DNA from: Bacillota bacterium
Lineage (GTDB): Bacteria; Bacillota; Clostridia; Peptostreptococcales; Anaerovoracaceae
DNA length: 41,347 bases
Direction: 5' to 3'
NCBI GenBank assembly: GCA_017557505.1
Contig: JAFYYP010000011.1
Coordinates: forward strand, 1 to 41,347
Position 1 is the stretch's first letter, and each line of letters begins with the position of its first letter. The position numbers and the translations under genes were made by a program. The notes below the pieces were generated by a model. It was not told the origin of the DNA and searched no databases. It saw only the letters and a list, made by a program, of their open reading frames with translations. Shown here one piece after another: positions 1-41,347 of the stretch.

Positions 1-861
1 GCGCTTGATGTTTCTCTTGCTCATGATGGTGTTGGACAGGCCCAGCTTCGCGAATTCGATCTGCTGAGGCGGTTCGGGCCATTCGAGCTTTTCGAGCACC
101 CAGTTGTACAGAGGTCTGTGATCCTCGAATTCCAGCGTGCAGATGGAGTGCGTGATGCCCTCGATCGCGTCCTCGATGGGATGCGCGTAGTCGTACATCG
201 GATAGACGCACCACTTGTCGCCGGTGTTGTGGTGGGAAGCGTGCAACACGCGGTAGATGACGGGGTCTCTCATGTTGATGTTCGGGGACGCCATGTCGAT
301 CTTGGCGCGCAGGCAGACCTCGCCGTCCGCGTACTTGCCGTCTCTCATGTCGTGGAAGATCTGCATGGATTCTTCCCACGGACGGTCTCTGTACGGGCTG
401 TTCGTGCCCGGCTCGGTGAGCGTGCCTCTGGAAGCCTTGATCTCGTCTGCGGTCTCGGCGCTGATGTAGGCGTTGCCGTCGCGGATCAGCTTTTCCGCGC
501 ACTCGTACATCTTATCGAAATAGTCGGAGGCATACAGCAGCTTATCCCATTGGAAGCCCAGCCACAGCACGTCGTTTTCGATGGAGCCTACGAATTCCTC
601 ATCTTCGGTGACGGGGTTCGTATCGTCGTATCTCAGGTTGAAGTGACCGCCGTACTTCAGGGCAGTTCCGGCATTCAGGCAAATGGATTTGCAGTGTCCG
701 ATGTGCAGGTAACCGTTGGGTTCGGGCGGGAATCTTGTGTAAATGTCTCTGTGGTACTTCTGATTCTTGATATCCTCGTCGATGATATCGTGAATGAAGT
801 TACCGGCCATATCCGTACCGTAATCGGTACCGTCGGCTCTCTTAATAAGATCCTCTGCCAT
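1..861 (-). CDS. glnS: Glutaminyl-tRNA synthetase, N-terminal part (runs off the window)
   Basis: Class I aminoacyl-tRNA synthetase that charges tRNA-Gln in the cytoplasm. 287 codons are visible from the ATG at 861; the family is about 550 residues, so the C-terminal anticodon-binding half lies outside the window. The ATP-site motif reads [15 protein letters not shown] (about residues 46-60), the form typical of GlnRS rather than bacterial Glu[10 protein letters not shown] follows, and the second ATP motif appears as IMSKR right at the window edge. AAGGAGG sits 7 bases before the ATG. Arginine is mostly AGA, unlike many neighbours, which suggests strong expression. It is divergent from the Lrp-type gene, with its own promoter. 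Family assignment is secure. Confidence 0.95.
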
Positions 862-904
862 GTGTTTCCTCCTTAAGGTTGAAAAATGCGTATATACAAA
901 AGAT

Positions 905-933
905 ATTATACCGAATTCCGCGGCAATATGCAA
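905..933 (-). promoter_or_regulatory. glnS promoter (TTGCAT-17-TATAAT)
   Basis: On the minus strand TTGCAT (933-928) and TATAAT (910-905) are exactly 17 bases apart and lie 44 bases before the glnS start codon. This is a good sigma-A type match; the -35 has the same sequence as that of the divergent lrp promoter. Confidence 0.7.
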
Positions 934-990
934 AACAATTCCGTCGGTGCAAGCCCGGCAACCTCGACTCAATTTTATTTCGCAAAATCC

Positions 991-1019
991 TTGCATCTGC
1001 AAAATAAATTTGGTATAGT
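991..1019 (+). promoter_or_regulatory. Promoter of the Lrp/AsnC gene (TTGCAT-17-TATAGT, extended -10)
   Basis: TTGCAT (991-996), a 17-base spacer, then TGG-TATAGT (1011-1019), giving an extended -10. The -35 lies inside an inverted repeat TTGCA-TC-TGCAA (991-1002), and the word GCAAAAT occurs at 982-988 and 999-1005. This could be an autoregulatory Lrp site (inference). Confidence 0.7.
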
Positions 1020-1050
1020 ATCCGTGTTCACAAAACAAAAGGAGATAAAA

Positions 1051-1515
1051 ATGGCTTTAGACACAATAGATGTTAAGATCCTCGAAGTGCTGCAGGACAA
1101 CGCGCGCGTATCCATTTCCGAACTTTCCAAGCAGGTCAACCTGTCGCTCTCCGCGGTCAGCGAACGCCTGAAGAAACTGGAGAACAGCAATATCATCGAA
1201 CAGTACACGACCGTGCTGAACTCTTCCGCCATGGAGAAGGACCTGTCCGCGATCATGATGATCTCGATGGAAGACCCCTCCGACACGGACGAATTCCGCC
1301 GCCTGGTGCAGGGCCTGGACGAGATCCTGGAATGCCACTACATCACCGGCACGTACGACTACGTCCTGAAGATCACGACGAAGAACATGTCGACGCTGGA
1401 GCAGCTCATGAACAAGATCAAGAGCATCAAGAGCATCAAGCACACCGAGACGAACGTCATCTTCTCCACGATCAAGAACAAGCACAGCGTCGTGCCCATC
1501 GCGACGAAGCTGTGA
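1051..1515 (+). CDS. Lrp/AsnC-family transcriptional regulator
   Basis: 154-residue DNA-binding regulator of the leucine-responsive (feast/famine) family. Residues about 1-60 form the winged helix-turn-helix: DxxDxxIL-like start, [23 protein letters not shown] as the HTH, then a GxI-like wing ([10 protein letters not shown]). Residues about 68-150 form the RAM ligand-binding and oligomerisation domain. Length is normal for the family. I chose the ATG at 1051 because AAAGGAGATAAAA precedes it at the right distance and the HTH starts at once; an upstream in-frame extension to 886 crosses the promoter and is not credible. The effector is unknown. A terminator follows at 1542. Lrp proteins usually repress their own gene, and repeats in the promoter fit that. 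Confidence 0.92.
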
Positions 1516-1541
1516 CCCGGCGAAAGCCGTTAAACCGCACG

Positions 1542-1571
1542 AAAAAACCCGCCTTTTCAGGCGGGTTTTTC
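1542..1571 (+). terminator. Rho-independent terminator, usable from both sides
   Basis: Stem CCCGCC/GGCGGG (1548-1553 with 1560-1565), loop TTTTCA, flanked by six A before and five T after. It ends the lrp transcript and, because it is symmetric, can also end the minus-strand transcript that carries the tRNA at 1579-1653. Confidence 0.88.
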
Positions 1572-1578
1572 TGTATTC

Positions 1579-1653
1579 TGGCACCCCCACGCGGAATCGA
1601 ACCACGAACAAAGGTTTAGGAAACCTCCGTTATATCCGTTTAACTATGAGGGC
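1579..1653 (-). tRNA. tRNA-Arg, anticodon CCU, CCA encoded
   Basis: A 75-base cloverleaf can be folded by eye. The acceptor stem is GCCCTCA with TGGGGGT (one terminal G-U, one internal U-G), then discriminator G and encoded CCA. The D stem is GTTA/TAAC. The anticodon stem is GAGGT/ACCTT with loop TTCCTAA, giving anticodon CCT, which reads the AGG arginine codon. The variable loop is TGTT, and the T arm is CGTGG-TTCGATT-CCGCG. Its 5' end lies only 5 bases after the stop codon of the preceding minus-strand gene and I see no promoter of its own, so it is probably processed from the upstream mRNA (inference). Confidence 0.93.
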
Positions 1654-1658
1654 GTAGA

Positions 1659-2570
1659 CTACTTCTTTTTCTTGTTCTTCTGCGCGTTCTTGGCTTTTTC
1701 GGCAGCCTTTCTGCGCTTGGCTTCTCTGCGCTGACGCACGCTTCTGGGAACGCGGCCGCCCGCCTCCTTGATGGACTTCGGGCCCTTGACCAGATAGATG
1801 CCTTCCGCTCTGAGTTCCTTCTTCAGCTCGGTGTCGTCCGTACCGAAGAACTCGAGCTCTTCTTCCATCTTCTTACGTTCTTCGGCCTTCTTTTCTTCGC
1901 GCTTGATGCGGTCTGCTTCGGCCTTGGCCTTCTTCTTGTCGAGCTTCTCTCTTTCCTTCTCGACGATCGCCTGCGCCTCAGCCAGGGAAATGCCCTTCTG
2001 CTTGGCGAGCTTGTACGGGTTCAGGCTGTCTTCCAGTGCCTTTTCAGCCGCTCTCGGATCTTCCTTTTCCTGCGCCTTCTTGGCGGATCTGGCGCTCATG
2101 AGGAACATACCGACCATCAGGACGAGCATCAGGCCCATGGAGATGAAGCCGTCGGTCTTGGTGTTTCTGGTGCGGAACGTGGTGGTCATACCCTCGGCCA
2201 GCGTGCTGCCGGAGCTGCTGACGATGCCGGACTTGGCGGTAAAAGTGTATTCGGAATCCGGCTGCAGATCGTTCTGCAGGACGAGCCACAGTTCGTCGGG
2301 ATACTTGTCCGCGTTGTAGACGATGTCGAACGGCTGTTCCGTACCCTCTGCGTCCGTGATGGAGAACTTGCTCTTGTTGGCGGCGATGGCGCTTTCGTCC
2401 ATCATATCCTCGCTGAAGCGCACCTTGACGGCCATATTGGCGGGCTGATAGCCCTTGCTGCCATCCGCGGGCGAAACGTCCACGATCGTCAGGCTGTCCG
2501 CAAAGGCTGCGGACGCGGTTGCCAGGATCAGCAGGACTGCGATCAGCAGAGCAGGGATTCTTCTCTTCAT
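1659..2570 (-). CDS. Exported Ig-like (Big_5/SbsA-type) domain protein with membrane anchor and charged tail
   Basis: 303 residues, function unknown. A signal peptide covers about residues 1-24 (hydrophobic run ending TASAAFA). Residues about 29-135 resemble the bacterial Ig-like Big_5/SbsA fold (VDVSPADGSKG at the start, VKVRFSEDM, YTFTAKSGI, TTFRTRN at the end), seen in S-layer and adhesive proteins. A membrane helix lies at about 142-160 (GLMLVLMVGMFLM), followed by a very charged, helical, Lys/Glu/Arg-rich tail ending in poly-lysine. The predicted topology is domain outside, basic tail in the cytoplasm. The start ATG overlaps the tadA stop (ATGA), with GGAGG inside the end of tadA, so translation is coupled. 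The downstream tRNA follows after 5 bases. Confidence 0.75.
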   Translation of the reverse strand: MKRRIPALLIAVLLILATASAAFADSLTIVDVSPADGSKGYQPANMAVKVRFSEDMMDESAIAANKSKFSITDAEGTEQPFDIVYNADKYPDELWLVLQNDLQPDSEYTFTAKSGIVSSSGSTLAEGMTTTFRTRNTKTDGFISMGLMLVLMVGMFLMSARSAKKAQEKEDPRAAEKALEDSLNPYKLAKQKGISLAEAQAIVEKEREKLDKKKAKAEADRIKREEKKAEERKKMEEELEFFGTDDTELKKELRAEGIYLVKGPKSIKEAGGRVPRSVRQRREAKRRKAAEKAKNAQKNKKKK

Positions 2571-3049
2571 AAGTTAGGTTCCTCCGGAATGGTTTTTTTC
2601 TTGCGCAGCTGTTTGAAGAAGTCCTTGAGAAGGCCGCTGCATTCTTCCTGTAAGACCCCCGCGGTCACTTCGACGCGGTGGTTGAGCCTTTCGTCTGTCA
2701 CGATACTGCGAAGCGAGACGCACGCGCCGGACTTCGGGTCGAGCGTGCCGATGTACAGTCTCTCGATGCGCGCGAGCACGATGGCCCCTGCGCACATGCT
2801 GCAGGGTTCCAGGGTCACGTACATGCTGCAGCGGGGCAGCCGCCAGCCGCCCAGAGTCTTCGCAGCCTGCCGGATGGCGTTCATCTCGGCGTGACAGGTC
2901 GGATCCTTGTCCGTCTCCGTCGTGTTGTGACCCCGGCCGACGATGCGGCCGGCCTGCACGATGACGGCGCCGATAGGCGCTTCTCCCAAAGAAGCCGCGA
3001 TCTTCGCTTCTTCCAGGGCCTCGCGCATATAGTCTTCGTGAGTATCCAT
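2567..3049 (-). CDS. tadA: tRNA-specific adenosine deaminase
   Basis: 160-residue zinc deaminase that converts A34 of tRNA-Arg(ACG) to inosine in the cytoplasm. The zinc site is complete: HAE (H53, catalytic E55) and PCSMC (C83, C86). The N-terminus (MREALEEAKIAASLGEAPIGAVIV) is standard for TadA, and the length is normal. It sits 28 bases downstream of the CLC gene and overlaps the next gene by four bases. The nearby tRNA-Arg has anticodon CCU and so is not its substrate. Confidence 0.95.
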   Translation of the reverse strand: MDTHEDYMREALEEAKIAASLGEAPIGAVIVQAGRIVGRGHNTTETDKDPTCHAEMNAIRQAAKTLGGWRLPRCSMYVTLEPCSMCAGAIVLARIERLYIGTLDPKSGACVSLRSIVTDERLNHRVEVTAGVLQEECSGLLKDFFKQLRKKKTIPEEPNL

Positions 3050-3077
3050 TTTGTTATTTTATCACAAACTGAACTGC

Positions 3078-4313
3078 CTATTCAAGGTGGAACTTATCCT
3101 GCTCGAGCCTTTGCGCCGTATACAGGCTGTAGTGACCCGAAAGCATGTACGACATGCTGCAGCAAAGCGCGAACAGTACGAGCCCCTGTCCGCCGAACAG
3201 TTCGAACGAGAGCAGGATGCTGGCGATCGGGCAGTTCGTGACCCCGCAGAACAGCGCGGTCATGCCGAGCGCCGCCGTAAAGCTCGGGTCGAGCCCCAGG
3301 AGGGGAGCCACGGTGCAGCCGAACGTCGCGCCGATGAAGAACGTCGGCACGATCTCGCCGCCTTTGAAACCGGCTTCGAGCGTGAGCGCCGTGAACACGA
3401 TCTTCAAAAGGAACGCAGCCGGGAACGCCTGCCCCGCGAGGGCTCTTGCGATCACCTCCGTGCCGGCGCCGTTATAGTCGCGCGTGCCCATCAGCGTGGT
3501 GAGGCCCGCGACGAGAACGCCCGCGACGAAAATGCGCACGTACGGATTCTTCAGGTACTGCGCGTACGTCCAGTCGATGCAGTGCAGCGTCTCCACGAAC
3601 AGGATGGACAGCAGCGCGCACAGTACGCCGAACACGAGCACGGCCAGCGCGGTGCGCAGCGTCAGATCCGGATAACCGGTGACGGTAAAGCTCGCGGCCT
3701 GGATGCCGAACTTCTCCGCGGTCACGCGGGCGACGATGGACGACAGCATGCACGGCAGCAGCACCGCGTAGTGCAGCGTGCCGTCCGCGACCTCCATCGC
3801 GAAGATGCCGGCCGCCAGAGGCGTGCCGAACAGGCCGGAAAAGCCCGCCGCCATGCCGCACATCGTGATGGTGCGCAGATCCAGATGGCTGAGTTTGAAC
3901 TGGCGGCCGATGAAGTTCGCGATCGAACCACCGATCTGCAGCGCCGCGCCTTCCCTGCCCGACGAACCGCCGGTAAGGTGGGTCAGCATGGAAGAGATAT
4001 AGATGAGCGGCGCCATGCGGATGGCAACGCCCTCCTCTTCCTTGACCGCCAGCAGCACGCGGTTGGTACCCAGGGGCTTCGTGATACCCGCCATGTGATA
4101 CATGGCGACGATGGCGAGGCCTGCCAGGGGCATCAGGAAAACGAGCCAGTCGTATTGCTGCCGCGCAGCCGTCGCCGCGTCGATCACCAGGCCGAACGCC
4201 GCCGCGATCGTACCGCAGATCACGCCCACAACAACAGCGTAGACGCACCATTGCAGCACGTCTACGGTTCTGAAAGATACGGTGTCTCTGAGTTTTTTCG
4301 TCTTAGGTTGCAT
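3078..4313 (-). CDS. CLC-family anion transporter, probably CLC-F type (fluoride/proton antiporter)
   Basis: 411-residue polytopic membrane protein of the CLC family. The selectivity and gating loop reads THLTGGSSGREGAALQIG (about 111-128, gating glutamate E121), and the second conserved segment reads GFSGLFGTPLAAGIFAMEV (157-175). From memory, ordinary EriC chloride exchangers have GREGP and FNAPLAG, while fluoride-exporting CLC-F proteins have GREGT..Q and FGTPLAG.IFALEV; this protein is much closer to the second set, and its short length without CBS domains also fits. No fluoride riboswitch is possible, because the start lies 3 bases after the upstream alr stop. It is in one operon with two alr genes and tadA. 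Substrate choice is inferred; CLC family membership is firm. Confidence 0.85.
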   Translation of the reverse strand: MQPKTKKLRDTVSFRTVDVLQWCVYAVVVGVICGTIAAAFGLVIDAATAARQQYDWLVFLMPLAGLAIVAMYHMAGITKPLGTNRVLLAVKEEEGVAIRMAPLIYISSMLTHLTGGSSGREGAALQIGGSIANFIGRQFKLSHLDLRTITMCGMAAGFSGLFGTPLAAGIFAMEVADGTLHYAVLLPCMLSSIVARVTAEKFGIQAASFTVTGYPDLTLRTALAVLVFGVLCALLSILFVETLHCIDWTYAQYLKNPYVRIFVAGVLVAGLTTLMGTRDYNGAGTEVIARALAGQAFPAAFLLKIVFTALTLEAGFKGGEIVPTFFIGATFGCTVAPLLGLDPSFTAALGMTALFCGVTNCPIASILLSFELFGGQGLVLFALCCSMSYMLSGHYSLYTAQRLEQDKFHLE

Positions 4314-4316
4314 GCT

Positions 4317-5453
4317 TTATCTTATAAACTTATACGGCAGTCTCGACGTCAGCGCGCACGTGACCTCGTTGCCGAGCGTATTGGTCGCATTGCCCATGTC
4401 TTCGCAGCGGATCTCAAGGTCTCCGGCGCGTCCGATGATCACGCATTCGTCGCCGACTTTCACGCCGGGCACGTCCGTCACGTCCACCATGAACTGGTCC
4501 ATGCACATGTTGCCGATGGTCGGCGCGAAGCAGCCGTTCACGATGACCCGTCCGTTACCTCTGCCCCAGCCGCGCATCAGGCCGTCGGCGAAACCGAGGG
4601 CCAGCGTCGCGATCTTGGAAGGCCTGCTCGTGCGTCCGCTTCTCTCATAGCTGATGGAGAAGTTGTCGGGCACGTCTTTGAGCTGCACGATGTTCGCCTT
4701 GACCGACAGTACCGGCTGGATGCCGGGCAGCTCGACGCAGCAGTTCTGATAGCGTCCGAACATGCTGCCGCCCGGACGGACCAGGCCGTAATGCAGCTGC
4801 GGTCTGTGGCTGGTGGCCGGTGAATTCGCGAGGGAGCTGAGGGACATGTCCGCGCCTCTTTCTTCCAGGGCGCTGCGCACCTTTTCGAAGCGCATGTGCT
4901 GCTGGTCGCTCCAGTATTTATCTTCGAAATCCTCGCACGACAGGTGCGAGAAGATGCCGATCATATGCAGGCCGGGATAGGTGCTCGCTTCGTACAGCTC
5001 GTCGACGACCACGGGATCGTCCCACTGGTAGCCGATGCGGCCCATGCCCGTATCCACGACGCCCATGACCTCCATGGTGATGCCGCGCTTCACGGCCTCA
5101 TCCGACAGCGCCTTCGCGTATTCGAGGTTCTGGATGAGCGTGACGATGTTCAGGTCGCAGATCGTCTCGACGAACGGCACGGAAGGCAGCGAGAACATGA
5201 CGATGCGGTCCGTGGGTTCGCAGTAGCTGCGCAGCTCCTGGGCCTCGGAGATCGTCGCGATGCCGAAATTGCAGACGCCGTTCTCCTTCAGCACTTTATA
5301 GCACTCGCGCATGCAGTGGCCGTAGCAGTCAGCTTTTACGACCGCCATCATCTGGGCGCCCGGCGCGATCCGTTCCTTGATGAGCTTTACGTTGCTGTCG
5401 AACGCCTTCAGGTCGATCTCGACCCAGGCGGGGCGGTTCATCCACTTTTCCAT
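4317..5453 (-). CDS. alr: Alanine racemase, paralogue 1
   Basis: 378-residue fold-type III PLP enzyme interconverting L- and D-alanine for peptidoglycan. The PLP lysine is K40 in VVKADCYGHC. The catalytic tyrosine lies in ISYERSGRT, followed by the LGFADG segment. The C-terminal beta domain has GNMCMDQFMVDVTDVPGV. The ATG at 5453 is preferred over the one at 5477 because GAAGGAGGAGAGC precedes it and the paralogue starts at the same residue. It lies 35 bases after the paralogous gene, with which it shares length and long identical stretches such as LSSLANSPATSHRPQLHYG. Because D-ornithine is also made nearby, a broader substrate range cannot be excluded. Confidence 0.9.
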   Translation of the reverse strand: MEKWMNRPAWVEIDLKAFDSNVKLIKERIAPGAQMMAVVKADCYGHCMRECYKVLKENGVCNFGIATISEAQELRSYCEPTDRIVMFSLPSVPFVETICDLNIVTLIQNLEYAKALSDEAVKRGITMEVMGVVDTGMGRIGYQWDDPVVVDELYEASTYPGLHMIGIFSHLSCEDFEDKYWSDQQHMRFEKVRSALEERGADMSLSSLANSPATSHRPQLHYGLVRPGGSMFGRYQNCCVELPGIQPVLSVKANIVQLKDVPDNFSISYERSGRTSRPSKIATLALGFADGLMRGWGRGNGRVIVNGCFAPTIGNMCMDQFMVDVTDVPGVKVGDECVIIGRAGDLEIRCEDMGNATNTLGNEVTCALTSRLPYKFIR

Positions 5454-5488
5454 GCTCTCCTCCTTCTGTCTGTGCAAACGTTACGTTA

Positions 5489-6625
5489 TTATACCATATA
5501 TTTGTACGGCAGGCGCAGCAGGATGCCCAGCGACACCTCGTTGCTCAGGATATGGCAGGCTCTGCCGATGTCGCCGAGCACGATCTCTTCGCCTCCGTCT
5601 TTTCCGATCAGGGTGACCTCATCATACAGCTTGACCCCGGGAACGTCCGTCACGTCGATCATCATCTGGTCCATGCAGACGTGGCCGATGGTCGGGGCTT
5701 TCTGCCCGTGGATCAGGACGTAACCGTTACCGCAGCCCCAGTTGCGCGGAATGCCGTCCGCATAGCCCACCGGCAGCGTCGCGATGCGCGAAGGCCTCTG
5801 TGTGATCCCGCTCCGCCCGTAACTGACCGAAAATCCCGCCGGCACGTCTTTCAGATACAGGATGACCGCCTTCACCGTCATGATGGCTTCGATCCCTTCG
5901 ACGCGGTTGTGTGCGCCCTGATACCGTCCGTACAGAGATCCGCCGGGCCGCACCAGCCCGTAGTGCAGCTGCGGCCGGTGGCTGGTCGCAGGGGAATTGG
6001 CCAGGGAACTCAGGGATAGATCCAGGCCGCGCGCCTCGAGCGCCTTCTTGACGGTCTCGAAGCGTTCCTGCTGCAGGTCGCTGTAGGATTTGTCTTCGAA
6101 ATCCTCGCACGCCAGGTGCGAGAACAAGCCGATCATCTTCAGGCCGGGAAGCCGCGAAGCTTCGTACAGTTCCTCGACGCAGGCCGGGTCGTCCCACTGG
6201 TAGCCGATGCGCCCCATGCCGGTATCCACGCAGCCCATGACCTCGACCGTCTGGCCGCGGCGAACGGCTTCTTCCGACAGGATGCGCGCGTAATCGAGCC
6301 CCGCGATCAGGGTCGTAACGTTCAGCTCGCAGGCAAGACCGGCAAAATCCAGATGGTTGAGCCCCAGCAGCACGATACGGACGTCCCGGCCCGCCAGCCG
6401 CCGCACCTCCCTGGCTTCCACCAGCGTTGCCACGCCGAAATTTCGTACGCCGCAGTCCGTCATCACGGGTACACACTCCACCAGACCGTGCCCGTAGCAG
6501 TTTCCCTTTACGATAGCCAGCATCTCCGCCCCCGGCGCGATCCGCGACTGTACGATTCCGATATTCCGTTTCAGCGCCCGCAGGTCGATCTCGACCCAGA
6601 CAGGGCGTTCCATCCACTGTTCCAT
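5489..6625 (-). CDS. Alanine racemase, paralogue 2 (tandem duplicate)
   Basis: 378 residues, aligning end to end with the downstream gene without gaps that I can see over the first 240 residues. PLP lysine K40 is kept, but the motif is IVKGNCYGHG instead of the usual VKADAYGHG. The tyrosine segment is VSYGRSGIT, with PVGYADG after it. The ATG at 6625 is chosen because GGAG lies about 9 bases before it and it matches the paralogue's start; upstream codons run into the promoter. It is the first gene of the probable operon alr2-alr1-clc-tadA. The exchanged AD to GN next to the PLP lysine may mean a changed substrate or rate (inference). Confidence 0.87.
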   Translation of the reverse strand: MEQWMERPVWVEIDLRALKRNIGIVQSRIAPGAEMLAIVKGNCYGHGLVECVPVMTDCGVRNFGVATLVEAREVRRLAGRDVRIVLLGLNHLDFAGLACELNVTTLIAGLDYARILSEEAVRRGQTVEVMGCVDTGMGRIGYQWDDPACVEELYEASRLPGLKMIGLFSHLACEDFEDKSYSDLQQERFETVKKALEARGLDLSLSSLANSPATSHRPQLHYGLVRPGGSLYGRYQGAHNRVEGIEAIMTVKAVILYLKDVPAGFSVSYGRSGITQRPSRIATLPVGYADGIPRNWGCGNGYVLIHGQKAPTIGHVCMDQMMIDVTDVPGVKLYDEVTLIGKDGGEEIVLGDIGRACHILSNEVSLGILLRLPYKYMV

Positions 6626-6662
6626 ACTTCGTCTCCGGAAGAATTGCGAAAAGTTCAGTTTT

Positions 6663-6691
6663 AGTATATCTTTATAAAAGAAGGATTTCAA
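6663..6691 (-). promoter_or_regulatory. Promoter of the alr2-alr1-clc-tadA operon (TTGAAA-17-TATACT)
   Basis: On the minus strand TTGAAA (6691-6686), a 17-base spacer, and TATACT (6668-6663). The start codon of the first gene follows 37 bases later. The SDR gene is divergent; its own promoter must share these 83 bases, but I could not fix it (TATATC at 6665 or TATAAA at 6673 are possible -10 boxes). Confidence 0.72.
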
Positions 6692-6708
6692 CGACAGAGG
6701 AGGCATCC

Positions 6709-7428
6709 ATGGCGAAAATCGCAGTAGTCACAGGCGCGTCCGGCGGCATCGGATCCGCCTGCGCGAAGAAACTTGCCGAAGACGGCTATACCGTGGTCGT
6801 CCACTACTACCGCAATAAAGACGAAGCGGAGCGCATCGCAGAGCGTACCGGAGGGCTGGCTGTCCAGGCCGACCTGCGTTCGGAAGCCGCGGTGGACGCC
6901 CTCGTGGACGAAGTACTCGGCAAATTCGGACGCATCGACGTGCTCGTGAACAACGCCGGCGTCTCGCGCGTCAACCAGGTGCAGGACGTCTCGAACTACG
7001 AGTGGGACCTGCTGCAGGCCAGCAACGCGACGTCGACGTTCCTGATGACCCGCGCCGTGCTCCCCTCCATGATCGAAGCCAGAAGCGGTTCCATCATCAA
7101 CATCTCCTCGATGTGGGGCATCGCGGGCGGCTCGTGCGAGTCGGCCTATTCCGCGTCCAAAGGCGCCGTGATCGCCTTCACGAAAGCCGTGGCCAAGGAA
7201 GTCGGGCCTTCCGGCATCCGGGTCAACTGCGTGGCTCCGGGGGTCATCGAGACAGCCATGCTCGACCGCTACACCCCGCTCGAACTGGCTGCCTTGGCCG
7301 ACCAGACGCCGCTCGGACGCCTCGGCGTACCCGAAGACGTGGCCGAAGCTGTCGCCTTCCTGGCGTCGGACGCGGCGGGCTTCATCACCGGACAGATCTT
7401 ATCCGTCGACGGCGGATTTATCCTATAG
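6709..7428 (+). CDS. SDR-family NAD(P)-dependent oxidoreductase (FabG-like)
   Basis: 239-residue classical short-chain dehydrogenase/reductase. Visible are the cofactor motif TGASGGIG (8-15), NNAG (81-84), the catalytic set S133 or S134, Y147 and K151 (YSASK), and the usual C-terminal GQILSVDGG. It resembles 3-oxoacyl-ACP reductase FabG, but there are no fatty-acid genes around it, so the substrate is open. GAGGAGG precedes the ATG. The next gene starts 9 bases after the stop and its ribosome site overlaps the stop codon, so the two are co-transcribed, which is an odd pairing of a cytoplasmic reductase with a surface protein. Confidence 0.88.
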   Translation: MAKIAVVTGASGGIGSACAKKLAEDGYTVVVHYYRNKDEAERIAERTGGLAVQADLRSEAAVDALVDEVLGKFGRIDVLVNNAGVSRVNQVQDVSNYEWDLLQASNATSTFLMTRAVLPSMIEARSGSIINISSMWGIAGGSCESAYSASKGAVIAFTKAVAKEVGPSGIRVNCVAPGVIETAMLDRYTPLELAALADQTPLGRLGVPEDVAEAVAFLASDAAGFITGQILSVDGGFIL

Positions 7429-7437
7429 GAGAACCTT

Positions 7438-9216
7438 ATGAGTAAACGAATTCTGACATTATGCCTCGCGCTGGCGCTTTGCCTTTCTCTGATCCCGGCA
7501 GGCATCTATGCAGCAGAGCCTCAGTACACGGTCAAAGCGACGAAGACCAGCATCAAGGCCGGCGAGGTCGCCATGCTCGACAACGGTATGGGCAGCTACC
7601 TCGTGTTCGGCAAGTACGGATTGCTCGAATCCAAAGGTCTCGTGAACTCCTCCGGGAAGTCCCTGATGACCCGCACGGCCAAGAAAGGCGAAACGACGGA
7701 GGCGCTGGGCGACAACCTGCATTACGCGTCCTGCGATACGATGATCCTCGATCTGCAGCCTGTCATCCGCTACGCAAACTATACGAGCGACACGAAGTAC
7801 GTCAACACGAAGCCTTCCGACTACGCCTACGTTTACAACGACTACCAGTTCTTTTCCGCAACCGGAAAGACGGAGAGTTACGTGAGCGACATCCTCGCAA
7901 AATATGATAAAGTGCCCGTGGCCCAGATCTCCCTGCGCTCCGAGATCATGATCGGCAACAGCGGCCTCGTCACGTTCCAGGCGTCCTATCCGAACGGCGA
8001 CGACGTTTCGTACTATTTCGTGGATCTGGATGCCAAGAAAGTGCTGCTGAAGCAGCCTACGGCGGATTTCCCCAACCTGCTCTATACGGACTGCCCGCAC
8101 TACGAGCTCTCGAGCCTGAACGACAACCTGATCGCCTACAAGTACTATCACCAGGAGAAAGACGAGTACTTCGAGCTCTCGACGGTGATCGACGCGGCCG
8201 GCTACATGGACATCCAGAAGCGCCGTCAGCTGCCCATCGAAACGGACAAGTTCGACGAATGGGGCGACTTTAACGAAGGACTGGCATCGGTGAAGGACAA
8301 GAACGGAAAGTGGGGCTACATCACCCGCTACGGCGCGCTTTCGATCCCTTGCAATTTCGAAGAAGTCTCAGCTTTCCATAACGGCTACGCCCGCATCGCG
8401 GACGCGGACGGACGCTTCGGCTATATCGACAGCAAGGGCAAGACCGTCATCTCCCCGCAGTATTACAAGGCGGAGAACGCGGGCGACGGCCTGTTCACGG
8501 TCGGCAAGGTCGACAGCAGCAGCCTGCTGTACGGCGTCGTGGACGCCAACAATACCGAAGTCGTGCCGTTCGAATATGACAGCATCTCCGCAGTGTACAA
8601 GGATTACGCCTACGCCTGCAAGGACGGCTACCTGTATATCCTGAAGTTCAGCAAAAACCCCAAAGCGGGCAAGCCTTACCAGCCCATCTTCAAGGACGTG
8701 GCCGAGACCGACTGGTTCGAGCCCTATGTGCGCACGGCCTACGAAAACAACATCGTTGCCGGCGTCACGACGGAGTTCTACGCCCCGCTCAACAACCTGA
8801 AGCACGCGGAGATCATCGTCATGGTCGCGAACCTGCACAGCCGCCAGAAGGAAGATCAATACGATTTCCAGGCGCACAAGGCAGACGGAACCAACTGGTG
8901 GGACGCCTATCTCAACTATTGCAAGGCCGAAGGCATTACGGACGACCGCTACGACGCGGTGCTCGACGAATACGTGACCCGCAGCGAAATGGCGTATTAC
9001 TTCGCGAACGCGCTGTCTGCCGACTCCTACGCGGATAAGCGGTCTGTCACGTTCAGCGACGTGCCCGGCGACGTTTACGAGGAAGAGATCCACACGCTCG
9101 GCCGCGCCGACATCGTTACGGGCGATCCGTCCGGCACCTACCGTCCTGCGGACAACGTGACCCGCGCGGAAGCCGCGGTATTCGTCACGAACCTGCTGAA
9201 GATCATCAATAAGTAA
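7438..9216 (+). CDS. Secreted WG-repeat protein with C-terminal SLH domains (copy A)
   Basis: 592 residues. The signal peptide is about 1-25 (ending IYAAE). A family-specific N-terminal domain runs to about 270. WG/KWG-type beta repeats lie at about 275-400 (KWGYITRYGAL, RFGYIDSKGKTVI, LYGVVDANNTEVV). S-layer-homology repeats follow at about 418-470, about 480-530 and 537-592 (FKDVAETDWFEPYV, VTRSEMAYYF, TFSDVPGDVY, VTRAEAAVFVTNLL). SLH repeats bind pyruvylated wall polymers, so this is a wall-anchored surface protein. AGGAG overlapping the SDR stop sets the start. A convergent paralogue (copy B) and a shortened copy (C) follow. Function is unknown beyond surface location. Confidence 0.85.
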   Translation: MSKRILTLCLALALCLSLIPAGIYAAEPQYTVKATKTSIKAGEVAMLDNGMGSYLVFGKYGLLESKGLVNSSGKSLMTRTAKKGETTEALGDNLHYASCDTMILDLQPVIRYANYTSDTKYVNTKPSDYAYVYNDYQFFSATGKTESYVSDILAKYDKVPVAQISLRSEIMIGNSGLVTFQASYPNGDDVSYYFVDLDAKKVLLKQPTADFPNLLYTDCPHYELSSLNDNLIAYKYYHQEKDEYFELSTVIDAAGYMDIQKRRQLPIETDKFDEWGDFNEGLASVKDKNGKWGYITRYGALSIPCNFEEVSAFHNGYARIADADGRFGYIDSKGKTVISPQYYKAENAGDGLFTVGKVDSSSLLYGVVDANNTEVVPFEYDSISAVYKDYAYACKDGYLYILKFSKNPKAGKPYQPIFKDVAETDWFEPYVRTAYENNIVAGVTTEFYAPLNNLKHAEIIVMVANLHSRQKEDQYDFQAHKADGTNWWDAYLNYCKAEGITDDRYDAVLDEYVTRSEMAYYFANALSADSYADKRSVTFSDVPGDVYEEEIHTLGRADIVTGDPSGTYRPADNVTRAEAAVFVTNLLKIINK

Positions 9217-9233
9217 GCTCTTTCAGACAATAT

Positions 9234-9261
9234 AAAATCCCGGCCTTGCGGCCGGGATTTT
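9234..9261. terminator. Bidirectional terminator between convergent SLH genes
   Basis: Perfect 12-base-pair stem AAAATCCCGGCC/GGCCGGGATTTT with loop TTGC. The A/T ends supply a U tract in both directions, so it serves copy A (plus) and copy B (minus). Confidence 0.92.
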
Positions 9262-9274
9262 CGTTTTGTGTTTT

Positions 9275-11035
9275 CTATCTTCCTGCTGTGCTGTTTTCCG
9301 CGATGGCGTCGAGGATGTTGCTGATGAAGACAGCTGCCTCCGCGCGGGTGATCAGGCCGGAAGGATCGTACTTTCCTTCGCCTTTTCCGCCTACGATATC
9401 AGCCTTCGCCAGCTTCATAATGTATTCGTCATAGCCGTTCTCCGGCATATCGGTAAAGGTGATCGTCTGCTTGTCCTTGTAATAGCTGTCGTCCAGCGTG
9501 CGGGCGAAATAGAAGGCCCTCTCTGCGCGGGTCACGTTTGCGGTGATCCCTTCGTCGAAGCGCTCATCGATGATGCCCTCCGCTTTGCAGTAATCCTGGA
9601 ACACCTTGTACCAGGGATCTCCTGCTTTCTTATTGGCCTGGAAGTCATAATTGTCACCCTTCATCCGGCTGTGCAGATTGGCTGCCATGACCATGATCTG
9701 GCCGTGGTTCAGGTTCGCGGTCGGCGTATAAGTCGTAGCGGAAGTTCCCGTAATGATCTTGCTGTCGTACGCGTTCTGCAGATACTTCTTGTACCAGGCG
9801 TTCGACGGAACGTCCTTGAAGATGTTCGAGACGTCCTTGGCTGCCGCTTCGTCCTTTGTGAACTTCAGGATCACGATCTCGTCGTCCTTGATGGCGTAAG
9901 CGATGCCGTTCTTGGCGACGGAGATGTCGGTGTAGCCGACGGTGGGAACGACTTCAGTGTTGTTGATGTCCACCATGCCGTAATAATTGTCGTACTGCCC
10001 CGCGTGACCGACGGTGAACAGGCCGTCGCCGTAACCGAACGCGTATTCGTAATTGAACGGGATGATGGTCTTACCGGCTGTATCGATATAGCCGACCCTG
10101 CCGTCTTCTTCCTTTACGTAAGCATATCCATCCTTGAACATGCTGCCGTCGCTGTACTTGCAGGGGATGACTTCCTTACCGGTCTTGTCGACGTAGCCAT
10201 ACCAGAGACCGGTCACGTTCGAGACCATGGCTCTGTCGCTGCTGAAATTCCACCAGTTGGAATATTTATCGGTATTGATGGAGATCTTGTGCTTGCCGTT
10301 GATATCCATCCAGCCGGCTGCGATATATTCATAGCCATAGTATCCGGCATCTGATTCCTTGCTCTCGCCGTGATTGTAAGCGATCAGCCCGTCATTCACG
10401 GACGTGATATTCCAGCTTTCGCCTCCCATCCGGGGCGTATCCTCATAGCTCCACTGCTTGAAGACGACCTTCTGCGTCTGGGGATCAATGATGTACGCAT
10501 AGACATTGTATCCGTCCGGATTGCCGAACACCGTGAGATAACCGTCGCTGCCAAAATATGCGGTCATCGAGCAGACGATATCATCCTCGCTCATTTTTTC
10601 GTAGGCGGCGATGATCTTCTTCGCTGAAGTGATCAGCTTTCCATCCGTACTGTACAGGTTGAAGTCAAAGTCCTCACCCATCATCGTATCCGCAGGACCG
10701 TCATAGACCGGCAGCAAGTCGGCGATCACGCTGCCGGCAGATGCATAATTTGTCGACACGTCGATCATGTTATACCTTGGGTCATTCTCGCCGGGCGTAC
10801 GGGTCAAAACGACCTTGCCGGACGGGCTGATAACACCTTTCGAGATCAGCTCTCCGTCGTCGGCTTTTGTTTTAAACGAGCCGTATCCGTTATCCAGCAT
10901 GGAGATATCGGTCGCCGAAACGCCGGTCTTGATCTCCTGATAGGTGTACAGGGGCACTGCCGCGAAGGCTGTGACCGGGATCAAAGACAGGCACAGCGCA
11001 AGCGCGAGGCAAATGGTTAAAATGCGTTTGTTCAT
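9275..11035 (-). CDS. Secreted WG-repeat protein with C-terminal SLH domains (copy B)
   Basis: 586 residues, paralogue of copy A in opposite orientation. The signal peptide starts with MNKRILTICLALALCLSL and ends near TAFAA. The unknown N-terminal domain holds the phrase SMLDNGYGSF, matching AMLDNGMGSY in copy A. WG-like repeats include LWYGYVDKTGKEVIPCKY and RVGYIDTAGKTIIPFNY. SLH repeats occupy about 405-586 (FKDVPSNAWYKKYL, TFTDMPENGYDEYIMK, ITRAEAAVFISNIL). The ATG at 11035 is chosen because AGGAGG lies 9 bases upstream and the signal peptide begins there; the longer frame to 11152 would include the promoter. Function beyond a wall-bound surface protein is unknown. Confidence 0.85.
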   Translation of the reverse strand: MNKRILTICLALALCLSLIPVTAFAAVPLYTYQEIKTGVSATDISMLDNGYGSFKTKADDGELISKGVISPSGKVVLTRTPGENDPRYNMIDVSTNYASAGSVIADLLPVYDGPADTMMGEDFDFNLYSTDGKLITSAKKIIAAYEKMSEDDIVCSMTAYFGSDGYLTVFGNPDGYNVYAYIIDPQTQKVVFKQWSYEDTPRMGGESWNITSVNDGLIAYNHGESKESDAGYYGYEYIAAGWMDINGKHKISINTDKYSNWWNFSSDRAMVSNVTGLWYGYVDKTGKEVIPCKYSDGSMFKDGYAYVKEEDGRVGYIDTAGKTIIPFNYEYAFGYGDGLFTVGHAGQYDNYYGMVDINNTEVVPTVGYTDISVAKNGIAYAIKDDEIVILKFTKDEAAAKDVSNIFKDVPSNAWYKKYLQNAYDSKIITGTSATTYTPTANLNHGQIMVMAANLHSRMKGDNYDFQANKKAGDPWYKVFQDYCKAEGIIDERFDEGITANVTRAERAFYFARTLDDSYYKDKQTITFTDMPENGYDEYIMKLAKADIVGGKGEGKYDPSGLITRAEAAVFISNILDAIAENSTAGR

Positions 11036-11077
11036 AAGGGGCCTCCTGAAAATCGGTTGAATCATAACTGTACTTTT

Positions 11078-11083
11078 ATTATA
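11078..11083 (-). promoter_or_regulatory. -10 box for SLH copy B
   Basis: TATAAT on the minus strand, 42 bases before the copy B start codon, in a very A/T-rich stretch. I found no good -35 at 16-18 bases, so only the -10 is called. Confidence 0.45.
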
Positions 11084-11103
11084 AAGCAAAATGCCGTTTG
11101 TTT

Positions 11104-11112
11104 TGTTATAAT
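11104..11112 (+). promoter_or_regulatory. Extended -10 (TGTTATAAT) for SLH copy C
   Basis: TG-T-TATAAT lies 38 bases before the ATA codon that aligns with the start codons of copies A and B. No -35 match is seen. Its presence suggests that copy C is still transcribed. Confidence 0.5.
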
Positions 11113-11135
11113 TTATATAACTTACCGCTACTTTT

Positions 11136-11792
11136 TTGAGAAGAACAACCATAAGAAACCGTTTTCTGGCTTTTTGTCTGATGCTGATGCTGGTGCTGTC
11201 GCTGGCCCCTGCGCAAATCTTTGCAGACTCTTCTTCGCAGAGCTACACCGTGATCGCTACGGGCATCGAAGCCACCCACATCGACATCATGAGCAACGGA
11301 CACTGCACCTATAAGGTGATCGACGGCTATGAGATTCCCCGCAAGGGCGTGATCGCACCTTCCGGAAAAGCCGTCGTGGCCTTAGACTTCGGAGGCGATC
11401 CGATCTATATGGGGGTCAACGGGACGACGCATGCCGTCGGTTACGGCACCACCATCGTCGACCTTCCGACCGCCTCGCACAAATCCGCTGATGGCACAAA
11501 GTCCTGGTCTGACTATCCGGTCTATGATATAGACGGCAAAGAAACACAGAACGTGACCCGCGAAGAAATGGCCTATTACTTCGCGAACACGCTGGATGAC
11601 AAGTATTACAAAAACAAGAAATCGGTCTCCTTCAGCGATATGCCGGAGAACGGTTACGACGAGTACATTATGAAGCTGGCCAAGGCAGATATCGTCGGCG
11701 GCAAGGGCGAGGGCAAATACGATCCGTCTACTCTCGTGACCCGCGCAGAGGCAGCCGTCTTTGTTTCCAACATTTTGGATGCGTTCCAATAA
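11136..11792 (+). CDS. Internally deleted SLH paralogue (copy C), start codon uncertain, possible decaying gene
   Basis: The open frame (218 codons from a TTG at 11136) has the signal peptide and N-terminal part of the WG/SLH family (to about residue 137, YDIDGKETQ) joined directly to the last SLH repeats (NVTREEMAYYFANTLDDKYY, then SDMPENGYDEYIMKLAKAD almost identical to copy B). All WG repeats and the first SLH repeat, roughly 365 residues, are missing. The position that aligns with ATG of copies A and B is ATA (11151-11153), with GAGAAG 7 bases before it. The in-frame TTG at 11136 has no ribosome site. The frame is otherwise intact, with promoter and terminator, so recent loss, ATA initiation or TTG use are all possible. 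Confidence 0.6.
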   Translation: MRRTTIRNRFLAFCLMLMLVLSLAPAQIFADSSSQSYTVIATGIEATHIDIMSNGHCTYKVIDGYEIPRKGVIAPSGKAVVALDFGGDPIYMGVNGTTHAVGYGTTIVDLPTASHKSADGTKSWSDYPVYDIDGKETQNVTREEMAYYFANTLDDKYYKNKKSVSFSDMPENGYDEYIMKLAKADIVGGKGEGKYDPSTLVTRAEAAVFVSNILDAFQ

Positions 11793-11803
11793 GGCAATCA
11801 AAT

Positions 11804-11836
11804 GGCGCAGGATGATCTCCTGCGCCTTGTTTTTAT
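11804..11836 (+). terminator. Terminator after SLH copy C
   Basis: Stem GGCGCAGGA/TCCTGCGCC (11804-11812 with 11818-11826), loop TGATC, followed by TTGTTTTTAT. It starts 11 bases after the stop codon. Confidence 0.9.
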
Positions 11837-11850
11837 TTACCTGTGATTCT

Positions 11851-12636
11851 TCACTTCTCCAGCATCCGCTTTCTCTGCGCGGTGAATTCCGCGATGTGAC
11901 GCCAGAGGCTCTTCAGCTGTTTCTTATGCGTGCATAGCTTCTCCGTGCAATTCTCACAGCCGAGATAGCCGTTCGTGCGTTCGGAGAAACGCTCGGGATG
12001 GCGGTAGAACGTGACCTCCCAGCGGAGCAGCAGCGCAACGGAAAGCGCCAGCAGCCCCCAGGTATACGGCTTTGCCACGAAGAACAGGGGTGTGAACATC
12101 ATGGCGTAGTCCCAGTTGTAGATACGGCAGCTGCTGCAGCATTTGTTCTTCAGGAACCACGTTTCGAACGGGCAGAAGAACAGGATGCAGATCATGTCGC
12201 AGACGGAATAAGCCGAGGCGATCAGCATCATCGCGCCGTCGTCGAAGATACCTTTCAGATACAGCGCGCCGAAGATCGCGTTGAACCCGATCCACACCAG
12301 CAGAACGATCAGCGTGGCGTTGTTGTCGTGCACCTCGATCTCTATGTTTCCGGTCTTCCTGTAATTGCGCGCGAATTGCTTCTGGCTGCCTGGGCTTTCC
12401 AGCGCGGACGGGAAGAACCGCAGGATCATTTCAACGATGAACACTGCGCAGATGACCGTAATGATGACCGGCCGGTCTTCCAGGATGTTCGTGAATTCGT
12501 CTCCGCCCCGGGTCTTGCTGACGATATACAGAATCAGGAGCACAAGAAACAGGACCGAACGGTAGACCAGACGGAAGTAGTGCAGGATGCTGACAGGGGT
12601 CATCCGGATACGGTTGTTCTTTGTCTCACTTTTCAA
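11851..12636 (-). CDS. Uncharacterised polytopic membrane protein with cysteine pairs
   Basis: 261 residues; I do not recognise the family. About five hydrophobic segments are visible (near 28-41, 57-75, 108-126, 133-153 and 178-205). Between the fourth and fifth lies KNKCCSSCRIYNWDY, and the C-terminal tail has CENCTEKLC, so two small cysteine clusters face one side and could bind metal or form disulfides. The C-terminus is basic (HKKQLKSLWRH, AQRKRM). The start is TTG at 12636, with TAGAGGATC upstream; that ribosome site overlaps the stop of the yerB-like gene, so the two are co-transcribed and probably coupled. No function is proposed. Confidence 0.7.
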   Translation of the reverse strand: MKSETKNNRIRMTPVSILHYFRLVYRSVLFLVLLILYIVSKTRGGDEFTNILEDRPVIITVICAVFIVEMILRFFPSALESPGSQKQFARNYRKTGNIEIEVHDNNATLIVLLVWIGFNAIFGALYLKGIFDDGAMMLIASAYSVCDMICILFFCPFETWFLKNKCCSSCRIYNWDYAMMFTPLFFVAKPYTWGLLALSVALLLRWEVTFYRHPERFSERTNGYLGCENCTEKLCTHKKQLKSLWRHIAEFTAQRKRMLEK

Positions 12637-12645
12637 GAAGATCCT

Positions 12646-13809
12646 CTATTCGTAACTCATCGAACTCACGTTCGGGTTGATCAGGCAGATGTAGGTGTGG
12701 CCGGGAGGAAAGCGCAGGTCCCAGCCGTTGCTCAGCGTGTACGTGAACGAATCGTTGCGCGTATCTCTGGACCAGGTGATGTCCACGGTCTTGCCGCCGC
12801 AGAAAAACGTGCCGGAATGCTCACCGGTCGTGGCGACGCGCAGCCGTCCGACGTTGTCGAGCACCTGGCTCGTCGTATTCAGAACGAGCACGTTCGTGAC
12901 ACCGACCTGCTCTTCCGTGTTGCCGTCGATGTAATCCTGTCCGTGACCCTCGATCATGTACAGTTTCGTCTCCGGGTCATACGTGAAGATGTCTGTCTTG
13001 TAGTTCGAGAAGCGCACCGTGACGACGTTGGCGTCTGCGCCGAACTTCGCCGGATTCTCGTTGTTGAACGTCAGCGGGGCTTCGTAGCCTTCTTCGTGCT
13101 CGAGGCGGTAGCGGTTGCCCTCGACGAAATTCAGGATGTTCTCGCCGCTCGTCAGCATCGAATGCTCGTAGCCGCGGTTCGCCATTCTCCAGGCATCGCG
13201 CCAGAAGATGCTGGCGTCGTAGCCGCCGCGCACGCCGTCGAAGTGGGTGAGCCCCCAGGCGCTCAGGTCGTGGTAAGCCTCTTCGCTGCCGCCCGCGTGG
13301 ATGATGATCGCGTCGTAGCCGGTCGCCAGCTCGATGTAATACGGACGGATGGAGCGGATGCTGCCGAGGTTGCCGATGCCCTCCATCGTTGCGAAGAAGG
13401 CCTCCATGCGCGTGATCCCGCCTTCGGCGCAGACCTCGTAGATGATGTCCGCCTGGCTCACGCCCAGCTGCGGCAGGGCTTCGCGCTTGTTGTTGATCAT
13501 GACCGCATACGGCCGCAGACCGCTGAGATCCTTATCGGTCTTCAGGCCCGACAGGGGATTCGTGAAGTAGACCGGTTTGGGCTTTGCAGGTTCGATGACG
13601 ACGATCGCGTCTTCTGCGGTTTCCGCCGCTTCGCCCTCTTCGCCTTCTGCCGTTTCTGTACCCTCCTGCGGCCCTTCGACGACCTCTCCTTCCCCGGTCT
13701 GCAGAGCGTTCGGGTCGATGGACTCGTCTTTCGAGCAGCCGGAAAGCGCGAGGCCCGCCATCAGGGCGATGGCCAGAAGCCATACGATCCAAAGAGTTCT
13801 CTTTCTCAT
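12646..13809 (-). CDS. YerB-like DUF3048 lipoprotein
   Basis: 387 residues. The signal peptide ends in the lipobox LALSGC with the lipidated cysteine at 25. A low-complexity Glu/Gly-rich linker follows (to about 75). The DUF3048 domain comes next (YFTNPLSGLKTDKDLSGLRP, PYAVMINNKREALPQLGVSQ, ADIIYEVCAEGGITRMEAFF), with its C-terminal half (VGVTNVLVLNTTS, GKTVDITWSRD, PPGHTYICLI). The family (B. subtilis YerB) is widespread in Firmicutes; its role is not settled. The ATG at 13809 overlaps the cobS stop (ATGA) and has AAGGGGG upstream; the much longer frame running through cobS is spurious. Confidence 0.88.
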   Translation of the reverse strand: MRKRTLWIVWLLAIALMAGLALSGCSKDESIDPNALQTGEGEVVEGPQEGTETAEGEEGEAAETAEDAIVVIEPAKPKPVYFTNPLSGLKTDKDLSGLRPYAVMINNKREALPQLGVSQADIIYEVCAEGGITRMEAFFATMEGIGNLGSIRSIRPYYIELATGYDAIIIHAGGSEEAYHDLSAWGLTHFDGVRGGYDASIFWRDAWRMANRGYEHSMLTSGENILNFVEGNRYRLEHEEGYEAPLTFNNENPAKFGADANVVTVRFSNYKTDIFTYDPETKLYMIEGHGQDYIDGNTEEQVGVTNVLVLNTTSQVLDNVGRLRVATTGEHSGTFFCGGKTVDITWSRDTRNDSFTYTLSNGWDLRFPPGHTYICLINPNVSSMSYE

Positions 13810-14537
13810 ACTAACCCCCTTGATGAAAAGATAACGCAGACGAACAGGAATACCAGCTGGGTGACCTCGCAGGCGAGACCTAAAACGTCTCCTGTGATGC
13901 CGCCCAGAATATGTCTGACGCGCAGAACGAGCGCGACGCATGCGAACAACGCGATAATGGCCGCGATGCCGAACGGAATGCCGAGGAGGAAGCCTGCGGC
14001 GATGCACAGCAACGCGTCGAACGCCAGCACGCCCTTTGTTGCATTCTTGCAGAACAGTTCGGCCATGCCCTGCGCGCGGATGTACGGCGACCAGTTGGAA
14101 GCCAGCGCGGGCGTCACTTTCCCGACGACCGGAAACAGCAGCACGGCCTGCCACGGCGCGTAGTTCAGCAGAACGAGATAGGCAGCCGACGCGAAGATCA
14201 GACCGAGCACCCCGAAGCTGCCGCTGCGCGAATCCTTCATGATCTCGAGCATGCGCTCGGGGTCACGGCCGGAGAACAGCGCGTCGCAGGAATCGCCCAG
14301 ACCGTCGAGGTGCAGCCCGCCCGTGATCAGCAGATACGCCAGGAACAGGAACAGGCTGACGACCGGCATGGGCAGCCAGCGCGACAGCTGGAAGACGCAC
14401 AGAAGCAGGCCTCCCGAGATTCCCCCGACGAAGGGCAGCAGCGGAATGCCTTTGACGTAGCGCTCCTCGGTATATTCGATTTGCGGCACCGGGATCCGGG
14501 TGAAGAATCCCAGCATCAGGACAAAAGATTTCAGCAT
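13806..14537 (-). CDS. cobS: Adenosylcobinamide-GDP ribazoletransferase (cobalamin synthase)
   Basis: 243-residue integral membrane enzyme joining adenosylcobinamide-GDP with alpha-ribazole to give adenosylcobalamin. Family marks are FFTRIPVP at the N-terminus, GGLHLDGLGDSCDALFSG followed by MKDSRSGSFG, and GGITGDVLG near the C-terminus, with several membrane helices between. Length is normal. The start is the ATG at 14537, with GGAG 13 bases before it, which is weak. The frame stays open upstream for about 35 codons to the TAA at 14640-14642, but contains no ATG, GTG or TTG. It is separated from cobU by an inverted nitroreductase gene. No cobalamin riboswitch could be recognised in the leader. 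Confidence 0.93.
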   Translation of the reverse strand: MLKSFVLMLGFFTRIPVPQIEYTEERYVKGIPLLPFVGGISGGLLLCVFQLSRWLPMPVVSLFLFLAYLLITGGLHLDGLGDSCDALFSGRDPERMLEIMKDSRSGSFGVLGLIFASAAYLVLLNYAPWQAVLLFPVVGKVTPALASNWSPYIRAQGMAELFCKNATKGVLAFDALLCIAAGFLLGIPFGIAAIIALFACVALVLRVRHILGGITGDVLGLACEVTQLVFLFVCVIFSSRGLV

Positions 14538-14652
14538 GAACGGTTTGCGCTCCGGGGTCCTGTCGTCTAACGCATCCTCATCTTCGGCGTTCGCTGCGGT
14601 CTTGATGAGCCTCTTTAGACGCCACCCCTGCGCGCATGATCCTTATGCATTC

Positions 14653-14658
14653 ATTATA
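14653..14658 (-). promoter_or_regulatory. Possible -10 box for cobS
   Basis: TATAAT on the minus strand 115 bases before the cobS start. No convincing -35. It abuts the promoter of the divergent nitroreductase, so both may be controlled from the same short segment. Confidence 0.4.
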
Positions 14659-14681
14659 CCTTGTCTTCCATTCTTTTGCAT

Positions 14682-14710
14682 TTGCATTTTCCCGCGGGAA
14701 AGCAGATAAT
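14682..14710 (+). promoter_or_regulatory. Nitroreductase promoter (TTGCAT-17-GATAAT)
   Basis: TTGCAT (14682-14687), a 17-base spacer and GATAAT (14705-14710), 44 bases before the start codon. A second TTGCAT lies just upstream (14676-14681). Confidence 0.65.
14688..14701. promoter_or_regulatory. Perfect 14-base palindrome between -35 and -10 (candidate operator)
   Basis: TTTCCCGCGGGAAA reads the same on both strands and fills most of the spacer of the nitroreductase promoter, the classic place for a repressor to block RNA polymerase. I do not recognise it as a known operator. Confidence 0.6.
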
Positions 14711-14754
14711 GGAGGCAGAAAACATAACGATTTAGAATTACAAGGAGAGACGAC

Positions 14755-15282
14755 ATGGAATTTACAAAGCTGATCGAGACCCGCCGCAGCATCAGAAAAT
14801 ATGCTTCTGCGGCTTCCAAAGAAGATATCGAAGCCATCCTGACCATGGCGCAGCAGGCGCCGTCCTGGAAGAATGGCCAGCCCACGCGCTGCTACGCCGT
14901 CGTGACCCCGGAGATGCTGCAGAAAGTGAGCGAGGCAGGGCTGCCCGCCTACAACCAGAACAGCTCCAAAGGCGCCGCGCTGATCGTGACGACGTTCGTG
15001 AAGAACCTGTCCGGGTTCACGCCCGACGGCCCCGCCAACAAGGCCGGCAACTACTGGGGCGCCTACGACCTGGGCCTGCACGACGCCTACCTGGTGCTCG
15101 CGGCCTCCGAACTGGGCTACGACACCCTGATCATGGGCATGCGCGACGCAGAAGCCCTCAAGGAGATCCTGGGCATTCCCGACAATGAAGAAGTGATGTC
15201 CGTCATTTCCGTCGGAAAACGTGCGCAGGAACCCGCGATGCGCCCGCGGATGACCGTCGACGAGATGACGAAGTTCTTCTAA
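14755..15282 (+). CDS. Nitroreductase-family flavoprotein
   Basis: 175 residues, FMN-dependent NAD(P)H oxidoreductase fold. Visible marks are RRSIRKY at the N-terminus (phosphate/FMN contact), APSWKNGQPTRCYAVV (the APSxxNxQP segment), and IMGMRDAEALKEILGIPDNEEVMSVISVG near the C-terminus. The length suits the small clostridial nitroreductases. AAGGAGAG precedes the ATG. It stands alone on the plus strand between cobU and cobS, which suggested BluB, but BluB's RRDVR-type start and longer chain are absent, so I do not assign that role. The substrate is unknown. The palindromic promoter suggests control by a dedicated repressor. Confidence 0.88.
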   Translation: MEFTKLIETRRSIRKYASAASKEDIEAILTMAQQAPSWKNGQPTRCYAVVTPEMLQKVSEAGLPAYNQNSSKGAALIVTTFVKNLSGFTPDGPANKAGNYWGAYDLGLHDAYLVLAASELGYDTLIMGMRDAEALKEILGIPDNEEVMSVISVGKRAQEPAMRPRMTVDEMTKFF

Positions 15283-15298
15283 GTTTTTCAAGCAACAC

Positions 15299-15330
15299 AA
15301 AAGGCAGAGCCGCGAAGGCCCTGCCTTTTT
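15299..15330. terminator. Terminator between nitroreductase and cobU (both strands)
   Basis: AAAAGGCAG pairs with CTGCCTTTT (15299-15307 with 15321-15329), extended by GCC/GGC across a mismatch, loop GCGAA. T5 on one side and A4 on the other allow use by both convergent transcripts. Confidence 0.87.
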
Positions 15331-15337
15331 CTTGTCC

Positions 15338-15886
15338 TTATTTCACCTGCATGGGAATGCCGCAGACGGTCAGGTACACGCGGTCCGCGAGGGCCGCCGC
15401 GTGGCAGTTGATGCGCCCGAGTGCGTCGCGGTACAGGCGAGAGACCTTCGTGGCGGGCACGAGGCCGTCGCCTACCTCGTTCGTGACCATCACCAGGTCT
15501 ATGTTCACCGCCTTGCACAGCTCCGCGAGCGCGGAGAGTTCGGCCTTCACCTTTTCTTCGGCTTCGTCCGCCTCTTCCTGCTTCGGGTCGTCCCAGTCGG
15601 CGATGCGCGAAAAGTACGTGTTGTCGAGCAGAAAGCCCACGCAATCGAGCAGGATGGCCTTTTCCTGTCCCAGACTGATCCGGTCGAGATTCTGCCAGCG
15701 CTCTTCCGTGCGCCAGTGTTCCGGCCGCCTTGCCTGATGCCTCCTGATGCGGTCGTCCATCTCGCCGTCGGTATTCGTCGCCGTCGCGATGTACAGCACG
15801 GGGGCGTCCCCTGCCGCTTCCCTGATCAGTTTTTCCGCAAAATCGCTCTTGCCGCTGCGGGCGCCGCCGGTCACTAAGGTGATCAT
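15338..15886 (-). CDS. cobU: Adenosylcobinamide kinase / adenosylcobinamide-phosphate guanylyltransferase
   Basis: 182-residue bifunctional cytoplasmic enzyme that phosphorylates adenosylcobinamide and then attaches GMP. The P-loop GGARSGKS is at 7-14. The segment RIRRHQARRP carries the histidine that becomes guanylylated in the family. VTNEVGDGLVP is the usual CobU signature, and LDCVGFLLDN the second one. It overlaps cobT by four bases (ATGA), so the two are coupled. Length is normal. Confidence 0.95.
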   Translation of the reverse strand: MITLVTGGARSGKSDFAEKLIREAAGDAPVLYIATATNTDGEMDDRIRRHQARRPEHWRTEERWQNLDRISLGQEKAILLDCVGFLLDNTYFSRIADWDDPKQEEADEAEEKVKAELSALAELCKAVNIDLVMVTNEVGDGLVPATKVSRLYRDALGRINCHAAALADRVYLTVCGIPMQVK

Positions 15887-16959
15887 TTTTCATCCTTTCT
15901 GATGTCGATGCGGTACGTTTCGTCCATGGCTTCCTGCGCGAACGTGTGCATGTCGCGCATCATGGCGCAGGCGGATCCGACGATGTGGAACGCGAGCGGG
16001 CAGCCCGTGCCTTCGCCCAGACGCATGCGCATGTCGAGGATGGGTTCGAGCCCCAGTTCCTTCATGTTGAAGGCGTATGCGGGTTCTGCCGAGGCGTGCG
16101 AGGCGAACATGAAGTCCGCGCATTCGGGCTTGAGCCGGTACGCGCACAGCGCTGCCAGCGAGCTGATGACCCCGTCGATCACCATGGGCAGGCGGTAATA
16201 CGCCGCGCCGATGTAGCAGCCCGTGAGCGCCGCGATGTCGAAACCGCCGACCTTCGCGATGACGTCGATGGGATCGGACGGATCGGGCTTGTTCAGTTCC
16301 AGCGCTTTGCGGATGACTTCCTTTTTATGGATCAGGCCCTCATCCGTCAGGCCGCCGCCTTTGCCGACGACTTCATCTGCGGAAAGACCTGTCAGTGCCA
16401 TGCAGCACGCGCTCGTGGAACTCGTGTTGCCGATACCCATCTCGCCGTTGCCTAAAAGCTCATAGCCTTCTTCCTTGCAGATCCTTACCATGTCGATGCC
16501 GGTCAGGATGCCCTGCATGGCCTGCTCGCGGGTCATGGCGGGACCCTTCGCAAAGTTGTTCGTGCCGTCCGCGATGTGGCGGTCGATCACGAGGTCGCAG
16601 TCCACGCGGCCCTTGACGCCGATATCCACGACTTTCAGGTCCGTTCCGGCATAATGCGCCAGCACGCCCACGCCGGACACGCCTTCTGCTATGTTTTTCG
16701 TATGGTTGCGAGTCATCTCCTGGGGCGTGCCTGCCACGCCCTCCTCGACGACGCCGTTGTCCGCCGCAAAGACGAGCACACAGCGCTTTTCCGCCGTGTT
16801 GATCACCTTGCCGGTGATGCCTGCCATCTTGATGGCGATGGTCTCCAGACGCCCGAGGCTGCCCAGAGGCTTCAGCAGTCCGTCGTTGCGCTTCTTCGCC
16901 GCTTCAATCGCGGCTTCGTCCGCGCCGGCGATGCCGCTTAAATAATCGTTGAGAGTCAT
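15883..16959 (-). CDS. cobT: Nicotinate-nucleotide--dimethylbenzimidazole phosphoribosyltransferase
   Basis: 358 residues. It activates the lower-ligand base of cobalamin by transferring ribose phosphate from nicotinate mononucleotide. Family marks are KPLGSLGRLE near the N-terminus, VFAADNGVVEEGV, GEMGIGNTSSTSA, GGGLTDEG and the catalytic glutamate in RLGEGTG near residue 315. The length is typical. AAGGAAATCCT precedes the ATG. It follows the AEC permease by 17 bases and overlaps cobU, so it belongs to a run of minus-strand genes starting at glycerate kinase or before. Confidence 0.95.
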   Translation of the reverse strand: MTLNDYLSGIAGADEAAIEAAKKRNDGLLKPLGSLGRLETIAIKMAGITGKVINTAEKRCVLVFAADNGVVEEGVAGTPQEMTRNHTKNIAEGVSGVGVLAHYAGTDLKVVDIGVKGRVDCDLVIDRHIADGTNNFAKGPAMTREQAMQGILTGIDMVRICKEEGYELLGNGEMGIGNTSSTSACCMALTGLSADEVVGKGGGLTDEGLIHKKEVIRKALELNKPDPSDPIDVIAKVGGFDIAALTGCYIGAAYYRLPMVIDGVISSLAALCAYRLKPECADFMFASHASAEPAYAFNMKELGLEPILDMRMRLGEGTGCPLAFHIVGSACAMMRDMHTFAQEAMDETYRIDIRKDEK

Positions 16960-16976
16960 AGGATTTCCTTCTTAAA

Positions 16977-17951
16977 CTACAGCAGTCCGAACTGCTTCAG
17001 GCCGAAGATCCACAGGAACATCGTGAGGATCGAGAAGACCGACGTAACGACCACGATCTCCCCGGACAGGTCGCCGTCGCAGCCCATCGCCTTCGCCATA
17101 GGATAGGACGAGATCGCCGTCGGAGACGCGCTCGTCAGGAGCATCGCCCCCATCACGTACCCGCTCCAGCCCCAATGGATGGGAAGAAGCATGTAGAGCA
17201 GCGGATAGATCACGAGCTTGACAAGGGTCACAAGGACGAGGTCTCTGCGGTTGTTCTTCGCAGATCTCAAGCTGAACGAAGCCCCCAGGGTGATGAAAGC
17301 CATCGGGGTGATGACCCCGGACATGCCAGCCACGACCGAATCCAGCACGTCCGGCAGATCGAGATTCAGCGCGTTGACCAGAAATCCCAGCAGTGCGCCC
17401 CAAATGAGCTTGTTTTTCGCGATCCCCAGCAGAATGCTCTTGCCGTTCAGTTTCGTCTTGCCCGCGCCTGCCTTGCCTTTGGCGATAGCGGCTTTCTGTC
17501 CGCAGATCTCGAGCACGACCACGGAAAGCGTATTGTAGATGGGCACGCAGATCGCCAGTGCCAATGCCACTTCCACCGTGTTGCCCACGCCGAACAGGCT
17601 TTCCGCCACGGGAATGCCGAAGATGACCGCGTTGCTGCGGAACATGCCCTGCACCATGCTGCCGACCTTGGCGGGATCTTTTTCCACAATGCTGCACAGC
17701 AGAAAGCAGGCGCACCAGCCGATGATGGTGGCAATGCCTGCGTAAAGCCCGAAATTGCCGTTGATGCCGCTCAGGTCTGCGTTGTAGATGTTCTTGAACA
17801 TCAGGAACGGCAGAAAAACGGTCACGAGCAGTTTGTTGATGTCGGTATTCAGTTTTTCCGGCAGTTTTCCGCTCTTTTTCAGGGCGACGCCCATAAGCAT
17901 GTAGAGCATGAGCGGCGCGATGACTTTCAGCGAAACGATCAGATTATTCAT
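16977..17951 (-). CDS. AEC-family (auxin efflux carrier type) transporter
   Basis: 324 residues with about ten hydrophobic segments in two groups, separated by a basic stretch (about 150-175). This is the build of AEC permeases (MleP, YfdV-like), which move small organic anions such as malate. Family-like pieces are LPEKLNTDINKLLVTVFLPF, FRSNAVIFGIPVAESLFG and the C-terminal SASPTAISSYPMAKAMGCDG. The start overlaps the end of the glycerate kinase gene by eight bases, so translation is coupled. Together they suggest uptake or export of an organic acid such as glycerate (inference). Confidence 0.87.
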   Translation of the reverse strand: MNNLIVSLKVIAPLMLYMLMGVALKKSGKLPEKLNTDINKLLVTVFLPFLMFKNIYNADLSGINGNFGLYAGIATIIGWCACFLLCSIVEKDPAKVGSMVQGMFRSNAVIFGIPVAESLFGVGNTVEVALALAICVPIYNTLSVVVLEICGQKAAIAKGKAGAGKTKLNGKSILLGIAKNKLIWGALLGFLVNALNLDLPDVLDSVVAGMSGVITPMAFITLGASFSLRSAKNNRRDLVLVTLVKLVIYPLLYMLLPIHWGWSGYVMGAMLLTSASPTAISSYPMAKAMGCDGDLSGEIVVVTSVFSILTMFLWIFGLKQFGLL

Positions 17952-19071
17952 GTCTTACCTTAAGAAGTCTAAACGTGCGGAGCGCGGCGCTCGCATAGAG
18001 CTCTTCCGCATGCTCCATGGCATATTCCAGCGTGCAGGGACCCTGAACAGTGGGCACGATGCTGTCCACAAGGGAAAGCATTTCTTCGGCTTTATCGCCC
18101 ATGCCTCCGACGATGGCGATGCAGGGTTTACCGGCCTTTTTGCAGCGCTTGCCGACGCCCGAAACGACCTTGCCGTGGGCCGACTGCCAGTCGATGCGGC
18201 CTTCGCCCGTGATCACAAGATCAGCCTGTTCGAGCAGGGCGTCGAAGCCGACGAGGTCGAGCACTGCGTCGGATCCGGAACGCATCTGCGCGTTCAGGAA
18301 GATCCGCAGCGCAGCCCCCAGACCGCCCGCCGCGCCTGCGCCGGGGAAGTCGGTGTCCGCGTTTAAATCGCGTTTCAAAACGGCGGCATAGTTCGCCATG
18401 CCCGTCTCGAGCTCGTCGCGGATGACAGGGACAGCCCCTTTCTGCGGGCCGAACGTGAACGTCGCACCGTCCGGGCCGAGCAGCGGGTTATCCACGTCGC
18501 TCATGACGGTAAAGCGGGCCTCTTTCGCCTCGGACAGAAGGCCGGAAACGTCGATCTTGCAGACTTTCGCGAGGTCGCTCCCCTTTCCTTCCAGGACGTT
18601 GCCTGTCGCATCGAAGAAACGTACGCCGAGGGCTGACGCGCAGCCCATGCCGCCGTCGTTCGTGGCGCTGCCGCCGATCGCGATGGTAAGGTCGCGGCAG
18701 CCCGCTTTCAGTGCCGCGGCGATCAGCTCGCCTGTACCGTAAGTGGTGGCGTTGCGGGGGTCGCGGCGTTCGGACGGAACCAGCACGAGACCGGAAGCCG
18801 AAGCCATCTCGATGATGGCCGTCCCTCCCGGCAGCAGCCCGTAGCCCGCTTCGACCGGTTCTCCCAGGGGTCCGCGTACCGTTACCGGTACCCACTTGCC
18901 GCCCGTTGCCATGATGACCGCTTCCGCTGTACCTTCGCCTCCGTCCGCCATGGGCACCCAGCTGCAGGAGCAGTCCGGGAAGACTTCTTTGGCGGCGCGG
19001 GTCAGCAGCTCGCTGATCTGCAGCGAACTGAGCGATCCCTTAAACGAATCCGATGCAAAGAGAAAGTTCAT
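17944..19071 (-). CDS. Glycerate kinase (GlxK/GarK type)
   Basis: 375 residues, ATP-dependent phosphorylation of glycerate to a phosphoglycerate that enters glycolysis. Signature parts are DSFKGSLSS at the N-terminus, PMADGGEGT, AIGGSATNDGGMG, GPDGATFTFGPQKGA, PGAGAAGGLG and VITGEGRIDWQS. Length is standard. It starts 6 bases after the stop of a tiny hydrophobic ORF and overlaps the AEC transporter gene. The pair looks like a small catabolic unit that has joined the cobTU genes. Confidence 0.93.
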   Translation of the reverse strand: MNFLFASDSFKGSLSSLQISELLTRAAKEVFPDCSCSWVPMADGGEGTAEAVIMATGGKWVPVTVRGPLGEPVEAGYGLLPGGTAIIEMASASGLVLVPSERRDPRNATTYGTGELIAAALKAGCRDLTIAIGGSATNDGGMGCASALGVRFFDATGNVLEGKGSDLAKVCKIDVSGLLSEAKEARFTVMSDVDNPLLGPDGATFTFGPQKGAVPVIRDELETGMANYAAVLKRDLNADTDFPGAGAAGGLGAALRIFLNAQMRSGSDAVLDLVGFDALLEQADLVITGEGRIDWQSAHGKVVSGVGKRCKKAGKPCIAIVGGMGDKAEEMLSLVDSIVPTVQGPCTLEYAMEHAEELYASAALRTFRLLKVRHE

Positions 19072-19077
19072 GAGCGC

Positions 19078-19155
19078 CTACTTTCCGTCCGTAAACCCGA
19101 GGATAAGGAGAAGCACGAACAGGATGAGCGCAGCCAGTAAGATCGAAATTACCAT
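19078..19155 (-). CDS. Putative 25-residue single-helix membrane peptide
   Basis: The ATG at 19155 opens 25 codons and a TAG. The product is almost purely hydrophobic (MVISILLAALILFVLLLIL, then GFTDGK), one membrane helix with a short charged end. It begins 4 bases after the stop of the upstream secreted protein and ends 6 bases before the glycerate kinase start, a spacing typical of real coupled genes. AAGGAAAG lies about 13 bases before the ATG, overlapping the upstream gene. No homologue is known to me. It could be a chance frame; the tight fit between two genes is the main support. Confidence 0.5.
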   Translation of the reverse strand: MVISILLAALILFVLLLILGFTDGK

Positions 19156-19159
19156 AGAT

Positions 19160-20401
19160 CTAATGCTTTCCTTTCTTCCGCAGCGCGAAAAGTGCGATCA
19201 GCAGAAGCACGCAGGCCCCCGCGCCGATCAGCGGTACGACGGGCAGTTCCTTCGTCTGCGCCTGCTGCGCTTCTTCCACGGCCTGCTGCAGCGGTTCTTC
19301 GTCCAGCAGTTTGATCTCCTGCTTGAGAGGAGCCGTATGATCTGCAATATACGAATATCCGCATTCGCTGCAGATATATTTCGTACAACCCCGTACGTTG
19401 TAATCCGGCGCCGTGACGATGGTCGTATAACTCTCCGGTCCGTGCGGGCAGGGGCGCAGGATCTCGTCGTACGTAAAGACCTCGTCGCGTTCGAAGTTCT
19501 CCGTGCAGCCGCCCCAGTCATAGGTCCACTGCAGTACTTCGCCGATATACGGCGCGCAGTAAGCCCGGCGGTCGCGGTTGTCTTCGAAGAAGCGGATGCG
19601 GCCTTCCACGTGGTTATTTACGATCGCGCCGGCATAGGACGTGCCCCGCGGATAGATGATGTACATGCCCACGAGGCCGCCGTTGTGCACGTAGCCGTGA
19701 TCGGAGTCGTAGCCGTCAATCTCGACATAGCAGTCTGCCAGATCGATGAACCCGGCGGAATACGCGCCGCCCATGAACTGCTCGTCCTTGTATTCGACGT
19801 CGGTGTCGACGCAGATCAGCGTGACGAACGCTTTGCTGTTCTCGATACGCCCGCTTCCGTAGCCGGCAAATCCGCCGGCGCCGAAGCAATGGCCGCTCGT
19901 GGTGACGGAGCAGATGCCCTGCACGCTGCAGTTTCGCACGATGGCGCCGTTTTCCATCAAGCCCGCCATCAGTCCGGCGAACACGCACTTGTCATTGCCG
20001 CCTGCTGGTACTGCCGTAATATCCGCTCCGGCCAGGTTCAGATTCTCCACGACCGCACCGTCCAGGATACCAAAAAACCCACCGAAATACCCTTCGTATT
20101 CTTTATAGTTGCCATCGTAGACGGTGCGGGTCTCGGGGCAGACCTGGCTGTAGCACACATTGTAGATCGTGTGACCGGCTCCGTCCAAATGACCCCGGAA
20201 TACAGGCGGTTCCCACTCCCAATTGAAATTGGCATTCACCGGCAGATAGATGTCTTCCGTCAGCACAAAATCCCCGTCCGGGTCACTGGCTAATAAGAAC
20301 AGGTCCTCCGGCGAGGAGATCTCGACTGCACCGCTCTCCGCGTGCACAAAGCAGACGGAAAGTGCCAGAATCATTATTGTAAGAACAAATACTTTCTTCA
20401 T
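19160..20401 (-). CDS. Secreted beta-helix/GLUG-like surface protein with C-terminal anchor
   Basis: 413 residues. The signal peptide is about 1-21 (VFVLTIMILALSVCFVHA). The body (about 40-270) has the Gly/Asn-rich strand pattern of GLUG/right-handed beta-helix proteins (FRGHLDGAGHTIYNV, GGFFGILDGAVVENLNLAGA, GGLVGMYII). Near 340-355 the pattern CTKYICSECGYSYIADHT looks like a small zinc-ribbon-like bacterial repeat. A Glu/Gln-rich stalk and a membrane helix (VVPLIGAGACVLLLIALFAL) with RKKGKH end the chain, so it is probably held in the membrane with the body outside. No ribosome site precedes the ATG; an extended -10 ends 8 bases before it, so the mRNA may be leaderless. Confidence 0.78.
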   Translation of the reverse strand: MKKVFVLTIMILALSVCFVHAESGAVEISSPEDLFLLASDPDGDFVLTEDIYLPVNANFNWEWEPPVFRGHLDGAGHTIYNVCYSQVCPETRTVYDGNYKEYEGYFGGFFGILDGAVVENLNLAGADITAVPAGGNDKCVFAGLMAGLMENGAIVRNCSVQGICSVTTSGHCFGAGGFAGYGSGRIENSKAFVTLICVDTDVEYKDEQFMGGAYSAGFIDLADCYVEIDGYDSDHGYVHNGGLVGMYIIYPRGTSYAGAIVNNHVEGRIRFFEDNRDRRAYCAPYIGEVLQWTYDWGGCTENFERDEVFTYDEILRPCPHGPESYTTIVTAPDYNVRGCTKYICSECGYSYIADHTAPLKQEIKLLDEEPLQQAVEEAQQAQTKELPVVPLIGAGACVLLLIALFALRKKGKH

Positions 20402-20409
20402 AACAATTT

Positions 20410-20418
20410 ATTATATCA
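20410..20418 (-). promoter_or_regulatory. Extended -10 (TGATATAAT) placed for a leaderless transcript
   Basis: On the minus strand TGA-TATAAT is followed by only 8 bases before the ATG at 20401. With the usual 6-8 base distance from -10 to the first transcribed base, the mRNA would start at or next to the start codon. Confidence 0.6.
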
Positions 20419-20430
20419 TATCCGGCGCAT

Positions 20431-20456
20431 AAAAAGACCCGCCACTTGGGCGGGTC
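20431..20456 (-). terminator. Terminator of the gdpP-rplI-dnaB operon
   Basis: Minus strand GACCCGCC/GGCGGGTC stem (20456-20449 with 20443-20436), loop of five, then TTTTT. It begins 12 bases after the stop of the CofE-like gene. Confidence 0.92.
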
Positions 20457-20468
20457 CCGATAGGATCC

Positions 20469-21659
20469 TTATTCTGCCGTCAGGTTGTCGAAGTAGCCGG
20501 AGATCCAGATGATGGGCGTGCCCTTGTCTCCGCTGCCGCTCGTCAGGTCGCACAGCGAACCGATCAGATCGGTCAGGCGTCTGGGGGTCGTGCCCTGCGA
20601 AGCCATGTTGCCGACCAGGTCCGCATCCTTGTTGCGGATGGAATCCTTGATTGCTTCCTTCAGTTCGTCGCCGGACAGGTGCGAGAAGTCGTTATCTGCC
20701 AGATACTTCAGCTTCAACTCGTTCGGCTGACCTTCGAGGCCTCCGGTGTACGCCGGGGAGACAACGGGGTCTGCGAGCTCCCAGATCTTGCCGACGGGGT
20801 CCTTGAAGGCGCCGTCGCCGTAGATCATGGCTTCGATCTGCTTGCCGCTCGCTGCGCGCAGCTTGGCCGCGATGCCTTCGACGACAGGCTGGCAGTCTCT
20901 GGGGAACAACTTGACCGTGTCTTCTGTCGCCTTGTTCGAGCCGTACAGGCCGTACGTTTCGTTGCAGCCGCTGCCGTTCACGGGCGCGTTCATGATATCG
21001 CTCAAGTTGAGCGCGATCTCGGCGCCTGCAGCTTTCAGCAGTCTCTTGCTTCTTTCTCTGGAGTGGATGTCGCAGGCCAGCACGTTCTTCGTGTACTGCA
21101 GGATGGCGCGCACGTCGTTCGCGAAGAAGATCTCGCACTCCGCGCCGCACTCTTCCACGAGCGACTTATAGTATTCCACGTAATCCACGCCGGTAAATCT
21201 GTGCTTCTTGTAGCCGAACAGCTCTCTGTATCTGGCCTCGGTCAGCACGTCGGAATAGGGGTTGACCCCTGCAGCATCCAGATCGTCCAAAGAGATCAGA
21301 TGGTTGCCGACCTCATCGCTGGGGTACGACAGCTGCAGCCAGATCTTCCTGGCGCCTTTGGCGATGCCGCGCAGGCAGATCGCGAAACGGTTGCGGGACA
21401 GGATGGGGAACACGACGCTGAACTCCCCGGAGGGGAATTTCGCGCGGATGTCTGCCGCGATGTCCTCGACGCCCACGTAGTTGCCCTGGGCTCTTGCAAC
21501 GACTGCTTCGGTGACCGCCACCACGTCTCTGTCGCGCAGGTCCGCGCCGCCGTTCGACGCCGCGAGAATGCTGTCCACAACGATCTGGACAATGTCATCT
21601 CCTTCGCGGATGATGGGCGCGCGCACGCCTCTGGATACGGTTCCGATCATTCTTTCCAT
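20469..21659 (-). CDS. CofE-like protein (coenzyme F420-0:L-glutamate ligase family)
   Basis: 396 residues. The N-terminal part (GTVSRGVRAPIIREGDDI, RDRDVVAVTEAVVARAQGN) and the general pattern match the F420 ligase (CofE) family, which adds glutamate to F420-0 in archaea and actinobacteria. No other F420 genes are seen here, and fermentative Clostridia are not known to make F420, so the true substrate is probably different. The chain is longer than archaeal CofE (about 250), with a C-terminal part (ADPVVSPAYTGGLEG, MASQGTTPRRLTDLIGSLCD) I cannot assign. AAGGAGG lies about 10 bases before the ATG. It is the last gene before the operon terminator; arginine is mostly AGA. Confidence 0.78.
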   Translation of the reverse strand: MERMIGTVSRGVRAPIIREGDDIVQIVVDSILAASNGGADLRDRDVVAVTEAVVARAQGNYVGVEDIAADIRAKFPSGEFSVVFPILSRNRFAICLRGIAKGARKIWLQLSYPSDEVGNHLISLDDLDAAGVNPYSDVLTEARYRELFGYKKHRFTGVDYVEYYKSLVEECGAECEIFFANDVRAILQYTKNVLACDIHSRERSKRLLKAAGAEIALNLSDIMNAPVNGSGCNETYGLYGSNKATEDTVKLFPRDCQPVVEGIAAKLRAASGKQIEAMIYGDGAFKDPVGKIWELADPVVSPAYTGGLEGQPNELKLKYLADNDFSHLSGDELKEAIKDSIRNKDADLVGNMASQGTTPRRLTDLIGSLCDLTSGSGDKGTPIIWISGYFDNLTAE

Positions 21660-21703
21660 AAAACTGATGCCTCCTTGTATTATGAATGCTTATGCAGATT
21701 CGA

Positions 21704-23506
21704 CTACAGATAATTCAGCGGGTTGTACGGCGTGCCGTTGTAGCGCACTTCGAAGTGGCAGTGCGGGCCCGTAGACCAGCCGGTGCTGCCGACCAGGCCG
21801 ATGTTCTGGCCCTGATAGACGTTTTCGCCCGCGCTCACGAGGATCTTGCTGCAGTGCGCGTAATACGTCTCGTACAGTCCGCCGTGGCTGATGATGATCA
21901 GGTAGCCGTAGCTGCCCTTCCAGCCGGCGAACGTGACGGTGCCTCCGTCGCTTGCGTAGATCTTGGAGCCGTACGGGGCTGCGAGGTCGACGCCGGTGTG
22001 CATCGTGCCCCAGCGCATGCCGAACGGCGACGTGAGCGTGTAGCTGTACAGCGGGTACTGGAAGTTGCCCGTGCCCTGCGCCACCGGGACCGGCTTCGTG
22101 CCGCGATACTGGACCTCGGCCACAGGTTCGGTGATGCGGGTCGTAGACACGACGGTGCGGTTGACCTCTTCGCCGTTGACCCTTTCGACCGTCGCAACGA
22201 TCAAATCCGTACCCTTGCGGCCTTCGCTCTTGACCGACGTCTCGCCTTCGTACATGGACGCGTTGTCGATGTACTGCACGTCGTAATCGACAGATTCGGT
22301 GTACGTCGCGGTCTCGGTGCTGCGGATCGTGATGCGTGGCGCATCACTGGCAGTTTCGCCGCTCTGCAGATATTTCTTGGCTTCCGAGCGGTCCCAGATG
22401 TCGCCCAGCAGGCAGAAGACGGGCCGCACTTCGACCTTCTGGTCGTACGTGACCTCGTTGATGACCGCGTTGCCCTCTGTCGTCGTGTATTCCGTCTGGA
22501 TCTCGTTTAAGATGCTCTTCGCGACGTTTTCGCTCTCGAGCAGGACGGTCTCTTCGTCGTCGAGGCAGATGGTGTAGGCCTCGACCTGAAGATCCTTCAT
22601 ATACGTGATCGTATTCAGGATGTCTTCGTCGCTGTCCACGTCAATGTTGAATCCGACGACCTTGTTGAACGACATATCGCGTTCGACGTCCAGCGAAACG
22701 TTGGCTCCGGTGGCCTTCGACAGCTTGTCGCCCAGCGCGTCGATCGTCTTGTAGACGTCGTCCACGCTGCGGGCTGTACCGAGCAGTTTGCCGTGGTAGC
22801 TGTACTCATAGGCCGTACACGACTTGACGAGCACGACCGAAGCCGCGCCGACCACGACGAGCATGGCAAAAACGGTCACCAAAGACCGCTTGTGCTGTTC
22901 GATCCAGTAGCGCACGTCCCAGAGCAGGTCCCAGATATAATAGAAGAAGCTGCCCAGATAGTAGGCTGCCGCGATCACCGCGTCCGCGACGATCAGGGCG
23001 AGGTCCCACAGGTCCGCACCGAAGCGGGTCACGAAGTTCCAGGCGCTGGCCCAAAGGCCGTCCCAGCCGTCGAGCACGGGACCCCAACAGTCGTCCACGC
23101 AAGCCGCATAGGCGTTGTGGCGTGCCTCTTCGGTCATCCACTCCTTGCCGGCCAGTTCTGCGCGCGTCTGCTTCAGCTGGCGCACGAGACGCCACGTCCG
23201 GTGCAGGAAGCCTTCGCCGACGGGGCGGTACGAAGCGATCTTTCTGGCCGCGGCGGAAGCTGCCGCGTACACGCGTCTGTGCTCAGACTCGTGATGCGCT
23301 TCTTCGCTCCGCTTCTTGCCCTTGCGCCTGTAGTGCGCTTCCTTCTCTTTTTCCAGTTCCTGCGCTTTTTCCCGGAGCTCGTCCTCGAAACGGTCTTTGT
23401 CGACGGTCTCGGCGACCTTGTCGAGCTTGCTCTGCAGCAGCTCGTCCAGCTCCTTGCGGACGCCTTCCTGGTCTATATTCTGATGTACGGCTTTTTCGTC
23501 CGTCAT
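21704..23506 (-). CDS. Membrane-anchored M23 metallopeptidase with G5 domain
   Basis: 600 residues, cell-wall endopeptidase. Residues 1-75 are charged and helical (coiled-coil-like, cytoplasmic). 100-200 is Trp-rich and partly hydrophobic. A membrane helix is at about 208-228. An extracellular region of about 240-380 has no named domain. A G5-like domain (about 395-470) precedes the M23 domain (about 485-600), with zinc ligands H503 and D507 (HTGVD) and H582xH584 (HCH), plus H551. It starts 2 bases after the DnaD-gene stop. The long cytoplasmic N-terminus is unusual for this class and could link wall cutting to an inside partner. Related G5/M23 proteins act in growth or sporulation. Confidence 0.88.
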   Translation of the reverse strand: MTDEKAVHQNIDQEGVRKELDELLQSKLDKVAETVDKDRFEDELREKAQELEKEKEAHYRRKGKKRSEEAHHESEHRRVYAAASAAARKIASYRPVGEGFLHRTWRLVRQLKQTRAELAGKEWMTEEARHNAYAACVDDCWGPVLDGWDGLWASAWNFVTRFGADLWDLALIVADAVIAAAYYLGSFFYYIWDLLWDVRYWIEQHKRSLVTVFAMLVVVGAASVVLVKSCTAYEYSYHGKLLGTARSVDDVYKTIDALGDKLSKATGANVSLDVERDMSFNKVVGFNIDVDSDEDILNTITYMKDLQVEAYTICLDDEETVLLESENVAKSILNEIQTEYTTTEGNAVINEVTYDQKVEVRPVFCLLGDIWDRSEAKKYLQSGETASDAPRITIRSTETATYTESVDYDVQYIDNASMYEGETSVKSEGRKGTDLIVATVERVNGEEVNRTVVSTTRITEPVAEVQYRGTKPVPVAQGTGNFQYPLYSYTLTSPFGMRWGTMHTGVDLAAPYGSKIYASDGGTVTFAGWKGSYGYLIIISHGGLYETYYAHCSKILVSAGENVYQGQNIGLVGSTGWSTGPHCHFEVRYNGTPYNPLNYL

Positions 23507-23508
23507 TC

Positions 23509-24747
23509 TTATCCTTCTTGATTCATCAGCAGGCGCATCTTGTCCTTATAGCAGGGACAGCGGCTGCCGTCTTCGAGAAAGCCGGTATCCCGGCACTGTT
23601 TGCATGTGTAGGCGGTATCCAGCGCGGATTCGCTGTAGCCGGCCTGTTTTAATAGCAGCGACTTTTCTCTGCGCAGCGATTCGATCTTCGCCCGCTGCTC
23701 TGCGGCAGCCTCTTTGCCGGGCCCGCCCATCAGCATGTAACGGGAAATGTTGAACCGGCAGGTACGAAGATCTTCCTGGATCTGCTCCATGCGCGGGATC
23801 TTCGCATAGATCTTGCGGCGTATGGCTTCCGTGCGGGCCGCGTTTTCCTGTCTGTCCTTTTCGTACAGTTTTTCGATACGCACGGTCAGCAGCTCCGCCT
23901 CGGTCTCGGGCGTTCTGCCGCTCTCCTTGTGCCAGGCGGTCAGCACGGCGTCCACGTAGTTGATGTTCGGATTGGAGATGCCGGCGGTCCTGCCGCAGGC
24001 CTCCTTGATCTTGTTCAGGTCGAATCCGTAATCGTCGAACCACTTGTTCATGATGCGCTTTTCTTCTTCCGTCGCGCTGCGGGTAAAGCCCAGTTCGCGG
24101 AAGATCTGGCGGTACAGATCGTAGTGGCGGTCGATGCCCTGCAGGTATTCCTCCACCTGTGCCGGGCTCGAAAGACCCTTGGATTTCCAATCTTTTAAGA
24201 CGGTGCCCACGTAGCGGCACTTCGTGCTCCTGCGCTTCGCGGCGCAGAATTTGTAGCCGCACAGGATGAATTCCGGGGTCATGGCGTATTCGGACAGCCA
24301 CGAAGCGACTTCCTCGGGTTCCCTGGCCTCGAGCATGCGGCCGGCGGACGCCTCGATGTCGCGGTACAGCCGCGCAAGAGCCTTGTCGTCCATGCGGGCA
24401 ACAGCTTTCGGCTCCGCCGAGGGCGCGCGTGACCCGAACACTTCTTCCCTGAGATTTACGAGCTCGATATCGTATGCGCCGCCTTCCGGATCGGTATACA
24501 CGCGGCGTACGACGCCGCGGCTCTCCCAGTAGGCCCAGCATTCGGCCATTTTCTCCGGGTCAACGCCGGCAGCCTTCGCGACGATGCGGTCGTCTGCGGG
24601 CATGTTGAACTGAGCGTACATGGCCGCGACCAGGTACGCCTTGACGAATTCGCCCGGAGCGGACGCCATATATTCCGACAGGAACAGGTTTTCGACCTGC
24701 GTATCGTACAGATAGTAATTGGAAACGTTCTGTTTGCTGTATTCCAT
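23509..24747 (-). CDS. DnaD/DnaB2-domain primosome protein fused to a DnaC-type helicase-loader N-terminal domain (no AAA+)
   Basis: 412 residues. About 25-105 is a winged-helix-like start; about 120-195 and 211-280 are two DnaD-type helical domains (second with EEEKRIMNKWFDDYGFDLN and NINYVDAVLTAWHKES). From about 305 on, the text is that of the N-terminal helicase-binding part of clostridial DnaC loaders: RRKIYAKIPRMEQIQEDLR, then a zinc knuckle with C382, C385, C397, C399 (TCKQCRDTGFLEDGSRCPC), then KDKMRLL. In normal loaders an AAA+ ATPase follows, but here the chain stops 13 residues after the last cysteine, and the next gene is a peptidase. It lies 6 bases after dnaB, so it probably helps place the helicase. 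Confidence 0.82.
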   Translation of the reverse strand: MEYSKQNVSNYYLYDTQVENLFLSEYMASAPGEFVKAYLVAAMYAQFNMPADDRIVAKAAGVDPEKMAECWAYWESRGVVRRVYTDPEGGAYDIELVNLREEVFGSRAPSAEPKAVARMDDKALARLYRDIEASAGRMLEAREPEEVASWLSEYAMTPEFILCGYKFCAAKRRSTKCRYVGTVLKDWKSKGLSSPAQVEEYLQGIDRHYDLYRQIFRELGFTRSATEEEKRIMNKWFDDYGFDLNKIKEACGRTAGISNPNINYVDAVLTAWHKESGRTPETEAELLTVRIEKLYEKDRQENAARTEAIRRKIYAKIPRMEQIQEDLRTCRFNISRYMLMGGPGKEAAAEQRAKIESLRREKSLLLKQAGYSESALDTAYTCKQCRDTGFLEDGSRCPCYKDKMRLLMNQEG

Positions 24748-24753
24748 GTCTCT

Positions 24754-26103
24754 CTAGTCGGGAATGCTGTTCTCCGGATAGTAGTTCGTAAATTTCGTAA
24801 AGTTCGGGATCCACGTCAGGATGACGGTATCCGTCTCGCCGTTTCTCTGCTTGGCGATGATGACTTCGCACTTGTTGTCCGGCTGTTCGTCCTGGCCTCT
24901 GTAATAATCTTCTCTGTGCAGGAAGATGACCACGTCGGCGTCCTGTTCGATGGCGCCGGAATCGCGCAGGTCGGACAGAATCGGTCTGCGGGGGTGCGCC
25001 TGCTGCTTTTCAGAAGCTCTGGAAAGCTGGGACAGCACGACGACCGGGCACTCCAGTTCTCTGGCCAGCTGCTTTAAGTAGCGGGAAATGTTCGACACTT
25101 CCTGCTGACGGCTCTCACTGCGGATATCGGCGGACATGATCTGCAGGTAGTCCACGATGACGAGGTCGATCTTGCGGCCGGCGTTGATGCGTCTGCACTT
25201 GTTGCGCATCTCCATGACGCCGATGCCGGGCGTCGCGTCAATGATGATATCCTTTCCGGACATGCGCTCGATGGATTCCAGCACGTCGTCGAGCTCTTCG
25301 TCGGTCAGATTGCCGCTCTCGAGCTTCTTGCTGTTCACGCGGGCATCCATGGCGATCAGACGGTTGCCGAGCGCCTCCTTGGACATTTCCAGCGAGAAGA
25401 TGACCACGCGCTTGTCGCCCTTCATGGCCACGTTCTGGGCGATGTTCAGGGCGAGCGCGGTCTTGCCCATCGAAGGACGGGCCGCGATGATGATCAGATC
25501 GGACTTGTGCAGTCCGTTCAGCTTGTTGTCGAGGTCTTTATAGTGCGTGGCGATGCCGGGCATGGCGCCGCCCATTTCTTTTGCGGTCTTGATCGCTTCG
25601 AGGTTGACGCTCAGAACGTCCTTCAGTTCGGAATACTCCGTCGTCTGCTTCGTCTTCGCGACGTCGAAGATCGTGGCTTCCGCAAAATCGACGACCTTAT
25701 CGGCCTCGAGCTTCTCCTCGTAGCTCTTCTCCACGATGTTGCCGGCGGCCGTGATCAGACGCCGCAGCATGGCTTTCTCCGCCACGATGCGTGCGTACTG
25801 CACCGCGTTGGCCGTCGTGGGGACGACCGTGGACAAAAAAGCGATATAAGCCCGGCCGCCTACGGCTTCCAGGCTGTTTCTGCGCTTTAAGCTTTCCGAT
25901 ACGGTCACCGCATCGATCGGCTCGCTGCGCTGGTACAGATCCATCATGCTGCGGAAGATCTCTTTGTGGCTCTCGGGATAAAAGTCGTCCGGCTTCAGGA
26001 TCTCCGAGACCGCGAAGAACGCGTCCTGATCGATCAGCACCGCGCCGAGCACGCTCTTTTCCGCCTCGTCGCTGTGAGGCGGGATGCGTTCCATCTGGCT
26101 CAT
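24754..26103 (-). CDS. dnaB: Replicative DNA helicase DnaB
   Basis: 449 residues from the ATG at 26103. Hexameric 5'-3' helicase at the replication fork. The N-terminal DnaB domain opens with PHSDEAEKSVLGAVLID. The RecA-like ATPase has Walker A ARPSMGKTALALN, EMSKE, Walker B LVIVDYLQIM and the arginine-finger region ISRYLKQLARELECPVVVLSQLSR. GGAAGG stands 8 bases before this ATG; a GTG three codons earlier (26112) is less well placed. It follows rplI by 18 bases, the conserved Firmicutes order gdpP-rplI-dnaB. In B. subtilis nomenclature this gene is called dnaC. Confidence 0.96.
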   Translation of the reverse strand: MSQMERIPPHSDEAEKSVLGAVLIDQDAFFAVSEILKPDDFYPESHKEIFRSMMDLYQRSEPIDAVTVSESLKRRNSLEAVGGRAYIAFLSTVVPTTANAVQYARIVAEKAMLRRLITAAGNIVEKSYEEKLEADKVVDFAEATIFDVAKTKQTTEYSELKDVLSVNLEAIKTAKEMGGAMPGIATHYKDLDNKLNGLHKSDLIIIAARPSMGKTALALNIAQNVAMKGDKRVVIFSLEMSKEALGNRLIAMDARVNSKKLESGNLTDEELDDVLESIERMSGKDIIIDATPGIGVMEMRNKCRRINAGRKIDLVIVDYLQIMSADIRSESRQQEVSNISRYLKQLARELECPVVVLSQLSRASEKQQAHPRRPILSDLRDSGAIEQDADVVIFLHREDYYRGQDEQPDNKCEVIIAKQRNGETDTVILTWIPNFTKFTNYYPENSIPD

Positions 26104-26121
26104 ACTCTGCACCTTCCGCGT

Positions 26122-26568
26122 TTATTCTGTCTCTACGTCGACCTTGCACTTCGCCTGAACGCCGGGGAACAGCTTCAGGACGACTTCCGTGATGCCCGTC
26201 TGCTTGATGGGCCCTTCGAGGTCGATCTTTTTCTTATCCAGTTCGATGAGGAACTCTTTCTGAATGGCTTCCGCGATGTCTTTCGACGTGACCGCGCCGA
26301 ACAGCCGTCCGTTCTCGCCGGCCTTGGAGATGACCTTGACGGTCTTGGATTCGATCTTCGCCTTGATGTCTTCGGCCACCTGCTTATCGATGGCTCTCTG
26401 GGCTTCGATCTGCTCTCTCTTTCTTTCCAGGACCTTCATGTTGGCGGGCGTCGCTTCCATCGCCAGCTGTCTGGGGAACAGCATGTTGCGGGCATAACCG
26501 TCGCTTACTTTCACGACCTGTCCTGCTTTTCCCTGACCCTTGACGTCTTTCAGTAAAATGACCTGCAT
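26122..26568 (-). CDS. rplI: Large ribosomal subunit protein bL9
   Basis: 148 residues, standard length. It begins [19 protein letters not shown] and keeps the N-terminal RNA-binding domain signature ([13 protein letters not shown]), the long central helix ([13 protein letters not shown]) and the C-terminal domain ([17 protein letters not shown]). It lies 15 bases after gdpP and 18 before dnaB. Confidence 0.97.
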
Positions 26569-26583
26569 GCTATCGGTTCCTTT

Positions 26584-28320
26584 CTATAACAATCCTGTCT
26601 CTCTCAAAAATGCTACGACCTTTGCGATCGCTTCCTCCGGACCGTCTTCCACCTGTGCGGCGGCGATGTTCAGATGGCCGCCTCCGCCGAGTTTTTCCAT
26701 GACGGTCTGGACGTTGATCTGTCCGGACGAACGGGCCGAGACCATGGTGCGGTCCGCCCCTCTGCCCGCCGCGAACGCCGTATGCACGCCCCGTACGTCC
26801 AGCAGTTCGTCGGCAGCCTGCGCCACCAGCACCTGCATGGCGGGATCGCTGTCCTTGGTGTAGGCGACCGCGATGCCTCCGCCGAGGATCTCGGCGTTGG
26901 CCATGATGTTGCTCTTTTTCTTGACGAAGTCCAGCTTGAGCTTAAAGAAGCTGCGGACGTTGGCGTTGTCCGCGCCCATGCGGCGCAGCCAGCTTGCCGC
27001 GTCGAACGTGCGCACGCCCGTATTGATGGCGAAGCCCTTCGTGTCGACCGTGATGCCCGCAAGCAGCGCGTCGGCGTCGAACTTGTCGATGTCGCCCTTG
27101 TCCACCGCGTACTGCAGCAGCTCGGTCACGAGTTCGCTCGCGGAAGACGCGTACGTTTCCATGTGCATCAGCGTCGGGTTTTCGACGGCGTCCTTCGACT
27201 TCCTGTGGTGGTCGATGACCGCGATGCGCTTCACCTGCTGCAGGATCTGGGGACACTCGGCGATGGCCGGGATGTGGGAGTCCACCATGATGACCAGCGT
27301 GTTCTCCGTCGCGAGCTGGCACGCCTTCTCGCCGCTGATAAAGCTGTAGCGGCCGGTCTTGAGCGCCTCGCCGTAGATGATGTCGATCGCCTGGCCGACG
27401 TTGTCGAGGATGATGTCCGTCGGAACGCCGGAGCTCTTCGCGAACGTGTACATGCCGATGGCTGCGCCGATGCTGTCCATGTCAGGCCGCGCGTGACCCA
27501 TGATGAACACGCGGTCAGAACTTTTGACCAGCTGCATCAGAGCGTGCGCCATGATGCGGGCCCTGCCCTTGTTGCGCTTTTCCACGGTGGGCAGCGATCC
27601 GCCGAAATACTCGATGTCGCCGGAATCGTGCTTGATGACGACCTGGTCGCCGCCTCTGCCGAGCGCCAGATCCATGGCCTCTTCGGCCAGAAGCTGGATG
27701 CGGGAGAAGCTGCCGCCGCCGGTGCCGATGCCAATCGACAGAGACGTCGGGAAATCCGCCTGCGTCTCGACTTCGTGCATCTGGTTGATGATGGGGAACT
27801 CGCTGCGTCTCTGTTCGTCCAGATACTTCTGTTCGAACTGCGCATAGTAGCGGTTATTGCGGACGCGCGTGACCGCCGCGTCGATGTACTGGGTCCAGGC
27901 GCGGACCTTCTTGTCGATCTCCGCGCTGATAGAGGACTGTTCCTCGGCGGGGGAGCTGGCCAACAGCTCGTCGTAGTTATCGATATTGATCAGGGCGATG
28001 CAGCTCTGATTGTCTTCATTCAGTTTTTTCAGGCGGTCGATCTCCGCTGCCGCGGCTTCGTCGGTAACGGTGCCATCCTCGTTCAGGCCGGCGTCGTCCA
28101 AGTGCTGGCGGATGACCGATTCCTCATACTGTCTGATCTTCTCTTCCGACGTCGTGTCCAGCAGCTTCGTATGGACGAGACTGAGGGCGCCGACCAGGAT
28201 AAACGCGCCGATGCCCGCATAGACGTTCAGCCACAGGATAACGAGGCAGAGCAGGATCATCGCGACCATGTCGATGCGGGTAAACTGGCGGACCAGATTA
28301 TGTAGAAACTTACTGTTCAT
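26584..28320 (-). CDS. gdpP: GdpP-like cyclic-di-AMP phosphodiesterase lacking the PAS domain
   Basis: 578 residues. Two membrane helices occupy about 17-50. A degenerate GGDEF-like region (about 105-240; ALINIDNYDELL, SLSIGIGTG) follows. The DHH domain holds the metal ligands H276, D280, D282 (GHARPDMDSIG), D347 and DHH at 370-372. DHHA1 ends the chain with GGGGH. It hydrolyses c-di-AMP to pApA in this family. B. subtilis GdpP has about 659 residues, with a heme-binding PAS domain between the membrane helices and GGDEF. Here only about 50 residues, mostly charged helix, fill that space, so the sensor is missing. The start is ATG at 28320, with GAAAGGAAAG upstream. Confidence 0.9.
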   Translation of the reverse strand: MNSKFLHNLVRQFTRIDMVAMILLCLVILWLNVYAGIGAFILVGALSLVHTKLLDTTSEEKIRQYEESVIRQHLDDAGLNEDGTVTDEAAAAEIDRLKKLNEDNQSCIALINIDNYDELLASSPAEEQSSISAEIDKKVRAWTQYIDAAVTRVRNNRYYAQFEQKYLDEQRRSEFPIINQMHEVETQADFPTSLSIGIGTGGGSFSRIQLLAEEAMDLALGRGGDQVVIKHDSGDIEYFGGSLPTVEKRNKGRARIMAHALMQLVKSSDRVFIMGHARPDMDSIGAAIGMYTFAKSSGVPTDIILDNVGQAIDIIYGEALKTGRYSFISGEKACQLATENTLVIMVDSHIPAIAECPQILQQVKRIAVIDHHRKSKDAVENPTLMHMETYASSASELVTELLQYAVDKGDIDKFDADALLAGITVDTKGFAINTGVRTFDAASWLRRMGADNANVRSFFKLKLDFVKKKSNIMANAEILGGGIAVAYTKDSDPAMQVLVAQAADELLDVRGVHTAFAAGRGADRTMVSARSSGQINVQTVMEKLGGGGHLNIAAAQVEDGPEEAIAKVVAFLRETGLL

Positions 28321-28350
28321 AAGCCTTTCCTTTCGTCAGGCGAAATTCCA

Positions 28351-28395
28351 CCCAATAAGAGAATATATTATACCATATTATTGGGCTGCATGCGA
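28351..28395 (-). promoter_or_regulatory. gdpP operon promoter (extended -10 TGGTATAAT) inside an 8-base inverted repeat
   Basis: On the minus strand TGG-TATAAT occupies 28375-28367, with a weak TCGCAT at 28395-28390 (17-base spacer). Perfect inverted repeats CCCAATAA (28351-28358) and TTATTGGG (28378-28385) flank the -10 on both sides, 19 bases apart; the latter includes the stop codon of the LTA-synthase-like gene. This could be an operator or a 5' hairpin. Confidence 0.6.
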
Positions 28396-30237
28396 ACGGA
28401 AATAGTCGCAGCGCAGCACGTCGCCCGCAAGCTCCAGAAGCTGCAGGGTCTCGGCCGTGGGCTGCGCGGAATACGTCTGTCCGTCGATCCAGCTGCCGCC
28501 GCGGAAAACAGCCTTGCCGCCCCCGGAGGAGAAAACGTCGCAGCCCGGATACCAGGCGTAATCGACGTCCAGGCTGAACAGGTTGGCCATGGTCGGCGCG
28601 ATGTCCATGGTGGAGGTCACCTTCGTGACCTTGCGCGGAGAAAGACCCGCGGACCAGATGAAGCACGGCGTATGGCAGATGTTGTCCATGTCGGACACGC
28701 CTTTCAGCCGCATGACGACGTTGGTGTCGCTCATGTATTTGCAGTAGTGATCCGTAAAGAACACGAGTGCGGTATCCTCTGCCAGGCCGCTCTCTTCGAG
28801 CTTTTCCATCAGGCTGCCCACGAACGTGTCCGTCTCCATGGCGTGCGCGATGGCCAGCACGTATTCCTCGTTGCGCTTGATGTCTGCCGGCACGTCCGCC
28901 GCCTCGACGGCTGCCTGCGCGTCTTCCAGATGCGGGCCGGAGATATTCGCCATGGCCTCGGTATACGGGCCGTGACCCGAATACGTCAGGATGAAGTCGA
29001 AGAACGGCTGCTTGAGGGTCATGAGAGAGAAACCGCGGGTCAGCTGGCTGTCCAGCATGTAGTCTTCCATGTTCAGGGAGTTGTAAAAGTAATATTCCTC
29101 GAAGCCCAGATTTTTATGGATCGCGGCGCGGTTATATACGCCGGGATCCGCCGCGTGGAAGCTGCGGGACGTGTAGCCTTTCGCTTCAAACAGCTTTGCC
29201 AGTGACATGGGGAAGCTGTTTTCGAGGTAATTATCGGTCGGCAGGCCCGCGGAAGGCGGGATCTGCCCGGTGTTGGCAATGAATTCGGTATTGAACGTCG
29301 ACGCGGTGATATACAGGCAGGAGTAGTGGTTCGTCAGATCCACGCTCTGCTGCTGCAGCGCGTAAAGATTGGGCATGTACTCTTCTGTGAGCATCCAGGT
29401 GTCGATGGATTCGAGCAGGATGAAGAAGCAGTTTTTGCCTTCCAGCAGACCGCTGTAGGAATTGCTGCGGTGGGGATTCTTCTGTTTTTCCGCATACCAG
29501 GCGTCCAAAGCCTCGTACATCTTGCCGTAACGGCCGGCGTCCTCGAGGCCGCTGGAAACCAGGATGCTGCGCCACAGGTACTGGTAGCTTCCGGCGAGTT
29601 CCATACAGCGGTTCGGATCGCTCATGTCGCGGTACAGATAGCTGTCCGTATCCCTGTCCACCGTGCCGACGTCCCAGGACATGCGGGTGTTCTCTTCGGG
29701 CATCACGAGCTTGTTCTGCTGGTTTATGCCCAGCACGCCGGCAAGGATCAGGAGCGCGGCCAGAATGGCGCGGCCTGCTTTCCAGGGTTTTTTCGGCAGG
29801 AAGATGACCATCAGGATCACGGCGCACAGCGCGGCGATGCAGAACGCGACGAGCGCAGGCGGCAGCACGACGTACTCGGAACTGAAGAACTTGGCGCCGT
29901 CGTCGGCATAGAACAGGTCCGCGGCGGAAAAGAAGCTGCCCGTCAGGTGGCGGACCGCTGTGTGGGTCAGGCAGATCAGCCCCCAGAAGAGAGCGATCAG
30001 CGGCATCGCGATACGTCTCGCCAGGTCCGGCAGCAGGCAGACGATGCCCGTCAGAAGTGCTGCCCAAAGCAGCGTAAAGCAAAACGGGCTGCCCGTCATG
30101 GCCGCAGCGGCGTCCATGTCCAGATAACAGGCACGGAATACGACGTCCAGCGCTGTCAGCAACACAAAAAACGCCGCAAGCGACGGCAGATGGAGCCCTG
30201 TCAGGAACTGTGCGATTTTACTGCGGGAACTGCTCAT
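28378..30237 (-). CDS. LTA-synthase-like membrane sulfatase (alkaline phosphatase superfamily)
   Basis: 619 residues from ATG 30237. The N-terminal third has about five membrane helices; the rest is an extracellular sulfatase fold. The start of that fold reads CFFILLESIDTWM with MPNLYALQQQS. The nucleophile region is ASTFNTEF, aligned with the T-S-D-S-E-F segment of LtaS. FFTDHYCKYM holds the later metal site. Such proteins add glycerol-phosphate or other phospho-groups to wall polymers or lipids. The family member (LTA primase, synthase or sugar modifier) cannot be told. No ribosome site precedes the ATG, and an extended -10 ends 9 bases before it. A longer frame to 30318 has no support. Confidence 0.85.
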   Translation of the reverse strand: MSSSRSKIAQFLTGLHLPSLAAFFVLLTALDVVFRACYLDMDAAAAMTGSPFCFTLLWAALLTGIVCLLPDLARRIAMPLIALFWGLICLTHTAVRHLTGSFFSAADLFYADDGAKFFSSEYVVLPPALVAFCIAALCAVILMVIFLPKKPWKAGRAILAALLILAGVLGINQQNKLVMPEENTRMSWDVGTVDRDTDSYLYRDMSDPNRCMELAGSYQYLWRSILVSSGLEDAGRYGKMYEALDAWYAEKQKNPHRSNSYSGLLEGKNCFFILLESIDTWMLTEEYMPNLYALQQQSVDLTNHYSCLYITASTFNTEFIANTGQIPPSAGLPTDNYLENSFPMSLAKLFEAKGYTSRSFHAADPGVYNRAAIHKNLGFEEYYFYNSLNMEDYMLDSQLTRGFSLMTLKQPFFDFILTYSGHGPYTEAMANISGPHLEDAQAAVEAADVPADIKRNEEYVLAIAHAMETDTFVGSLMEKLEESGLAEDTALVFFTDHYCKYMSDTNVVMRLKGVSDMDNICHTPCFIWSAGLSPRKVTKVTSTMDIAPTMANLFSLDVDYAWYPGCDVFSSGGGKAVFRGGSWIDGQTYSAQPTAETLQLLELAGDVLRCDYFRSHAAQ

Positions 30238-30246
30238 AAGGTAATA

Positions 30247-30255
30247 AGTATACCA
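30247..30255 (-). promoter_or_regulatory. Extended -10 (TGGTATACT) directly before the LTA-synthase-like start
   Basis: TGG-TATACT on the minus strand ends 9 bases before the ATG at 30237. The transcript would carry only a 2-4 base leader, and there is no Shine-Dalgarno sequence. No clear -35. Confidence 0.55.
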
Positions 30256-30302
30256 CAGTTCCGTGGCGTTTTTGTGTCGGCGGATGCGGATAAATGTCGT
30301 TC

Positions 30303-30331
30303 TTTCATTTAATCCCATTTGGTGCTATACT
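30303..30331 (+). promoter_or_regulatory. Promoter of the DUF1508-rubredoxin unit (TTTCAT-17-TATACT, extended -10)
   Basis: TTTCAT (30303-30308), 17 bases, then TGC-TATACT (30323-30331), about 50 bases before the start codon, which has AAAGGAGG. Confidence 0.65.
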
Positions 30332-30380
30332 GAAATCGATATATCACCAACCTACTTTGCTTATAAAGGAGGACACACCC

Positions 30381-30752
30381 ATGGGCAAATATGTTATCAA
30401 AGAGACCAAGACCGGCTTCACCTTCCGGCTGAAGGCAGGCAACGGCGAGATCATCGGCACGTCCGAAGTCTACAAGGCAATGTCCAGCTGCAAGAACGGC
30501 ATCGCCAGCGTAGCAAAGAACGCTCCGATCGCTGCTGTCGAAGATCAGACCAAGGAAGGCTTCGCAAAGGAGAAGAACCCCAAGTTCGAGATCTACACCG
30601 ACAAGGCCGGCGAGACCAGATTCAGACTGAAGGCAGCCAACGGCGAGACCATCCTCGCATCCGAAGGCTACTCCAGCATGTCCGGCTGCAAGAACGGCAT
30701 CGAGAGCGTCCGCAAGAACGCCGATTCCGAAGCAGTCGTCGAAGAGGCATAA
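30381..30752 (+). CDS. DUF1508 (YegP-like) tandem-repeat protein
   Basis: 123 residues made of two DUF1508 repeats of about 55 residues: KTGFTFRLKAGNGEIIGTSE with MSSCKNGIASVAKNA, and KAGETRFRLKAANGETILAS with MSGCKNGIESVRKNA. YegP-type proteins are small soluble proteins of unknown role. AAAGGAGG and codons of the strongly expressed type (AAG, GGC, ATC, AGA) suggest high abundance. The rubredoxin gene starts 3 bases after its stop, so the two are translated from the same mRNA. No catalytic residues can be named. Confidence 0.9.
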   Translation: MGKYVIKETKTGFTFRLKAGNGEIIGTSEVYKAMSSCKNGIASVAKNAPIAAVEDQTKEGFAKEKNPKFEIYTDKAGETRFRLKAANGETILASEGYSSMSGCKNGIESVRKNADSEAVVEEA

Positions 30753-30755
30753 GCT

Positions 30756-30914
30756 ATGGATAAGTACGAATGCCCCTGCAGCTACGTGTACGATCCCGCC
30801 GTCGGTGACCCCGACAACGGCATCGAACCCGGCGTAGCGTTCGAAGACCTCCCCGAAGATTGGGTCTGCCCCGTCTGCGGCTTAGGCAAGGACGCCTTCG
30901 AGAAAGTCGAATAA
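30756..30914 (+). CDS. Rubredoxin with CxC in the first iron knuckle
   Basis: 52-residue iron protein, electron carrier in anaerobes. It begins [14 protein letters not shown] and contains [24 protein letters not shown] and KDAFEKVE, all standard for rubredoxin. The second knuckle is normal (C38, C41), but the first is C6-P-C8 where the family usually has C-x-x-C-G: one residue is missing and glycine is serine. It could still bind iron with altered geometry, or be a variant clade. The start is ATG at 30756, with GAGG in the end of the DUF1508 gene. Short genes like this are easily missed by automated calling. Confidence 0.92.
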
Positions 30915-30927
30915 GGCACAAAGAAAG

Positions 30928-30958
30928 AAGAGCTCCGGAGTATTCCGGGGCTCTTTTC
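30928..30958. terminator. Bidirectional terminator between rubredoxin and histidine kinase
   Basis: 12-pair stem AAGAGCTCCGGA/TCCGGGGCTCTT (30928-30939 with 30944-30955, one T-G pair), loop GTAT, then TTCCTTTG on the plus strand and CTTTCTTTG on the minus strand. Confidence 0.9.
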
Positions 30959-30972
30959 CTTTGTCATTGACC

Positions 30973-32157
30973 CTATAAGATCACGCTGATGCGCGTGCCG
31001 ATGTCCTTGCGCGACACGACTTCGAACCGTCCGCCGTGCCGGTCGACGATCCATTTCGCGATGGCAAGGCCCAGCCCTGTGCCGCCGCTGCTGCGGGCTC
31101 GTGAATCGTCCGCGCGGTAGAAGCGTTCGAAGATGTGCGCCTGCGCTTCGCGGTCCATGCCGATGCCGGAATCCTCGACGGAAAAGCACGGCCGGCCGTC
31201 TTTCATTTTTACGCCGAGCACGATCTCTGTGCCCTCGGGCGAATATTTCTTCGCGTTTTCGATCAGGATGCGGGCGGTCTGTTTCAGGAGGGAAACGTCG
31301 CCGTAGGCCTGCACGTCTTCCGCGGCGTCCAGCCGGTAACTGTGCTGCTCGTCGATCATGGCCGACTCGCTGCACGCTTCCTTCATCATGTCCGTCAGGC
31401 TGAAGTCCGCCTTTTCCACCGGCGTGCGGCCCGAATCGCCCCGCGCCAGGAACAGCAGCTGCTCGACAAGGTGCTGCATGTTGTCGCTCTCGGTCTTGAT
31501 GGCCGCGATGGATTCCTCGAGGATGCTCTCGTCCTCTTTGCCCCAGCGGTCCAGCATGTCCGCATACCCCTTGATGACCGCGATAGGCGTGCGCAGCTCG
31601 TGCGAGGCGTCCGAGACGAAACGGGCCTGCTGTTTGTAGGCGTCGCGCATGCGTCCGATCATGTTGTTGACCGCGCCTTCCAGGCCTTCCAGCTCCGCGT
31701 CTCCTGTGGACAGGACCTCTCCTTCGTCAGCAGGGCTCAGCCGGTCGATGGCCGTCTCGAGCTTGGCGAAACGGTCGTCAGACGAAACGTCGATATTGCT
31801 TAAGTCCATGGCTGCCTGCGCGATCTCATCCAGCGGTTTCAGCTGCGCTCTCACACGCAGCAGGTCCAGCACGAGTTTGATGAGGATCACGACGCCTTCG
31901 ATCTGCAGCAGCAGAAGGAAGCGTCCGCCCGTGACGATCTCCTTACAGACCGTGAAGAGCGTGACCGCAAGTTCTTTCCCGTGCGGATCCAGCACCGGAT
32001 CGAACGCGATCTGCGGCCTTGCTTCGATCCAGAGCACGACAAGATCGACGATGACGAAAGCCAGCAGCAAATATAAGGCGGACCCCAGCGCAATGCGGAG
32101 CGCGATGGAGCCCGTCCGTATCCTCTTGTCTCTTGTTTTGGTTTCCTGTTTATTCAT
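30973..32157 (-). CDS. Two-component sensor histidine kinase
   Basis: 394 residues. Membrane helices lie at about 18-44 and 78-100, with a short outside loop of about 35 residues between them. A HAMP-like linker follows. The dimerisation box SDASHELRTP has the phosphorylated H186. The ATPase part has the N box (ILIENAKKYSPEG), G1 DSGIGM, the F box ERFYRADDSRA and G2 GTGLGLAI. It is of the HisKA/OmpR-partner class. It overlaps the response regulator by eight bases. The small sensor loop suggests it senses the membrane itself or a partner protein; the DUF4342 membrane protein encoded first in the operon is a candidate (inference). Confidence 0.94.
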   Translation of the reverse strand: MNKQETKTRDKRIRTGSIALRIALGSALYLLLAFVIVDLVVLWIEARPQIAFDPVLDPHGKELAVTLFTVCKEIVTGGRFLLLLQIEGVVILIKLVLDLLRVRAQLKPLDEIAQAAMDLSNIDVSSDDRFAKLETAIDRLSPADEGEVLSTGDAELEGLEGAVNNMIGRMRDAYKQQARFVSDASHELRTPIAVIKGYADMLDRWGKEDESILEESIAAIKTESDNMQHLVEQLLFLARGDSGRTPVEKADFSLTDMMKEACSESAMIDEQHSYRLDAAEDVQAYGDVSLLKQTARILIENAKKYSPEGTEIVLGVKMKDGRPCFSVEDSGIGMDREAQAHIFERFYRADDSRARSSGGTGLGLAIAKWIVDRHGGRFEVVSRKDIGTRISVIL

Positions 32158-32836
32158 GTTCGTCGCGGATCACGTAACCGACGCCGCGCACGGTCTGGAT
32201 AACGTTCTGACCGTACACGTTGTCGATCTTGCTTCTTAAATAACGGACGTAGACGTCCACCACGTTCGTCTCGCCCATATAGTCGTAGCCCCAGACCTTT
32301 TCGAGCAGGCTGTCGCGGGACAGCACGACGTTCTTGTTCTCCAGAAGAACCTGCAGCAGCGAGAATTCGCGGCTCGTCAGGTCGATCTCATCGCCGCACA
32401 TCTTCACTTCGTGGCGCGGTACGGACAGGGACAGATCGCCGCATACGAGCGTTTCTCCGGCGGCCTTGCTGCTTCCCCTGCGGCGCAGCGCCAGGCGGAT
32501 GCGCGCCAGCAGCTCCTCGATCGCGAACGGCTTCGTAACGTAGTCGTCCGCCCCCATGTCGAGGCCGGATACCTTGTCCATGACAGCGTCCCTTGCGGTC
32601 AGCACGATGACTGGCACGTCGGAAGTCCGGCGCAGTCTGCGGAGCACTTCCAGCCCGTTCAGTCCGGGCAGCATAATGTCGAGGAGAACGAGGTCATAGA
32701 CCCCGCTCTCCGCCAATTCCAAGCCTTTGCGGCCGTCTTCCGCCTTATCCGTTTCATAACCCTCGTGGGCCAGCTCCAGTTCGATAAAACGCGCGATTTT
32801 TGCTTCGTCCTCGACGATGAGGATCTTTTCAGCCAT
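32150..32836 (-). CDS. OmpR/PhoB-family response regulator
   Basis: 228 residues. The receiver domain (1-118) has the acidic pair E9/D10, phosphorylated D53 (LVLLDIMLPG), T80 and K102 (TKPF). The winged-helix DNA-binding domain (about 130-225) has the usual LTSREFSLLQVLLENKNVVLSR and DVYVRYLRSKID, VRGVGY. It is translated just after the DUF4342 gene (5-base gap) and overlaps the kinase gene. Regulators of this class bind direct repeats spaced about 11 bases; two ATTAGAAA repeats with just that period lie before the operon. Confidence 0.96.
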   Translation of the reverse strand: MAEKILIVEDEAKIARFIELELAHEGYETDKAEDGRKGLELAESGVYDLVLLDIMLPGLNGLEVLRRLRRTSDVPVIVLTARDAVMDKVSGLDMGADDYVTKPFAIEELLARIRLALRRRGSSKAAGETLVCGDLSLSVPRHEVKMCGDEIDLTSREFSLLQVLLENKNVVLSRDSLLEKVWGYDYMGETNVVDVYVRYLRSKIDNVYGQNVIQTVRGVGYVIRDEHE

Positions 32837-32841
32837 TTTGT

Positions 32842-33504
32842 TTATCCTTTATATTCTCCGTCGTCCACGCCGGTGCCGTTTTCATTGCGCTTGCCGCTGA
32901 ATTCCTCATGGACTTTCTGTCCGGTCTCGTAGACCTTCTGCTGCGCTCTGTCGAACGTGTCGTTCACGTTGATCTTGCCGAAGTCCTTGCCTTCAAAGTG
33001 GAAGCGGCAGCCGAAGAGCATCAGGACCAGCGCCAGACCGATCGTGCCCCAGAACCAGCCGAGCAGGATGATCAGCAGCACCCACATGGGCAGGCGCAGG
33101 ATCTGATTGCCGCCGCGGCCGAAGATCGTCATGTAGTTCTGCGTCAGCGCTTCCTTCACTCTGGTGAAGAAACCCTTCGCCGCGCCTTTGGCCTGCTGGC
33201 TGTAGTGGCGGGCGTCGTCGCCGAAGTTGCCCTTGCCGTAGCTGCCCTGCTTCTCCTGCTTGAATTCGTCCGGCTTCATGTGCTCGGCTTCTTCTGCGCG
33301 GATCACTTCGGGTTCGACGTAGGTACCGCTCTTCGGAGCTTCCTTCGTCACGCCGGTCTTGCCCTCGTCCTCGAGCGCGACGATCGCGTCGAGCAGGTTC
33401 CAGTCGTGTTCTTCGAGCGCTCTCTTGGCGTCCACGTAGCTGCAGCCGGTCTTGTCTACTAACTGTACGACCTTTTCCAGATTATCCATTTCTCTCTGTT
33501 CCAT
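32842..33504 (-). CDS. DUF4342 membrane protein with UBA-like N-terminus
   Basis: 220 residues. The N-terminal 45 residues (VVQLVDKTGCSYVDAKRALE, NLLDAIVALEDEG) form the UBA/TS-N-like helical fold found in DUF4342 proteins. About 60-105 is polar. The DUF4342 core follows, with IFGRGGNQILRLPMWVLLII and a membrane hairpin (about 140-165, LIILLGWFWGTIGLALVLML). The tail is charged. AGGAGGG is 7 bases before the ATG. It is first in an operon with a response regulator and kinase, suggesting it is the target or the sensor partner of that system. Biochemical role unknown. Confidence 0.82.
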   Translation of the reverse strand: MEQREMDNLEKVVQLVDKTGCSYVDAKRALEEHDWNLLDAIVALEDEGKTGVTKEAPKSGTYVEPEVIRAEEAEHMKPDEFKQEKQGSYGKGNFGDDARHYSQQAKGAAKGFFTRVKEALTQNYMTIFGRGGNQILRLPMWVLLIILLGWFWGTIGLALVLMLFGCRFHFEGKDFGKINVNDTFDRAQQKVYETGQKVHEEFSGKRNENGTGVDDGEYKG

Positions 33505-33551
33505 TTTCTTTCCCTCCTGAATGTATGGTGAATACCTCTTTTGATGGTCCC

Positions 33552-33608
33552 ATCATAACCCTTCAAAATGAAAGGCCAATAGGAGAAAAATTAGAAAACG
33601 ATTAGAAA
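33552..33608 (-). promoter_or_regulatory. DUF4342-RR-HK operon promoter with two upstream 11-base-phased direct repeats
   Basis: On the minus strand TATGAT (33557-33552) with weak TTGGCC (33579-33574), 16-base spacer. About ten bases upstream lie two identical 8-base repeats, read on the plus strand as ATTAGAAA at 33590-33597 and 33601-33608, offset by exactly 11 bases. This is the layout of an activator site for an OmpR-type regulator. Confidence 0.6.
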
Positions 33609-33623
33609 CAAAATTCTTTTCTT

Positions 33624-34493
33624 TTATTCTTCTGCGGTTTTGCGGGCAAGGCTCTCGAAACCGCTGCAGATGGCGCCGGCGGGGCATACTGCTTTGCATT
33701 TGCCGCAGCGGATGCATTCTCCGGAGCTTTCGAGCTCCTGCGTGACCCACACAGCCATCGGGCACACTTCTTCGCAGGCGCCGCAGCCGGTGCAGGAAGA
33801 TGCGTTCCGTTCCATGCGGTACAGCGCGAAGCGGTTAAAGAAACTGTAGAAAGCGCCGAGCGGGCACAGATAGCGGCAGAAGAAGCGCGGGATGAAGATT
33901 GCGCCGAGGATCACTGCCAGCAGAATGGCAGCCTTCCAGGTAAACAGCGCGCCTGCCATGGCGCGGAGGTTCGCATTCGCCAGCAGCAGAGGCAAGCCGC
34001 CTTCCAGCGTTCCTGCGGGGCAGAGATACTTACAGAAGTACGGAGAAGCTGCCGCCCCTTTGACTGCCGAAACAACCGCCGGTAAAATCAGCACCGCAGC
34101 CAGCAGCACGTATTTGAGCTTGCGCGCCGGCTTATCGATCCGCGCCGGTACCGTACGCTTTCTGACCGGAATCTTCGCCAGAAGATCCTGAAGGAAACCG
34201 AACGGGCAGGCGAAGCCGCACAGCAGCCGCCCGAACACGAGTCCGAACAGCATCAGGACGCCTAAGATATAAAAGGAAATGCTGCGGCCCTTTCCTCCTG
34301 CCACCGCCTGCAGCGACCCGATGGGACAGGCACCCAGCGCTCCGGGACAGGAATAGCAGTTCAGCACGGGCACACAGATGCCCTTGGACGGACCCGTAAA
34401 GATCTTTCCTTTCGCGAAACCGGCCGCATAACCGTTGAACAGCGCAGTAAAAGCTGCCTGGATCCAAAGCCGTTTTCTTTCTTGTGTCTTCAT
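33624..34493 (-). CDS. NapH-like 4Fe-4S polyferredoxin membrane protein
   Basis: 289 residues from the ATG at 34493. Four to five membrane helices alternate with cysteine motifs: CYSCPGALGACPIG near the N-terminus, LLCGFACPFGFLQDLL, FCKYLCPAGT and FFCRYLCPLGAFYSFFNRFA, typical of NapH/CcoG/RdxA-like proteins. Two classic ferredoxin clusters close the chain (CTGCGACEEVCP and CIRCGKCKAVCP). It probably passes electrons across or along the membrane. It starts 2 bases after the CXXC mini-protein gene; no clear ribosome site is seen, so coupling is likely. An alternative start five codons or more upstream would overlap that gene. Third gene of the TlpA module. Confidence 0.9.
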   Translation of the reverse strand: MKTQERKRLWIQAAFTALFNGYAAGFAKGKIFTGPSKGICVPVLNCYSCPGALGACPIGSLQAVAGGKGRSISFYILGVLMLFGLVFGRLLCGFACPFGFLQDLLAKIPVRKRTVPARIDKPARKLKYVLLAAVLILPAVVSAVKGAAASPYFCKYLCPAGTLEGGLPLLLANANLRAMAGALFTWKAAILLAVILGAIFIPRFFCRYLCPLGAFYSFFNRFALYRMERNASSCTGCGACEEVCPMAVWVTQELESSGECIRCGKCKAVCPAGAICSGFESLARKTAEE

Positions 34494-34495
34494 GG

Positions 34496-34642
34496 TCAGC
34501 CGATCCCGATGCATTCCAGACAGATGCGCATGGCTTTTTCCAGCACGTCGGAAAACTCGCCGCGGATCAGACCTGCGGCGAGAAACGCGATACCTGCGGC
34601 CAGTACGGCGAGCCTGAGTTGTGTTCTGCGCTTTGCTTCCAT
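34496..34642 (-). CDS. CD1871A-family CXXC mini-protein (48 aa)
   Basis: 48 residues: a basic start (MEAKRRTQLR), one membrane helix (LAVLAAGIAFLAAGLI), an amphipathic stretch (RGEFSDVLEKAMRI), then CLECIGIG at the very end (C41, C44). This matches, from memory, the small CD1871A-type proteins of Clostridia, which sit next to 4Fe-4S and thioredoxin-like genes. The CXXC could be a redox pair between the lipoprotein thioredoxin and the polyferredoxin. GGAG lies about 12 bases before the ATG. It is too short for most gene finders. Confidence 0.85.
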   Translation of the reverse strand: MEAKRRTQLRLAVLAAGIAFLAAGLIRGEFSDVLEKAMRICLECIGIG

Positions 34643-34664
34643 TAAGATAAGGCTCCGGCGGTTC

Positions 34665-35258
34665 CTACAGACCTTTCTTTCCGGCTGCTTTCAGAGCAGC
34701 GTTGATGCGTTCCTTGTAAGCCGCTTCCAGATCGTCCGGCGAACCGATGAGGGAGTCGCAGGTCTGTCCGCCTGCGCTGTCCACGAAGATCGTCGTGGGG
34801 ACATACTGCATCTGTTCGATGAACGTCGTAAAGTCCCCGTTCGCGCTTACGATGGTCTTCCCTTCGAATCCAGCCTCCTCGAGAATGGAGGCGCATTCGT
34901 CCGCATGATTCGTGCCGTCCACACAGTAGGTGACCAGCTGTACGTTGTCCGGCAGCGTTTTCGCGAAGGCCGCCAGTTCGTCCATCTCGTCCAGACAGGG
35001 CGGACACCAGGTGGCCCAGCAGTTGATGACCGTGATATCCTTGCCGTCATATAATTCACTCGCAGTCAATGCGCTGCCGTCCAGCAGCGTCGCGTCGAAA
35101 AAGCGGACGTCAGGGAAATCGTATTCGCCGCCGGAGGTTTCAGCCGGTTCACCGGTACTTGCCGCCGGCACGGACGTCTGCCCGGATTCCTTACCGCAGC
35201 CGGTAAAGCCGGCCAGCAGGCACAAAACGAGCAGAACGGCAATCGTCTTCTGTTTCAT
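34665..35258 (-). CDS. TlpA/ResA-like thioredoxin-fold lipoprotein
   Basis: 197 residues. The signal peptide ends in LAGFTGC, with lipidated C21. A short Ser/Thr/Glu linker is followed by a thioredoxin fold from about 47: CWATWCPPCLDEMDEL with active-site C85 and C88, and the cis-proline region VPTTIFVD. It works outside the membrane as a disulfide reductase or oxidase. AAAGGAAG precedes the ATG. No CcdA/DsbD gene, the usual electron source, is near; the adjacent 4Fe-4S membrane protein may play that part (inference). Confidence 0.92.
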   Translation of the reverse strand: MKQKTIAVLLVLCLLAGFTGCGKESGQTSVPAASTGEPAETSGGEYDFPDVRFFDATLLDGSALTASELYDGKDITVINCWATWCPPCLDEMDELAAFAKTLPDNVQLVTYCVDGTNHADECASILEEAGFEGKTIVSANGDFTTFIEQMQYVPTTIFVDSAGGQTCDSLIGSPDDLEAAYKERINAALKAAGKKGL

Positions 35259-35278
35259 GGATCTTGCTTCCTTTCCCT

Positions 35279-36787
35279 TTATTCTTCGGGCAGGTTCTGG
35301 TTGATGCGGTACTTCCTGCGCCCGATGGTCTGGGTCATGCGGCGGACCCAGTGCAGCGCATAGCGCGCCTTGGCGTCGCTGAACCCGCTCAGGAAGGCCT
35401 TCGCGAGCTGCGGGTCTTCTTTCTTCATATTATAGTACTGTGCGCGGACGGCCTCGATCTCGGGCTGCCAGGCCTCCTCGATCTTCGCGACTTCCGGCGC
35501 AAGGATCCCGTGGGCGAAGTTGTAGTCCAGCTCAGTGAGCCAGATGAGGTTCTCAACCTGCCAGAACGCGGTATCCGGGCTATAGACGAATTCCTCCGCG
35601 GGAGGATCGAAGTGGGTCGCATCGGCCAGCCTGCGGTCCATCCAGGCGTAGCTGGAAGGCACCCTCAGGCACCCTAAGAACATAGGCACGTACGGGTTCG
35701 TGCAGGGCTTTCTCCACGCGCGGTACACACAGGTCGCCGCAGGATCGTCCGCGAAGTCCACGACCGTGCTCTCGACGGTCGTGCCGCAGCAGATGGTGCG
35801 CGGATCGTCGAGGGTCTGGTGCGGGTCGCGCAGATAGACGCCGTCCTTCCACCAGCCGCCCTTGACGGACTCTTCCATTCCTTCGTAATGCGTGCGCATC
35901 AGAGCCTTGCAGTCTTCGATCGTATACTTGCGGTGCGCCTGGAACGAGAACGGCCGCATATTGCCGTTTGCGGAATATTCGTTCCACTCTTTCTCGAAAC
36001 CGAGGATGGGCCAGCCGTTGCGGGCGCGCATGGTGTTGTAATCCCTGTCTTCGCCCATCTGATAGGCCGCTGCGAAGTCGAAGTCACTGTAGTCGCCTTT
36101 CTTCGCGGGCTTGTACCAGCCGTTCTCGATCGCGAAATCCACGATGTCGGGCGTGTAGTAGAAGTTCTTCCTGTCCGACGGCTCGAGCGCATGGATGGTA
36201 TAGTGGTTCGGCATGAAGTACACGTGGTCGTCCGGCACGCGCTTGGCAACGAGACGCTTGCCGCGGGTCAGCATGACGACCCAGCACTCGTCCTTGTCCG
36301 CGATCTGATACGTGCGGCTGGAAAAATACCCGTACTTCTCGACGAGCTCGATGATGATGTCCAGGCCGTCCCTGGCAGACTTGGCGCGTTCGCCCAGCAG
36401 CCGGCGCGCACCGTAGCCGATGCCCATGGTCGCAAGGTAGGGATCCTGGCTGCCGTTTTCATCTTCAGGCGCCTTGCCGGGATTGGCCGAATTCGTGACG
36501 ATGACCACGCCGTACTCGTTGAAGAAACTGTCGCCGAAACTGATGCCGCCGTCCGGCCTTCTCACTTCGCTCCAGATGAACGCCGCCGTTTCTTCGACCT
36601 GCGGGATCTTCACGTCCGGCCGGTCGCCGAACGCAATGAATTCGCCCTTTTCGTGCTTGGCCCGCGGCACGCTGTGCACCATCACGATGCTCTTGTCGTC
36701 ATCTTCGTTGTGTCCGATCAGCACGCGGCCGGTCGCGCTGGCTTTTTTGCCGATCACGACGGTCGTGCATCCGCCTTCGTATCTCAT
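35279..36787 (-). CDS. C69-family dipeptidase (Ntn hydrolase)
   Basis: 502 residues, PepD-like. The N-terminus MRYEGGCTTVVIGKKAS shows a six-residue propeptide before C7, the expected catalytic cysteine after self-cleavage. Further family marks are GHNEDDDKSIVMVHSVPR, GGISFGDSFFNEYGVVI, and IADKDECWVVMLTRGKR. AAAGGAAGG precedes the ATG. It lies 33 bases after the ornithine racemase gene, so it may supply amino acids from small peptides to the ornithine route (inference). The substrate cannot be read from the sequence. Confidence 0.92.
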   Translation of the reverse strand: MRYEGGCTTVVIGKKASATGRVLIGHNEDDDKSIVMVHSVPRAKHEKGEFIAFGDRPDVKIPQVEETAAFIWSEVRRPDGGISFGDSFFNEYGVVIVTNSANPGKAPEDENGSQDPYLATMGIGYGARRLLGERAKSARDGLDIIIELVEKYGYFSSRTYQIADKDECWVVMLTRGKRLVAKRVPDDHVYFMPNHYTIHALEPSDRKNFYYTPDIVDFAIENGWYKPAKKGDYSDFDFAAAYQMGEDRDYNTMRARNGWPILGFEKEWNEYSANGNMRPFSFQAHRKYTIEDCKALMRTHYEGMEESVKGGWWKDGVYLRDPHQTLDDPRTICCGTTVESTVVDFADDPAATCVYRAWRKPCTNPYVPMFLGCLRVPSSYAWMDRRLADATHFDPPAEEFVYSPDTAFWQVENLIWLTELDYNFAHGILAPEVAKIEEAWQPEIEAVRAQYYNMKKEDPQLAKAFLSGFSDAKARYALHWVRRMTQTIGRRKYRINQNLPEE

Positions 36788-36820
36788 GGGTCAACCTTCC
36801 TTTCGTGTCTACTCAACAAG

Positions 36821-37897
36821 TTAGATATATTCGCGGTCGATGTACGCGCTCGTGAACAGCTTCAGCAGCGCGCCGTAGTCCAGCGAGAAGTCGACGGTAT
36901 CGCCGAGCTTGTAGTTCTCCTTTGAAACGTCCATGATCAGGTGGTCGGAGGAACCGCCCAAGATATCTGCTTTGGTGTTCAGCGGGGTCAGGCCGTCCAC
37001 GTTCAGATCCTGCTTGCCGACCGCAAAGATGGCGCGGTCGATCCAGCCGCGGTCCTCGTAGACCGGCACCTGGCCGAACGCGTCCACACCGACTTCCCCG
37101 ATGGGGAGCGACGGCTTGTGCTTCAGTTCGATGATCTGAGCGCGCAGGGTCACCGCGTCGTTGTACGTGCCGGGCACGCGCTGGCTGTAAGCCGTCTCGT
37201 TGCCCAGGATGAACGATTCGCCGAGGCGCACGTTGTTGATCTTTTCCGGCAGTTCGCCGCGCGGGATGAGGTAGATCGAAGAGCTGTTGCCGCCGGAAAC
37301 GATGTTCAGGCGGATGGAGAACTTCTTCTCGATCCTCTCGGCGATCGCGCACAGCCCGCCGAGGTTCTCGGGCTTGGGGATGATCGCGCCGTAGCACGAC
37401 AGGTTGACCCCGATGCCCTCGAGCACGACGTGTTCCATCTTCAGGATCTCGCCGCAGACTTCCATGATCGCGTCTTCGTTCTGATAGAACATGCCTTCGC
37501 GCAGGTCGCCCATGTCGATCATCAGGATGACCTTGTGCTTCTTGTTCTGCCGTGCCGCCTCTTCGTTCAAGGCGCGGATAGTCTCGATCTCCGAGTTCTG
37601 GGAGATGTCCGCGTAGCGCACGACGTCCTCGATCTCGCACAGCATCGGCAGGCGCAGCAGCACGGTCTCCTTGCCGACCATGTGCACCTTGTTCGCGTAG
37701 CTCGCGAGGTTTTTCACTCTGGAATCCGCCAGGTACGACACGTAATCGTTCTTCAGGATCTCGCCGACGATGTGCTCGTCCGCGCAGAAGCTCTTCGTAA
37801 CGATCATCAGGGAACAGCCGCCCTGCTTTGCGATGGACACGACGGTGTCCAGATTCTTTCTGATCTTTGCCAGATCGATCCGAAGCTTTGGATACAT
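36821..37897 (-). CDS. orr: Ornithine racemase (alanine racemase-fold PLP enzyme)
   Basis: 358 residues, converting L- to D-ornithine for the aminomutase. It has the fold-type III PLP barrel with lysine K35 in MIVTKSFCAD, rather than the VKADAYGHG of Alr. Other parts are MIDMGDLREGMF, VSGGNSSSIYLIPRGELPEKINNVRLGES and VYEDRGWIDRAIFAVGKQD. The ATG at 37897 has AAAGGAG before it; a longer frame to 38023 starts in the upstream gene and is not credible. The order oraE, mutL-like, orr is that described for Clostridium sticklandii and relatives, which supports the substrate. Confidence 0.9.
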   Translation of the reverse strand: MYPKLRIDLAKIRKNLDTVVSIAKQGGCSLMIVTKSFCADEHIVGEILKNDYVSYLADSRVKNLASYANKVHMVGKETVLLRLPMLCEIEDVVRYADISQNSEIETIRALNEEAARQNKKHKVILMIDMGDLREGMFYQNEDAIMEVCGEILKMEHVVLEGIGVNLSCYGAIIPKPENLGGLCAIAERIEKKFSIRLNIVSGGNSSSIYLIPRGELPEKINNVRLGESFILGNETAYSQRVPGTYNDAVTLRAQIIELKHKPSLPIGEVGVDAFGQVPVYEDRGWIDRAIFAVGKQDLNVDGLTPLNTKADILGGSSDHLIMDVSKENYKLGDTVDFSLDYGALLKLFTSAYIDREYI

Positions 37898-37922
37898 GTT
37901 GGCTCCTTTCCGGGCGTTGACC

Positions 37923-39683
37923 CTAATAGTTCGTGTTCCTGTACTGGCAGTGGATGCGGCTGCAGGTCTTGCACTGATGGTTGCAGCCGGGGATCTTCTG
38001 CGTCTGTTCCATGGTCTTTTCACAGTCTTCGGCCATCTTGTTCGAATTGTCCAGGTCGACGGAGGCCCTGCGCATGCTGCGGTCTTTTGCCAGCGCCTCG
38101 CGCTTGATCTCCTCGTATTCTTCCTTGGACACGTTGCCGAGCACGGGTTCGGGATTGCGGTATTCGCTCATGTCGTAGCCCATGTCTTCCATGGCCTTGA
38201 TGTGCTCTTCGTGTTCCTTCTCCTTCTTCAGCCGTTCGGCCTGCATCGCCTGCAGCTCCTTGACCGCGGAGAACTGTTCCGCCTTTACGTCCGCGAAACG
38301 CTTTTCGGGGAACTTGATGCCCAGCGACTGCTCGAGCAGTTTGATGGCGCCTTCCCTGTGTGTCTTGGACAGCACGCCGAGCGACGCCATGATGTAGTCG
38401 TTGTCGACGAGGAAGTCCACCCCTTCGCCCGGGTACAGCTTCATGCCGGTCTCGTTGTCTTTTAAGATGTTCTGCATCAGCTCGACGCGGTGTGGCAGAC
38501 GCGTTAAAGCGCCGCCGGTGCCGACGATGTGGCGCACCTGCGTCAGGTCCTTGCCCTCTGCGAGGGTCACGCGGCCGGACGGACCGTACACGTAGCGGAT
38601 GGTGCCGGCATGGCGTTCGACGGCCTTCAGCACGGCTTCCTTCGTCAGGCGCTCGACGAGTTTGAATTCGTCCTCGTTCTTCGGGATGGCCTTGTAGGTC
38701 TCCAGAGTCTTGTCCGGATCGACGCCCATGGCCTGCATCTCCTCGCGGAACTTCTCCTCGCCGATGGATTCGATCACCTTGTAGCGGTTCACGTACACGC
38801 CCAGGTCGCCCTCGACCGTGCGCTTCGCCTTGGGTTCGGGCGCCGTCAGGATGCGGGCCACCATGTCGGAATCCTCGGTGACCGAGTGCAGGTCCGTCGT
38901 CGCGCCGCCCACGTCGAGCACGATGCAGTCGCCGATGCAATCGTACAGCAGTTTCGTGCATTCCATGACCGCGCCGGGGGTCGGGATGATGGGACCGTTC
39001 ACCATGTCGCGCACGTGCTCCATGCCCGGCGCGCGGGTGATGTGATCCTCGAAGGCATCCTGGATGACCTTGCGGCAGGGTTCGACGTTCAGTTCGTCGA
39101 TCTTGGGATAGACGTTTTCGATATTGTAAAGAGGCATGCCGCTCTCTTCGTCGAAGATGAGCTTCATTTCCTCCTGGTTTTCGATGTTGCCTGCGTAGAC
39201 CACGGGCACCTTCAATCCCATGGAGCGCAGCATTTCCGCGTTGTAGATGGCGGTGTCGCGTTCGCCGTAGTCCACGCCGCCCGCCAGCAGGATGAGGTTC
39301 GGCTGGATCTCCTTGATCTTCGCCAGGTCGCTTCTGCGCAGCCTTCCCGCGGTCACGTAGTGGATGATGCCGCCCGCGCCGAGCGCCGCTTCCTTCGCGG
39401 CTTTCGCGGTCATGTTGTAGACCAGGCCGTGGACGGTCATCTTCAGACCGCCGGCAGCGGAGGACGTGGCCAGCATTTCGTCGTATTCCAGGGAATCGAT
39501 GCCGGCCTTCTTCTTCAGGTCTTCGACCGCGCCGGACAGACCGATGCGCACGTCGCCCTCCAGGACGGACGTGGGAGCCTGACCCTGCGCGAAGAACACG
39601 GGATGGTCGGAATCCAGATCCTTGAACGCGTTTACGACTGTTGTGGTGGAGCCGATCTCGGCTACCAATACGTCTACTTTCAT
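37923..39683 (-). CDS. MutL/GlmL-family ATPase with extra C-terminal cysteine cluster
   Basis: 586 residues. The N-terminal 460 residues are the actin-like ATPase of the GlmL/MutL family found next to B12-dependent mutases: VAEIGSTTTVVNAF (phosphate 1), VLDVGGATTDLHSV (phosphate 2), VGTGGALTRLPHR (adenosine), ILLAGGVDYGERDTA. It is thought to help reactivate or load the mutase. After a helical charged linker (KEEYEEIKREALAKDRSM) the chain ends with four cysteines C567, C571, C574, C579, plus C554, a likely metal or Fe-S site. GlmL is usually about 460 residues, so this tail is an addition. It follows oraE by 61 bases, with a hairpin between them. Confidence 0.88.
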   Translation of the reverse strand: MKVDVLVAEIGSTTTVVNAFKDLDSDHPVFFAQGQAPTSVLEGDVRIGLSGAVEDLKKKAGIDSLEYDEMLATSSAAGGLKMTVHGLVYNMTAKAAKEAALGAGGIIHYVTAGRLRRSDLAKIKEIQPNLILLAGGVDYGERDTAIYNAEMLRSMGLKVPVVYAGNIENQEEMKLIFDEESGMPLYNIENVYPKIDELNVEPCRKVIQDAFEDHITRAPGMEHVRDMVNGPIIPTPGAVMECTKLLYDCIGDCIVLDVGGATTDLHSVTEDSDMVARILTAPEPKAKRTVEGDLGVYVNRYKVIESIGEEKFREEMQAMGVDPDKTLETYKAIPKNEDEFKLVERLTKEAVLKAVERHAGTIRYVYGPSGRVTLAEGKDLTQVRHIVGTGGALTRLPHRVELMQNILKDNETGMKLYPGEGVDFLVDNDYIMASLGVLSKTHREGAIKLLEQSLGIKFPEKRFADVKAEQFSAVKELQAMQAERLKKEKEHEEHIKAMEDMGYDMSEYRNPEPVLGNVSKEEYEEIKREALAKDRSMRRASVDLDNSNKMAEDCEKTMEQTQKIPGCNHQCKTCSRIHCQYRNTNY

Positions 39684-39701
39684 AGATTATCCTTTACTAA
39701 G

Positions 39702-39732
39702 AAACAGGGGACGGGCAGACGCCCGCCCCCTG
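39702..39732 (-). terminator. Strong hairpin between oraE and the mutL-like gene (partial terminator or mRNA stabiliser)
   Basis: Minus strand stem CAGGGGGCGGGC/GCCCGTCCCCTG, 12 pairs with one G-U, loop GTCT, followed only by TTTC. The short U run suggests partial termination or 3'-end protection of the oraE message, with reduced expression of the downstream genes. Confidence 0.65.
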
Positions 39733-39744
39733 AAAGCGATTCGC

Positions 39745-41347
39745 TTATTCTCTCTCGCCTCTTCTTCTCTGGCGTTCTTCGGCCAGGAAAGTGGCGACGT
39801 CGATACCGTGGGAGTTTCTACCGAATCCCATGTCGATACCGGTCTTGACGGCGTCTTCAGGAATGACCTGCGTGCCGCCTGCGCAGAGGATCACCTTGTC
39901 ACGGATACCCTTTTCCACGCAGAGCTCATGGAGTCTCTTCATGTTCTTGTAGTGGATATTGTCGTGAGAGATGATGGTGGAGGCCAGGATGGCTTCCGCG
40001 TTTTCTTCGATGGCTGCGTCGACCATCTTTTCCACAGGTACGGACGTGCCGAGGTAGATGCATTCGATGCCCCACTTCTCGATGCCGCCGTGCTTGATGT
40101 TCATGATCTCGCGCATGCCGACGGAGTGTTCGTCTTCGCCCACGGTGCCGCAGATGGCCTTCATGTGCTTAACTTCCTCGAATTCGTGATACAGTTCCGC
40201 GTCGGACATGTAGTGCGGTTCTTCGGGGATCTCGATCTCGTTGATGTCGATATCGAAGGCCAGCTTGCCCTTGAGTTCGATACGGGTGCCTTCCGCTTCC
40301 TGCAGCACTTCGCGGGAGATGACTTCCGGATCGATCAGACCCAGCTTCTTGCCGATCTCGACTGCGACAGCTTCGGAAACGCGCTTGTTGGTCGGGATGC
40401 ACATCGTCATCATAACGACGCCGTCGCCGCACCATTCCATTTCAGGCTTGATGGTGTGGCCGTCTCTGTACTTCGCGACCTTTTCGAGACGTCTGTCTAC
40501 ACAGTCGGTCTCATCCAGCTCGTCGATATAGACGATCTTGGAGCGGTCTTCGAACGTGCAGCCGCCGATGAGGGCGGACGGATTCTTCTGGTCACCGCCG
40601 TACTGCTCTACGTTATTGTAGCCGTAGTGAGCCGTAACGGGTGCCATGTAGTCCGGATCTCTCTCGAAGATCTTGCCGACGCCTACGCCGCCTTCGATCT
40701 TACGGGCGATACCGTCGCCGTTTCTCTCAGGATACTTCGCGGAGTCGACGAAGAAGCCTTCCTGGACCGCCTTGAAGTAACCGCCGGTCTCGACGATCTC
40801 TTCCATGAACAGCAGCGCTCTTTCCTTCAGGTCGCGTACGGTCTTGCGCAGCGGGCCGTTGGGATCGTTGTTCAGCTGGACCATCTGCATCAAGCCGTCG
40901 AGACCGATCAGCGTCTGCTTCGCAGTGTCGGTAGCTTCGATGTTGTAGATGTGCCAGGGAACGTTTCTGCCTTCGTCCGGCGTGATGGTGGACTGAATGT
41001 CCGCGCTCGTGAGCTTGGAGATGAACATGTTCATAACGTGGGTAACGGTCGCTTCTCTCGCGGAGGAGTCGATGTACTTCGTGTTCATCTGGGCTCTCAT
41101 CTTATATCTGCCGCACATCTCTCTCAAGGCGACGGCGTACGGCAGGTCCATGTACATGCACGGTGCCGGCGTTGCGCTGGGAGGTACGGTGGACAGGGAG
41201 ATGTTTTCGGGCTTCTCGCCGACCTTTTCGGAGAACAGCGAGTTGATGGAGTGCTGAACGATCAGCTCGGGCATGACCTTCCAGGCGTCTCTTGCGGTCG
41301 CGTTCGCGTTGTGCGCGCCGTCGATCTGCAGCATGTCGGCCCAGGCC
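39745..41347 (-). CDS. oraE: D-ornithine 4,5-aminomutase, large subunit (C-terminal part; runs off the window)
   Basis: About 533 codons are visible to the TAA at 39745; the frame stays open to the window end, and the full subunit is about 730 residues. It uses adenosylcobalamin and PLP to move the terminal amino group of D-ornithine to C4. The C-terminal Rossmann part has the base-off B12 motif D-E-H-S-V-G in GEDEHSVGMREI, followed by NIKHGGIEKWG and YLGTSVPVEKM. The barrel part includes TPAPCMYMDLPYAVALREM and GGVGVGKIFERDPDYM. Orr next door favours ornithine over lysine aminomutase. The small subunit oraS should lie just upstream, outside the window. Arginine is mostly AGA, a sign of strong expression. 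Confidence 0.93.
   Translation of the reverse strand, partial: AWADMLQIDGAHNANATARDAWKVMPELIVQHSINSLFSEKVGEKPENISLSTVPPSATPAPCMYMDLPYAVALREMCGRYKMRAQMNTKYIDSSAREATVTHVMNMFISKLTSADIQSTITPDEGRNVPWHIYNIEATDTAKQTLIGLDGLMQMVQLNNDPNGPLRKTVRDLKERALLFMEEIVETGGYFKAVQEGFFVDSAKYPERNGDGIARKIEGGVGVGKIFERDPDYMAPVTAHYGYNNVEQYGGDQKNPSALIGGCTFEDRSKIVYIDELDETDCVDRRLEKVAKYRDGHTIKPEMEWCGDGVVMMTMCIPTNKRVSEAVAVEIGKKLGLIDPEVISREVLQEAEGTRIELKGKLAFDIDINEIEIPEEPHYMSDAELYHEFEEVKHMKAICGTVGEDEHSVGMREIMNIKHGGIEKWGIECIYLGTSVPVEKMVDAAIEENAEAILASTIISHDNIHYKNMKRLHELCVEKGIRDKVILCAGGTQVIPEDAVKTGIDMGFGRNSHGIDVATFLAEERQRRRGERE

Follow-up and report, generated by a model that had tools for sequence, protein, structure and literature searches.

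The window, the whole stretch of DNA analysed here, is 41,347 nucleotides long and comes from a 2.2-Mb genome in 56 contigs that is 87% complete. Its family, identified through named relatives, is Anaerovoracaceae, members of which often dwell in the gut; families are referred to below by code, this one being f1. The features of the locus are collected in Table 1, where the names rplI and DHH/GdpP-like are those that we take to apply to the two neighbors concerned. A preliminary description had placed the central gene at the correct coordinates without giving a strand, which is the minus strand.

Table 1. Features of the fusion locus, in window coordinates
Feature	Position	Strand	Basis or remarks
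dnaD::dnaC(N) fusion gene	23509..24747	minus	412-aa ORF, stop codon at 23509-23511
DnaD N-terminal domain	24436..24702	minus	residues ~16-104; predicted helices and beta hairpin; boundaries approximate
DnaD C-terminal domain (Pfam DnaB_2)	24145..24363	minus	residues 129-201; PDB 2zc2 and 8ojj by sequence
Helical DnaD C-terminal region	23923..24120	minus	residues ~210-275; boundaries approximate
DnaC N-terminal (helicase-binding) domain	23536..23880	minus	residues 290-404, aligned with NF005304 positions 8-122 of 330
Four-cysteine knuckle C382-C385...C397-C399	23551..23604	minus	presumed zinc site; zinc inferred
dnaB replicative helicase, presumed partner	24754..26112	minus	immediately upstream; PF03796 E 3.8e-103, PF00772 E 3.9e-36
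rplI, conserved neighbor (assumed name)	26122..26568	minus	synteny
DHH/GdpP-like gene, conserved neighbor (assumed name)	26584..28320	minus	synteny
M23 peptidase with G5 domain	21704..23506	minus	next gene downstream, 2-base gap; Pfam

Judged by its domain matches, the gene encodes a DnaD protein joined to the N-terminal third of a clostridial DnaC and ends ahead of the AAA+ domain. The DnaD part is recognized by Pfam DnaB_2 (PF07261; E 1.7e-27, two stretches, above the cut-off) and by TIGR01446 in the NCBIfam scan (E 3.4e-17, above the cut-off), and the separate DnaD of genome G062 aligns with residues 15-281 of the fusion (E 7.6e-41). Both the DnaD C-terminal domain and, ahead of it, a DnaD-like N-terminal domain are present; the PDB sequence match to 8ojj spans profile positions 118-211 only. 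The helical region at residues ~210-275 appears to be the second DnaB_2 stretch of the Pfam match, and its mean pairwise identity of 0.62 is the highest among the regions compared in the fused proteins. The tail matches the NCBIfam clostridial DnaC model (NF005304/PRK06835) with an E value of 1.5e-23; the score of 83.5 bits lies below the whole-protein cut-off of 215, as expected, since only the first third of DnaC is present. This tail is a DnaC N-terminal, helicase-binding domain (DnaC-N) by its profile match, with the helical segment AKIPRMEQIQEDLR and a four-cysteine knuckle of spacing C-x2-C-x11-C-x-C, after which 13 residues remain to the chain end. An AAA+ domain with Walker A and B motifs is absent from the 412-aa chain, and the Pfam scan of the protein gave no match to the DciA domain PF05258. 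DnaC/DnaI loaders are defined by the AAA+ domain, which was tested for and is absent; the protein is therefore filed, by sequence, in the DnaD family, with a DnaC-N domain attached, and not as a DnaC/DnaI loader. The preliminary description, which had proposed a DnaD-type protein ending in a DnaC N-terminal domain without the AAA+ motor, was accurate in this as well as in the motifs, the 13-residue end, and the M23 peptidase given as the next gene, and the profile comparison that it called for gave the DnaC match just described.

The full-length structural model has a mean pLDDT of 79.8 and a pTM of 0.33, too low to predict how the domains are arranged. A fold search with this model returned DnaD 9a5c_B as the only match at E<=0.001 (3.2e-4, 200 columns), with the DnaD-like 2zc2 third. 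The tail modeled in isolation has a mean pLDDT of 95.3 and consists of long helices, the knuckle, and a C-terminal helix; a fold search of the PDB with it gave no informative match, with no DnaI structure among the matches listed, and there was likewise no DnaI structure among the matches of a PDB sequence search with the fusion protein.

The gene order gdpP, rplI, dnaB, fusion is conserved in all 17 family loci compared, counting genome G122 with its split copy, and the M23 gene comes next after the fusion in 14 of them. Of 18 loci measured in the family and in f9 (another family of the order), 8 have a gene-sized gap between dnaB and the fusion; the gene in it is purA in all seven loci scanned, the eighth gapped locus being L079, and a new neighbor gene as a replacement for the motor was rejected on this ground. 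The fusion lies on the strand opposite dnaB in the two f9 loci read, like the outgroups. DnaB shows clade-specific changes at two positions only. Elsewhere in the window, positions 13806-16959 of the minus strand hold a run of genes that resembles a cobalamin assembly set (like cobS, cobU, and cobT, judging by eye from the translations).

The fusion is widespread in the family. We aligned 17 fused proteins, in which all four knuckle cysteines are invariant, as they are over the fused and full-length proteins aligned together, and ran the resulting profile, A1, on 61 genomes, 58 from the family and three from f9, deliberately including eight family genomes without a DnaC-model match. A1 matched in 53 of the 61, and in 46 of 46 genomes of at least 90% completeness and at most 5% contamination (f9 genomes and partial matches included). 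A row-by-row check covered 58 of the 349 family genomes: 46 carry the fusion from end to end of A1 in a single frame, G049 has its copy divided between two contigs in two pieces, fragments are present in G210 and G276, and eight are without it (seven of the eight lacking a DnaC-model match, plus G229; completeness, 60-92%). The single-contig genome G122 has the fusion split over three frames of 63, 261, and 128 aa (L074, G122:C1:1522000-1536000, positions 6646-7969, minus), which could reflect either frameshift errors or a real split. Among the best 150 rows of an order-wide search, family rows reach the profile end except in G233 and G258, where they break off early; in G352 the row begins late. 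Long frames in G363 and G382 proved to be ordinary fusions extended into a neighboring open frame.

Named relatives, among them Anaerovorax, Sinanaerobacter (itself of the Anaerovoracaceae, Peptostreptococcales), Bacilliculturomica, and Emergencia, tell the same story. In each of the best-scoring 80 of 212 such proteins the knuckle is present and the chain ends 6 to 24 residues after it, and a six-frame search of up to 3 kb on each side, less at contig ends, found no AAA+ match in the flanks of these 80, whereas the same search found one at 20 of 20 outgroup loci; two chance Walker-like strings both fall in the DnaD part. Neither outcome that the preliminary description had named as refuting its proposal came about, and relatives, rather than all lacking the DnaC similarity, carry it. 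In five close pairs, dN/dS is 0.15 to 0.36 in the DnaC-N part, compared with 0.02 to 0.30 in the three regions of DnaD; dS approaches saturation in several of the pairs. The DnaC-N part is constrained by purifying selection, somewhat less than DnaD.

No complete DnaC beyond the fusion locus was found in the window's own genome, at its 87% completeness, with either NF005304 or PF01695. The NF005304 search ranked the fusion gene first and DnaA second (E 8.2e-11), with all further matches at E 5e-4 or weaker; PF01695 gave four matches, namely DnaA, PhoH, a RarA-type protein, and a shikimate dehydrogenase/kinase frame. Across the family the full-length NF005304 cut-off is passed by 0 of 349 genomes, while 341 of them have some match to the model at E<=1e-6; the whole-genome check advised earlier for a separate AAA+ DnaC came out negative in the own genome. 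Among 99 relatives the cut-off is passed by 35, all among the 39 genomes of the order's other families; the four of these 39 that do not pass are the f9 genomes G067, G078, and G089 and one f7 genome of 80% completeness. In a sample of the class, 318 of 391 genomes pass, and the remainder include incomplete genomes, genomes with a diverged DnaC, and the fusion-bearing f50, f16, and f78. Two single-contig genomes, G207 (3.4 Mb) and G193 (1.7 Mb), gave two and four PF01695 matches, respectively, at E<=0.001, all of them DnaA, PhoH, Lon, or a sigma-54 activator, and their weaker NF005304 matches are at E 8e-5 or worse, plus the mobile-element protein of L226 described below. The PF01695 search covered 28 genomes, with matches identified one by one in the own genome, G207, and G193; several of the other 25 carry clear IstB or DnaC-like proteins. 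Such ATPases, mostly of 250 to 315 aa and some scoring 100 to 124 bits against the DnaC model, occur in a number of family genomes and are presumably mobile. DciA, the one loader of another kind that was looked for, was rejected as a replacement: it is over the cut-off in 0 of 28 genomes, its two matches being weak (E 0.2 and 0.5), and the control was positive in 7 of 14 genomes. A phage source was also considered and rejected, as none of the 98 pattern matches from a scan of viral contigs with A1 was confirmed.

The likely history of the fusion can be read from its outgroups. In the outgroup loci read within the order, L089 included, dnaD is directly followed by a full dnaC on the same strand in 20 of 20 cases, an arrangement also given for CD3653-CD3654 of Clostridioides difficile, where the DnaD and loader genes are adjacent, in part of PMC5204125. 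From the outgroup arrangement we conclude that neighboring dnaD and dnaC genes fused and that the AAA+ half of dnaC was lost, a reading of gene order and sequence. When GdpP, RplI, and DnaB of 34 loci are used to build a tree, f1 and f9 split off jointly from all the others with a bootstrap of 100, and a DnaD tree places f1 and f9 together at 89/97; a simpler-model DnaD tree has weak inner branches and does not recover f1 as one group. Fusion and loss of the AAA+ part probably took place once, in the common ancestor of f1 and its sister f9. In G403 and G405, dnaD and dnaC seemed to be fused in frame but are separate neighboring genes with a stop between them.

The same architecture appears in other clostridial families. 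In f50 the DnaC cut-off is passed by 0 of 11 genomes, seven of which are less than 90% complete; the DnaC-N part lies in frames of 405 to 458 aa in eight of the 11, and six extracted proteins (405 to 450 aa) have DnaD fused to DnaC-N and end just past the knuckle. At least two f50 genomes (G771 and G598) have an IstB-like ATPase of 250 to 258 aa. Family f16 includes two 0.9-Mb genomes, G629 and G792 (99-100% complete), with fusions of 613 and 609 aa, and G537 of the same genus with a separate DnaD (479 aa) and DnaC (304 aa, with Walker A), while f78 has fusions of 560 to 603 aa in four of five genomes and DnaD alone there in the fifth, G717. The f16 and f78 fusion loci gave no AAA+ match in a run in which the control loci L285 and L293 were positive, and the best DnaC-model matches of these genomes in the class sample (E 2e-16 to 3e-14) lie below the cut-off. 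Both the DnaC-N helical segment and the knuckle are kept in each fused lineage aligned. The f50, f16, and f78 fusions are likely convergent, independent of that in f1 and f9. For f16 and f78 this is based on their being other families, on the separate genes in the same-genus G537, and on a different DnaD make-up. Independence of f50, which stands apart in both DnaD trees, is likely rather than proven, because the AU test does not reject f1, f9, and f50 as one clade (p-AU 0.283), so that a single origin of these three fusions is compatible with the trees.

Several further loci in these and other families bear mention. Frames of ~500 to 635 aa in f14, f19, f52, and f70 were rejected as fusions, being DnaD proteins that have additional matches to the C-terminal domain and lie next to a full DnaC. 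DnaD-type proteins of ~470 to 635 aa with extra DnaD C-terminal-domain matches occur in several clostridial families (L243-L246, L283-L290, and L293). At the G717 locus (L289, G717:C7:4000-11000; f78, 99% completeness), DnaD alone is present, with no DnaC-N match within 7 kb; the best DnaC-model match of that genome is at E 4.3e-19. Two f53 loci (L291, 2724-3596 plus; L292, 2227-3348 plus) have a separate DnaC-like protein with altered cysteine spacing and an AAA+ profile match that is absent or weak (E 4.5e-8), possibly a motor in decay.

DNA replication depends on helicase loading, an essential step of which the loader ATPase is usually regarded as the core; C. difficile, on which part of the following rests, is of the same order as the Anaerovoracaceae. 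We consider it probable that the fusion protein is a single-chain, ATPase-free helicase loader whose DnaC-N tail would hold DnaB and whose DnaD part would hold origin DNA. This reading is plausible because of loader data from E. coli and C. difficile. According to part of PMC8213410, the isolated helicase-binding domain of E. coli DnaC, without its ATPase, loads DnaB at about half of wild-type efficiency and stimulates fork unwinding. In the portions of PMC5204125 that concern Walker mutants, the C. difficile loader keeps helicase binding, loading and/or activation apparently remain possible, and restraint is lost; ATP there seems to serve "locking," and the wild-type loader itself reduced helicase activity. 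The N-terminal domain of DnaI makes most of the helicase contact, ~1,197 versus 548 square angstroms, in figures from a passage of PMC3791466. Binding to DnaB, ring opening, binding to DnaA and single-stranded DNA, and release are functions that we infer for the fusion protein. The DnaD part would oligomerize and bind DnaA and single-stranded DNA at a melted origin, or PriA at stalled forks, while the DnaC-N helices and presumed zinc knuckle would grip the C-terminal (RecA) tier of DnaB. The tail would hold or crack the DnaB ring, which would then close on single-stranded DNA, and release would proceed without ATP hydrolysis by the loader, probably triggered by DNA or primase engagement. A lock and its timing would be lost with the motor, and direct coupling to DnaD might replace both. 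The data suggest that the Anaerovoracaceae begin DNA replication without a dedicated loader motor.

Other explanations must be weighed against this. Some other AAA+ protein, such as DnaA, RarA, or a mobile-element DnaC-like ATPase, could act as the motor in trans, with DnaC-N as its docking site. Candidates exist: DnaA is the best AAA+ match in the three genomes checked, the own genome has the RarA-type protein, and the DnaC-like proteins of mostly 250 to 315 aa are at hand in a number of family genomes. The PF01695 matches in G207 and G193 are, however, DnaA and unrelated ATPases, no sign was found of DnaA or RarA as a replacement, and purA accounts for the gene-sized gap beside dnaB in the seven loci scanned. 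We hold such a motor in trans to be unlikely; the AAA+ part encoded elsewhere was rejected as a candidate, the searches having given other ATPases in the own genome, G207, and G193, and the split system that the preliminary description had raised as an alternative is left without support. Its other alternative, a fused loader without an ATPase, is the better supported of the two, given the DnaC profile match and the lack of a complete DnaC in the searches made.

It is also conceivable that DnaB loads itself, or is served by an unknown loader, and that the fused tail is a tether or brake near the origin with no part in ring opening. Part of PMC5204125 takes up self-loading by the C. difficile helicase, and a passage of PMC3791466 terms DnaD of Bacillus subtilis a co-loader, not a loader. 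A tether would nevertheless be expected to keep less than the helical segment and knuckle that every fused lineage aligned has kept, a weak argument, as a tether too needs a binding surface, and on balance we regard this explanation as quite unlikely. An assembly or annotation artefact, with a frameshift hiding the AAA+ part, was a further candidate, and the three-frame copy in G122 means that frameshifts do occur in such data. Against it, none of the 349 family genomes is over the DnaC cut-off, the next gene in the window begins after 2 bases, and the end point is the same throughout the 80 named loci (the best of 212) whose flanks were searched in six frames; that search refutes a frameshift artefact, to which we attach next to no probability.

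Known systems offer partial likenesses to the proposed motor-free loader. Clostridial DnaC (NF005304/PRK06835; CD3654 in C. difficile) and DnaD (CD3653) are both encoded in the same region as dnaB in the account given in part of PMC5204125, and the DnaC-N helices and C-x2-C...C-x-C knuckle of that DnaC align with the fusion tail; here, in contrast, the two form one chain, and the AAA+ domain is absent from it and was not found in the genomes examined. The B. subtilis DnaD/DnaB/DnaI system shares the DnaD domains and, presumably, a zinc-type helicase-binding domain, but its DnaI is a separate protein with an AAA+ domain, and the Anaerovoracaceae fusion has no DnaI-type C-terminal domain, which, with DnaD, is contacted by B. 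subtilis DnaB in a passage of PMC13326638. The isolated E. coli DnaC domain is a laboratory fragment, whereas the natural fusion keeps only the equivalent part, attached to DnaD; the N-terminal domain of E. coli DnaC is stated in part of PMC3791466 to be non-homologous to that of DnaI. DciA (DUF721) would be alike in being a loader without an ATPase, if our reading is right, but the fusion has no DciA domain. Lambda P and DopE are helicase loaders outside the AAA+ class and would resemble the fusion in that respect. DopE and DciA are named as loaders of bacteria without AAA+ loaders in a section of PMC13326638. In the part of PMC5109545 that deals with distribution, dna[CI], once domesticated, is as a rule found in every species of a clade, and both dna[CI] and dciA are apparently missing from 49 species; these may include a member of the Anaerovoracaceae. 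In the open-licence PMC literature, we located no paper, by title or the start of its abstract, on a DnaD-DnaC fusion or on helicase loading in the Anaerovoracaceae.

A family in which 349 species were searched carries the helicase-binding half of DnaC on DnaD and shows no full DnaC, and other families are apparently alike. We give slightly better than even chances to the broader proposition that the AAA+ motor of a bacterial helicase loader is dispensable in nature, in at least four clostridial lineages that include the Anaerovoracaceae with f9, f50, and some f16 species. These lineages would amount to a natural experiment on the purpose of the loader motor, and they suggest a minimal set, DnaA, DnaD-DnaC-N, and DnaB, for reconstituting loading in vitro. 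In the single-contig genome G207, a 360-aa ORF (L226, G207:C1:685500-690500, positions 2271-3353, minus) that by eye is a mobile-element helix-turn-helix replication protein ends in DnaC-N-like helices without the cysteine knuckle, with a weak DnaC-model match (E 4.1e-5), and is perhaps another motor-free use of the DnaC-N domain.
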